From Vitellaria paradoxa (lineage: Eukaryota; Streptophyta; Magnoliopsida; Ericales; Sapotaceae): 64,000 bases of DNA. The stretch spans positions 21,065,894-21,129,893 of the forward strand of contig CM034240.1 in assembly GCA_019916065.1 (NCBI GenBank), read 5' to 3'. The position numbers and the translations under genes are program-made. The notes beneath the pieces are model-generated. The model made no database searches. It was not told where the DNA came from and saw only the letters and a program-made list of their open reading frames with translations. This document shows positions 1 through 64,000 of the stretch, in pieces. How positions within the stretch are numbered: position 1 is the stretch's first letter; each line of letters opens with the position of its first letter.

Positions 1-1056
1 GTGAGATAAGTGTAGGTGGAATGCATAAAGCCGCTCCATCTAGACAATTGCTAGTTAGAGGAGCACTTCTGGAGCCTATTGTATTAGGCTTTCATAAATT
101 GATAAAAATTTTAATTAATTTGAATCATTTTGGCCTTTTTCATTTTCTCTTTTATTATTATTATTTTTATTTTTTTTTGGGGGGGGGGTGGTGGGGAATG
201 TCGCCTCTTGGCCTTCTTTCCCTCCATCCATGGATGGGTTTCTAGTTGTGTTGCTTTGATATAAAAGCATAAAAGGCTTATGGTTCCAAGATGATTAAGG
301 AGCTCTCTTTGTTGGAATGTTGTAGTTGTTTCCATTAGCTTATTTATTTTATGAAGTGTGGATGGTCAAAGTGGGTCCGGATGCTCCGATCGTGTGGGAA
401 CAGCTTGTAAATCGTCAATGCTGGGATGTCATCCCAGGATGACGGGGTGAGAGTTGGGATAACTAGACGCAAGAGCGAATTAGAGATCACTAGTGGTTGG
501 TTGTATGGAGTGGGAGTGTGTGTATGTATCATCTGAATAGGGTGTTGATGACTGGGGATATTTATAAGAGGTGGGTCAGGGCAAGGAGGTTGGTTTTCAA
601 GTGTCTAGGATGATGGTCCCAGGGCCATGTGGCCAACCCTACATGACAGACCCATTCGTTGGTGAGGACACACCCAGCCAAGTGGTGGTCAAAGGTGATT
701 TGATGAATCCCATAGTTCTAGTTACCAAACTTCTGGTCTTTGAGTTTGTGTGAATATGAAGCCCTAGAGGGCCTCTAGGCTGCACTGATGGCCTTTGGGA
801 ATGGAATTAGTCTCTGAATGTTCGATCTTGGGAGTCTTCAATGGGTTGTCCTATGGCAAGGTTTTAGAATGCCCCTAGAGTGGGGTTTGACCTAGGTTGG
901 AGCTAAGCACCCGCAACGATAGCATTGTAGGATCAATCCTTAATTCGGGCCTCCTCACTGTGGTAGAGGAGGTGCGGAGGATGCCCCCACATCAGGGTGG
1001 TCCCATTCTAGTCATTTACGCATATTTTGCAATGTTAATCAAATTGAGTGATCAAT

Positions 1057-1213
1057 AGAAGGTTGGTCATGGACAGCGATAAAGTTGCTCCATTATTAGA
1101 CCAGGATCGAGGGTTCGAACCTTGAAATCGGCCTTCTTGTTTGCAAAGTGGAAATTGTCTACATTTGATCTAAACCCCGTAATGAGGGGGTCTTAACATT
1201 GGGTTGCCTCCTT
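1057..1213 (+). mobile_element. Au-like SINE with long target-site duplication
   Basis: A tRNA-derived retroposon. The start carries a box-A-like GATAAAGTTGCTCCA, a box-B-like GGTTCGAACC follows near 1112, and the 3' end has the GGGTTGCC motif and a short T run, as in plant Au SINEs. It is flanked by 22-bp direct repeats, 1035-1056 and 1214-1235, which match at 20 of 22 positions as counted by eye. A third diverged copy of the target sequence lies near 1268-1287, so the target was locally repetitive or was duplicated again. The element is diverged and encodes no protein. Confidence 0.7.
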
Positions 1214-1694
1214 TTAATTACATTGAGTGATCAATCATGTTTTAGTCTTAAGATTTGGTTACCTCATTTTAATCACATTGAGCGATCATTCATGTTTTAG
1301 TTATAAATAATAGTTCAGCTATGTGATGAACATTATTTATCCCAAAAAAAAAAAAAAATGTAGTTCCCTTGACCATAATGAACATATTGTTTTGCACGTA
1401 AATATGTAAAATGCAATTGAGGTACTAGTAGGCCTCAGGCTGATTCACTTTCAGCAAATGTATCTCCAAAATTGAGAAACTTGAGTTCCAACTAGTTTGT
1501 GCTTTTTGGGTGCTATCAAGTTTAACTCATCGCTATCACTAATTTTATAAATGAGATCTAATAAAAAATTTAATAATGAGGCTTTGACAGTAAAACAGCT
1601 TTTAATGATCTTGAAGCAATAAAAACTGATTATACTCTTTCCCATTGTATATACACATACATGCACATGACAGAAAGAAAATGCTGCATTTTGG

Positions 1695-1979
1695 CTACAT
1701 TTGATTCGGGAGATTGGACGATAAGGAATAAGTAATACTATGTGATAATGTATGAGATTGGATCTAGCATGTGATTAAATTTTTTATGTGGGATTATTTT
1801 TTGGTGTTTGATTATTAGCATATAAAGTGGGATAAGAGATGTGATTTGATAGAAAATGCTAAAAGAGATAATTTTAGACCTTTAGATTTTGGTGGGAAGC
1901 AAATCCGGGAATGGGGTTATATCCTCCACTTTAGGGGATTAGAAATCCGGAGTGGATTAATCCTTCCCATCAAACATAG
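1695..1979. mobile_element. Possible MITE (weak terminal inverted repeats)
   Basis: The left end, CTACATTTGATTCGGGA, resembles the reverse complement of the right end, CTATGTTTGATGGGAA. The body is AT-rich and non-coding. No convincing target-site duplication was found. The call rests only on the matching ends and the size of about 285 bp. Confidence 0.3.
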
Positions 1980-3671
1980 ATAAATGGGACCCACAGATTA
2001 TATATCCAATCCCTCCAGAAATAATCACAGCCTTAGTGTTGTGGTTTGCATTTTGTGATTTGCATTGCTTGTGACATTGCATAATCTGCCTTACCCATAT
2101 GTTTAGTGACTTTGTGTCCAGTGATTTTTTTTTTTGGATATCTCCTGGCCATTGGCCGGATATATGAGTTCCATTTGTATCTTCCAATGATCTTGACCAC
2201 CTAAATATGGTTGGAATCAAGCTTGAGACTTGTTACTCCCGTATGCAGCCATGACGAGCAGCCAAAGCTTAGGAAAACATAATTATCAACTGTGTCAAAT
2301 TTTGATTCTTATGCGTGCAAGTGAAGATAGCATGCTGGTATTTTTCAAGTTCTTTGCGAAGTTCTAAATTTTAATCTTCTAATAAATATTATACTACCGT
2401 ACTTTCTTAGATAAAGAAATTCTAATGATTTGAATATGTAGTTGGTATCTGTTTCTTTTTATGCATTCATGCATGTGTATTTTGAGTTCAAGGCATGAGA
2501 TAATCACCTTGGACTTTCTGAATTGAAACTCTTTATTTGACCCTTTGGACATTTGCATGCTCACCTTCATGTGTACCTTATAATCAACTCTCTGGCATAA
2601 GAATTGGACCTACACTTCCAAATTTTAAACCTTTAGGTTGACCTTTTCTTTCTTTGCCTCTAGGTTTAGCCTTATACTTTTGACTTCGAAAACCTTTGTA
2701 TGGTTTAGCTAAAGCACCTTAATTTTTTGCCTCCATCACAATTGAGGGCTATATTTTTTCAAGTTATAGACCATGGATGTTGGTCTTCAATGTTTGCAAA
2801 ATTTTATTTTCTTGTTTTTCCTTGCTCCTTTTTCTTTTCTCCTTATGACACCTACCTTTTACCACGTTGCCCTCCATTGGTGTAATAATACCTCTAGCTT
2901 TTCATAGAGGAGTTTCTTAATATTTCTCAATATGTCCATTTTGCCTGAACATATTATCTTTCCATAAGTATTTCATTACCATCCAATGAAATTTCGTGGA
3001 GATTAAGTACTAATCAACGTATCTTGGAATTACCTTTCCATCCCAACGATCTTACTTTCATGTTGAAGGCAACATTTCTCTTCTTATTATGGACAGGATA
3101 TCCGAATTTGAATTTTTTTTTTTAAACCTTTGAGATATTTCTGTGCAATTTTTCATGCTCCTTGTTTTACTCAAATTTCACTTATTATATTCTTGGTCTT
3201 ATTGTACTTCCCAAAAAAAAAAAAAAAAAAAAAATTTCTTGGCCTTGTTATAGTTTTTGAACTCTCCTGGTTGGCATATAAATGGAAATATTTCATAAAT
3301 GTCTGGAAAATATTTTGAAAGGCACAACAATAGGAAAATGCATGAAAATATTTAGAAACATAGATTAAAATATATGGTAAATTACAAAGACCTCCCTGCA
3401 CATTTAGTTGAGTACAAGTAAGCCTGAACCATTTGAATTTTACAGTGACACCCATTAATTTATAAATGTTATCCCCCTGAGAAAGCTTCAAAATGTCATA
3501 CTTGTTGAGTTTATTGTCAATTTACATTGTATAAAACTTTCTTTGGAGTAATTATCAATTTAGTGGAAGGTGCTTTGTTATTGTGGGCACTTAATTGCTG
3601 CGCAATCAATGCACTGGATTGTGTGGTTTAGTTTTATTGACCATTTGGTGTTCCTTTTGATATGAGTTCAG

Positions 3672-3760
3672 ATGGAGGAGAAAGTAAAAGAAATTGTGGA
3701 GATTAAACAACGCAGTTTGGCGGAAGAGAACCAGAAAACACTGGATGTCTTAAAAGAAAG
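3672..3760 (+). CDS. CASP: CASP exon (first in window)
   Basis: The exon follows a TTCAG acceptor and ends AAAG before a GTATCA donor. It encodes [20 protein letters not shown] and onward. The ATG at 3672 is an internal methionine and not the start codon, because the family continues upstream. It ends in phase 2 and joins exon 4667 through a split Arg codon. Confidence 0.88.
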
Positions 3761-6700
3761 GTATCATATTTTCTGGTGGTGTGGTTACATTAGATGATTA
3801 CCACTAGCCCTTTCATTACTTAGAATTTGATCCAAATCCATTTATATAATCCATATTGATAGTATGTAATGATCCAATAACAATATGAATTTTAGGTACT
3901 AATCTGAGCTGAGCTTGATCCAATCTAGTAGCAAGAATTAAATTTTTATTTCACATAATGACAAAATTATGGTGTGTAAATGATAGTTAATTATTGATCT
4001 AAATTAATTAACATATATTTCTTATATACAAATATGTGATGCATAAACTATCAAGAAACCCAACAACACATAAGAGGAGATGCCTCAACCTTAAAACCTA
4101 GGTGTTAAGGTGAGGGAAGTCCATTTCTTATATGGGAGAAATAACCTTTCTAATGGGCTAATGTGATACAACTTCTAACATAAACGATAGTTATATTTAT
4201 ACAATTACATGATGATATAGTTTAGTAAGAATCATCATTTTCCAGAAATCGCATTTAGTTGACACAATTCAAGTTTTATATCAAAATTCTGTGTCAATTA
4301 TTTCTTACTGGCTGTGGTGGTTGGATTGGAATCTGGTCAAGCTGATCATTCTGAACCTGATTTGCTTGCAGGCCTAATAATAGCCATCCTATTTGATCAA
4401 TAATACTAACCTTAGGTTATTTTCCATGATCCCTTTGTAGGCATGTAAAATCAAGAGCAAACCAGTTAGGTCAACTTTTTGTATTACAATATTATCCTAC
4501 GTCTTGACTTCCATCCTTCCAAATTTCCCTCTGGGGGCAAACTAGCAACATAAAATTCTCTCATTTCTATAGTTTCCTGCATTTAGAATCTAGAGTCTCA
4601 TTCTTAAAAATTTTATTTTTCTTGTTTTAATATGTACTGTGGTCTCTGCTTTGTTTGTTGCTGCAGGGAGCAATTGTTGCAGGATCAATTACGGCATGCT
4701 AAAGAAAGTGTTTTCAATATGCAAAAGTTACATGAACTTGCGCAAAGCCAATTGTTTGAAGTTCAGGCTCAATCAGGTCTCATGCTAATCTCATAAACTA
4801 CTGAGCTGTGTTCATGTAACAAATTTTGTGATTACTTAAATAGATTGTGAATTCACTTCTATTTAACAATCTCAGAGGAAGAGAGAGCAGCAAAACAATC
4901 AGAGGTCAATCTCTTAATGGATGAAGTTGAACGAGCTCAAACTCGCCTTCTTAGTCTTGAAAGGGAGAAGGTTCATCGTGAAATCTTTGTTCTAATTCAT
5001 AACGAACAGACTAGGCTGCAATTTATTATGTTTAACTTTTTCGTTGAAGGCCTGTTTACTTATTTTCTCTTTCCATTTATTTCTTTGATATAATTTTTTA
5101 TTTTCTTTATTATCTGTCTCTCTCCTGTTAATGGTTATGCACATTTTCTTATTGCCGTTCTCCTTATGTTTTACTGGTTAACGTTTTATTTCGTTATCTG
5201 TATGGAAAATTTTCAGCCCTAGTTGGTTTGCCTCATTAGCGCATGTGTTAGTATGCCCCAATGCTAGGAATTTTGCCCTAGCTAATTTAAATGAACTCCT
5301 TGAGATACTAGCAAGGACCTTGAAATCTTGGGCCCCTAGTCTTTGTGAAATCTCTGTAAAATGCTTTATTTTCCTAAGAGTTGACTCCTGGACCTGGTAA
5401 TGTTGTATAGTGTTTCTGTCGTCAAACATAAATCAGCCTTTTTAATGATAATTTCTACTTTTCAGTTGTTAAGATGATTAGGTGACACAATGTTCTACCA
5501 TATTATTTGTGTCAAACTTTTAGCCACCATCTTATCATAAACCTTAAGTTGTTAGGAAATGGGCCAACTATTGTATATCAAACTAACTTAATACTTTCCC
5601 TCATATGCAAGCCCGTCTCGCATTTGAACTTCCCCTCTTGTAAATCAAACCAAATAGGTACACCAAATCAAAATAGAGCAGAGTGCATAAAAATAAATAG
5701 GGAACGAATACAATATAACAAGACTTGAATTTAGAACTGTCATGAAAAATTGAACTGAGGTATGAAATTGTCGTGTATTATTAGGGTCCATCTTAACCTA
5801 TTTATATATATAGGAGTCCTACATGTTAAGAAACTATTACAATCAATCAATCAAATATTCCTACACTAGGAAATCAAGAACGTAATTATCTTCCTACCAT
5901 ATTTACACTAACATCTAATGCTTCCCTCAAGCTAGAGCATATATATCGTATGCTCCAAGCTTGTTACATATATTTTTTTTGATAGTTAAGTGGGGAGAGG
6001 GTCCCGGGTTTTGAACCTAAGTAGTGAGCGGCTGAAGGAGGGTCTCGGCCACTGGACTAAGAGGCTCGCTCTCCAAGCTTGTTACATATATATTGAACCC
6101 AATAAACCTCAAGATGCTTTGGTGAACAAGTTTGCTAGTTGATCCTTATATTGAACATGACTAATTTTGATAATATTTTGTATGATTTCTTCTCTGACAA
6201 AGTAACAATCCACCTCAATATGTTTAGTTCTTTTATGAAATACTAGATTAGAGGCAATATGGATATCTGCTTGATTATCACATACAATTCCATAAGCTGT
6301 GAATTAAAAACGCCCAATTCCTTCATCAAATGTTGTATCCAAACATGCTTACATATTCTGATTCTATAGTTGATCTTGCTACAGCTATATGCTTTTTACT
6401 TTCCTATGAAATTAAGTTGCCTCCAACGAAGATGCAGTAATTAGTAGTTGAACGTCTACCTGATGGAGACCCTGCCTAGTTGGCATTCGTATATCCCTGA
6501 ATTGGTATGTGTCCATTATCTTTATACAATAAGCTTTTTCTAGGTACTCCTTTCAAATATTTCAAAATCCGAATAACTGCGTTCCAATGATTGATACGAG
6601 GTGATTCAAGGAATTGATTGATTACACTCATAGCAAATGCAATATCTGTTTTAGACAGTAGGTCGAGCACATATTTTCTACATGAGAGTGTAATTCCCTT

Positions 6701-9700
6701 TTGTGATCAAGCGACCTCAATGCCTAAGAAATATTTTAATGGCCCCAAATCTTTCGTACTTGACTTGCTTTGGAGGAATGTTTTCAAATGAATGATGCCT
6801 TGTGAATCATCGCCTATGATGACAATATCATCAACATATACCAAGAGCCATATCCTCCCACAAGTAGAATGATGATAGAAGACATAATGGTCAACCCCAC
6901 ACTGAGTCAAACCAAACTTCATAACAACTACACTGAATTGACCAAACCAGGCACGTGGAGATTGTTTTAAACTATGTAAGGATTTCTTCAGTCTGCATAT
7001 TAACTCAGACTTTCCCTGAGCAACAAACCTAAGAGGTTACTTCATGTAGACTTCCTCCTCTAAATCACTATGCAGGAAGGCATTTTTGACGTCTAGTTGA
7101 TGAATAGGTCAATGATAGATAACTTCCAGGGAGATGAGAAGCCGAACAATTGTAATCTTAGCCATAGGTGAAAAAGTTTCTGAGAAGTCGAGGCCATGCA
7201 CTTGTGCATATCCTTTTGCATCCAAGCAAGCCTTTAGCTTGTCAAGAGAATCATCAGGATGAATCTTAATTGTATGGACCCAATGACAACTGACAATAGA
7301 CTTACCGGGAGGAAGGCCAAACAAATCTTAAGTATCATTAGCCTAAAATACAAACATCTCATCCTCCATTGTAAAACGCCATCTAGAGTGAGATAAGACT
7401 TCTTGCATAGAGTTAGGAGAGAAATGGAAGATAACAATGAAATAAGAGATGATAAGAGGGAGATAAGGCATGGTATGAAACAAATTAGAATTAGGATGGA
7501 AAGTACGTGTATGTTTACCTTTTTAGAGGGCAATGGGTAGGTCAGAGTCTGAACTAGAATCTGAAGACATGAAAAGATGGTGGAATAGTGGAAATAAGTG
7601 GTCCATCCACCTTGCATCGACTATACACTTGCAAATCAGAATGGTCTAAACGACTGGAATTGGAGGATAAGTCGCATGGTCAACTGAAGGAAGAAAAAAT
7701 AGGCAATAAAAGACTGGCATTCAAAGATTATAATAATTGTGACTCAAAGAGGAAAGGAGTGGACTCAAATAATGTGACATTAACACTAGTAAAAGGCAGA
7801 TTAAGAGGACTATAGCATCGATATCCATTTAACAAACAAGAATACCCCAAGAATACACACTTATGAGCCTGTAGTGCTAGTTTGTCAACCCTACTAGCCA
7901 ATTGATAAACAAAGGAAACACAACTAAGTATATAAAGCGAGACAGAGAAAAGAGGTTCATCAAGAAATAAAATGGAATGAGGGGACCAATTAGATAATAT
8001 AAAATATGGCATCCGATTAATTATGTGGCATGCAGTGATAACATCTCCCTAATAGATACGAGGAACAAGCATTTGGAATAACAAGCAGTGAGCAAGATGA
8101 AAATTCTTCTGTTTAGCCACCCCAATTTGTGGTGATGTCTGAGAACAAGAAGATTGATGAAGTATGCCAAGAGACGACATAAAAGCAGTAAATGGATTAG
8201 AAAAATATTTCTTGGCATTATCACCATGGTTCGTAATATCGGTCGAGACAGTGATATCTTGACGTCTCAGCTCAGTATCAATGAACGCCGCGAATTTTGC
8301 TGGGAGTATACAAATCGTCTAGTATTGGCCAAATCACGCCGATTTATCAGTGATACTCTGATACATTTAGAAATTTCGGGGAGATCTCAATGAAATGAAT
8401 GATATCGCGAAAAGATGAATAGAGAAAGGGGAAAAGGCATTTAACCAACTTGGTTTCAAATCTGAATGACAGAATAGAGAGCGCGAGAAACCTAACCTTT
8501 TTTTTGAAAAAGATAAGTAAATTTTATTAAAAGAAAGTAACTCTTATACAAGCAAAGATTGGATGCAAATACAACATCCAATCAAATAGGAAATCCAATC
8601 AAAACCAATTATCTCATCTGATCAAGGAAACTCAAGAAAGAAAATAAGTCCATCTCCCTTCCATCCCTCATCCAGTCATAAAGACACGTAAGAAAGTAGC
8701 TTTTAATCCTGAAAGATAGCCTACTCTCGTTTTAAAAGTCCTCCTATTCCTCTTCTTCCAGGTCAGCCAGAACACACAAAATGGAATTACTTTCCATATG
8801 GTTTTCTTATTCCCCCTAAGGGGCTGCCCCCACCAAGCCAGTAAAAAATCCCTCAAACTCTATGGGAAGCACGTCTGCACATTAAAGCAAGAAGAAATCA
8901 AATTCCACATCTCAGCTGTCCACTGGCAGTGTAGTAACATATGTGAAATAGACTCCTCCTGACTGAAGCATAATGGGCAACGATTAACTATGTAATAACC
9001 TCTGAGTTTGAGGTTGTCCATAGTTAGAATTTTCCCCCTAGCTGCACACCAAGAAAAGAATAGCACCCGAGGAGGGGCATCAATCTTCCAAAGCTTCTGC
9101 CAAGGGAATGCATCGCTTGTGTGTCCTTGCAGTGAAGAATAATAGGACCTGACAGTAAAGAACTCCTCCTTTGATGTATTCCAAACCATGGAGTCCTCAA
9201 TATCCTCCAAATAGACATCATTTAGGAGCTCAATAAGAGACAAGTAAGCATCCAATTCCCAATCATTCATGTTCCTGCGAAGGGTGACTACCCAGGTGCG
9301 GCTATGACCCATACCAATGCAGTAATCTCTGATAAAAGCATCTTTGTTAACAGCTAAACCATAAATTTCTGGGAAAAGATCAGCTAGACAGCCAACATTC
9401 ATCCAAGTGTGTCTCCAAAATAGAATTTTGTCCCCTCTACCCAATCTCCACAAAATACATCTACCAAAATTCCTCCAGTTCTTCCTAATTTCACTCCATA
9501 TACTTGCTCCAATAGAGTTTGAACAAGGAGGTGTAATCCAACCACCCAGCTCCTCACCATATTTAATGGAAATGACTTTCTTCCAAAGTCTGCCATTATC
9601 CCTATGGAACCTCCATAGCCACTTACCCAATAGAGCTTCATTTTGCAGCTTTAAGTGTCTAATACCAATACCCCCTGACTCAATTGGGGAACAAACTGTT

Positions 9701-12700
9701 TTCCAATTAACCAAGCTATGTTTGAAAACTCCATCTCCTTTGCCCCAAAGGAAATTCCTTTGTAGACTCTCAATCTCTTTAATTACAGAAACAGGAGCTT
9801 TAAACAGGGAAAGAAAGTAAGTTGGCAGGCTGGAAAGTACACTCTTAATCAATGTGGTTCTCGCCCCCGTCGAGAGATATTTAGCCTTCCAAACAGCAAG
9901 CCTATTCCTGCTTCTTTCCAGTACAGGTGCCCAGACCCTTTTAGATTTGAGATGAGTTCCCAATGGCAGGCCTAGATAAGTAGTTGGGAATGAACCTGAT
10001 TTGCAACCCAAAATGTCTGCCAGTTCCCGAAGAGAAGATGGATCCCCAACAGAAAACACCTCAGATTTCCGCAAATTAATTCGCAATCCAGTGACTGCCT
10101 CGAAGCCCAGTAGAGTGCATCTCAGATGTCCCAGCTGCAGTTTATCAGCCCCGCAGAAAACCATGGAATTGTCAGCGAACAGTAAATGAGAAATGCTTAT
10201 AGAATCCCTGCCACGATTTCTAACTGAGAAGCCATCTAACAAACCAGCCTCCTCCACTTTTATTAGCATTCTCCTAAAGACTTCCATGACTATAATGAAT
10301 AAGAAAGGGGAAAGTGGATCACCTTGTCTTAATCCTCTTGACGAAGCGAAGAAACCAATTGGAGATCCATTGAGCAAAATGGATAGCCGAACCGTGGAGA
10401 TACACCAGTAGATCCACTGACACCACTTTTCACCAAAACCCATTCTTCTCATCAAGTAAATCAAGCAGTTCCAATTAACATGGTCGAAAGCTTTCTCAAT
10501 ATCCAATTTACATACAATCCCAGCTTCCTTTCTTTTAGTCTTTGAGCCTATAACTTCATTCGCAACAAGGACAGCATCCAGGATTTGCCTACCACCCACA
10601 AAAGCATTTTGAGAAATGGAAATGATTGGGTCCAGCACCTTTCGCAATCTGGTAGCAAGAACTTTTGCAATTAACTTATAGACAGCACCAACCAAACTTA
10701 ACCTTGAAATCATAATCCCAAATCAAATCTTTATGTAATGTGTAAAATGGCTCCAAAAGAAAATATAAGTTTGTAATATTCTTCACTAAATAATTTTTTA
10801 ATACTTTTGAATCATATTTTTAAAGTGTAGTAAGTTTTTTTTAATTTATATTAATAAAGCATGCATTATTAATTATTGTGATTAATATATCTTGAATAAA
10901 ATAAAATAAAATAAAATATTAATTATTGTGATTAATAGATTATGAATAAAATCAAATAAAATATTAATTGTTGTGATTAAAATTAATTAGTTCATTCACA
11001 TGTTATAAGCAGTTTATCTAAAATTTAATAAAATAGTTACTATAGAATTGGTTATGTAATACATTACTTTTATCATTTAAAATTTTTAAATAATTCTTTT
11101 GAATTTTTTAACCTAAAAAATTTGAAAAGTTGTGTATCGCCTGATACCGCACTGCATCAAGAATTCTTGGTTTGATACAACATCCGCGACCATGACTTTG
11201 AACCACGATTATCACTGCGAAGAATTTTAACAGATAAACCAAATTGAATTTGTATTTCTGTGTAGAATGCTTTAAAAATAGAGAATAATTTGGGACGACC
11301 TTTCATTAAATAAATTCAATTGGTTCTTGAAAAATCATCCATAAAAGTCATAACATACTGAAAAACAAACTTAGATACCACTTTATTCAAATCCTAGACA
11401 TCTGAATGGACTAAAGCAAAAGGACATAAGACTCGATTATTGACTCTGGGAGGGAAAGATGTGTGGTGATGTTTCCTTAATTGACAGAACACAATTTAAA
11501 GACTACAAATGATGCAAAGCAGGATCCATAGACTTCAGATGATCAAGAGAGGGATGCCCTAAGCGACTGTGGATGTCAACGGGAGATGTAGTAGTAGAAC
11601 AAATTGTAGGAGATGTCACGCGTTGAATATCAAACTCGTGGACTTCTTTCGATTCATGTCCTCTACCAATCTTCTCCTTTGTTTTCATATCTTGAATAAC
11701 GATAGAATTAGGGAAGAAGGTTATCGAACAATCTAATTGTTTAGTTTACGTACTGATAGAGATAAGATTAAAGGGGAGAATTGGTACATAGAGAACATAA
11801 GATAAGTGGCAAAGATGGAAAAGACACTTGCCAATACCTCCAATGGGATTAGTAGAACCATTAGATGTAACAACAAGAGGATTAGTTGAGGAATATTGAA
11901 GTTTAAAAAAAGTGTAGATATGTGCCAATCATATGATCAGAGGCACCAGAATTAAGAATCCATGGTGTGGAGGAATAAGTAGTTATACAAGCAATAGATG
12001 TACTTCGTTGTGCAAGAGAAGCAGTAGGATAAGATGCTTGCTAGGTTACCTAATACTGGAGAAACTTAAAGTACTCGCAAGTGTGACCGGTGTGGATGGA
12101 GCATTACCATTCTTAGTGCTAACCTGTTCTTGCAAAGGATCAAAATTATTAGACAAGATAGAATGAGCCATGTGTGCGGGCTTTCCATAAAGAACCCAAC
12201 ATTTTTCATGAAGGTGACTCATCTTCCCACAGTGTATACATTTGGGCCTAGATCCGTGGCCTTTACCATTATGATGTCCTAGAGTACCACTCTGACCATC
12301 TTTATTATCATGCCCATCAGTAGGCGGATGAGTAGTTGATTGACTCGTAAGAGCTAAATGTGTAGTGTCAGAGTCATGAGAGATTTTGAGATGCTACTAG
12401 CAAAGCTTGAGATATGTCTCAACAAACAATGGAAGAGAAGCACCACCAAGTATATGTGCTCTCACTGGTTCAAATTTGGGGTCAAGACCAGTAAGAAATT
12501 TTAGTACCACCATTTATTCTCACTGTCACTGTATCTCATTGATGTCAGTAGATAAAGGCTGAAGAGTATTTAGCTCTATGTGCATCTTTTTTAAAGTAGC
12601 AAAATACTCAGTGATGTTGCAATTAGATTGTTAGAGTTTGAAGAAGTTGTTGGAGATACTATAGATGCGACTGGAATCACTAGAATAAAGTAAGTGGATA

Positions 12701-15700
12701 TACTCCTAGGTTTCCCATCAAGTATCTAAAGGAGTGCACAAGTCATCAACTTAAGTTTCCATAGAGTTCCATAGAAGGCTGTCATCATCCTATATCCAAG
12801 CATCATAAGTACTAACAGTTGAGGTTGGGGGAAGTTCAGTGAGATGTTTATGCTTACTGAGACTAGTCAAATAACTGTCTCTTTAACCACTGTAAATAGT
12901 TCTTCCCATTCAACTTTTGAGTAGTTAAATGATGAAACCAGTTGTTGGAGCCAAGAGGCTTGGATTCCATAGGAGCAGCACTTGAGATGGTACTAAATTC
13001 AGAGATCATCGGAAAAGGTTGATGATGTCAGAGAAAATAGCAGTGAAAGTAGTGAGGGTCAATGAGGCTACAACCGATGAGGGTCGTCTATCACGAGGGC
13101 ATTTGTTGTGAGGGTTGTCTGAGGTCACAATCGTAATCAACGATCAACGATGTCTAAGATCGCAAGACTACTAGGGTTTCTTGACAAAGACAAGAACACA
13201 AGAAATTAAATACAAAAACAAGGATCTTTGCACTGATACCATGTCAAAAAAAAAAAAAAAAAAAGAGATGAAATTATTGTGTATTATTAGGGTTCATAAC
13301 CAATTTATATATATAGGAGTCCTACGTATTATGAAACTATTACAATCGATCAAATATTCCTACACTAGGAAATCACGAAACTAATTATATTCCTATCGTA
13401 TTCACACTAATATCTAACAAGGACCTCATGGAATCATAGCTTCAGTAATTTGACCCAAAAGCTTGAGCTGTTAAGGAATGAGCAAAATTAGGTCAGACAC
13501 TATATATTGAGCTAACTTAACCATTAGAATTTGAAGATATGGCTATAGGACTATGAGTAAGAACAGAACTCATTAGCTGAGGTTTGCATGGGTATTGACT
13601 AATATAGAGCATGAGTCATCAAGGAAATAATGAGAAGGCCATAGGCTAGTGAATAACTTATTGCGTGTAATATGGTGCAATCTAATCTGCAATACGAGTA
13701 AATAAATGTGTTAAAAACTTATGATATGCTAACCGCACCTAATGTATAAGTAAGAACTTACATCGCAAATGCTGTCCTCTTTTAACATCATTACTTATTC
13801 ATTTTATTTCATGGTGGAAAGGAATTCAATGTAGAAGTATGCTTCTTCTTTTCTCTTTTTGCCCTATTTTATAAGGTATATGGTTCATCTGCTATCAATC
13901 AATTTCACAGGAAGATCCCTTGACCATTTCCAAATGTTCCATGACCTATGAAGCACGAATATAAAAATGCAATATGGGCATGACACGATACAAATATACC
14001 GACACATCAATTTTTAAAATTATTTGGACATGAAACGACAATGACACTCTAATGAATAAAATGTCTAATTTTATTTATGTACATGAAAAAACTACTAATT
14101 CATTTTTGTATTATAGTGCATTTATCTTTTATTTGTATCTATTTTAAAAGATTGTATTTACAAACAAATTAGAAATTTTAGATCTTAAAATTCATAAAAT
14201 TAAAAACAAATGACTATAAATTAATAAATGCAAATCATATCATTTTTATTTTATTATTTGACTGCAAGTTTCTTCTTCAAAATTACAATATATTTTATGT
14301 ACATATAAGTTATGAATATCTTTCTCTCAAATGTCCAAAAAGTGTTTGATGACCGTAGGTATCCGCTACCTTCTTAGAAGTGTTTGTGCTTCTTAGACCA
14401 CGACATATACATCATATTAGAATTTTTTATTCCCTTTCTTGTAGTAATGAATATGTAATCATCTTCCAATATTTGAAGCATCTTTGCCTCGTGTGACTTA
14501 ATTACCTCAGGTTTTCTTAGAGGATATGCACTTTGACTTCAAGCAGTTTGACAAGTTTTTCCTCTTGGTTGATGTTAAAATTCATGCCTGGTTGCTGTCA
14601 TTGATCTGATCTTAATGTGTCTCTGAATTAGCCAGTTAGTATTTGTAGCTAGAGTTTTTTTCTTTTTTGACATTGAGGCTCATGCTTTTAATAGTTTCAG
14701 ATTAGTGGATAGTGTATACTTGTTCTACTTCTTTCTTCTTAAATGTAGTTGATGCCCCAGATTTTTGTTGAAATTCTATGCAGGGACTTCTTCGTTCCCA
14801 GTTACAAACAGCAAATGAAGACAATGGAAATAAAAAAAGGTGAATTTCTTGTTTTTATACTAGAACTGCTCTTGGTCCTTGCTTTTCTACTTTTCTTCAT
14901 TCCCCTTCTTGAGTTCAATGAATTCAAGCAACTCAAATGGCATCTTGAGTAAATCAAATTCAGATGCTCGAGTCTCCAACCTCTAATTCCAACTGTACAT
15001 GTCTAATTAACGGTATGAAGTTTGACTTTGAGCATCCAAAACTAAAAAATCTCACAATTCTATTTCCTATGATGATACCTTAACCTTATAGAATCTTTTT
15101 GTTGTCATTTTCTTCAGTAAACAAATGAAGATTGAATGGAATGGTTTGATATCTCTAGGGTTTAAGTGTATATTTATATAAATAGGCCTTGTACAAATTA
15201 GAAAACAACCAATTACAATCATATTTTTCCTAATCAAATCAAATCTCCTACGAGCAAAGAATAAATCTATATTGTATTTATAGTATTATAATATTCCTTC
15301 TTGTAAAATATTGAGATTAACTGAGCTCAATACCACACACCCAACTGGGTTCGTGTATGTCTATTTATAAATGTACAAGGTGACTACATACATGAGAGAC
15401 CATTCACATTTCCTACAACTAGATATAGTGAACACTCTCTTACGACTAGATACAGTAAATGTATATTAACACTCTCCCTTAAGCTGGAGTATATATGTCA
15501 TATGTTCTAAACTTGTTACAAATGAACCTTATTTTAGATCCTCCAAGAGCTTTGGTAAACAAATTAGCAAGTTGATCTTCAGATTTTACATAACGATTCT
15601 TTATTACATTCTGCATAATCTTTTCCTGAACAAAATGACAATCGACCTCAATATGTTTAGTCCTTTCATGGAATATGGGATTAGATGCAATATGAATTGC

Positions 15701-18700
15701 AGCCTGATTATCACATAGTAATTCCATGGGCTGTGGATGACAAACTCCCAATTCTTTTAACATGTTTTGTATCCAGATCATCTCACAAGTTGTATGTGCC
15801 ATTGCTCTATGCTCTGACTCAGCACTTGACCGTGCTACTACGGTTTGCTTTTTACTCTTCCAGGAAAACCCAATTGTCGATCATCTGTCTGATGGTGACC
15901 CTGCCCAATCTGCATTGGTATACCCATGAACTAGAGTGTGTTTATTGTCTTTGTACTGTAAGCCTTTCCCTGGTGCTCTTTTTAGATATCTCAAAATTCA
16001 GACAACGGCATCCCAATGGCTACTACGAGGTGATTTAAGAAATTAACTGATCACACTCGTGGCAAAAGATATATCAGGTCTGGTGACGGTCAAATAGTTT
16101 AGTTTTCCAATTAACCTTCGATACTGACTAGGATCATGCAACAACTCGCCTTGATCAACAACCAACTTAGTATTTGGGTCTATTGGTGTATCCACAGGTT
16201 TAGAACCCAACATATCTGTCTCAGTTAACAAATCCAAAACATATTTTCTTTGAGAGAGAAAAATATCCATACATGACCAGGCAATCTCAATTTCTAAGAA
16301 ATATTTCAATGATCCCAAATCTTTGGTACTAAACTTACTTTGAAGGAACATCTTCAAATCAACAATACCTTGGGAATCATCTTCGGTGATAACAATGTCA
16401 TCTACATATATAAGGAGCCAAATCCGTCCTTTAGAGGAATGACAGTAAAAGACTAAATGATCAACTCTACAATGGACGAGGCCAAATTCAGTAACAACAA
16501 TGCTGAATCAGCCAAACCATGCCTGAGGAGATTGCTTCAGGCCATATAATGTTTTCTTTAGTTTGCAAACTAACCCAGATTCCCCTTGAGCTACGAACCT
16601 AGGAGGTTGCTTCATATATACTTCCTCAACAAGATCACTATGCAAAAAGGCATTTTTTACATCAACCTGATGGAGAGACCAATGGTTGATTGCGGTTAGA
16701 GAGATAATAAGACGAACAGAAGTAAGTTTAGCAACAGGAGAAAATGTCTCAGGAAAGTCCAGACCATAAATTTGAGTGTAGCCCTTTGCAACCAAGTGTG
16801 CCTTTAACCTATCCATAGTACCATTAGGATGAAACTTAATAGTGTATACTCAACAACAACCAACCGCAGACTTACTAGAAGGAAGGGAAACAAGTTCCCA
16901 AGTATTATTGGCTCGAAGAGCAGACATCTCATCTTCCATAACAGAATGCTATCTAGGGTGAGAAAGTGCTTCAGAGACAGTTTTAGGAATAGAAATAGAG
17001 TGTAAAGATGTAACAAATGAACGATAGGAAGGTGATAATGCATCATAAGATATAAAATGAGAAATGGGATTAGAAGTGCAAGAACGTGTAACTTTCTGAA
17101 AAGCAATAGGAACATCTAAATCACTTACAGGAGCTGGCGGCAGAGAAGAAGCAGATGGTGGAGCACTGGAAGCAGGAGGAGGAGCAATTACTTCTTGACA
17201 CCGAGTGTAAACGTGCAAGTCAGGACGAGATAAACGACTAGGTGGACTTTTAGGGATATGATGACTAGACTCAACTGGAACAACAGGGAGAGGAAGACTC
17301 TCATCAAGGATGGATTGGGGTTGAGACAGAGAAGAATGGAGTAGACTCAAAAAAAGTGACATCTGCATAAACAAAAAATCGATTAAGAGACGGACTATAA
17401 CAACGGTACCCCTTTTGTAATCTAGAATACCCCAAAAAGATACACTTATGAGCAGGGGCATCCAATTTATCAACCCCAGGTGCAAGCTGATGAACAAATG
17501 AAACGCACCAAAAAATGTGGGGTGGAAGAGAAAACAAAGGTTTGTTAGGAAATAGTACAGAATGAGGAGTGAATTCTTTAAGCACAGGAGAGGGCATGCG
17601 ATTGATTAAATAACATGTAGTTAAAACAGCATCACTCCAAAAAATTTTGGGAACATTCATTTGAAAAAGTAGACACTGAGCTTGTTTCAATGAGGTGCAA
17701 ATTCTTTCGTTCAGCTACCCCATTTTGCTGTGGAGTGCGGGAACAAGAAGATTGATGGAGGATACCAGAAGAGGTCATAAATCAGTGAAAGATTTGAAAA
17801 AATATTCTTTTGCATTATCACTATGAAGAATTCGCACGGATACATTAAATTGAGTTTTAATTTCAGCACAAAAAGCTTGAAAAATAGAAAACAGCTCAGA
17901 ACGATCTTTCATCAAATAAAGCTATGTCATTCTTGAAAAATCATCTACAACGGTGACAAAATACTGAAATCCCAATTTTGAAGTAACTCGACTAGGACCC
18001 CAAACATCTAAATGAACTAATAAAAATGGACTCAATGATCTGTTATTGACTCAAGTTGTAAAAGGCACATGATGATGTTTTCCCAATTGATAGGATTCAC
18101 AATTTAAAGACTGTAAATTGTGTAAACTAGGAACAATACATTTTAGCCTATTCAAGGATGGATGTCTAAGACGACAATGAATTTCTAAGGGAGAAGCTAT
18201 TGCAGAACAAACTCTATGTACCTCAGTATCAAGATAGTAGACTCCTCCAACTTCATGTCTTCCACCAATCTTTTTCCTTGTCGTCATATCCTGTATAACA
18301 ACAGAGCTGGGAAAGAAAGTTACTGAACAATTATGGTGCTTGGTAAGTTGACTAACAGATATAAGATTAAAAGGAAAGGAAGGAACATAGAACACTGACG
18401 CTAGAGAAAGAGAAGGAGAAGGAATGACTTTACCAACACCATTGACTGCAGTAGTTGAACCATTGGCTAACGTAATTGAAGGGAGAGAGGTAGAATATTG
18501 GATACCAGAGAACAATGAAGAGGTTCCCCACATGTGATTGGAAGCACCAAAGTCTATAATCCATGGAGAAGGAGAATGAGTGGAGAAACATATAATGGAA
18601 TTACCTTGTTGAGAAGAGGAACCCGATGAGCTTTCTGATACTATAGGAATCTTGAATACTCTTCGTTAGGAAGAGTTATAGTCTGAGGATGCTTGCTAGT

Positions 18701-21700
18701 AGAGGAATCTGAAGAAACTACATGTGCCATTTGTGGTGGGATAAGCTCTAACACTGACCTTATTCCCAAAAGCTTTGAAGAAATTACAGGCACCAAACTA
18801 GCAAGTGAACAATACCGTTAGAACAAAAGTTCGTCCAGACCGGATGGAACAATTACCAAAGGAGTCGCTTGAAGAAGGAGAGGAAACTGTGAAACTAGCC
18901 GGAAGTTCTCTGGAGGTCCACGCGCCTGTACGCGTGGCTCAGATGGTGGCGCATGAGGTCCACGCATAGAGACTCCGACGGTGCATGACGGCGCGTGACA
19001 GACTTTTAGATGACGGCGTTCCTTCGACAGGCACCGCCTAACTTAGAAGACTGCACAGGTATGATTTCTTCACTGAAACACAGACCAAGTGATGAGCAGC
19101 AAATGAACTTGTGTTTGTTGAAGATGGAATGCGGGAAGTTCCAAACTCTGACAGAAATGAGACACTGACTTTCAAAGACACAGATAGGACACAAAGGATG
19201 AACGCTCTAATACCATGTAAAATATTGAGATTAACTGAGCTTAATACCACACACCCAACTGGGTTCGTGTGTGTCTATTTATAGATGTACAAGGTGACTA
19301 CATACATGAGAGACCATTCACATTTCCTGTGACTAGATACAGTGAACACTCTCCTACGACTAGATACAGTGAATGTACATTAACACTTCTCAAGCTGTAG
19401 TGTATATATTATATGTTTTAAGTCAAAGGCTTCAGTAAACAAATCAGCAAGTTGGTTTTCAAACTTGACATGACCAATCTTAATGGTGTTCTTTAGAATC
19501 TTCTCCTTAACAAAGTGATAGTTTGCCTTAATGTGCTTAGTCTTTTCTTGGAATATTGGATGAGCATTGAACTCTCAATACTTTCATTATATTTTGTATC
19601 CAAATTAACTTACATGAGGTGTATGTTGTGGCTCTATACTCCGAGTCTGCACTCGATCTTGCTCTTATTGTGTTTCTTGCTCTTTCATGACATTAGATTG
19701 TCTCCAATGAAGATGCAATAACTAGTAGTAGAGTGTCTATTTGATAGAGACGCTGCCCCATCTGCATCCGTGTATTCCTGTATTGAATTATAACCATAAT
19801 CTTGATATAACAAGCTCCTTCCAGCTGCTTCCTTCAAATATCTCATTGTTAGAAACGTTGTAAATATAGAAATAGGATTAGGTTGATTTATAGATTGATT
19901 ATTTCCTAGAATAGGAGATGTGATTAGGTGTGATGAGGAGATTGATATGATTGATCCTTTTCTAAAATTATGACATTTGTGCATATAAATATGCATGGCC
20001 TTACCTATAGTGGTTAAGCCATTTCATTTAATGTCTGTTCTTGAAATGGTATCAAAGTAGAGATCCTAATTCTTTGATTTTTTGTTGGTGCTTGTGTAAC
20101 CCATCTTCATCAGCGTTAGCGGCGATATTCATCATAGTCAGTGACAATGTCATCAACATCGTCTTTTGGTTTGACATCTTCAGCCTTGTTCATCATCGGT
20201 GTCAACGACGATCTTCATCGTAGTCAGCGGTGTTAGCTCTATCCATCGATCTTTATCAACGATCGCAAAAGCTCGAAGCCCTAGCCATCGTCGTCGTTTT
20301 AGCCTTCTTTTGGCATCTCCTTCATTGTAGTTGCTGTTTGTCAAAACCCGAGCCTTCATCACAATATAAAACTATTGTGTGATAATCAGGTTGCAGTACA
20401 AATTACTTTTAATCCAGTATTTCATGAAAGAACAAAATATATTGAAATAGATTTTGATTTTGTTAGATAGATGACACTACAAAATTTCATAAAGATAGGA
20501 CATGTTAAGTTAGAAGGCCAACTTGTAGACTTATTCACTAAAGCAGTTGAAGGTTCTTAGTTTGGACACATTTGTAACAAGTTTGGAATATATGATATAT
20601 ACACTCCAGCTTGAGGGGGGAGTGTTAGAGATATTGTGAATATAGAAGTAGGATTAGATTGATTATTTGTTTCCTAGAATATGATATGTGATTAGGAGTG
20701 ATTGATATGTTTGATCCTTTCCTAAATTGTTAAATTCATGTATATAAAGATATGTGATCTTACCCATAGTGGTTAAGGCATTTCATTCCATATCTATTCT
20801 TGTCAATTGGCTTGAAGGGTAGACATCTCATCTTTCATTGCAGTATGTCACCTAGAGTAGGACAAAGCTTCATGCACAGAGTTAGGGGTAGAAACAGATA
20901 CTAGCAAGAAAATAAAGACATTATAGGTAGGAGATAATGCACAATAAGAAACAAACTTAGAAGATGGGAGGTGCATCTACATTACTTTTTCATCCTATAA
21001 TGGATAGGTCAAAATCATCAGCAAGTGCTGAAGATGCAAGGAGTGGTGGAGCATCTGAAACAACAGGAGGTAGAACCCCTATCTAGTTTAAACTTGCAAG
21101 TTAGGATGATGCACATGGTTTGGTGATGGAAGGACTGAGAAAGGAAGACTCTTATTTAGGGATGACAAGGATTGGGACTTAAAGAAGAAGGGAGTATAAC
21201 CAAAGAATGAAACATCTACACAGACAGAGGAGCAGTTAAGGGATTGACTGTAACACCAATATCTTTTTTGTGAGTACCCCACAAGTTACTTTGTGGGGTT
21301 GAGGCTCCAATTTGTTGATCTCACTATTAAGCTAATGAATAAATGCAACACACTCAAATATATTGGGTAGAATGTGAAAAGAGATTGGTTGGGAAATAAG
21401 ATAGAGTGAAGGCTTCTATTTTGTAATAGAGGAAGGCAACTTATTAAGTGACATATAATGACATCATCACCCTATTTAACTTTAGGAATATGCATATGAA
21501 ATAATAGGGGTCTCAATGAGATGTAAGTTTTCTTTTTTGTTCTACAACACACATTTTATTGTGTAGTGTGAGAGCAAGATGACTGATTAAGTATACCATG
21601 GGAAGACATGAATTCATTAAAATATTTAGAAAAATATTAATTGGTATTACCACTGTGAAAAATTTGAATAGGCCTTCCAAACTGAGTTTAAATTTCAATG

Positions 21701-24700
21701 GAAGACTTAAAAATAGAGCATAGTTCTAAATTGAATCTTGGCAGTTCTTTAGAAATCAGCTATAAAGTTAACAAGTTACTGGAAATTAAAATTCAAAACT
21801 AAATGACTCGGATCCCAAACATCAAAGTGAACTAAATCTAAAAGACACAAAACTCTTGACTTTGGGAGGGAAAGAAGTATGATGGTGCTTTCTTAACTGA
21901 CAAAATACACACTACAAAGACTTAAATTGTCGTAATCTAGAAACTAAGACTTTTGATGATTAAGGTAAGGGTGGCCTGGCGGCAATGAATGTTCATTGGA
22001 GAGGCAATTACAAAACAGATGTTATAAGATTGCATAGATGGAGGTAGTAAATCCTTTTTATTTCATGCCCTCCAATCCTTTCCTTTTGTCTTCATATCTT
22101 GGATAATGATAGAATCAGAAAAGATCATTGAACAATCTAATTGTTTAGTGAGCTCACTAATAGAAATGAGGTTAAATGAAAAAGCAGGCACATGTAGAAT
22201 CGATGATAATGATAGAGAGGGAAAATGAGAGGTTGTACCAATACCTTGAATTGGATTACTAGAGCCATTGGCAATAACAACAAGAGGATTAGTAGATGAA
22301 TATTAGATATTGGAAAATAATTTAGATGTTCTTAACATATGGCTAGAAGTACCAGAATCAAGAATCTAAGGCATGGAGGGACAAATAGGTAGACAAACAA
22401 CTGAGTTACCTTGGTGGGTAGTGGAAGCAATTGGATGAGATGCTTGATGAACTACTTGATATTGGAGAAGCTTGGAGTACTCCTTGCTAGAAATAGTTAT
22501 AGGTATAAGTGGGATAGGCTCACTATCTCCAAAGGTAATTGTGGAAGTTGAACTGTCAATAGTAACCACACATGCTATGTGGGTAGGTTTGCCATAGAGA
22601 ATCTAACATTTCCTATGATGATACCCATCTTTCCACAGTGCGTAAATTTGGGCCAAGGCCCTTTTTCCTTGCCACTATGATATTATCTGCTGCTGTTGTT
22701 ACGACCATCTCTTGTGTCACACCAATCAATAGGAGTATGAACAACTGTATGACTGGCAGTGCCTGATTGTGTGGGCTTAGATTCGCTACGAGGAGGATTT
22801 TAGGATGCAACCATAAGAGATCGAGAGTATGTCTCATCAAAAGATGGAAGAGAGGCTCCTCCAATTATCTGTGCTTGTAATGGTTCACATTCTAGATCAC
22901 GACTAGCAAAGAACTTGTTGACAACCATTTATTCGTGTTGTTTCTATATCTCGTTAATATCAACAGATAATGGTTGAAGTGAGTTTAATTCTTTATACAT
23001 CCTTTTTAGAGTAGCAAAGTACTAAATGATGCTTTTTCTAGATTGCCGGAGCATAAAGAAGTCACTAGAGACATTATAGAGTCGACTGAGATCACTAAGA
23101 GTACAATAGCTAAATATAATCCTAGATTTCCTTACATGTGTCTAGATGAGCGTCTAGGTTTGCAATTTTGGTTTCTATAGAGTCCCATGACAAGATCACA
23201 ACATTAACATCATCCTAAATCCATATCTCATAGCAGGCCTTGGATATTGTTGGTGCAGAATAGGTGAGATATTTCTACTCACCGAGTCCAGTTAGGGTAA
23301 TCTTGACTGCCCTAGGACAATTGTAAATAATTCTTCCCAGTTTAACGTTCTGGTAATTAAATGGTTAGGTTAATTCATGGAACCTACAGATTTGTATCCT
23401 ATAGGAGAAGCACCACTAGAGACCAAACTAGACTTAGATGCCATCTGTGATGGAACAGAGGTGAACAAGATCAACTAGGTTGTCACCTAGCTCTCTATGA
23501 GACTGGGGTTGCCATTGGTGAGTACTGGAACAATACTTATTTTGGCATCTTGATATAGATACAAGAACCAAGTAGGTTAAGGTTTCTTGATACTGATACA
23601 AGAACCCGAGAGAAATCAAATGCAAAGACTAAGATCTTTCTTCTGAGACCATGTAAGCAACTAAGGATTGAATGGTATGGGTTGACATCTCTAGGATTAT
23701 CTAAGATTATATTCATTTACATAGGCCCTTTACAAACTAGGAAATAAAAAATTAGAATCATAATCTCCCTAATCAAATCAAATCTCCTATACTATTAAAG
23801 TATTAATTTATATTATATTTATGATATTCTAACATCTCCAAAGAGCATTAGGACAAGTATTTGTAGAAATTTGATTTGAAGAAGCACCCTAATCTATATT
23901 GGTACAAATCTCCATGTTGTGCCCTTTAACTTGGGAATTTGAGTTGACAGAATCATTGGCTAGATGCCTAGATCATTATCCAAATTTGGAATAATAATTA
24001 TAAAAGGAGAACCCAGTGTATAAGGCTCCTGCATTGTGTGGTCTGGGGAAGGTTAAATATATCCGGCCTTCCCTCTGTTGGAGCTTTAGGAAAAAGATAT
24101 GGAATCGAAATATTTATGAATTTTCAAGTTGAAAACTATGCATATATGCAGCCAAAATGAGTTATTATTTTGGACTCAAAAGTGGAGCTGGCTTATCTAT
24201 CATTGTATTTATTTGTAAAAATGATGAATATTTTGGAATTGATGAATAATCTATTAAATGATAGTCTTTTACGTTCTACCATTTTGAGATTATTAGATTA
24301 GTAGTCGTCATCTCACCTAACAGGCTAAAAGTTTAAGTTGTCAAGAGGCTAGGATTAACTGAATGGATTGGCATTGAAAATAGGTTTTTGTGTTGTATTT
24401 ATACCAATAAGATAAATATGTACATACTACAATATCGCTAACCTAATTACACTAAGTTACTCCCCTTTAACTTGGAGCATATGTCATATGTTCCAATCTT
24501 GATACCCCACCCCCCCCAAAAAAAAAACTCTAGATCTCCTTGCACTTTGGTAAACAAATTAACCAGTTGGTTATCAAGCTTCATATAACTAGTTTTGATC
24601 ACATTTTATAAAATATTCTCTCTAATAGAGCAACATGTTTACTTCTCTCATGGAAACATTAGAAGTTTGATTATTGTGTAATAACTTCATGGGTTGTGAA

Positions 24701-27700
24701 TGGTGAACTTTTGACTCCTCCAACAAGTGCTTCATCTATATTAACTCACAAGATGTCATTACCCAGTATTTTGACTTTGCACTTGATTGTGTTACTAGTG
24801 TTTGTTTCTTACTTATGGTACTAAGTGTAGTACCTGGGTCACGTCATCAGGACCCATGTCTTATTTTTGAAAGGTAAAGTAAAATCAGGACCCATGTCAT
24901 GCCAACACTAGGGAGAAGTTTTCGTGCAATCCCTCTGTGGGAGGAACCAGCTCTCTGAGGGGAGCCTGTGTTATGTTACCATGGGAGAACCCATTCACGT
25001 CAAGCCTTTTGGTTGAGGACCGTAGGACTTTCCTTGGCTTGGAGCAAGGTCCGGGGATTTCCCCGAAGGGGGACCTTTACTCATTCACTCAACGGAATCA
25101 TTTGAATCTAATGGGTTGGTGACTAGAATCAAGAGTTTCGTCGATGCCCCTTTCAAAACCTGGACATGTCCTTACATATAAGATTGTGTTAACATAGGGC
25201 TGAATCCTCATTAGGTGAATCCAGTGCCTTTAATCATACCCTATGGGACTTCTTCTGCGATATATATATATCTATCTCCTTTCTAAGGGGATCATCATTA
25301 TCAATACCATTACCAAAATTGCCCTAACTCCACAACCTCTCTCTCTTACTCCTGACCGCTTTGATTCTCAACCCCATAGCCTTCGGTCCACCATAGACTA
25401 TGTTTGACATTGTTTTTAGATGGTCAGATCCTCCGTCCTAGGTCTGATCCCCCACAATAAGTTACCTTCATCGAAGATATAACACTCGGTAGCAGATGGT
25501 CTATTTAATGGTGATCTAACCCAATCTACTTTTGTATACCCTCGAATTGAATTATATCCGTTATCCTAATAACAAAAACCTCTATGAAGTGCTCTCTTTA
25601 GAAATTTCAGAATTTGAACAATTGCATCCTACTGATTGATCTGTTGTTTGTCTAAAAAATTCACAAATCACACTTACAGCAAAAGAAATATCCATCAAGT
25701 AACTCAGCTCTCCAACTAAGCTTGTGTACTCACTACAATTATCTAATAGCTCCCCCTTGTCCGCAACAAGTTTTTTGTTTGGATCCATTGGAGTGTCTAT
25801 AGAACTGACAACCTAGCGTAAGTCTTAGATAACAAATCTAGGATGTACTTCCTCTAATAAGAGAGACCAATACGCATACATATCTGTGTCATGTGTATCT
25901 ATAAAAATATATTTTTTCTTTGATGTGTCCCCCCCCCCCCCCGGGGGGGCGGGTTGTATCTTGATATTTTTTGAAATCTTCTTATTGACATGTCCATGTT
26001 GTGTTGTGTGACTTGTGTCAGTGTTTGTGTCTATATCTATGCTTCATTCTGACTTCTAAAGTTATCTGTTTGCATGACGTAAATGATTCCTGCACTGATT
26101 CCTCTGCAAATCAGCAGAGACTTTTAGCACAAGATTTGAATGTTATGAGTTGATGGTGCATGTCAAATTACAGTTGAGATCAAGGCCAAAAAGAACATGA
26201 TTTTTTTCGAGTGTGAAAAATACAAAATATCTATGGTCTAATGGGGTATATTTTCTTGGGTAGTTGTGTACAGACCGTGGGTATTTGGAACTCAGAACTT
26301 TGTAGAGCTGAGTTGAGTTCCTACTAAACAATCTCTGCTTTGGTCTGGTATTAAGATTTCTTATCAAGCTGTGTATCCATGTATCTCATTTCAACAATAC
26401 TATTTACTTCTCCACTCCATTGTTGTAGTATTCATATTTCTAAACTTGAGATATGGAGTACATACTGGTACGTTTTTGTATCTGGTCTCAATATCCAGTT
26501 CCGTTGTTGCAGTGACAACTTGGATTCAAACAGCATGCTTGAGAATTCTTTGAGTGCCAAGGAGAAGATAATCTCTGAACTGAACATAGAACTTCACGAT
26601 CTTGAAACCACCTTATCTAATGAGCGAGAACGACATCTAAATGAAATCAAGAAGTTGAATGTGTTGGTCAATGAAAAGGTACAGTATTTATTTATTCCTG
26701 TAACTAGTCCTTCGTGCCCAAGTTTATGAATTAATATACTTCGAATACAAACTTCTTCTTCAAATGGGCTGGTGCTAGCATAAATGAAAATTATTAAAAT
26801 GCATCCTGCATGTGATATCAGCTGCTGGACAAAAGTAGTTTCGTACGTCTTATTATTTCCCAGCTTCAGAATTGGCTTTGACCACCCTTAGCTAAATATT
26901 TGAGTTTTTCCCTCATGACAATGGTCTTACACTTTCCCTTCTGGTGTTCTTCTTGATGGTTCATTTTTTTGTTTTTAAATTTTTTTCCTTCTTTTCTTCT
27001 TTTTTGGTTTTTGTTTTTTATTGATTCATGTTTGACATAATTTAAATGAGGCACCCTCCTGATATTATTTCACAGAAATATAGGTATCTGCTAAATGAAG
27101 GTATATGTATGCCTGTTTTCTGGGTAAAAGCTTACATCAGTATCCCAGTTATGAGATCATTAATTAAGCTAAGTTATCTGCTAATGCTTTTGAACAAATG
27201 TTGATTTCCTAGACAAGCGCTAAGCATGGAGATAATTGTCTGTTGGGATCTGTGTAGAGTGTAGACTAAACCCTAATATCGCATTAGTACGGAGCCAACC
27301 GCATTTACTTCTGCATTTTTATTTGGATATCATGTTCATGTACTGTTGTTAAGCTGTCTGTCGTCAACAAAAATGTTGATTCATTATCCATTGTTGACCT
27401 TGATATTTTGGTTTGACTTTGTACCTGAACCACTTTAGTGCTGGGTGTTTTATTGTGGGGGTTTGCATAACTAGCAAGTCCTTTCACAGATTCACTTTTT
27501 CAGAGGTCACTGGTTTTTCACTAGGAACATAATATTCTCATGAAGTAGTTATAAAGTTTGAACTTTGTTCTTTCTTGTTAACAATCTTCCTGTGGCTGGC
27601 TATAAGATGGTGTTACATTTTTTTAGGGGTTACTCTTATGGACTGATTAGTAGCTGTAAACTATAAGAAGCTGGAGATGCTAGTTCTTTCTGTTGCTTAG

Positions 27701-30700
27701 CCAATTTGCTCGACCTCAGAAGTGCTTGAAAGATTTTTAGTATCATGCACCTTGTGTTTGCATGTTAATTTTTTCAGCTAATTTCACTTTTTTGTTGCAT
27801 TGATTTGTCCTGAATCTGAGTCTTTCTCATAGGTGATGGATGTTACCTCAGCTGTAATACCTTTTTCTCCCTTTTGACCCACAGGAAGCTGCTGTTGTGG
27901 AGATCAATAAGGAGCTTCAGGCAAGGCCCACGGCAAAATTAGTTGACGATTTGCGTAAGAAGATCAAAATTCTACAGGTGATTTCATCCCTTCTCTACAG
28001 GTCTTAACCATTTACTAATTCTTACAATGAACTTAGTTCTGCCTCCCGTGATATTACTGGAACCAAAATTTACCAAATTCATGGTTCAGTCAAATTGTAC
28101 GATGCTGTTGTGTCATGGATATTAAGAATGACTTATTGAATATTAAAATTGCTTTGCCCTAACTTTATTTTTTTTTAATTGAGATCTGCCAACTTACGGA
28201 ATACTTAAAAATCGATTCAAATGTGGAAAAAGGATGTTAGAAACAATAAACTAAAGTCACTGCTCATTGCATTTAATATGTACTGCATTAATCTCTGGTC
28301 CAGAGTTCGCAACATGTTTGAAGCAGTGAAGAAAAATTGTTTCCCCTCTCCTTTGAGATCTGGGACTGAAAGTAATGCTGATTGTTTGATCTCCTGAAAG
28401 GCTTGAGGCATTTCTTGATTGCCTTTTTGGTTGAACTAATGGACCAATTGGAGCTTGAACTAACACACACTAAAATAGAGATATGTATGCCTGACTAAAC
28501 CTCACTTTCTCAGCCAGAAATTGGTTTGAGCAACGGTTAAAGGTTGCAGGCCAAGGTGTCTGGGGCTTCATATGACCCTTTATTTTTTCATTTATTACTG
28601 GTACAGCATATTTATGCTTCCAACTTTCAATGTTTTATTTATAGGCAGTTGGTTATAATTCAATTGAGGCTGAAGATTGGGAAGTAGCGACTAGTGGGCA
28701 AGAGATGAGCAAACTTGAGTCTCTACTTCTTGATAAGAACCGGAAAATGGAACATGAACTCACACAATTGAAGGTATGGAATCTCAATGGGTTACCAGAC
28801 TCATGTTATGTGTTTGCTTGTTCCTAGTTTTCTCAACCATGACATGTGCTAGGATTTCTATGTATATATGGGGGCATAACCACAAGAAAAGAAGAGTGCC
28901 ACAGTGGTATAACTATGTCCTAATGTTTTAGAAATTTTCAATTCTCAATTGAACATTTTTACAGTTTCTATCAATTTATTGTTTTATAGTAATGCCTCTG
29001 CACTGCATTCAGGTCAAGCTTTCTGAAAAGACATCTTTGCTGGAAGCAGCTGAAGGAAAGATAGCGGAACTTACAGCAAAGGTTAATGAACAACAAAGGT
29101 TAATACAGAAGCTTGAAGATGATATACTAAAGGTTTGCATCCACGACTTCTAAGATTCTGAGCAGTGCTTATTTGTTTACAGGCGATATTATCTTCATGT
29201 TGCGTCAAACACTGCTTTACTTTTGCACTGATCTGCAGTGTCAAGAATGGTAGACCTATTTAGTAGCATCGGACATGAATCAATGGGGCATGACCATGCT
29301 TTATTTAGAATTTGATTAATTGTTGTGTATACTTTTATTTGTTTTATTGTTTAGTATGGTGTAGTGTACAAATCATCAAGGAATTAGTTGTCAACTATTT
29401 GTTTTATGCATGCCAATCATTTTTATTTCTGATTCAGGGTCCCATTCATTTTTTATTTCTGATTCAGGGTTATACTTCTAAAGGTCAAAAAGGCTCTCTG
29501 TTTGATGACTGGGATCTTTCAGAGTCTGGAGCAACAGACCCATCTGAAGTGTGTCTTTTCTTTTTCTTGCCATTTTTTTCATTTCATTTATTTAAGACCT
29601 ACAAAAAATGCAATAATGATGATCAATTATCTAGGGGTGTATATCTTCTTATTATCTTTTTAAGATTATGTTTTGATATGATCTAAAGATTGTGTAATGA
29701 TTAAAAAAGGCAATAGCGATGATCATTGAGGTCCATTTGGCAATGCTCTCTTTCTTTTGTTTTCAAAATTTTTAAAAGGAAAACAAAACATGTTTGATAA
29801 CATTTTTGTTCAAAATTTTTACAACAATTTTCAAAAAGGCGTTTTCATTTTGTCATTCATTAGTCATTACTAGAAGAACCATCACCACTCCTTACAAGCA
29901 TGGGTCCACAACTACTAATCACCATCACTCGTAGTCCACCTCCACTCCTTGCCACCACTCTTACTGCCACTATTACCGTCTACTCATTATCATCACACAC
30001 ATATTGCTGCTATTACCATTGCCCAGCACTGCTATTATGACTATATGCACCATCACCTATCCACTTGTTGCCACAATTGTGTATGCCACCTTCACTGTGG
30101 TCGTCGCCGCTACCGCCTTCCACTTGCTATTACAACACAACTGCAACCATTGTTGTCACTATTTCTTGTCACTGACACCCGGTGCTACTCTGCACCATCA
30201 TGGTGACTACTTCTGATCATTTTCAGCCTCCACAACTAGGGTTGGGAACGAACCGAAATATTCACGAGCTATTAGAGCTCAGCTCGAAAAAAGGTCGGTT
30301 TGAGCTCGGTTTGTGACAAAAACAAGCTCAAACTGAGCTTAATTTATGACTTGTTTAGATTCGAGTTCGAACTCGAGCTTAGAAAAGCTCGGTTCGAAAG
30401 CTCGCAAGCAAGCTTGTTAAAATAATATATATTTTTAATAATATTTTTATATTTTTTAATAATATTTTTATTATATATTTTTTTATAATATTTTATTTAT
30501 TATATTTTAAACTAAAACGATGTCATTTTGGTTTAATCAAGCTATTCATGAGCCGAGCTTGAACCTAAATTATTCTTTATCGAGTCGAGTTCGAGCCTAT
30601 ATAAAAGCTTGAATCTTGCTCCAACTTGAGCTCAGTATAAAAGGCTTGAGCCGAGCTCAAACAAGTTAAAACTTGGCTCGATTTAGCTCGTTTTCATATC

Positions 30701-33700
30701 TATCCACAACCACCAATTATTTCACTCCCACCAATTGTTCCAAACAACAACCAACCGCTACTCCCACTACCACTTTTTTCACTTATTACTGTTTCAATCA
30801 TATTTCCTGATTTTATTTTTGCAACATTTGCAAATACCAAAAAACTGACAACATAAACTAAAAGCAAAATATGAAAAGTGTAATCAAATGGCACCTACTT
30901 ATTGTGCAGCCAGGATTTCATTTTCCAAGGTGCTATCACAGTTGATGAGAGTATACATGCAGTGGCATTAAATAATGCCACATGCATCATTGAAATATTT
31001 ACCTCCTATCTAATAATACTCAGGTGACAATGAGTTCTTTAGAGATTTTTTGGTATTCAGATTTCTGTATGAGTCTTGAGAACATATAAACTCATTGCCT
31101 GGAGCAGTTTTTGGAGACATTATGAATGTTTAGTGAACATTTTTCTTCATATGCTATATGAGGAAGTGTTAGAAGAAGTTTCCTGTGATGGTCATGCTGC
31201 AACCTCTTATTCGTGTTTAGAAGATGAAAAATACCAGTTCAGGGATCTACTTGTTGATTTTTAATCTGTAACAGTACTCAAACAAATACTAGTGATGACT
31301 TCTTTAACATTAACATAATATGAATCTGTATGTGTTACGATTAAAGATTAAACTTTGCTTGGTATCTGAAGTTGTCCTACTATCAATATGCCTTTTTTCC
31401 TCAAATTATCCCCATGGATCAGAATGCAGATCAAAGATATGTTTCCTCAGATCAAGATCAAAATTCAATGCTGAAGGTGATTTGCAACCAGCGGGATCGG
31501 TTTAGGGCTCGATTACGAGAGACAGAAGAAGTATGTCATTTCAGCTTGGACAACATCTCATTATTGCTTTTGTTCTCTCTAGGATGAAAAAATAAGTATT
31601 TTTTCAGAATTCCTTTTCCTCGTTATTGCAGTTGTGCTTATTTTTTTTTTTTATTTTCAAATCATGGATTCAATTGTTTAATTTTCTGAATATTTACTGT
31701 ACTAGGAAGTAAGGCAATTGAAGGAGAAGATAGGAGTGCTGACAGTGGAACTGGAAAAAACAAAAGCTGATAATGTCAAACTTTATGGGAAGATCCGTTA
31801 TGTTCAGGATTACAATCATGAGAAAGTAGTTTCTAGAGGATCGAAGAAGGTTTTCTGTTGCTGCTACTACAGTTACTCTTCATATTGTTCTTGTAATTTC
31901 TTCTGCTCAAATTTCTCTCTTTCTCAGCATGCAGAAGACTTAGAAAGTGGCTTCAATTCAGATGTGGAATCCAAGTACAAGAAGATATATGAGGATGATA
32001 TAAATCCTTTCGCAGCATTTTCAAAAAAGGTTTCCACTTTCCTTGCTGAGCTTTTTGTCTAATTTGCAGGGTTCACTAAAAGTAAAGCTACGTGTAATAC
32101 TTGATTGAATCAAGGAAGAAAAAATGGGGTCCTATTTAGAGTATAAAAACCAATATAAATAATAAAGTTGCGCCCTCTCTAATAGTTTAAGCTTTTAGGT
32201 GAGATGATGGCTAACAATCTAACATGGTATTAGAGTAGGCAAAGGTCCTGAGTTTAAACAGTCACCCGATAGTCATTGTTGCACACATTGTTACTTGGAC
32301 TCTTCACTTTAGGGTGAAGTACCCGTGTCGACATGACATGGCACCGACATGGGTGTGGGATCCGTGTCGGATGTGGTGAAATTTCTTCAGATACGTTTGA
32401 TTTTAGAAGAGATAAAGGTTAGGTTTAAGAAATCTTTTAGATAACATGTGATTCCAAACTCTTTTGGTCTTTCATAATACAAAAAGATAAAAATTCCAAA
32501 TTAGCTTTTGTAATTTACTTCATGAATGAATTTTTATTTTTAAGTTCGTTTTTATTTTAATTATTATCATTGATTTATGATCCCATGTCATTACAGCACT
32601 AAAAAAAAAATATTTACATCTATCTCCTTATGTGTGTATGAATTACCCTTTGATGCACTCACTTATGAAAAGAGTAAAGATCAAGAAAGAAAACAGAGAG
32701 TTAGATTAAACTAAAGCTTTAGCTTAATTTCCCACACTCAATCCCAATACAAAGGAGGGAAAGATAATAGGAATTTTTTTAATCTTCAAATTCTGCCTTT
32801 CAAAGCTTACAAAAACCGCTTTTTTATAGGTTCTCTGCAGCCCCTAAACATTAATACTGACTGACCTTTAGACTTCGAAAAACAAACCCTTAGACTTTCC
32901 AACGGGCTCTTAAAAATCTGTTACACAAATAGACTTCAAAACAGACTTCTAAAAATCTGTAAAACAGACTCTTAGACTTTAAAACCAACTTCTAGAAAAA
33001 GAAAATCTGCTGTGCAGATTTTTAGACTTCCAAAAGCTGTAAAACAGACTCTTAAGACTTCAAAACCAACTTCTAGAAAAAGAAAATCTTCTGTGCAAAT
33101 TTTTAGACTACCAAAAGTTGTACTACTGGTCCGCATCAGTCCCTCCAGCTGAGAGGAAACTTGACCTCGAGTTGGTACCATCTTTGCTATGATATGGCAC
33201 CAAATGCTGGACGTTAGACACTTTGGAAGTCTTGATACGGTTGGAAGTTTCAGCTTGTACGCATTGTCATTAATTCTTTCTAGCACTTTACATGGTCCAA
33301 TCTTTCTTGCACTTAACTTGTTATATTCACCAGCTGGATAGCGATCTCTTGTTGGAATAGCCCAAACATAGTCCCTGACGTCAAATGCCACTCGCCTCCG
33401 ACCCTTATCAACATGTCTTTTATACTTTTGGTTGCTTTCTTCAATTTGACGCTGCACCTTCTCATGAATTTGCTTGATTTGTTCCACCAAATCTTCGGCT
33501 TTTATACTTAACTCAAGTGGTGATAGGAAGAGGAACAAGATCCAAAACATTATTTCGATTATGGTCATAAACAATCTCAATGGGACTCGTTGTTGTGCAG
33601 TTTTTGGATCTGTTAAAAGCAAATTCAGCATGAGGAAGAATTTGATCCCACTGCTTAGGGTTTCTTCCAACATGGCTGCGAATCAAATTTCCCAAGCTTC

Positions 33701-36700
33701 GATTGACAATCTTAGTTTGCCCATCAGTTTGAGGATGGTAAGTTGAACTGTAGTTGAGATCAGATCCTAGTTTCTTCCAAAGAGTCCTCCAAAAGTGACT
33801 AATGAACTTTCTATCTCGATCGGAAGTAATCGAATTTGGCACATCATGCAAACGGACAATTTCTTGGAAATATAATCGAGCAATCTGAGAAGCATCCATG
33901 GTCTTCCTACATGGTATAAAATGTGCCATTTTTGATAATCTATCAACAACAGCTAGAATCAAATCCATACCTCTTTGTGTTCGAAAGTCGGAGCACGAAA
34001 TCTATGCTAACATCGGTCCATGGAGCACTTGGAGTGGGCAGCAGCATATATAAACCCGCATTTGTAGAAACTCCCTTGGACACTTGACAAATATGACAAC
34101 GTTCAATCAACCTGTTGACATCTCTTTTTAGTCTTGGCCAAATGTAATTGGCTTCAATTAAAGCACGTGTTTTGTCTCTGCCAAAGTGCCCTTCATTATG
34201 TATGTGCCGAAGAATTTTCTCCCTCAAAGAACAATCCGGAATGCACAATTTGGCCCCCTTGAAAAGAAATCCAGCATGCAAATAAAAATCTACCCGTTTG
34301 CCTTCAACTACTTTTGCATGGAGTTTCCCAAAATATGGATTAGAAGTATACAAATCCTTGAAAGTATCAAACCCCACAACCTGAACATGCATAGTGGATA
34401 GCAAAAGAGACCTTCGACTTAAAGCATCAGCCACCTTATTTTGAACACCAGATTTGTGCTTTAAAGTGAAGGTAAACTGTTGTAGATATGCTGTTCATTT
34501 TCCATGTCGACGAGTCAAACTTTGTTGCCCATTTATGTACTTCAAAGCTTCATGGTCCGAATATAATACAAAGTCTCTTTGGATCAAATAATGCTCCTAG
34601 TGGTGGAGAGTTCGTACAATTGCATAAAATTCCACGTCATAGGTGGAATGATTCAGCCTTGCTCCACTCAATTTTTCGCTGTAAAATGCTACAGGTTTCC
34701 CTTCTTGGCTGAGTACTGCTCCAATGCCAACCTTAGAAGCATCACAATGGACCTCAAATACTTTATCAAAATCTGGTAGGACCAGAATAGGGGCTTCTGA
34801 CAGCTTCTTTTTGAGGATTTGAAAGCTTTTTTTAGCTTCAACAGTCCACTTAAACTGTCATTTCTTCATACAATCAGTAATAGGTGTTGCAAGTGAACTG
34901 AAATTCCTAATAAAACAATGATAAAATGAAGCTAAACCATGAAAACCACACACCTGATGAATGCTTGTTGGACTTGGCCAATTAACAATGGCTTGCATCT
35001 TGGATTGGTCCACTTGAATTCCTTGAGACGAGAGCTCATATCCCAAGAATAGGACTTTATCTGTCATAAAGCTGCATTTTTTCAAGTTGACATATAATTT
35101 TTCCTTCCGCAAAGTCATCAAAACAGCTCTCAAATGCTCTTGGTGCTTTGCAAAGAAGGACTATGCACAAGAATATCATCAAAACATACACTGCAAATTT
35201 TGTAATGTATGGTTGCAACACATGATTCATTATACGCATAAAAGTGCTTGGTGCATTTGATAGGCCAAACGGCATAACCAACCATTCGAGCAACCCTTCT
35301 CGGGTTTTGAAAGCCGTTTTCCACTCATCACCGAGACGAATTCTAATCTGGTTATTGCTACTCTTAAGGTCAAGTTTTGATTACACCTTGACCCCCGCAA
35401 GTTAATCAAGCATGTTATCCAATCGTGGAATAGGAAATCTGTATTTGATAGTAACTTTATTAATAGCTCTACTATCAATGCATATTCTCCAACTCCCATC
35501 CTTCTTTGGAACCAACAAGGCTAGTACGACACATGGACTTTTGCTTTCATGCACATATCCCATCTCCAATAGCTCATTAACCTGCCTATTAAGCTCTTCA
35601 TACTCTTTTGGACTCATTCCATAATTTGGCTTATTAGGCAAACTAGCTCCAGGCACAAGGTCAATGTGATATTGGATATCTCTCATAGGAGGTAGTCTAG
35701 GGGCAAATTTAGTGGCATGACATTAGAAAATTTATCTAAAAATGGTTGAGTAACTGCTGGACAGTTTGGCTCAAAAAACACCTCCTTACCCACCAAGACA
35801 TAACAACACCACTTTCTTCAAATTCCTCCACAAACTTGGCCATAGAGAGTAAATTAACGCCTTCCCCTTGCTTGGGTTTAGGTGTAACTTCCTCCTTAGA
35901 TGGGACTAGAATTATTTTCTTTTTATCTTTGTAAAAAGTGTATGTATTTTTGCAACCATCATGTAAGACTTTATTATCATACTGCCATAGCCTACCAAAT
36001 AAGATATGACAAGCATCCATTTCTACTACGTCACACCACACCTTGTCAAAATACCTATTACCAATAGATAAATTAACTAGACATCGCTTAGTAATAGGTA
36101 CCTCATTTCCTTTCTTGAACCAAGAAAGTTTGTAGGGCTGGGGGTGTTTTTCCACTGGTAGATTTAATTTTGTGACCGCCTCTTGGGAAATGATATTCTC
36201 ACAACTTTCACTATCTATAATCAGCTTACATACACGTCCAGCAACAATGCAAGTTATTTGAAACACATTATTGGGCAACCAATCCTTAGGATCTTCATGC
36301 CTCAGTGCTATTAAGGCTTTCCTCATCACCAGACATGGCCCCACATCACTTGTGACCATTGTTTCATCATCTTCTTCATCGTATATGGGTTCGTCCTCTT
36401 CTAAGTTATGTTCATCTTCCCCAGCTTCTTCTATAAAGAGTTGCTTTCCTTCACGGCTGTTTGCTTTCTAATATTCAGTAGATTTGTGTCTAGGTGCTCC
36501 GCATTTGAATCATTTAACTGCTGCCCCACGAAACAGTGATGCATCTTTGGAAGTTCCAGCACTTTGCTGCGTATGAGCAGCTGCACTGCTGCCCTTTTGT
36601 GGTGCCCCAACAGCGGTAGGGTTGTTGCTATTAGACCCTTGCAATTGGGCCCTATAAGCGACAACACAGTTGGAAGAAGACTAGTTGTTTGCAACTCTAT

Positions 36701-39700
36701 TTGAACCCCTTGTTTGCTGAGTTTCAGCAGCTTTAGCACACTGATAAGCTTGTGAAACACTCCATATATCTTATTGATTAAGTATATCTTGCAAGTTTAT
36801 TCACAGCCCTCTGATGTATCTTGCCACTTTTTGTTCTTCACTCTCATTTAACTCATTCCTAAGAACAAGTTCATAAAATTTTTCTGTGTAATCATCAACC
36901 GTCTTACCTCCTTGGTGACAATTCTGCAACCTTCGATAGACCAATTAGTTGTAATTGTAAGGAAGAAAAATCTCCCTCAGCTTCTTACGCATCTTTTCCC
37001 AATTAGTAATCTTAGGCTTCCCTTGTCTTTGGCGTGTCATGTTGAGTTGATTCCACCAAGCGGAAGCTCTTCCTCTCAATTTCACAGCAACTACTTTCAC
37101 TTTCTTATCTTCCGGCACATCTTTTAAGTCAAAAACCCTTTCTACGATTGATAGCCAATCACCATTTAAATCTCTAGCAAATTCTGGAATATCCACCTTG
37201 AATCCACCATCCCAACGCCTCTTAATAGCTGCTGGTCGGGGTGCGTTATTTGCACAAAAAGGATTTACATCCTCTTCATGATAATTCTCCTCCTCAGATT
37301 CAACACCATCTTGAGAAGAAAGTTGATGTTGCGCATTGCGCTAGGTTGGAGCTTCAACCTACCTTCTTAGATCTTCTATCATAGTGAGCAAATATTGCTG
37401 ATCAACTGCTGCGTTCTGATTGTGTTGAATAGCTGGTCTGCGAAGTGGATTTCTTCTTCTTGGCGGCATATTGCAACTCCAAAAAACGATCAAGTCCCCT
37501 GACAAATCCAAAGGATCAGAACCTGGCTCTGATATCAACTGATGCACTCACATATGAAAAAAGTAAAGATCAAGAAAGAAAATAGAGAGTTAGATTAAAC
37601 TAAAACTTTAGCTTAATCTTCCACACTCAATCCCAATAAAAGGGAGGGAAAGACGATAGGAATTTTTTTAATCTTCAAATTTTGCCTTTCAAAGCTTACA
37701 AAAATTGCTTTTTTATAGGTTCTCTGCAGCTCCTAAACATTAATACTGACTCACCTTTAGACTTTAAAAAACAGACCCTTAGACTTTCCAACGGACTCTT
37801 AAAAATCTGTTATACAAATAAACTTCAAAACAAACTCTTAAAAATCTGTAGAACAGACTCTTAGACTTCAAAACCAACTTCTAGACAAAGAAAATCTGCT
37901 GTGCAGATTTTTAGACTAGCAAAAGCTGTAAAACAGACTCTTAGACTTCAAAACCAACTTCTAGAAAAAGAAAATCTTCTGTGCAGATTTTTACACTACC
38001 AAAAGTTGTACTACTAGCTTGCGTCACCTTTATACAAATAATATTGTTTTTGTGCTAGATCTCCATACCTGTATCCAAAATTTGAGCACTTTTTCAACCG
38101 AGCCCTCGTACCCTAAGATACAGCTAATAGGCGAATTTGGCATTTGGATATGTATCTAAGTCCAACACTCATTCCTGACACCCATTTCCAGGTCTGAGCA
38201 ACATAGGTTGCACATGTTGGCCCTTGTCAGAATATTCAATCTGGCCACACTTGAGGAAGTGTGTTGAGAGTATAAAAACTAATATAAATAAAAAAGTTAC
38301 TCCATCCATAACAGCCTAAGCTTTTAGGTGAGGTAATGGCTAACAAGTCCAAAGTGTTCTGATTCTCCTGAATCCTTGTATCATTTCGAGTATAGAATGA
38401 ACAAGAAAGAAATGGTTGTGTATGTTCTGTTCCTTGTTATGTTGGGTAGATTCTATTATCTTTATTCTCAATTTGTGCATTTTTTAGCTCTAGGGTTTAA
38501 AAAGGTCTTTTCTGTAAGTATTTTATTGCCTGAGTCGCCCCATCTTTGAATAAATGATTTAATATCTCCTGTTTGAGTGTGTATATATATATAATTCCAA
38601 ACGTATGTAATATTCAAATATTGTGCTGAGGGATAACATGGGGAAAATGATGATTACATATTTATAATTTAAAACCTTTGACCAATAAAGTGGGAGGGCA
38701 GGGAGTATCTTGGATGGATGTGAGATCTGTTTTCTCTTGTAATAATATATGTTAGGAAGTATGTTTTCCATATTATTTTTATAAATCAGAACCCCACACC
38801 CCTCCTCCAAAATAAATAAATAAATAAAATAAAATAAAATAAAATAAAAAATAAAAAATTTGAGGGTAAAGGAACATTGTCCAATCTAGGTTGCTCCAAT
38901 TATCTATAGTAGGCATGTAAGGAAGTGATTTTGTTGTTCCAGGTTGCATAAAACGTCTTTTAAAATTGAGTCTGGAAAACTTTCAATTACTCGTAGGTTC
39001 GTGCAGAGGATCTATGTCTAACAGGACTGATTGTTCTTAGAGACAAATGTTTCCATTATCTGAGTAAAATTAGTAAACTCAGTTACTTGGTTGAAATTGA
39101 TTGGTGAGGCCTGATCGCATGGTTGTGGTTGGGGATGAGGCTTAGTTAAGGTTAGGGGTGACCATGCCCCCTTAGTTTTGGTATTTTGTCTATATACATA
39201 TGCTATATTTAATAAAAATAAATGATCCGTTAATAGTGTGGCCCTCCTACATAAATGAAAATTCTCAACTGTGCAAAAAAATTAATAAAGCACAAAAAAA
39301 TTTATTTTCATCTTTTTCAGTACAAACCCAAAAATATATATATATATATATCTCTCTCTTCCTACCCCCGAGATTTCTCATCCTCGTACACTTCATCTTC
39401 CAGTCATTTTCAACTTCTTTTGCTTCACTATTGCCTCTCTCTACAAACTCTCTCTCTAGCAACTATAGTACTGGAAGAAATTTTTTTGGTCCCGACGCAA
39501 GTAAATCTCGGATAAAAGGTTAGTGTTTTTTTTTTTTTTTTTGGCTTTTCACCTTTTCAATTCAAGTTGCTTCTGTTCTTCAGAAAGGGATTTATCCATC
39601 TGATCAAACAAAGCATTCCTCCAACCTTAGTGTACATCAATATTTTTACTAAAATTTTTTTGGCCCCCTTTGTCATAACATCCTAGCTTTGTCCCTAGTT

Positions 39701-42700
39701 GTGGTGTACATTGGACAATAACACAGCTTTCAGAAAGTCTTTTAAAAGGTAAACTGCTCTAGAAATTGAATTAAGGGCCTGTTTGGTGACACCAAAAGTC
39801 ACCAACTTTAACTAATTTTTGTACTTTCCTCCAATCAAATTTTCACTTATCACCTTTATATCACATCTTTTTACTTTTATTGTACTTTTTTGTCCCATTT
39901 TTTGTCAACCAAACAGGCCCTAAATATGAGCGGTAATATTTTCAATGAAGAATTTTTTTTTTATTAAAAAAAAAAAATGAAATTTGATGAGGTTTGCATG
40001 CAAAAGAGGATTTGGGGAGGAGTTCAACTCAACTCAACAAAAACCTTAGTCCTAAATGAGTTAGGGTTAGCTAAATAAATTTTCTTCTTCAATTCCTTTC
40101 TGTCATGGATTATATTTTTCATGAGATTATATGAATTTAGATTTTTCTTCACAATTTTAGCCAATGTAATTTTATATATGCATTTAGTGTTGGAGTCAGG
40201 GTTTTCAATAGGTGGGGTCGATAAGTGGCGAAGGCAGGATTCTTAATGGCGGAGCTAGGATTTTAACCTCTTTTTTCCCTGAGTACAATAGGTATGTCAA
40301 CAAATTAAAAATCAACTTCAAGATAGTTAGATGCAATTAGCAATTGAAAACTTTAAAAATAAAATAATTAAAGAAGTTTCTTCTACTATTCCAAATGTAT
40401 TTTGGAATAGGAAAAGTCACATAGTCACCCTTCCTTATATTAAAGATTTTCAAGAGTCAAAGATCAAAACAAAAGCTAGACCTATTCAAATGAATCAAGA
40501 ACTCTTGGATTATTGCAAAAAGAAAATCCAAGATTAATTAGACAAAAAACTAATAAGACTATCAAAATCTCCCTGGAGTTGTGCTGCTTTCTATGTAAAT
40601 AAAAACGCTAAAATAGAAAGAGGAACTCCAAGGCTAGTAATAAATTATAAACCTTTGAATGATGTTTTGCAATGGATAAAGTATCCAATTCCTAACAAGC
40701 AAGATCATGGTGGCTCTTGGCCCTGTATCTTCTCTTGGTATACCTTCTTGGCTCTGATACCAAGAGAAGCCCAGGAATAGCAAAATAGTAAATAAAGAAG
40801 GTAATAGATAAACGAATTCTATACCAAGATAATTTTTGTTTGTAATAATTCAATTGAAACATAAATGAATAATATAGATAACAAAATATAAATGATGCTA
40901 AATGAATTTTTATTAATGGGTACAAGAAATAATATAAAGACTTACTTGATAAAATTAATTAAACTTGATACATCTGAAGGTTGGAAGCTTGAGAGAGGAT
41001 ATAGGTGAGATTCAGACGGCAGAATGAATTTTGAGTCCGAATGCAATCCCCCTCTCAGACTTAACTTCCTTCCTTTTTACAATGGGTAAAAGGAATTAGG
41101 CTACAGTTTTTTCCGTGATGGATACTGATAAAGAGCCTGACTTCTTTTACAAGAAATGACATAAAGAAGACTTTTGATACAGACTTTTGACATAAAGTTT
41201 ATAAAAGTCATAAAGCAAAAGTTTTGGCATGTGATTGAATAGTAGTCTGAATGACTACTTTTGTCTTGATCTTTCATATCTTCCATGTGAATGTACTATG
41301 CCTTGATGAATTTTGCCGAGAGTTTGCTTCTGGAGCTATAATAGGGTTTGATAGCCTTTTGGACTTTTTATTGTTGATGATGACCATTGCTTTGTGTCTT
41401 TTTGTTCAGGGGCATGTGCTTGATAGCTTTGGCCAAAGACTTTTCCAGCTTGATAATGGTTTTGTTGATTTGCTGAGATTATTTCTTGTCTTTTGCCTTT
41501 GATTTTTTCTTCTCCTTGATTGGTGTTGATGGAGTAGGATTCTTGATAGGGGGAAGGATACCATAGTAGTCGTCTTCATTATCATTGTCAAGGTTGACTG
41601 AACTGAAGCTTTCTGCCGAATTGGAGTCCTCACTTGATTCTTGTTCTGATAATGATTCTAATGCAGCTAACAATTGCTGTTTTAATTCCTTTTTTGATGC
41701 TGTAGCTGCAAGTTTTGATATATTCTGGCTTTTCTGAAGAAGGAACTGAGGGGTTGTTGATGTTGTTAATGCTGGATGCTGATGGAAATATTTATCAATG
41801 GCTGTAGGAGTAACCCTGTCAATTTTAAATTGCTCCCACCATTTGACCTTAATTCTGCGGATTAGTGATGAAATGGTTGGTCCTTGATGAAAATATTCCC
41901 ATTGGATAATCCAGGCAAGAGAGAATTGTTGAAAGAAATAGAATAAATGAGGGAACTGATTCATTGGAAAATGAGATGGGATTTTGAATCGATCTTGATA
42001 AATCTGGAGGCCTTGATAAGCTTATTGAGGTAATATCTCTGGTACTGGTCCAAACATGTTCCACCATTCGATGAACCATACTAGAAGGTCTTGATGGAAT
42101 TTGTTGTGGAAGTAAAACATCCAAGAATGTCTGAATGTTTTATTTTGATGATAGAAGGTGTGGTACCAGGCTTTCTAGTAATCCCAGTAATTGTAGGTGG
42201 ATGGAACAAAATGCCGAGAAAATTGGCGGAATTGGTTTGGATGCCCTCCCCAGTCTTCAATAGTTAAGATTTTGATAATTTGGCATGTTGAATAGACTAT
42301 TTGGGTTTGGTCAAATTTATCTGGATAATATTTAAATGATACTGATTCAGTGTCAATCAGTATAAATTCGTAAAATTTTTGGGTTTTCATAGAATTTGAA
42401 GTTACAAAATGGTTATTTGGTAGAAATACGGTTTGAAGAAGATCATGGATAACTTGGTAATTGGGTGGATTTGTGAATAGGTTTTCATATTCTTGGACAA
42501 TCTGGTAATAAGATAGGTTTGTGGTTTAGGAAAATATTGTGATTTTGATGATAGGAAAATTTGAGAAATTGGTGTGGAGTTTGCCGATACCACCACATTT
42601 TTTTATGAATAAGATATGGGGCTAAGAGCCACCATAGATGACGAAGCGGGACGTGTAGCCACCTCTTTTGATGATCCAATTGCGACTGTTTGAGCAAAGC

Positions 42701-45700
42701 TCTTATTAGCCGCTTGGTTTAATATTTGTTGTTGTTGTTGTCTTTCTTCTTCAAGTAAGTAGGTATACCAGTCATTGGGAGATAAGGGAAGAACCCTGAG
42801 AATGGTAGTTGGTAAGGGTGTGGTTTGACTAGAAGATGATTTAATAGGTATCATGGCATATGATTCTTTTGTTATTGGTTGTGCAGTTGATAAAGATGGT
42901 TTAATAGGTTTAGGAGGCATGGTTTCCCTGCAAGAATTCACGGGTAAGGAAATCAGGGATGGAATTTACTTCTCCTTTGACGTATTCAATCTTATAATCA
43001 AAAATTGATAAAATAGCTTGCCATCTTGCAAAAATTTGTTTTGACGCAATATTTTGAACATCTTTTTGTAAGACATGCTTGGTAGCTTTGCAATCAATTC
43101 CAATTAAAAACTCTTGATTTAATAAATCACTTTGAAATTTTTGAATGCATAATACAATAGATAAAATTTCCTTTTTAATAGTGCTATAATTCCTTTGGGC
43201 ATTAGTCCATGTTCCTGATGTAAACCGGACTAATTGTTCTTGATGGTGACTAGGAAGACGTCGTTTTAAAATACCACCGTATCCTAGTTCTGATGCATCC
43301 GTTTCAACTATCTTATATGCTTGGGTATTTGCTATATGTAAACATGGAAGAGACTTAAGGTGTTGCTTAAATTGTTTGATAATTAGGGTATGTTGAGAAG
43401 ACCATGGAGGAGGATTTTTCTCGAGTCTTTCTCTTAAAGGACTAGCAATAATACTAAGTTTTTGGTAATAGTCTGAAATATAATTGAGACTCCCTAAAAA
43501 CCTCTGAAGTTATTTTTTATCTTTAATTTCATCAAGAAATTTACTTGCAAATTCTAAAACTCTTTCAATAGGAGTAATAGTTCCTTGATCAATATAATGT
43601 CCAAGAAATCTTATCCTTGTTTGAAAAAGTTTAATTTTTTATCGAGAAAACACTAAACCATTTTTCTTTATAATATAAAGGAAAGTGTTTAAATGTTTCC
43701 AATGAGATTGAATGTTATTTGAGAAGATTAATATATCATCAATGTATACTATTGAGAAATCAGAATATGGATTAAAAATATCATTCATAATTTTTTGGAA
43801 TTCACTTGGAGCATTTTTTAATCCAAATGGCATGACATTCCATTCATATGGTCCAAAAGGGGCAGTGAATGCAGTTTTATATTTATCTGATTCAGAGATC
43901 TGGATTTGCCAAAATCCAAATTTTAAATCAAATTTTGAGTATATTTTAGCATGTACAAGCCTTTGAAGGAGATCTTGCTTGTTAGGGATTGGATACCTTA
44001 TCCATTGCAAAACATCATTCAAAGGTTTGTAATTTATTACTAGCCTTGGAGTTCCTCTTTCTATTTCAGCGTTTTTATTTACATAGAAAGTAGCACAACT
44101 CCAGGGAGATTTAGATGGTCTTATTAGTTTTTTGTCTAATAAATCTTGGATTTTGTTTTTGCAATAATCCAAGAGTTCTTGATTCATTTGGATAGGTCTA
44201 GCTTTTGTTTTGATCTTTGACTTTTGAAAATCTTTAATATAAGGAAGGGTGACTATGTGACTTTTCCTATTCGAAAATGCATTTGGAATAGTAGAAGAAA
44301 CTTCTTTAATTATTTTATTTTTAAAATTTTCAATTGCTAATTGCATCTGACTATCTTGAAGTCGATTTTTAATTTGTTGACATACCTTTTCTTGTTTTAG
44401 GAGCATTAGATGTTTTTCTTTTGATATGATTTTTGAAATATTATTTATTTGGATTTTTTCTACAGCTATATCTTTTAGAATATTCAAATCTTTGATATTT
44501 GGAGGATTAAGAAATTCAAATATTGTTTCTTGACCAAATATATTTGTAGAATTTCCTTTAGGGGATACCGACATAGGTTCAATAAGATTTAAGAAGGGTG
44601 TTCCTAATATTACTTCTCTATTTAAATCTTTTACTAGGATAAATAGAGTCTTTATACAAATATTTTGATTACATACATGAGTTTTTGTTAATTTATATTT
44701 GACTTTTAATGGCATACCATTAGCAGATGATAGCCTCTCTTTGTTGGTTCAAAATATTTTATGGGTACTAATCCTTCTTGTATGCAGTTAAGATCAGCAC
44801 CAGAGTTAAAAAGTGCAGTAGTATTTATAGTATATTCTTTATTTATTACAATTTTTAATTTTACATTCCATTTTTGATAGGATATTTGGGTTAATATGAA
44901 AATATCATCATTTTTATACTCTTTATCTTGAGTCAGGAGAGTTTGTTGATTAGAAGTTGAAGTTATAATATTATTAGGATTTTGATTTTTTAGAATTAAA
45001 ACTTGGTTTGTTAATTCTCGAATTTCTGATTTTGATATTCCTAATTCATGTTTTAGAGTTCTAATCTCTTTTTTGATTTCTTTTATTTCAAGTTTAATGT
45101 CTTCTATTGGAATTTTTTTGTAATTTTTGAGGTTGTTTAGCCTTTTTTAATATTGAATCAAGGTCATAACAATTTTCTATAACCTTTTCTCTATTCTTTT
45201 TAGTTTGTTGAAGGTTTTCTTTTAATTTTAATAAATAATTTCTTTTTAAATGAGGATCTTCTATATCTTCAATCATATTCATGATTAGTTCTTGTTCTCT
45301 AGTAATAACATTACAATAACAGTTTTGTTTAATAGTTATACTACTAGATGAATCTTCAGATATTTCTATATTAGATTCGGTTGATGATATAATATTGTCT
45401 ACTTCAAAATCATCTTGAGAATTTGATTTTTCATGTTCTGATTCAGAATTATTTATCATCAATATTTTTCTAATTATTTTTTGAGATATTCATCAATATC
45501 TAAGGAATTTATTTTACCTTTTAATGGACAATTATTTTTATAATGTCATATTTTTCCACATTTATAACATGTTAGAGGTATTTTCTGATTATTAATAGGC
45601 TTCTTCGATTTTTTCTTATGTTGAAATTGGTTTGGTTCATTTTTATATAGTTTTTTGTAAAAATTATCTTGACTAGGTTGTCTTCTTTTTTTATAAGCAT

Positions 45701-48700
45701 TTGCAACCATTGTCATTTCTTGTAATTTGTTAATTTTTTGATAATCTGTTAGTCCATCTAAATTCCATTTATAAATTCCAGTACCTTTGAAAAATTGAGT
45801 TGGTTCAACTAATTCTTTATATTGTTAATCTGGGAAAGATGGTCTCGGATAATAATTTTTTATTTGTCTTGTATTATGTTTATTATGATTCCATTTGGCC
45901 ATATAAGATAGTTGAAACGGATGCATCAGAACTAGGATACGGTGGTATTTTAAAACGACGTCTTCCTAGTTACCATCAAGAACAATTAGTCCGGTTTACA
46001 TCAGGAACATGGACTAATGCCCAAAGGAATTATAGCACTATTAAAAAGGAAATTTTATCTATTGTATTATGCATTCAAAAATTTCAAAGTGATTTATTAA
46101 ATCAAGAGTTTTTAATTGGAATTGATTGCAAAGCTACCAAGCATGTCTTACAAAAAGATGTTCAAAATATTGCATCAAAACAAATTTTTGCAAGATGGCA
46201 AGCTATTTTATCAATTTTTGATTATAAGATTGAATACGTCAAAGGAGAAGTAAATTCCATCCCTGATTTCCTTACCCGTGAATTCTTGCAGGGAAACCAT
46301 GCCTCCTAAACCTATTAAACCATCTTTATCAACTGCACAACCAATAACAAAAGAATCATATGCCATGATACCTATTAAATCATCTTCTAGTCAAACCACA
46401 CCCTTACCAACTACCATTCTCAGGGTTCTTCCCTTATCTCCCAATGACTGGTATACCTACTTACTTGAAGAAGAAAGACAACAACAACAACAAATATTAA
46501 ACCAAGCGGCTAATAAGAGCTTTGCTCAAACAGTCGCAATTGGATCATCAAAAGAGGTGGCTACACGTCCCGCTTCGTCATCTATGGTGGCTCTTGGCCC
46601 CATATCTTATTTATAAAAAAATGTGGTGGTATCGGCAAACTCCACACCAATTTCTCAAATTTTCCTATCATCAAAATCACAATATTTTCCTAAACCACAA
46701 ACCTATCTTATTACCAGATTGTCCAAGAATATGAAAACCTATTCACAAATCCACCCAATTACCAAGTTATCCATGATCTTCTTCAAACTGTATTTCTACC
46801 AAATAACCATTTTGTAACTTCAAATTCTATGAAAACCCAAAAATTTTACGAATTTATACTGATTGACACTGAATCAGTATCATTTAAATATTATCCAGAT
46901 AAATTTGACCAAACCCAAATAGTCTATTCAACATGCCAAATTATCAAAATCTTAACTATTGAAGACTGGGGAGGGCATCCAAACCAATTCCGCCAATTTT
47001 CTCGGCATTTTGTTCCATCCACCTACAATTACTGGGATTACTAGAAAGCCTGGTACCACACCTTCTATCATCAAAATAAAACATTCAGACATTCTTGGAT
47101 GTTTTACTTCCACAACAAATTCCATCAAGACCTTCTAGTATGGTTCATCGAATGGTGGAACATGTTTGGACCAGTACCAGAGATATTACCTCAATAAGCT
47201 TATCAAGGCCTCCAGATTTATCAAGATCGATTCAAAATCCCATCTCATTTTCCAATGAATCAGTTCCCTCATTTATTCTATTTCTTTCAACAATTCTCTC
47301 TTGCCTGGATTATCCAATGGGAATATTTTCATCAAGGACCAACCATTTCATCACTAATCCGCAGAATTAAGGTCAAATGGTGGGAGCAATTTAAAATTGA
47401 CAGGGTTACTCCTACAGCCATTGATAAATATTTCCATCAGCATCCAGCATTAACAACATCAACAACCCCTCAGTTCCTTCTTCAGAAAAGCCAGAATATA
47501 TCAAAACCTGCATGCTTGAGAATAGGTGACAAGTGATGATGCAACTGAACTTGTCAAATTAGAATCTTTCAAAGACGGACGAATGGAACGAGACTCAATG
47601 ATATCGACAGAATTGTAGTAAGACATGCAACATATAATTTGTAAGAAAAATTGTTCAATATATGCAAGAACGTTTCTATTATGCACTAGTAGTGAGGACT
47701 CGTGCAATTGAATAATTTCACGGAAGAACAACTTGGACATTAGACTCAAAGAACTCCCAATTGATGAGGTCAACAAATAAAACTCTTGAAATGTTTAAAT
47801 AATAGTCCCTAAACAAGTAACAATCACCAATGATAAAATCTATGCAATCCTGACGATCATTGTTCATGATATCCTCAAATAAACCAACAAAATTTAGACA
47901 AGATGATGGTGTTTTCAAACATAACCAAGTGGACTAGAGCGTTGTTTGCAAGCCTATTCAGTCGAGTGGAACTGGCATTCGACAGTTGAAACTGCATAAT
48001 GAAGCGTTGATGGAAAAATGGCTTTGGAGATTTGTGCATGAAGATACTAGTCTTTGGAAAAGAGTGATTGAGATCAAATATGGTAAGGAGATAGGAGGTT
48101 GGTCTACAGCAAAAGGTCACTTTTCTTTTGGTATTAGTCTATGGAAATACATTAGAAGGAGTTGGCCTAATTTTGACAGATGCGTATCTTGGAAGGTGGG
48201 AAAGGGAGATAGGATATTGTTTTGGAAACACAAATGGTTGGAGATTGGCTGTCTTTCAGAGTTATTCCTTGAGAAATATGCCACTGCAATTGATAAGAAT
48301 GCTTTGGTTTCAAACTACAACACAGGTTATGGTTCGAATAGAGTTTGGAATGTGCAACTGAGAAGCAGTATGAATGATTGGGAATTGGACAGTTTTTGGT
48401 TACTTTTGGAGCTTCTTTATTCATTACAGATTGAGGACACAGCAGATGTTATCTTTTCAAAAAAAAAAGGACACAGCAGATGCTATGATTTGGAAGCAGT
48501 CAAAGCATAATACTTTCACCGTGAAGTCCTTTTATCTATCCTTACAGGGAGGGGAGAAGGATGTTTTTCCTTGGATGAAGTTATGGAAAACTCCTGCTCC
48601 TGCAAGGGTCATCTTCTTCTCTTGGTGTGCTGCGAGAGGTAAAATCTTGACTATGGATAATCTAAAACTTAGGGATTAGTCATTGGTTAATAGATGTCCT

Positions 48701-50102
48701 TTATGTCACAGACAACAGGAATCAATCGATTATCTGTTCATTCATTGCACTTGGTCTGTTGAACTATGAAGTCTAACCTTATCATATTTTGGTGTCCAAA
48801 TGTGTTTTACTGAAAATTTTAAAAGTTTTCTTTTAGCTTGGTGGGGACAACCACTGGGAAGGAGGAAGAAGAAGAAGATATGGAATTTGGCTCCCTTTTG
48901 TCTATTTTGGATGATTTGGAAGGAGCGCAACAGGCGGATATTTGATAACATAGAGAGTTATTTTGCATACCAAAAGTTTATTCCTTTCTTGTTTGTACAG
49001 TTGGGTAGAAGAGGGGAAAGAGATTGACCTTTGTTCCTTTCTATATTTTATTGCTAGCATGCAGTGAGTAGGAGAAAATTGTATTTTTGTAGCTTTCTAT
49101 TAGCGTCTTTCTAATGCTTATAATAAATCTTATTTATCTTTTTAAAACAAAAAAAATTTAGACAAGATGATGGTGGAGCCAATTCAACCGCTTTAGGCAT
49201 ATTTTGAGGATTTGGTGACTTTTCGTGATCAAATGTCGAGAGAGGAGAATCAATAAAAGAATCACAAGTGTCAACAGAAATAATAGGAGCGCTAGGTTTA
49301 GGGGATGGACGTTATAACTCAATGGTTCGTATAGTGCATTTTGACTCTGACATAGACTCATAAGACTAAAATTCATAATATTTTTCAATCTCTAAGGGTT
49401 TGGAATAAGCTTCATTTAAGGTCTTATGAGTGTATCGCTAAACTTTCTCACGGATGCAAGGCCTTAACCCAAGGACAAATCCAAGGACAAATCTACTAAT
49501 GGCACAAGGCTCATTTCAAAAATTAGACTACTTCTGAAGTGTTTTAAATTGATCAAAATACTCATCAACAGAAAAATACTCATGTTTAAGACGCATTAAC
49601 TAAGATCATGTCTTATCTATAAAACTTTTAGGAACAAATCGATCGCTTAAAATTTATTTCATCAAGGCCTATCGAATAACAGGCCTATGGTATAACTCAA
49701 CTGTTTGCCAATACTCTCTAGCATAATTGGTCAATTTTGTTTTAACCAGACGAATATATTGGTCATTAGATAGATCGTAATAGTAAAAAATGTATTCAAT
49801 ATCCTCTACCCAATCAAGAAACAAATGAGGATCGATAGTGCCACTAAGATAAGGATCTTTGTCATAAGTTTGATGAATAGAACAAAGTCTTACTTTATTG
49901 CTCCAATATGGTTGATGTTCAAAATTCACGGTAAAAGGACAGAGACAAATTTTTTTTTAAATGCTGATATTAATGAAAACTGAAAAAGAGAGTAATAAAA
50001 ATATAAAATCCTAATATGCGTAAAATAGGAATGACGAATCTAATAAATGAAATTCAACAAATAATTTAGGCAAGTAATGGGTGAGTGATTTTTTTCTTTT
50101 TT

Positions 50103-50137
<35 letters not shown>

Positions 50138-53100
50138 GGGCAACAATTAACTAAATTCAAAAGGGAACTGGGAATTAGGATAAATAAAACAAATGGACAA
50201 GGTTTAAGTTCAAATTTATACAATTCACACTGTCATATGATATAAGCATTTATCATAATTAACAATGAAAGCATTGTACCTTAATCCAAACTTTTGCTCC
50301 AAACTATGTGAACTGCCCACTTTTGGAACATTCGAATAAGTAGTCGGCTGTCCTGTTGACTTGGAATCTGCCAAGAATGAACCGAGAGGTGTTCTGGAGT
50401 ATTCTGGACTTTGCGCCAGTTCGCCAAAAAAGTCACTGGAGGTTGCTAGCCGATAGCCGAAAAAATCAATGGAGGTCGCCAGGGTCACCAGCGAGTTCGC
50501 TAAAGGTAGGTGGTGCTGCTAGAGTATTCTAGACTTTGTCGGGATTCGCCAGAAAAGTTGTCGGACTTTATCAACCGGTCGCCAGAGTCACTAGCGAGTT
50601 CGTTGGAGGTAGGTGGTGCCACTGGTGGGATTCACCGGAGTTAAATATTACTAAAAATGCATGAAAGCATACTCGAAGGGCTCTGCCGCCGTTGCCCTAC
50701 GCTGCTACTACTGTTTTTTTTTTTCTTTTTTTGGGATTGTTTTGACTGTTCAATAGTAATAGAGATTGAAACAGTTTATAGGATCTTTTCTTTGATACGA
50801 AAGTTGATGTAGGATCGTAAAGAAGAAGAAAGAATCAAAGAAGGAGGAGGAGGAGGAGAAAGAGGAGGAGTGAGAGGGTAGCAGCTGTAACAATCAAAAT
50901 ATCATTCAATCTATAATATTCTATTAATCCTATTTAAGGTTTAAATAATAAATTTTAAAATTCATGGGTCGAAACACAGAAGGCCCTTAATAAAATAAAC
51001 TCAATACTAATAAGGACCAAAACAAATGGGTACAAATAACCTCTAATAATACAAACTCATTACTAATAAAGCCTAAGACAAATGGGTTCAAATAATAAAT
51101 AAAATAATAATAAAATAGAAATAAATTTGTAAACTGATGTCCTCATTACTCCGCTCTCTCTCTTACCTGTGCATCTCTAGGTCCACGTTGAAATAACTAA
51201 CTCATCTTAAATGACTTTCTTGCAACTTCTCTTCTATTGATGCCTTCTCAATTTTCTTTTGAATATATTTTTTTTTATCCTATCTTTTCTTATAGTAGTG
51301 CACATTTATGTTAGCATCCTCATTTCTGTTACATTCATCTTATGAGTATTGTTTTTTAATGGGGCAACACTCCATACCTTAAAAGTATATTTGGTCTTGT
51401 AATTATCCAATAAAAATGGGGTCACATGAAACACAATTGGCACTTCTCTATTTCAACCACTAAGCTTGAACTCGATTGATAATATCCTCTTTAATCTCTC
51501 CATTTGCATAAATAATATCCAAGTCATAAAAAATCTTACTTTTGTCACTTCTTAGTCCTCAATTTTCACTTAATCCATTTCAACCACCATAGGCGCTTCT
51601 TAGTCCTCATTTGTAGTTATAATTTTACCAAATTCACAATGCATATATTGTTCTAGTCCTACTTACTCTGAATTGTTTGAACTCTAAAGTGTGCCTTCAA
51701 AGTAATATGGAGTAAAAAATAATGTGGAATAAGGCTGTGATAATAGACATGATTGCAAAGAACCACAAGATCTTAATGAAGATTATCCTATCTTTTCTTA
51801 TACTAGTGCACATTTATGCTAGCATCCTCATTTCTGCTACATTCATCTTATGAGTATTGTTTTTTAACAGGGCAACACTCCATACCTTAAAAGTATATTT
51901 GGTCTTGTAATTATCCAATAAAATTATTCTTGGGTCACATGAAACACAATTGGCATATCTCTATTTCAACCACTAAGCTTGAACTCGATTGATAATATCC
52001 TCTTCAATCTCTCCATTTGCATAAATAATATCCAATATATAAAAAATAATTACTTTTGGCACTTCTTAGTCCTCAATTTTCACTTAATCCATTTCAACCA
52101 CCATAGGTGCTTCTTAGTCCTCATTTGTAGTTATAATTTTACCGAATTCACAATGCATATATTATTCTAGTCCTACTTACTCTGAATTGTTTGAACTCTA
52201 AAGTGTGCCTTCAAAGTAATATGGGGTAAAAAATAATGTGGAATAAGGCTGTGATAATGGACATGATTGCAAAAAACCACATGATCTTAACGAAGAACCT
52301 ACTAATAGGATCAATATATTTGTGTATGATTTAAATCAATGCGTGGAAATGGATATATATCTTACTATATCCTTTTGTATTTGTATCCAAATTGAAGAAT
52401 TTCATCATGGCTACGAGTATGCATAAAGTTATATATCCAATCAACATTACTTGTTGATAATTGAAGGTTACTATTAAATAGCTTCATATAATTGTTTGGC
52501 CTATTTCCTAACAACATAAGTTTTTAGGCAATTAGTGACTTAGTATGGTATCAGATCTCTAGTTCAAGAGATCCAGGGCATTAGAAATTGTTCTACATTA
52601 GTCCATGAGAAAAGTTATTTCTCCTACATAAGAGATGGACTTTCCTCCTCCCAACATTTGGGTTTTAAGATTGAGACCCTTCCTCTTATACGGTGTTAGG
52701 CTCCTTGACATGGTATCAAAGCGAGTTTTCAATGCAACCTCACCATAGTCCACACCATGCCTATATCAATACGGGCAAGCGTGAGAGGGCTGTTAGAAAC
52801 TATCCCATATTAGTCCATGGGAAAGTTATTTCTTCCATATAAGGGGTGGGCGTCCTTCGTCTCAACACTTAGGTTTTAAGGTTCAATGATGTAGCGCGTG
52901 CTAATAGGGAGCGCAGATCGAATACCTTCCATACAAACAATGAATTTCTGAACAAATAAACCTCACAACAGGCAGGCAAACTATTGCTAGGGTTACAAAA
53001 ATCACTCAAAACAATAATAAAAATAAAGTGTAGAACACTTAATTTAATTAATCATCAAAAGATCCCAATATTCATAGGTTTATAATGCTTAAATAGAATC

Positions 53101-56100
53101 CCTAACTAGAAAATAAGAAACTAAACTTCGTAAAATACGAAAACTAAATTATTTCCATAGTTGGAGTGTTCTTAACTTGATACCTAAGCTAAAATAAACT
53201 ATTCTAGAAATATATTTAAAAACAAGTAAATCTAAATTAATCCTAATAGCTAAATATAATTTTTGATGAGTATCCAAAACAAATTAAGAAATTTCCATAG
53301 TAGAATCTTATTACCATTTTCATCTTGCATCATTCTCCCCTTGTTGGAAAGAATTTGTCCTCTCATTCGGATCTTCATACTCTACTGATTTTTTAGTATG
53401 GAGATATCATTAAACCACAAATGAAAATAAATTTTCACCAAAATATTGACTGAAGTCTTAAAAGTTTTTTTCAATTGCATAACCAATGAATTTTCACAAA
53501 ATCCATTTAAGAATGGATCATTATAAGAAGATATCTTGATTGATTGTCTTCTATTAGCAGTTTCAATTTAAAAAAAAAAAAAAAAAAAATCTTCTTCAAC
53601 TCATAAAAATCTTCCTTTGCTACTCTTCCTTCTTAAATTGATCTTCATCACAAAATATATTTTTATGTGACCTATTATTTGAATCGATATAAGTAGAAAT
53701 TGGCAATATATCATTATCATATTTATCTTATATTGGAGGTAAATTTCAATCTACTTGAGGTTCAAGAACTTTGACATAATTTTTTGAAGCTTCAACCCTT
53801 TGAGGTTCTTCATAAAAAATTGGTTGTCTCCTCCGATCAATAACTGAATCAGAAATAATTGTTGATGTGAATGGAAAATTCTCTGGTTGTAGACTTTCCT
53901 GAATGTCAATATTTAAACTAGATTCCCACTGATAGTTGTCAACATCCACAGTAAGCCATTCCCGACTGGGAAGATACTCAGGAACAGGCTCTTCGTGGGG
54001 ATTGTCAAAATCCCAACTCAGAGTACCATAGTCTTCAGATTGAAGAGATGGACTGCGATCTCGACGTTCGACTTTGGCTATCAAGACAACCATTTGAGTT
54101 ATTAACACTTCGACCTATTATGCCAATTAAGCTATGTCATTCCGTTCACGAACAGCGTTCAGAGGTGCATTCCAATCATGTCCTCTCCTATGAGGCATGA
54201 TGCGGGTTTGTTAGCATAGCTCTGATACCAATTGAAGTAGCGCGTGATAATAGGGAGTGCTGATCAAATACCTTCCCCACAAATAATGAATTTTTGAATA
54301 GACAGAATTCATAGTAAGCAGGCAAATTATTGCTAAAGTTACAAAAACCACTCAGAACAATAAGGAATAAAATGTAGAGCACTCAATTTAATTAATCATC
54401 AAAAGCTCCCAAAATCCATAGGTTTACAATGCTTGCATAGAATCCTTAACTAGAAAATAAGAAACTGAATTACATAAAATACGGAAACTAAATTATTTCT
54501 ATAGTTCGAATGTTATTAACTTGATTCCTAAGGTAAAATAAACTATTCTAGAAACATATCTGAAAATAAGTAACTAATCTAAATTAATCTTAATAGCTAA
54601 ATATAATTTTTGACGAGTATCCAAAACAAAGTAGGAAACTCTCATATTTAAGTCTTATTACCATTTTCATCCAGCATCATTGAGGCCCTTCATCTTATGT
54701 ATTGTTGAGCTTATTGACATAGTATCAAAAAGGATTTTCAATTGGACCTCACTATAGTCTGTGTTGTGCTTTATATCCATGCGGGCCAATGTGAGGGGTT
54801 GTTAGAAATTGCCCCACATCAGCCCATGAAAAAAGTTATTTCGCCCATGTAAGCGATGGGCTTCCCTCACCTTGACACCTAGTTTTTAAGGTTTTGAGAC
54901 TCTTCCTCTTATGTATTGTTTGGTTCTTGACACACGGGTTCAACTCTTGTTATTAATGTTTATTTTCCATTTGCTCTTGTGCATTGTAATCAATTTGTGC
55001 CATGCATTTTGTTTGGTTTAATTCATTTGTCTCTACTCCACGCGCAAGTTGTGGTCATAAGTGAGAGGGTGTGGTAAAATAGTTTGATATACATTATTGG
55101 GTCCTTTTTGTAATAGTTTAAACTCTTAGGACAATTGATGACTTAACAATTACTGCAAATTTGTACTTCAAAACTTGTGGAATGCAAATGTAACACAAAG
55201 TAGATATAGGATAATGCGGCCACATCTACTGCAGGTTACGTCCAAGGTTTACAAATATGGTAAGAGGCGTTGAAGTCCCTCAGGATACCTTCCCAACTTA
55301 TATTGGTAAAGATTTTGAGTAATGCATGAGATTTCTTCCTATGACAGGGTGAAAAGCAATTTTTGATATCGTGATAATTCAATCTAGTTTTCTATTCCTA
55401 ACATGTGGAAATTGGACAAACCTAACAAGTAGGCAGCCTAGCATATAACGGTGTAATAGGTTGTGTTTTCTACATTTCCTGTGAATCTTACAGGAATGTT
55501 GTTTTACTGTCTCTGAACATTGCATGTTTACAGTCGGCACATCATCCATAAATTGCTTGCTATTACCTTATTGCTTCTTCCCCCCCCCCCCCTCTAAAAA
55601 GAGAGAGAGAGAGAGAGAGGTGTAATAAGTTCTTGACGCCTGTAATGTACTAATATTTGTCACTTGTGGATCACATTCTTACTCAATTGATCAACTTATG
55701 ATCAGGAAAGAGATCAAAGGTACAAAGAGTTGGGTTTAAGAGAGAAAATTACTCTTAGCAGCGGACGTTTTCTTCTTGGCAACAAGTAAGTTTGACGAAC
55801 TTCAATAGAATTTTCTAAATTAATTTGTTTGTTTTGTTAATTATCCATTTTTTTTCTTTTGAACATTTTTTGATATTTGAATTGAATTGCCTCTCTCGTA
55901 GTCCATAATCGTAGACTCTCCTAGTAGATATTGTCCGTTTTGTGCCCCCGTAGGGATTTCTCGTAAGGATTTTCACGCACGGCTTTAAAACGCGTTGTGT
56001 TAAGGAGAGAGGAGTTGGATGCTTATAAGGTACCGCAGTTCTCGACTCCTTTCTAACGTGGGATCGTTTTTGGTATTATCAGTGCTCCCAGTTGAGGACT

Positions 56101-57045
56101 GAGAGATTAGGAACGGCAGGCTCATGGCCCTTCGATTCTCACAGACGGCACCAACTGATGATATAATAAACCCAGAGGTCACTTCCAAGTCATGTGCAGT
56201 GTTTCTCCGTTGCCGGCTGTCGGAAGCTTGCTTGAAATATCGGTGTGGTGCTTGCCAAAGAGTCCCCAACAATCAAGTTAGAAGGGAATTGCAGAGTGTA
56301 TTTAGTCTGTTAGGAGAAAATGTATCATACCTCCCGGACAAGAGGAGCCTTTCCTTATATACGTGCCATTGGGTGTAGCAGGATTGAAAGGTCGGCCTGC
56401 GGGAATTCTGTCTGTTACGGACATATTCCATAAATGGAATATTTTGTAATCCCATGCAGGTCGCCTATAAACATGGAGTGGCCACGATCTCCATAGTGGT
56501 GAGAATCGTGCGATTCTAGGCGTGAGTATCGCGGGGACCACATGACCAGTTCGGTCATATGTATCCTGCTTGAGACAATGGTTTGGGGTCCGATTGACCA
56601 AGCCTAGGTTGAACTCGGACCTGGTTCGGTTGGGTTGGACCTTGCTCAGACGAACTAGGCCCCGATCAATCGCCCAAGCCCAGCTCAGCTGGACGATGGG
56701 GAATTCCCTCCATCAATCATTATTTGGTTGATAACTTGAAATGGATCACTGTTTAAATCATCAACTTCTTCAGCTTCATATTTCTTCAACACAAACCTAA
56801 ACTCTTGCAGGTATGCTCGAACATTTGCCTTCTTCTACACCATCGGGTTGCATATTCTTGTCTTCACGTGTCTGTACAGAATGTCAGCTCAAAGCTATCT
56901 CAGGTAGCCGTCTCTCAAATTCTTCTCTATTGCAATCCTTCCGGATGCACGATGTTTACTAACTGGAAACCTTTTTCTCTGCAGTAATGGCCCAGATGAA
57001 TCTCTCATTGGGCACAAAATCCTAGTCCTCCCACATCCATCGTGA
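3672..57045 (+). CDS. CASP: CASP, Golgi coiled-coil tail-anchored protein (5' end outside window; spliced gene, 15 exons here)
   Basis: Exons at 3672-3760, 4667-4776, 4876-4970, 14784-14839, 26513-26678, 27885-27977, 28645-28773, 29013-29132, 29468-29548, 31423-31530, 31706-31849, 31928-32029, 55706-55785, 56811-56903 and 56985-57045 join with consistent phase into 508 codons plus TGA. The product is a long charged coiled coil ending in one hydrophobic segment ([18 protein letters not shown]) and a short tail. This is the layout of plant CASP, a golgin-like protein anchored in the Golgi by its C-terminal segment and linked to tethering and ER-Golgi traffic. Length and order match the known family of about 690 residues, so about 180-190 N-terminal residues are missing upstream. 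The gene is oversized because three introns (9.8, 11.7 and 23.7 kb) are full of transposons. Frame and nearly all splice sites are intact, so the gene is probably functional. Confidence 0.93.
4049..4180 (-). mobile_element. Solo LTR of small TRIM family C
   Basis: This 132-bp sequence is the reverse complement of the LTR-like units at 52579-52710 and 54800-54932. Read on the minus strand it starts TGTTAGAA and contains the shared AGGTTTTAAGGTTGAG block. It is bounded by a perfect 5-bp target-site duplication, TAAAC (4044-4048 and 4181-4185). That fits an LTR left behind by recombination between the two LTRs of a complete insertion. Confidence 0.75.
4667..4776 (+). CDS. CASP: CASP exon
   Basis: The acceptor is GCTGCAG and the donor is GTCTCA. 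The exon encodes the coiled-coil segment around [17 protein letters not shown] and ends in phase 1, with a Ser codon TCA followed by a lone G. Confidence 0.9.
4876..4970 (+). CDS. CASP: CASP exon
   Basis: The acceptor is ATCTCAG and the donor is GTTCAT. The exon encodes the conserved [20 protein letters not shown] stretch, which is highly characteristic of plant CASP. It ends in phase 0, just before the 9.8-kb intron that holds copia-1. Confidence 0.93.
5763..5920 (-). repeat. Copia-1 3' LTR
   Basis: This is the direct repeat partner of 13269-13419. Both contain GTGTATTATTAGGGT, TATATATAGGAGTCCTAC and ATTCCTACACTAGGAAATCA. The inner end is diverged (TCTAAT in place of TCTAACA). Confidence 0.85.
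5930..7325 (-). pseudogene. Copia-1 reverse transcriptase and RNase H (broken)
   Basis: On the minus strand the reverse transcriptase N-terminal part (7109-7324) shows the copia pattern [21 protein letters not shown]. The catalytic YVDD box is present within [14 protein letters not shown] (6707-6922), followed by [15 protein letters not shown]. The RNase H part follows toward 5930 with several stop codons and the 97-bp SINE insertion. Stops between the segments mean no full-length pol can be made. The function before decay was replication of the element. Confidence 0.85.
5974..6070 (-). mobile_element. Short tRNA-derived SINE in copia-1
   Basis: A 97-bp insertion flanked by perfect 21-bp direct repeats (5953-5973 and 6071-6091). 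Read on the minus strand it begins with GCGAGCCTCTTAGTCCAGTGG, a box-A-like start, contains a box-B-like GGTTCAAAACC and ends in an A run (T run at 5974-5980). That is the layout of a SINE inserted by target-primed reverse transcription. It looks much younger than its copia host, because its target duplication is still perfect. Confidence 0.75.
7330..8224 (-). pseudogene. Copia-1 integrase, C-terminal part (broken)
   Basis: The minus-strand frames in this stretch correspond to the copia integrase tail and the linker to reverse transcriptase, for example [14 protein letters not shown] (7728-8012), a conserved copia motif. The integrase is cut by the DNA transposon at 8225-11208 and resumes at 11217. 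Confidence 0.65.
8498..10693 (-). mobile_element. 5'-truncated plant L1-type LINE (LINE-1)
   Basis: The antisense LINE has its 3' poly(A) end as the T run at 8498-8505. Its truncated 5' end is near 10693, inside the reverse transcriptase. Flanks AAACCTAACC (8488-8497) and AAACTTAACC (10694-10703) match at 9 of 10 positions and likely are the target duplication. It carries reverse transcriptase and the C-terminal zf-RVT region. It is nested in the TIR transposon, which is nested in copia-1, which is nested in the CASP intron. Confidence 0.85.
8860..10695 (-). pseudogene. LINE-1 ORF2 fragment: reverse transcriptase and zf-RVT domain
   Basis: About 610 codons are open without a stop. The N-terminal half is non-LTR reverse transcriptase with [27 protein letters not shown] and SHLLFADN. 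The C-terminal half has the plant zf-RVT region ([22 protein letters not shown], with NRCPLC and HMLLHC). Two defects are visible. The catalytic FADD is FADN (codon AAT at 10168-10170 instead of GAT), and an in-frame TAG at 8860-8862 precedes a further 62 codons. The first methionine of the open frame falls in flanking DNA, so it is not a real start. It is probably inactive. Confidence 0.85.
10867..10988. repeat. Short AT-rich tandem repeat in the TIR transposon
   Basis: Two and a half copies of a unit of about 45-51 bp that begins ATTAATTATTGTGATTAAT and ends in AATAAAATAAAAT runs. The internal AATAAA runs vary in number. Confidence 0.75.
11217..12165 (-). pseudogene. Copia-1 integrase N-terminus and protease (broken)
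   Basis: On the minus strand the GAG-pre-integrase motif [16 protein letters not shown] (11503-11688) precedes the integrase stub that resumes after the transposon. The protease precedes it, with the catalytic region reading [11 protein letters not shown] near 11935-11960. The usual catalytic Asp of DSG is Asn here (codon AAT), which would inactivate the protease. Frames are broken between the segments. Confidence 0.75.
12166..13229 (-). pseudogene. Copia-1 gag with CCHC zinc knuckle (broken)
   Basis: The nucleocapsid zinc knuckle is intact at 12199-12240 on the minus strand: [14 protein letters not shown], spacing CX2CX4HX4C. Upstream gag sequence toward 13229 is degenerate, with stops and frameshifts. 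Confidence 0.65.
13269..13419 (-). repeat. Copia-1 5' LTR
   Basis: Pairs with 5763-5920. It begins TGAAATTATTGTG and ends TATCTAACA as printed. A run of A's at 13246-13263 separates it from the primer-binding complement. Confidence 0.85.
13420..14783. other. Intron stretch without recognised features
   Basis: AT-rich intron DNA between copia-1 and the next CASP exon. A polypyrimidine-rich stretch and the TATGCAG acceptor close it. No element ends or coding motifs were recognised. Confidence 0.5.
14784..14839 (+). CDS. CASP: CASP exon (56 nt)
   Basis: The acceptor is TATGCAG and the donor is GTGAAT. It encodes [18 protein letters not shown], a conserved CASP segment. This small exon is isolated between a 9.8-kb and an 11.7-kb intron, both full of transposons. 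It ends in phase 2. Confidence 0.9.
15302..15471 (-). repeat. Copia-2 3' LTR
   Basis: Starts TGTAAAATATTGAG and ends TTAACA. It is the same length as its partner at 19216-19385. Confidence 0.92.
15479..16040 (-). pseudogene. Copia-2 RNase H (broken)
   Basis: The minus strand encodes the copia RNase H C-terminal region, with [15 protein letters not shown] and [19 protein letters not shown] in 15479-15802, then [13 protein letters not shown] near the end of the element. The upstream half continues to about 16040 in another frame. Confidence 0.85.
16043..16855 (-). pseudogene. Copia-2 reverse transcriptase (broken)
   Basis: On the minus strand, 16508-16816 encodes [20 protein letters not shown] and the [13 protein letters not shown] box. 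The catalytic YVDD lies near 16395-16410. The part at 16043-16357 encodes [15 protein letters not shown] and the connection domain. Stops separate the pieces. Confidence 0.88.
16949..17900 (-). pseudogene. Copia-2 integrase (broken)
   Basis: On the minus strand, 17304-17690 encodes [18 protein letters not shown] and [12 protein letters not shown], both typical of the copia integrase C-terminal half. The 16949-17497 frame covers the proline- and serine-rich linker in another phase. Confidence 0.82.
18051..18600 (-). pseudogene. Copia-2 GAG-pre-integrase and protease (broken)
   Basis: The minus-strand frame 18051-18533 contains [19 protein letters not shown] and the GAG-pre-integrase motif [19 protein letters not shown]. 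The protease site near 18540-18570 reads [11 protein letters not shown]. The catalytic Asp is kept but the following Ser is Phe. Confidence 0.78.
19216..19385 (-). repeat. Copia-2 5' LTR
   Basis: Direct repeat of 15302-15471. The start TGTAAAATATTGAG and the end CATTAACA are intact. Confidence 0.92.
19386..19846 (-). pseudogene. Copia-3 RNase H remnant
   Basis: Minus-strand fragments keep [20 protein letters not shown] and nearby copia RNase H spacing, with many stops. The sequence continues the polypurine tract that copia-2 interrupted and ends abruptly at copia-4. Confidence 0.65.
19847..20805 (+). mobile_element. Copia-4: internally deleted copia element on the + strand
   Basis: The 5' LTR (19847 to about 20045) starts TGTTAGAAACG. 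It is followed by the primer site TGGTATCAAAGTAGAG at 20047. The 3' LTR (20623-20805) starts TGTTAGAGATATTG, preceded by the purine tract TTGAGGGGGGAG. Both LTRs share CATAGTGGTTAAG and TTTCAT-containing 3' parts. Only about 0.58 kb lies between them, ending in a remnant of copia RNase H. No 5-bp target duplication was found. The right junction may have been lost together with the copia-3 reverse transcriptase. Confidence 0.78.
20820..23640 (-). pseudogene. Copia-3 integrase to gag remnants
   Basis: Minus-strand fragments in copia order run from the reverse-transcriptase linker (near 20820-20900), through integrase pieces at 21080-21700 and GAG-pre-integrase near 21900-22000, to a gag region at 22600-23450. 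The zinc knuckle near 22620-22660 has lost its first Cys (FTHCGKMG). No frame exceeds 83 codons. Confidence 0.6.
23652..23834 (-). repeat. Copia-3 5' LTR
   Basis: Starts TGTAAGCAACTAAGG and ends ATTCTAACA. It pairs with the diverged LTR at 15116-15293. Confidence 0.8.
24005..24080 (-). mobile_element. Truncated Au-like SINE fragment
   Basis: The stretch from GAACCCAGTG through GGTCTGGGGAAGG to GGCCTTCCC is the reverse complement of the 3' half of an Au SINE. No flanking duplication is evident. The sequence around it (23840-24330) holds nothing else recognised. Confidence 0.45.
24340..25900 (-). mobile_element. Copia-5 fragment interrupted by a solo LTR
   Basis: An LTR-like 3' end lies at about 24340-24465, next to a purine tract (CTCCCCTTTAACTTGGAGC on the + strand). 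It is followed on the minus strand by RNase H (24480-24825 and 25457-25560) and the reverse-transcriptase connection, including [15 protein letters not shown] (25582-25788). The 5' half of the element, including the catalytic reverse transcriptase, integrase and gag, is missing beyond about 25900. Many stops are present. Confidence 0.65.
24826..25456 (+). mobile_element. Solo LTR inserted in copia-5
   Basis: A 631-bp sequence starting TGTAGTACC and ending CCCCCACA splits the copia-5 RNase H frame. Flanks CTAAG (24821-24825) and ATAAG (25457-25461) match at 4 of 5 positions. It contains a TATA-like tract near 25259-25272. Orientation was assigned only from the TG and CA ends and the TATA position. 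The 61-codon open frame within it is not a gene. Confidence 0.65.
25930..25948. repeat. C-run followed by G-run
   Basis: About 14 C bases run directly into seven G bases and GCGGG. The tract is self-complementary and hard to sequence, so its printed length is uncertain. The surrounding 25900-26512 is intron DNA with nothing else recognised. Confidence 0.7.
26513..26678 (+). CDS. CASP: CASP exon (166 nt)
   Basis: The acceptor is GTTGCAG and the donor is GTACAG. It encodes the family-specific [20 protein letters not shown], then a charged helix ending LNVLVNEK. Phase 0 at its end. It restores the frame across the 11.7-kb copia-filled intron. Confidence 0.93.
27885..27977 (+). CDS. CASP: CASP exon
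   Basis: The acceptor is CCCACAG and the donor is GTGATT. It encodes 31 codons around [20 protein letters not shown], one of the best conserved CASP blocks. Phase 0 at both ends. Confidence 0.94.
28645..28773 (+). CDS. CASP: CASP exon
   Basis: The acceptor is TTTATAG and the donor is GTATGG. It encodes [18 protein letters not shown] and [16 protein letters not shown]. Phase 0 at both ends. Confidence 0.95.
29013..29132 (+). CDS. CASP: CASP exon
   Basis: The acceptor is GCATTCAG and the donor is GTTTGC. Forty codons of coiled coil end in [18 protein letters not shown], conserved in the family. Phase 0 at both ends. Confidence 0.94.
29420..29467 (+). promoter_or_regulatory. Duplicated 3' splice site before a CASP exon
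   Basis: The acceptor sequence TTTTTATTTCTGATTCAGGG occurs twice, with AG ending at 29437 and again at 29467, exactly 30 nt apart. Use of the upstream site would add ten in-frame residues ([10 protein letters not shown]) without a stop. The downstream site gives the sequence expected for the family (GYTSKGQKG). This is a recent local tandem duplication with potential for in-frame alternative splicing. Confidence 0.75.
29468..29548 (+). CDS. CASP: CASP exon with two possible acceptors
   Basis: It encodes [20 protein letters not shown], an acidic family-specific segment, and ends TDPSE before a GTGTGT donor. An equally good acceptor 30 nt upstream would extend the exon to 29438. Confidence 0.9.
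29729..30896. mobile_element. Possible TIR element enclosing a MITE
   Basis: The ends AGGTCCATTTGGCAA and, as reverse complement, AGGTGCCATTTGATTA are similar. Eight-base flanks GATCATTG (29721-29728) and ACTTATTG (30897-30904) match at 5 of 8 positions. The interior is low-complexity, CAC-, CAT- and TGC-rich, and non-coding. It contains the well-defined MITE at 30237-30702. Confidence 0.35.
30237..30702. mobile_element. hAT-like MITE rich in GAGCT words
   Basis: The 466-bp element has a perfect 8-bp duplication TCCACAAC (30229-30236 and 30703-30710). Its ends TAGGGTTGGGAACGA and, as reverse complement, TAGATATGAAAACGA are related. The body is filled with GAGCTC-like words in both orientations (GAGCTCGG, CGAGCTTG), with an AT-rich centre at 30420-30520, and can fold on itself. 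No transposase. Confidence 0.72.
31423..31530 (+). CDS. CASP: CASP exon with a lost or shifted acceptor
   Basis: It encodes [20 protein letters not shown] and RLRETEE, followed by a GTATGT donor. Family members read PMDQ before this point, and those codons are present at 31411-31422 (CCC ATG GAT CAG). However, no AG precedes CCC: the sequence reads ATTATCCCCATGG. The nearest in-frame acceptor is the CAG ending at 31422, which would drop four residues. The ATG at 31414 is internal and not a start codon. Confidence 0.85.
31706..31849 (+). CDS. CASP: CASP exon
   Basis: The acceptor is TACTAG and the donor is GTTTTC. It encodes [20 protein letters not shown] and [20 protein letters not shown], the most conserved part of the protein. 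Phase 0 at both ends. Confidence 0.96.
31928..32029 (+). CDS. CASP: CASP exon
   Basis: The acceptor is TTCTCAG and the donor is GTTTCC. It encodes [20 protein letters not shown], a CASP signature just before the membrane-anchor exons. A 23.7-kb intron follows. Confidence 0.96.
32651..33138 (-). repeat. Gypsy-1 3' LTR
   Basis: Direct repeat of 37540-38026. It ends GGTCCGCATCA next to the purine tract. It contains internal imperfect repeats of a unit like CTTAGACTTCAAAACCAACTT. Confidence 0.92.
33150..34434 (-). pseudogene. Gypsy-1 integrase
   Basis: On the minus strand the H2C2 zinc-binding region ([30 protein letters not shown]) lies in 33943-34434. The catalytic core follows in another frame at 33513-33968 ([50 protein letters not shown]). 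The C-terminal part (33150-33513) reads [20 protein letters not shown]. Frame breaks between the segments make it inactive. Confidence 0.9.
34440..35700 (-). pseudogene. Gypsy-1 reverse transcriptase and RNase H (frameshifted)
   Basis: On the minus strand, 35402-35686 encodes [20 protein letters not shown]. Then 35057-35293 encodes [20 protein letters not shown]. The catalytic box appears as FDDILVHS only in a shifted frame (35130-35324), so a frameshift sits at the active site. Next come [16 protein letters not shown] (34858-35133) and RNase H sequence (34440-34790), leading into ADALSRRS. Confidence 0.88.
35736..36359 (-). pseudogene. Gypsy-1 retropepsin-like protease
   Basis: The 207-codon minus-strand frame contains [19 protein letters not shown]. 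Gypsy elements of this kind usually have DGGSC or DSGSC here, so a Gly next to the catalytic Asp is Glu. [14 protein letters not shown] further on is the conserved flap-distal motif. Confidence 0.75.
36440..37470 (-). pseudogene. Gypsy-1 gag
   Basis: The probable start [12 protein letters not shown] is at 37470. The retrotransposon gag domain is at 36945-37196 ([34 protein letters not shown]). The zinc knuckle near 36480-36520 has lost its first Cys to a TGA stop and its last Cys to Tyr, leaving [13 protein letters not shown]. Confidence 0.82.
37540..38026 (-). repeat. Gypsy-1 5' LTR
   Basis: Direct repeat of 32651-33138. Starts TGATGCACTCACATATG and ends TAGCTTGCGTCA. Confidence 0.92.
38346..39152. 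other. Intron stretch without recognised features
   Basis: AT-rich DNA with an (AAATA)n-like microsatellite at about 38808-38852 and a TA tract near 38580. No element ends or coding motifs were recognised. Confidence 0.5.
39153..39697. mobile_element. Possible hAT-like non-autonomous element
   Basis: The left end TAGGGGTGACCATGC and the reverse complement of the right end TAGGGACAAAGCTAG are related. Flanks GTTAAGGT (39145-39152) and GTTGTGGT (39698-39705) match at 6 of 8 positions. The body is AT-rich, with TA and CT microsatellites at 39336-39359, and non-coding. The open frames within it are shadows. Confidence 0.42.
39775..39920. mobile_element. Tourist-like (PIF/Harbinger) MITE
   Basis: The 146-bp element has near-perfect inverted ends GGGCCTGTTTGGT (left) and ACCAAACAGGCCC (right). 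The 3-bp target duplication TAA (39772-39774 and 39921-39923) is typical of PIF/Harbinger. Confidence 0.85.
40290..40706 (+). pseudogene. Inverted copy of pararetrovirus RT N-terminal region
   Basis: 417 bp that match, in reverse complement, 43971-44387. The forward frame 40331-40537 covers the region upstream of the reverse transcriptase and ends at a TAA where the other copy keeps a Leu codon. The copy stops at 40706, next to a short stretch resembling the viral second ORF. Confidence 0.85.
40729..40769. promoter_or_regulatory. Hairpin over the pararetrovirus tRNA primer site
   Basis: CTTCTCTTGGTAT (40729-40741) is perfectly complementary to ATACCAAGAGAAG (40757-40769), with a 15-base loop. 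The right arm and the loop contain the primer-binding complement GGCTCTGATACCA (40750-40762). It may be part of the viral origin or a by-product of an inverted junction. Confidence 0.6.
40770..41477 (-). other. Pararetrovirus intergenic region (probable)
   Basis: Non-coding AT-rich DNA between the primer site and the end of the viral second ORF on the minus strand. This is where the viral promoter and leader would lie. No TATA box could be assigned with confidence. Confidence 0.5.
41478..42941 (-). pseudogene. Pararetrovirus ORF2-like region, left copy
   Basis: On the minus strand this begins just inside the end of the RNase H frame, with an early MPPKPIKP, and runs to an acidic then Lys-rich end near 41478. 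It is broken by stops and frame changes into pieces (42603-42941, 42402-42596, 42175-42390, 41849-42124, 41479-41964). The product has no known function in florendoviruses. It contains a Gln run and a WW-containing segment. The left copy is the only one that reaches the Lys-rich C-terminus. Confidence 0.7.
41707..43319 (-). repeat. Left arm of 1,613-bp viral inverted repeat
   Basis: Each position p pairs with 89219 minus p on the right arm. The offset holds for all eight pairs of matching frame ends compared, so no net insertion or deletion was seen between the arms. A few substitutions were noted, for example TCACCATC against TTACCATC. Confidence 0.93.
42960..43620 (-). pseudogene. Pararetrovirus RNase H, left copy
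   Basis: On the minus strand this contains [15 protein letters not shown], the RNase H active-site strand, and [15 protein letters not shown] stop separates it from the reverse transcriptase at about 43637. It overlaps the left arm of the inverted repeat up to 43319. Confidence 0.82.
43639..44715 (-). pseudogene. Pararetrovirus protease end and reverse transcriptase
   Basis: A 358-codon minus-strand frame. The N-terminal part has the protease-like [15 protein letters not shown]. The reverse transcriptase shows [52 protein letters not shown] and the catalytic YIDDILIFS, so the active site is intact. It ends at a stop where the thumb and RNase H should follow. The protease catalytic site just upstream (about 44800-44815) reads NSGAD, with Asn in place of Asp. 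Confidence 0.9.
45094..45830 (-). pseudogene. Pararetrovirus capsid-like region with zinc knuckle
   Basis: On the minus strand an acidic Ser/Glu-rich segment (45094-45462) follows a CCHC knuckle near 45515-45565. The knuckle reads CYKCGKI, then a stop codon, then HYKNNC. A basic Lys/Arg-rich stretch lies further upstream, toward 45700. This is the usual surrounding of the caulimovirid capsid C-terminus. It is truncated at about 45830 with no movement protein found. Confidence 0.7.
45901..46309 (+). pseudogene. Pararetrovirus RNase H, right copy
   Basis: Carries [31 protein letters not shown] and [20 protein letters not shown] and ends with TAA at 46307-46309. The ORF2 start lies inside it at 46278-46303, in another frame. 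It has no reverse transcriptase in front of it. Confidence 0.82.
46278..47512 (+). pseudogene. Pararetrovirus ORF2-like region, right copy
   Basis: Mirror copy of the left ORF2, with the same breaks into frames at 46278-46616, 46623-46817, 46829-47044, 47095-47370 and 47255-47536. The shared breaks show that the defects predate the duplication. Only small differences were noted, for example Leu for Pro near 46797. Confidence 0.8.
47912..49152 (+). mobile_element. 5'-truncated L1-type LINE (LINE-2)
   Basis: The 1,241-bp insertion is flanked by perfect 23-bp direct repeats (47889-47911 and 49153-49175). It has an A-rich 3' end and lacks everything upstream of the late reverse transcriptase region. 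It is homologous to LINE-1 at 8498-10693. The perfect long duplication points to a fairly recent target-primed insertion. Confidence 0.92.
47950..49027 (+). pseudogene. LINE-2 ORF2 C-terminal part (zf-RVT)
   Basis: Encodes [19 protein letters not shown] and [18 protein letters not shown], then, in a shifted frame, [32 protein letters not shown] and [11 protein letters not shown] small internal duplication (GGACACAGCAGATG twice, near 48433-48482) and in-frame stops break it. No catalytic reverse transcriptase region is present. Confidence 0.85.
50501..51275. other. Intron stretch with low-complexity tracts
   Basis: Contains GGAGGA-rich sequence near 50840-50875 and AATAA-rich sequence. No element ends were recognised. 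It may be part of the LTR or leader of the neighbouring gag fragment. Confidence 0.35.
51276..52296 (-). repeat. LINE reverse-transcriptase fragment, tandemly duplicated (2 x about 510 bp)
   Basis: Two adjacent copies, 51276-51783 and 51784-52296 (period 508), are nearly identical by eye. On the minus strand they keep pieces typical of the C-terminal part of another plant LINE group: [16 protein letters not shown], then YGVECC-like and AEMRMLT-like words. All frames are broken. The duplication is clearly later than the loss of the frame. Confidence 0.75.
52887..54679 (-). mobile_element. Non-autonomous LTR element with 446-bp LTRs
   Basis: LTRs at 52887-53332 and 54233-54679 begin TGATGTAGCGCG or TGAAGTAGCGCG and end GCATCA. 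Inside the right LTR is AGCTCTGATACCA, the initiator-tRNA-Met primer complement, so the element is antisense. The purine tract lies at 53333-53350. Only 0.9 kb lies between the LTRs. Target flanks (TTCAA and TTGAG) match poorly. There is no pol. Confidence 0.88.
53746..54195 (-). pseudogene. Gag-like remnant in the non-autonomous LTR element
   Basis: On the minus strand, near 54195, a start reads [20 protein letters not shown] and meets a stop soon after. The frame 53746-54108 is Glu-, Pro- and Tyr-rich ([20 protein letters not shown]). It looks like the N-terminal part of a gag in which no conserved domain can be recognised. Confidence 0.5.
55149..55705. other. Intron stretch before CASP anchor exons
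   Basis: Holds a C run (about 55580-55591) and a (GA)n microsatellite (55602-55619). It ends in the acceptor TGATCAG. No element was recognised. Confidence 0.5.
55706..55785 (+). CDS. CASP: CASP exon
   Basis: The acceptor is TGATCAG and the donor is GTAAGT. It encodes [20 protein letters not shown] and RFLLGN, the conserved segment before the membrane anchor. It ends in phase 2 (AA of the Lys codon). Confidence 0.96.
55932..56071 (+). mobile_element. Truncated LTR-like fragment
   Basis: Begins TGTCCGTTTTGTGCCCCCG and contains TTTAAAACGCGTTGTG, a TATA-like CTTATAAGG and AACGTGGGATC. These words recur together in plant LTRs. No partner LTR or clear 3' end was seen. Confidence 0.4.
56072..56715 (-). 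mobile_element. Gypsy (Tat/Ogre-like) 5' LTR with leader
   Basis: Read on the minus strand, the LTR runs from TGATGGAGG (56715) to ATATCATCA (56156), about 560 bp. It is followed directly by GTTGGTGCCGTCTGTGAGAA, which resembles the primer site and leader start common in Tat-lineage gypsy elements. A short gag-like frame (56000-56272) then starts. The rest of the element is missing. It lies in the 1.0-kb intron before the CASP anchor exon. Confidence 0.5.
56811..56903 (+). CDS. CASP: CASP membrane-anchor exon
   Basis: The acceptor is CTTGCAG and the donor is GTAGCC. It encodes the C-terminal anchor [20 protein letters not shown], then SAQSYLS, almost the invariant plant CASP sequence. Phase 2 at its end. 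Confidence 0.96.
56985..57045 (+). CDS. CASP: CASP last exon and stop codon
   Basis: The acceptor is CTCTGCAG. It encodes the lumenal tail [19 protein letters not shown] and ends with TGA at 57043-57045. The tail length suits the family, although its sequence is variable. Confidence 0.88.
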
Positions 57046-57140
57046 GGCCCTTATATTCTTTGTTGTTCACAGAATTTCTACTTATAATACATTAAAATAT
57101 AGATTGAAATAATCAATAATGATAAATGTATCTCACCGTG
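57046..57140 (+). promoter_or_regulatory. Probable CASP 3' UTR and polyadenylation region
   Basis: AT-rich sequence after the stop codon with AATAATCAATAATG (57108-57121) and ATAAATG near 57121-57127, which are plausible plant near-upstream elements. The cleavage site cannot be placed from sequence alone. Confidence 0.45.
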
Positions 57141-59249
57141 TATATATAATATCTTATATTTTTACCCACACTTTTTGTTGCAAAGGGAAAAATGGAAAAG
57201 TATAGCTTTGTTTTTGCTCCGTTTCATCTATAATGCATCTGGTTTTGTGAGCGTGAAAGCACTACAGACCGAGGCTTGAGCAAATTGGAACGAGTATCAG
57301 CAAGATTTTACGTAGCATACTTATTAAGATTAAATGTCATGTCCATCATAAATGATCAACACATGCTATTTTCTATTAATAATTTGGCAAAATAAGTAAA
57401 ATAAAACTTGACCATAAGTGCAAGAAGCTAGTTGTTACAATTGAAAGTAGATGTATCAAATTAAGATTTGGTGTAATGTTCTAAAGGGGCTGATTGTAAT
57501 TTACTACCGCATTTCTTCAAACTTCAAAAATAGTCATATTTTATTTGATTTTATTTGATTGTAAATGCAGACAGTTAACTATTTTGTTTGGGTAATTACA
57601 GACAGCTAACTATTATAATTGAAAAATAAAAATCACAATGAGATTCGATGGAAAGTCTAATGATGCAATTTGGTCATTATGTCAATTAATGTTAAGAAAA
57701 TGTCGGAGGATACATCACATCTTTATCATATGTGATTGTGGTATTTTTTGTTAATAAATTTTATGGAAATGCAAAAGCGACACTTGACTAAAAGTGCAAA
57801 GGTTAATTGTTTCAATTGAAAGTCGACTCTCATTTTACATCTCTATTTTTTTAATTGTGACAGTTAATTACTTGTACTTATGATCAAGTTGTAAGGGGAT
57901 TAATGTTAATAACATTTTAAAATAAAAGAATTAAGTATAATTTTTAAATATTGAGAGGTAATAAATGTAATTATTCCAATATTGAGGGAGGATCGGTGTA
58001 ACTTACCTCTTTTTTGGATTAATTTTTATTGCAAACAAATTGAGAATTTCGGCAATCAATTTTTGATTTTGTGGATTTTGTGGGGAGTTTGATGAAGTGA
58101 AGGATATAATAAGAAAAATACTTGAAAGTTTGACTGACTTTAACCTTATCTTCTATGCTAAAGATTAATAATTTATTTAACCCGAATGGATGAATGTTAA
58201 TGATTGTTTAAAACAAGGATGTTAGTGTAATTTTTAAATGTTGAGAAATAGTAACTATATTTAAATGTTAAGTAGAGATAGGTGTAATTTACCTTAAAGA
58301 TTAAACGAATTTCTTATATTATTAATAAAAAATAATTTTATAATGACTTTTGAATACAAAAACTTGAAAGTATTTTTTCATCTCATAATACCAGAAGAAT
58401 TATTTTAAAGAAATGAAAATTAAATATTATGTACTTACTAAAATTTTTTTATTATTGTTATATAAAAAAAGCCTTTGTTATTGATTCCGCTTTAAGTTCA
58501 GGTTAAATTTGGGCCCGCCTGATTATAGCATAGCAAGCGTAAATGAATTGCAAATGCTCATTTGAATGTTTTGCAGATATATATATATATATATATATGT
58601 TTAAATGAAAAGACCATCATACTATTTATAGAAAGGAAGCCAACTCCAACCCATACCAATTTTGTTGGTGGCTGAGAGTTTTTATCAACTGTGATTAGCC
58701 TATATTTTATGTTATGATTAATACTCCCAGTAATTGTGTAAACTTCTTATTCATCATATCTACTTCCCATAGGTCAATACAAATACTTATTAGCTCTATA
58801 ATTGAAGGCAAAAATAGGAGCAACCTTACATTAGTTACATTTCTCTTTATCCTATGGAAAGTCATATTTAATGCTACTGCTATCAGAATAACCTTTGGGG
58901 TGAAATTCAAGAGTTTTTTTCTTCCTTTTTGTGCTACGCTTGAAATAGAAATATAATAAAATAAAAAGTAAAAGAAACATATATTTCAGACTCTCAAGAA
59001 TTAATCGAGATGCGAGTAAATTAACTCGAATATTTTGAATCTTAAAAAATATATAGATATATTATTATTATTATTATTATTTTAGTTTGGTTGGCTTAGG
59101 AAAATGAAAAAAAAAACTTTGTTTTTTTACTTTTATTTACTAATAAACATATATTAAGTAATTTAATTTGTAGGGAAAATCTAAAATCAAAATAATTGCA
59201 CGGAAATTAGTTAATTAGAGTATAAAATGTTCATAAGTATGGCGGCAAG
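57141..59249. other. Intergenic AT-rich spacer
   Basis: No coding region was recognised. Similar phrases recur (for example TGTAATTTTTAAATGTTGAGA near 57937 and 58231, GGTGTAA(C/T)TTACC near 57991 and 58280), which suggests decayed copies of one small repeat. A (TA)n tract at 58579-58599 and an (ATT)n tract at 59059-59081 are present. Confidence 0.5.
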
Positions 59250-59465
59250 CAGAGGTGAATTCAGGAATTTTGTTGAGTGGTGGCAAAATTTAAAAAAAAA
59301 GTAAATATTAAAAATTTTTAAATAACAACTAAATTTCAGTCGAAGCAATTTATATATTTATATATTAAAAAATAAAAAATTTATACAAAATATATATAAA
59401 ATATATAAATTTTTAATAATCAGTGGAACAACTACCCCACTCGACCTCTCATGGGTCCGGCCCTG
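59250..59465. mobile_element. hAT-like MITE
   Basis: 216 bp with ends CAGAGGTGAATTCAGGA and, as reverse complement, CAGGGCCGGACCCATGA. The 8-bp flanks GCGGCAAG (59242-59249) and GTGGCAAG (59466-59473) match at 7 of 8 positions. The body is AT-rich and non-coding. Confidence 0.72.
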
Positions 59466-59798
59466 GTGGCAAGTATACCTGCCTGTTACGCAGGCGACCC
59501 GGGTTCCATCGTTTTTTTTTATTTTTTTTTTATTTTTTATTGTTCTTTTAAATCTTTATTTTAGCCAAATCATTTTTTTAATTTTTTGTAAATTCTTCAT
59601 TGAACTCGAATTCGAATCCGAAACTAAAAGCAAAACCACGAAATTGCAATTGGTGGTTCAATTTGTGTCTGGATATCATCGTCTTGGTCATTCTTTGTGG
59701 AGTCTGTTCGCTTCCCTCCTCGGCTCCTTTTCTACGACCCCCCCCCCCAAAAAAAAAAAGACTGATATCTACTTACTGGAACAAGGGTGCAAAGGACA

Positions 59799-59957
59799 TG
59801 CTTGAATTCTCATCTTCCGCCGCCGCCGCCGCCAACGCTTCAGCATCACCGGCCGCAGCAGAGGTGGCGGTGGGGGGCAACGCAGGCGAATCCGCAGCCG
59901 TGGTTCATCGCCGGCCTCTGTAATCCCGGCAAGAAGTACTATGGCACCCGCCATAAC
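59799..59957 (+). pseudogene. First exon of a peptidyl-tRNA hydrolase family gene, frameshifted as printed
   Basis: The segment PWFIAGLCNPGKKYYGTRHN (ending 59957, before a GT) matches the N-terminal catalytic region of plant peptidyl-tRNA hydrolase, which frees peptidyl-tRNAs in organelles. The catalytic His of TRHN is present, and the usual GLGNPG reads GLCNPG. The only nearby ATG (59799) opens MLEFSSSAAAAANASAS, a plausible start of an organelle-targeting region, in a different frame. The two frames could meet at the six-G run near 59872-59877, so a one-base change or sequencing error is likely there. A (CT)n tract at 59968-59990 follows the donor. Later exons were not found in the window. 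Labelled pseudogene because of the frame break, but it could be a real exon. Confidence 0.68.
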
Positions 59958-60829
59958 GTCCCTATCTCTCTCTCTCTCTCTCTCTCTCTCACAGTTTATT
60001 ATTTAGATTTTTCAATTCAATTTTTTCTTGCTGATTGGGTCTTAATGATGATCAGTTTAAACTTTTCTTTTATTCTTTTTTTTTTTAAGTCCAACTGCTT
60101 CCCCTGATAATGCACAGCTCAGCCGCGCAATCTCCTGGGGCATTTTGACACCCTTTCTGGATAAGTAAATGTTAGTTACATATTGGACTTTTTTCGACCA
60201 AAATTTAAGCAAATGCTTATGTTTTCCGTACGTACGTAGTTAAAAAAAAAATGCAATGCTATTTGGATCAGTAACATACTCTTGTCCAAACTCCTTAAAT
60301 TTTATTCTAAAACTCTGTATCCGCATTCTTAAACTTCATAATCTTCTACCCATCTAAATTCTAATATAATAAAACGTCCACTTGTTTAAATCTAAACATA
60401 ACAAAATAAAATAAAAAGTTTTAAAAATTCTTAAACCTTATTCTAGGTGATAAAAAAATCTTATAAGAACTTTTAAACTCTATTTTAGATAATAAAAAAC
60501 TTTATAAAACATCTAAAAATATAAAATAGTTCATTCTAGAAACATATTCAATATTAAGCTATCAATTTCGTCGGGTAAAATATCTAAATATAATAATATT
60601 TTAGTAATCTTAGACTGTATAATATTCTACTAATTAATCTCAATTTTTTTAACTCATTTTAAATGTTAAACTCTTAATTTTCATCTCAAACTCATATTCA
60701 ACATGTGTTGCATTTATATCATGAAAATTGAACTCTTATAAAACATTAAAACAAGAGAATAAATATAAAAAAATAAAATTTAACAAGTGAAAATAGAAAG
60801 AGCGAACAAGCGAGAAAACTAAATGATGC
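59958..60829. other. Probable intron 1 of the hydrolase gene
   Basis: AT-rich sequence after the GT at 59958. It begins with a (CT)n microsatellite and has no recognised coding motif up to the LINE that starts near 60830. Confidence 0.4.
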
Positions 60830-60878
60830 CAAGGTAATGGAGAGCTTCTCTCTCTAGAACTTCCTCTCTTTAGAATCC

Positions 60879-62856
60879 ATGGCCGAACCTTCACCTCCAA
60901 TCTCTCCCACTTCTCAAGCTCTCTTGACATTAGTTTCTTCTTCTTCTTCCTTGGATTTTCCGAGCAATGAGGATGCAAACAAGACTTTGGCTATTCCAAC
61001 ATTGAGTTGTTTGAATGTTCCAGCACAAGGGATTCTAGGAGCGGGTATAGAGCCGGATGAGGCCTTATGGGTCGCTTCATCTAGCTCTATTCCTGCCATC
61101 CCTCATGAAGAATGTGGCATAAATGCTAGTCATGATGTTTCTCGGCCAACTATAGCTGCTAGTATCTCATCGTCCAAGGCTCCCACTCGAACACTAAATC
61201 AACTAAGGGCAGAAATTCAGCAAATGATGGTGCAATATCAAGCAAAAGGAGGTACGATTTCTATTGATCCAACATCTAACTCCCCCATTGTTGCAGACTC
61301 TCTTTGCTCGGGTTACCATTCCAGCCCGTTGAAGATAACCCACGGCAATTGCCATGAGCCGCAAGTACCCAATCGTTTTCCCCCTTACCCGGTCCAAGAC
61401 ATTATCCAAGATGCAAACCAGCCTAAGTCAACCTCACCTATACCAACCCCCTCTGCCATCTGCCAGCTACCTCCCACCAAAACTTTAACCATCGTGCAAC
61501 ACCACACAAACCTCACTAAACCGCTAGAACCGTTGGATTCAAACTTCCCCCATCAGCCATATTTCCCTCCAAGTCCATCCAAACCAAGCTCGCCCCACAC
61601 TAAACAAACCCCAACACTCACCATTACAAATGAACCACAAACTAATTTCCCGCCATTACCTGGAATAAAACCGAGAAAAGAAGGCTGTGTTCCCAACACT
61701 CCTCTGCCTAGCCAAACATCAAAATGGTCCCAGTTTTTCAACTCAAACCGAATTAAGACCAGCGGTACCAAGCTCAACTTCATACCAAGCTATGTAAATT
61801 CACAATCCCCTGTCTCTATTACACCTGAAGAGGTCACGGATGAGCTGAGGAGATAGGATAATGCTTTAGTTGGACATGTTATTGGAGCTAAACCTCCATA
61901 CAAGCTGATGAAACAATTTGTAGAGAGAAGATGGCGTGCTTTTGGCTCCATTGACCTATTCATTCTCAAGGCAGGCTTATTCATCTTTAGTTTCCAAGAT
62001 GAGGAATCCAAGCTCAAGGTTATGGAGTTAGGGCCGTGTTACTATGACAAGCCATTGATTTTAAGCCCTTGGTCCCCTAATGAGACTTATGACAGAACAA
62101 GCCCTGAAAACCTTCCCATTTGGGTGAAATTTCCTCACTTGAAACTTCATCTATGGTCAACACCCTCACTAAGCAAGATAGCAAGCAAAATTGGCGAGCC
62201 ACTATTCACGGATAGGATGACTTCTCAGAGGCAAAGGTTGGCTTATGCACGTGAATGTATAGAAGTTGACAAACAATCTGTTTTTCCTACTTCTATTGAG
62301 ATTGAGGACTACAATGGGACAATTTTCAAACAACCTGTGGAGTATGAATGGATTCCCACAATTTGTGAAAGGTGCAAGCAATTTGGGCATCGAATTAATC
62401 AATGTCCAAAGAGCATAAAGCAACAATGGAGGCCGGTCAATAGCACTGCAAGTAACTTGAAGGGTTAGGCCTCATGAAAGCTACGAAGATGACAGAATTG
62501 AACAAGGTAAACAAGAGGAAAGGAATGCTGATCTGAGTTTCATGGAAGCTAAGCAAGAACCTTCACTCTCAATATCCCCGTTAGCAATCCAAGTGCCGAG
62601 TTCGGTTAATGAGTCTTCTAAGGAGCTGGAAGTCAAACAATCTGTTGGGGAATTGGTAATTGCTAGTGATCGGATGCTTTCTCAACCACAATCACCAATT
62701 ATTGAGCTTGAACAAATTGAAGGTAGGAAAGAAGATAGCTCGGAATTCCAATTCTCAAAGAACCAACTGAAGAAGCAAGCAAAGATCAAGTTTGCTCTAG
62801 AGCAAAAGAATAAGGCTATGCAAGCCAAGTCTTCTTCTTCCTCCACCTCCAAATGA
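60879..62856 (+). pseudogene. LINE-3 ORF1 (DUF4283 and zinc knuckle), two defects
   Basis: The ATG at 60879 opens MAEPSPPISPTSQALLTLVS and a Ser/Pro/Thr-rich N-terminal region. A TAG at 61854-61856 interrupts the frame, which then continues in phase with DNALVGHVIGAKPPYK. The DUF4283-type RNA-binding region follows (VERRWRAFGSIDLFILKAGL) and then a CX2CX4HX4C knuckle, CERCKQFGHRINQC, near 62370-62405. A second break near 62455-62468 shifts the frame, after which a charged C-terminal part (62542-62856) ends SSSTSK and TGA. The product would have been the RNA-binding chaperone of the element. Confidence 0.85.
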
Positions 62857-64000
62857 ATTTTGTTGCTTGGAATGTTAGGGGATTGAATTGGCCCCTCAAA
62901 CAAGCTGAAGTTAGAAAGTTAATTAAAAGCTCCTCCCTCAACCTTATTGGCCTCTTGGAAACTAAAGTACAAGGTAAGAACATAGATAAAGTTTGTAAAA
63001 ACTTAAATTCCTCCTTTTGCTATGTTGGGAACCATTCAAGTGAAATGGCAGCTAGAATACTAATTTTGTGGGATCCTTCAATTATCAAAGTTCAAGCTAT
63101 TTCAATCTCTAGTCAATCTATCCTATGCCATGTTAGCCATCTTGCATTGTCCATGGATTATTTTGCCACCTTTGTGTATGCTTCAAACAATAAGATGAAT
63201 AGAGAGTTGCTATGGAAGGAACTTCATGCCAACTATGAGATAATTGGTAGAACTTCGCCATGGGTCATCCTGGGAGACTTTAATGTGGTTAGGAATGAAA
63301 AAGAGAAGAAATGAGGTAGAGGAATTGATAGAGCTGCAGTAAGAGATTTTAATGATTGCCTTGAAGACATTGAAGTTGTTGACTTAAGATACTCGGGCTG
63401 CATGTTTACTTGGAATAACAAACAGGATGATGGAAGTAGTATCTTCAGTAAACTTGATAGAGCTCTTGTGAATGAGAAATGGCTCACTTGCTTCCCCAAT
63501 TCAGAGGCATTCTTCCCCACGGCCTGCACTTCAGATCATAGCCCAACAATCATCAATATTCGGTCTAATTTGCAAGGTGGTAGGAAGCCCTTCAAATTCT
63601 TCAATTATTGGACAAAAAACAAGAAATTTTACAAGGTTGTAGAGGAGGTTTGGAAAGTTCAGCCCTCGGGTTCACCTATGTTTAAACTTTGTGCAAAGCT
63701 CAAAGAACTCAAAATGGCACTTAAGGATTTCAACTTCAAACATTATGGAGGGATTTCTACTAAGGTAGCTGAAGCTAAAGCCATGTTGGAAGCTATTCAA
63801 AGTGAGAGGCAAATAGATGATAACTTGAGTTTAATTGAAGAAGAAGACAAAGCCCTTGAAGATTACCTTCATCTTGCTTTAGCTGAAGAGGCCTTTTACA
63901 AGCAAAAATCAAGAGACAACTCTATCAAATTGGGGGACCAAAACACTTCCTACTTCCATAGAAAGGTTAAAGCTCATTGTTCAAGGAACAAGATCCTTTC
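62853..64000 (+). pseudogene. LINE-3 ORF2 endonuclease and start of the reverse transcriptase region
   Basis: The ATG at 62853 overlaps the ORF1 stop (ATGA). The apurinic-endonuclease-like domain shows FVAWNVRGLNWPL, IGLLETKV, WVILGDFNVV, YSGCMFTWNNK, and SDHSPTIINI near 63535-63560, so the Asn, Glu, Asp-x-Asn and Ser-Asp-His catalytic positions are kept. An in-frame TGA at 63312-63314 is the only stop before the window ends. After it the frame stays open for 228 codons, ending in the linker DNSIKLGDQNTSYFHRKVKA. Confidence 0.9.

Follow-up and report, generated by a model that had tools for sequence, protein, structure and literature searches.

Does a long inverted repeat of viral sequence, lodged in a host-gene intron, give rise to small RNAs, and how did it acquire its present form? 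The question is raised by a locus of Vitellaria paradoxa, which we analyzed within a stretch of 64,000 nucleotides (hereafter, the window; positions are counted from its first letter). The initial annotation had placed the repeat inside an intron of CASP, and the gene model bears this out: coding exons of CASP (PF08172, E 1.4e-18) flank a GT-AG intron, whose acceptor lies 8.2 kb past the second arm of the repeat.

31706..32029, + strand: coding exons of CASP that precede the intron, with the CASP_C domain and a short intron within the stretch
32030..55705, + strand: GT-AG intron of CASP, 23,676 bp, holding the entire viral block
55706..55786, + strand: coding exon of CASP that follows the intron, from the gene model

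It follows from this model that both arms would be carried by one CASP pre-mRNA, as had also been proposed. The CASP exons in the window were matched piece by piece by relatives, the best named of which (Ilex, Camellia, Actinidia and Davidia; best 120 of 769) reached approximately 79–87%; the score of the top-scoring Ilex protein was raised by an internal duplication, and its exons matched the window at only ~49–98%, so that Ilex species was rejected as the host. A tblastn search of the window with residues 1–175 of a related CASP protein was negative (E up to 1), which suggests a promoter beyond the limits of the window.

A scan for inverted repeats that pair without gaps over 150 nt or more, which indel-bearing repeats may escape, recovered three pairs in the window. 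The arm pair was by far the longest, ahead of one of 420 nt (96%) and another of 248 nt (72%). The two arms, described initially as gapless, nearly perfect and 1,613 bp long, proved to be exactly so: their paired coordinates sum to 89219, and they differ at six of 1,613 positions (0.37%), every difference being a transition.

41707..43319, − strand: left arm, parental copy; RNase H end plus the greater part of ORF2, with the viral sense on −, the virus continuing on both sides
45900..47512, + strand: right arm, an inverted copy derived from the left one, with a new join at either end

The content assigned to the arms was recovered as well, namely RNase H (PF17919/PF17917, E 2e-22 to 6e-16) followed by the ORF2 region, the pieces of which gave no Pfam match above the cut-off. 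Both left-arm borders are spanned by viral reading frames, an RNase H ORF (42910–43509) at 43319 and an ORF2 reading piece (41479–42021) at 41707, and the viral order of the parental copy is continued at neither border of the right arm. Viral sequence running past both its ends identifies the left arm as parental, and the right-arm ends are new joins. That the second arm is an assembly artefact, produced by a fold-back or a mis-join, is extremely unlikely: a fold-back would mirror the flank and give identical arms, whereas the arms differ at six sites and enclose a unique loop. As the flanks differ and the loop is present, a fold-back error was dropped as the source of the arms.

The viral block is larger than previously described, extending from a missed start at 40287 to 47512, with its pieces in the orientation +/−/+. 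The size of 2.58 kb given for the spacer between the arms was correct, but the spacer is itself viral, comprising the coat-protein end, the protease and the reverse transcriptase (RT). Its Pfam matches were PF24925 (E 6.8e-13), PF00078 (E 9.6e-28) and PF00077 (E 0.0047, below the cut-off); the zinc knuckle was read by eye, and the last 75 nt (45825–45899) were given to the coat protein by eye only.

43320..45899, − strand: loop between the arms, with the coat-protein end and its zinc knuckle, protease and reverse transcriptase
40287..40706, + strand: third viral piece, an RT fragment; inverted copy of 43971–44390 at 96% (17/420 differences)
43971..44390, − strand: RT counterpart of the third piece, within the loop; the two, if paired, would cross the arm stem
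40707..40723, + strand: apparent filler of 17 nt, identical to right-arm ORF2 at 46584–46600

The second inverted repeat (40287–40706/43971–44390), absent from the initial annotation, crosses the arm pair, so both cannot form in one nested fold. The 17-nt stretch at 40707–40723 joins two oppositely oriented viral pieces and is read as filler; it agrees with the left arm at 16 of 17 positions vs. 17 of 17 for the right arm (blastn-short, E 2.7e-4). A target-site duplication at the ends of the block was rejected, the best match being 8 nt and equalled in 164 of 500 shuffles, and no TA repeats of at least four units were found in 39801–48200.

The proposed florendovirus-like identity of the insertion is supported by its gene order. 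On the − strand, DUF7746 and a zinc knuckle (by eye) are followed by RVP (weak, E 0.0047, below the cut-off), RVT_1 and RT_RNaseH, an arrangement that matches the ORF1 polyprotein of Florendovirus (Caulimoviridae), with a coat protein bearing a zinc finger, an aspartic protease, RT and RNase H1. The parental copy ends at 45899, inside the coat-protein part, so the block lacks the portion where a movement protein domain would open ORF1, an absence that does not contradict the assignment.

41479..42920, − strand: ORF2 region of the parental copy, interrupted by stops and shifts of frame and overlapping the ORF1 end in another frame
40751..40762, − strand: tRNA-Met primer-site match of 12 nt, at the position expected after a florendovirus ORF2

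The ORF2 region starts at 42920 and runs for 1,442 nt to 41479, a size that is approximate since the frame is broken. It is consistent with the second ORF of Florendovirus, which follows ORF1 in another frame, encodes 45–58 kDa and has no homologue elsewhere: none of the ORF2 pieces tried had a Pfam match above the cut-off, and with a 180-aa piece as a query 0 of 95 candidates scored. The 12-nt motif is presumably a tRNA-Met primer site, and its location after ORF2 would likewise agree with Florendovirus, for which PMC4241990 mentions a tRNA-Met consensus. The best-scoring RT relative showed 63% identity (best 120 of 2,555, those listed carrying no virus-genus labels), an IMG/VR search with the RT piece yielded 18 pattern matches and no confirmed relative, and a plasmid collection, an unlikely place, held no match to the arm. 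The likeness to Florendovirus comprises the domain order, an ORF2 in another frame, the tRNA-Met site and the intronic location; in grapevine, c. 9% of florendovirus loci overlap genes, and 99% of these lie in introns (PMC4241990). Unlike Florendovirus, the present block is truncated and rearranged, and the word 'inverted' has no occurrence in the main text of the same paper.

The initial annotation further held that the arms share their ORF breaks and that the inversion followed viral decay. Stops in the three frames of the 1,213-nt ORF2 part coincide between the arms at 39 of 40 positions, with one private stop in the left arm, as expected for near-identical copies of a broken gene. The arms are also about ten times less diverged than the RT repeat of the same block (0.37% vs. 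4.05%; Fisher p = 5e-8). Judged on 121 alignments to the best 120 of 2,555 relatives, the 12 amino-acid-changing differences of the RT repeat comprise seven derived in the fragment (two of them less clear-cut) and five derived in the loop copy, suggesting that this older pair decayed on both sides; two arm differences within RNase H were uninformative as to polarity. The lower divergence, together with the broken ORF2 in both arms, indicates that the second arm was made, or last homogenized, well after integration and decay. Inversion after decay is therefore supported, with the caveat that gene conversion of older arms gives the same signal.

Such conversion is the basis of an alternative in which the rearranged viral DNA already brought both arms when it first integrated, and the arms were kept alike thereafter. 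The +/−/+ arrangement of the block and the apparent filler at one join would suit it, but conversion would need to have acted on all 1,613 bp, stopping exactly at either end, and to have left the RT repeat 4% diverged, and the loop is unflipped relative to the left arm, so that nothing points to a net crossover of the two arms; we consider this origin unlikely. In the preferred scenario of late copying, the virus would have integrated in several rearranged pieces and decayed, after which the arm would have been copied in inverted orientation, probably during break repair at the right edge of the block.

Folding of the transcript into long double-stranded RNA had been suggested, and near end-to-end pairing was predicted in silico. 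In the minimum free energy structure of the + strand at 41707–47512 (CASP sense), 1,611 of 1,613 arm positions were paired, 1,333 without interruption, four of the six arm differences becoming G-U pairs. When the crossing RT repeat was included, the arm stem won, with 1,610 arm pairs and 0 pairs in the RT register. On the gene model, a predicted hairpin would be contained in one transcript, inside an intron of a protein-coding host gene, as in 'sirtrons', reportedly the term of Chen et al. for intronic hairpins in host genes (2011). On the − strand between ORF2 and the primer site, a single TATA-like match was found, which would point away from the arms if used; a viral promoter driving the hairpin was dropped, as this only match points the other way.

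Taken together, we lean towards the view that the CASP pre-mRNA folds into a double strand of ~1.6 kb in the florendovirus-like insertion and is diced into 21–24-nt small RNAs. Sense transcription of CASP through the intron would cross both arms, folding would precede splicing, the double strand would be cut by DCL2/3/4, and matching viral copies, this locus included, would be silenced or methylated. The intron may be spliced out and destroyed ahead of nuclear dicing, which is a point against this series of events, as is the methylation and self-silencing seen for perfect inverted repeats in transgenes (PMC9263138).

The proposal is favored by precedents, namely siRNAs from inverted-repeat pararetroviruses of tomato and soybean and intronic hairpins of rice. 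Rearranged endogenous pararetroviruses in inverted-repeat form that make 22-nt siRNAs have been reported from both former species (PMC10377300). As in the tomato 'transcriptionally competent siRNA areas' (TSA; Valli et al. 2023, via the review PMC10377300), the present locus is a rearranged endogenous pararetrovirus in inverted-repeat conformation from which a hairpin RNA is expected; it differs in being florendovirus-like and inside a host-gene intron, and its small RNAs are predicted, whereas those of tomato have been reported. In soybean, long inverted repeats derived from caulimovirids and transposons feed DCL2 (Jia et al. 2020, via PMC10377300). The likeness lies in a long inverted repeat of endogenous pararetroviral origin, although DCL2-dependent 22-nt small RNAs are reported there, whereas dicing at the present locus is a prediction. 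In rice, 21–24-nt RNAs come from two hairpin precursors located in introns (PMC3661559), which share with our locus and with sirtrons a hairpin inside a host-gene intron; small-RNA reads are reported for both of those systems, and the two rice precursors measure 1.1 and 1.7 kb in all, in contrast to a stem of 1.6 kb with a viral loop of 2.6 kb. Mu killer of maize similarly contains part of a mobile element duplicated in inverted orientation, and a hairpin from flanking-gene read-through has been proposed for it (PMC3440606), but it is a transposon driven by a flanking gene, with trans silencing shown genetically, as opposed to a virus within an intron. Read-through transcripts from that flanking gene were found in plants failing to silence (PMC3440606), which counts against the proposal.

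It is possible, if rather doubtful, that the hairpin yields no small RNAs, its RNA being spliced out and degraded with the intron, and that the locus receives the ordinary heterochromatic 24-nt RNAs of any viral relic. In the few angiosperms examined so far, endogenous caulimovirids are subject to DNA methylation and to silencing by chromatin (PMC10377300), and florendovirus small RNAs in eight species show no consistent pattern along viral genomes, with no mention of an inverted repeat (PMC4241990); small RNAs alone would hence not prove a hairpin. The 2,580-nt loop adds to the doubt, because for a rice long inverted repeat with a loop of ~6.2 kb the authors inferred that hairpin RNA was probably impossible, while repeats with ~0.3-kb loops probably could form it (PMC7649420). 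Against such an inert relic stand the predicted near-perfect pairing over 1.6 kb and the reported activity of such loci in tomato and soybean (PMC10377300).

A distinctly less probable effect is one in cis, with the repeat mainly drawing DNA methylation to the CASP intron and altering how the CASP transcript is spliced or polyadenylated, or how abundant it is. Inverted-repeat transgenes are invariably methylated (PMC9263138), and intron-derived siRNAs methylating host genes have been described (Chen 2011, via its title and a citation in PMC5545994). However, the CASP exons retain their piecewise match to relatives, and spread to a promoter apparently outside the window is unlikely. A selected antiviral role for the locus is unsupported, since no target virus was found and the loop adds doubt. 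The boldest reading, that the old insertion became a young, selectively kept immune gene through a post-decay back-to-front copy in the intron of a broadly needed Golgi gene, each transcription of CASP making antiviral dsRNA at no cost to the protein, is very improbable.

Overall, these results position the dicing of a CASP-borne hairpin as a candidate new case of an siRNA source formed by an inverted-repeat endogenous pararetrovirus, a principle that is already known. If the small RNAs are confirmed, the locus would show that copying inside a decayed insert may produce the inverted-repeat form well after integration, and that this form is not limited to the original rearranged integration; it would also show that a host intron can serve as the transcription unit. 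Should some accessions carry the second arm and others lack it, they would provide a clean natural experiment in which arm-derived small RNAs should differ. Late copying and an intronic transcription unit would both bear on how heritable RNA-based immunity starts in plants.

The initial annotation had placed the viral sequence inside a host intron, and this placement holds: coding exons matching CASP, a Golgi protein, lie on both sides of the viral block at 40287–47512 (PF08172, E 1.4e-18). The best named relatives of the CASP exon query, among the best 120 of 769, came from Ilex, Camellia, Actinidia and Davidia. Residues 176 to 682 of a 684-residue Actinidia CASP protein match the window piecewise; its first 175 residues gave no match there at E values up to 1, so the CASP promoter appears to lie outside the window. 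Farther along the + strand, at ~59700–60000, reading pieces look like the beginning of a peptidyl-tRNA hydrolase of the plant type, presumably the next gene past CASP.

The CASP intron and the viral features within it
32030–55705, + strand: CASP intron, 23,676 bp, with GT/AG ends; preceding exon ends at 32029, next starts at 55706
from 45899 downward, − strand: coat-protein end (DUF7746, E 6.8e-13); its outermost 75 nt and the zinc knuckle assigned by eye
after the coat-protein end, − strand: protease, a weak match under the Pfam cut-off (E 0.0047)
after the protease, − strand: reverse transcriptase (RT; E 9.6e-28)
after the reverse transcriptase, − strand: RNase H (E 2.4e-22)
42920 to 41479, − strand: ORF2 region, in another frame than ORF1 and beginning just ahead of the ORF1 end
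40762–40751, − strand: tRNA-Met-type primer site, beyond ORF2

This gene order is that of the florendovirus plan as outlined in PMC4241990, and by this order the block appears florendovirus-like. The movement protein, at the front of ORF1, is absent from the block, and stops and frame changes interrupt the viral frames. The longest ORF2 reading pieces comprise 180 aa (extending beyond the left arm of the inverted repeat), 120 aa and 116 aa, while the intact florendovirus ORF2 protein is given as 45–58 kDa (PMC4241990). A search with one 180-aa ORF2 piece found no relatives. A 369-aa RT piece had 2,555 relatives, the top-scoring one at 63% identity, so the best 120 of these 2,555 include no near-identical virus protein. 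A second tRNA-Met-type primer-site motif lies outside the block (54219–54230, − strand).

A scan of the whole 64-kb window for inverted repeats that pair without gaps over 150 nt or more gave three pairs. The longest corresponds to the arm pair described initially, which is real: 41707–43319 and 45900–47512 align over 1,613 nt per arm without gaps and with six differences, all of them transitions. The locus is slightly richer than had been noted, since a 420-nt pair (40287–40706 with 43971–44390, 96%), hereafter the RT pair, belongs to the same viral block; the third pair measures 248 nt (72%). The RT pair crosses the arm pair in the order a-b-a'-b', which makes both stems incompatible in one nested fold.

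Of the two arms, the right one is the derived copy. Virus sequence continues past both ends of the left arm, an ORF2 piece (41479–42021) spanning its border at 41707 and an RNase H frame (42910–43509) that at 43319, whereas each right-arm end is a new join: at 45899/45900 to coat-protein sequence in opposite orientation, and at 47512/47513 to a flank that neither continues ORF2 nor matches the rest of the block. The left arm still runs without a break into the loop (43320–45899), so recombination between the arms has caused no net flip. Some 425 bp past the right arm, open pieces (47938–49027, + strand) resemble by eye the terminal part of a reverse transcriptase from a LINE; 47938–48510 gave no Pfam match.

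The initial annotation had also proposed that the inversion followed viral decay, and the divergence data agree. Between the two copies of the RT pair, 17 of 420 sites have changed, 12 of them by transition, against 6 of 1,613 between the arms (Fisher p = 5e-8; Poisson range for the six, 2.2–13.1). The 17 changes in the RT pair fall about equally on the three codon positions (5, 6 and 6), as in neutral decay. Judged on 121 alignments to relatives (best 120 of 2,555), seven of the 12 amino-acid-changing differences look derived in the fragment at 40287–40706 (two less clear-cut) and five in the loop copy, so both copies decayed. Within the ORF2 part of the arms, 39 of 40 stop positions in three frames are common to both, one being private to the left arm. 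Low arm divergence and common stops thus place the making of the second arm, or its last homogenisation, later than the viral decay.

The same intron carries a Ty3-type retrotransposon (32651–38015, − strand) with gag and integrase zinc-binding domains and LTRs of about 477 nt (32651–33127 and 37540–38015, 93.3%), as well as a tandem duplication of about 510 bp (51275–52296, about 94%). At literature substitution rates of 6.5e-9 to 1.3e-8 per site per year, the retrotransposon would be about 2.6–5.2 Myr old, the viral pieces about 1.6–3.2 Myr, although pre-integration viral diversity could have inflated their 4% divergence, and the arm divergence about 0.14–0.29 Myr; this order is firmer than the dates themselves.

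The right arm was probably copied late, while a break at the block's right edge was being repaired. One join within the block carries 17 nt (40707–40723) that recur without change in the ORF2 part of the right arm; they are read as a repair scar. Older arms kept alike by conversion would be a less simple account, because conversion would need to reach both exact arm ends yet leave the RT pair untouched. That the arms are young does not imply selection. A 14-nt stretch at the outer border of the right arm (47510–47523) has an identical counterpart within a CASP exon (26533–26546; blastn-short E 0.011), probably by chance and possibly as a repair template.

The long double strand first proposed is borne out by the predicted fold of 41707–47512 on the + strand (CASP sense), where 1,611 of 1,613 arm positions pair, 1,333 of them unbroken; by the arm alignment letters, four of the six differences become G-U pairs in this sense. 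A fold that also took in the crossing RT repeat retained 1,610 arm pairs and had no RT-register pairs. The intron acceptor lies 8.2 kb past the right arm, so the stem could form in the CASP pre-mRNA ahead of splicing. Between ORF2 and the primer site there is a sole TATA-like match, and transcription from it, if it is used, would head leftward and leave the arms behind, which makes CASP read-through the simplest candidate source of the hairpin. The predicted double strand would then likely be diced to 21–24-nt RNAs, given precedents from tomato, where inverted-repeat pararetroviruses show a high density of 22-nt RNAs, from soybean, where caulimovirid-derived repeats supply DCL2 (both reviewed in PMC10377300), and from two rice hairpins within introns that give 21–24-nt RNAs (PMC3661559). 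Small-RNA changes in tomato hybrids are reported as centred on endogenous pararetroviruses and DCL2-made 22-nt RNAs (PMC9124383).

Other reports weigh against such a source. The 2.58-kb loop falls between rice loops of ~0.3 kb and ~6.2 kb, inferred to be probably able and probably unable, respectively, to form hairpins (PMC7649420). Florendovirus small RNAs are described from eight species without a consistent pattern (PMC4241990), so small RNAs by themselves would be little proof of a hairpin. Perfect inverted-repeat transgenes are reported to be methylated and self-silencing (PMC9263138), and at Mu killer read-through transcripts accompanied failed silencing (PMC3440606).

Overall, a hairpin small-RNA mechanism at the CASP intron is plausible, and the antiviral role suggested for it is not supported yet. 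No mention of an intronic florendovirus inverted repeat was found in the titles and abstract openings of the open-licence papers listed by literature searches. The mechanism itself has already been reported for inverted-repeat pararetroviruses of other plants, and the seemingly fresh element is an intronic site in a host gene combined with evidence for an inversion later than viral decay.
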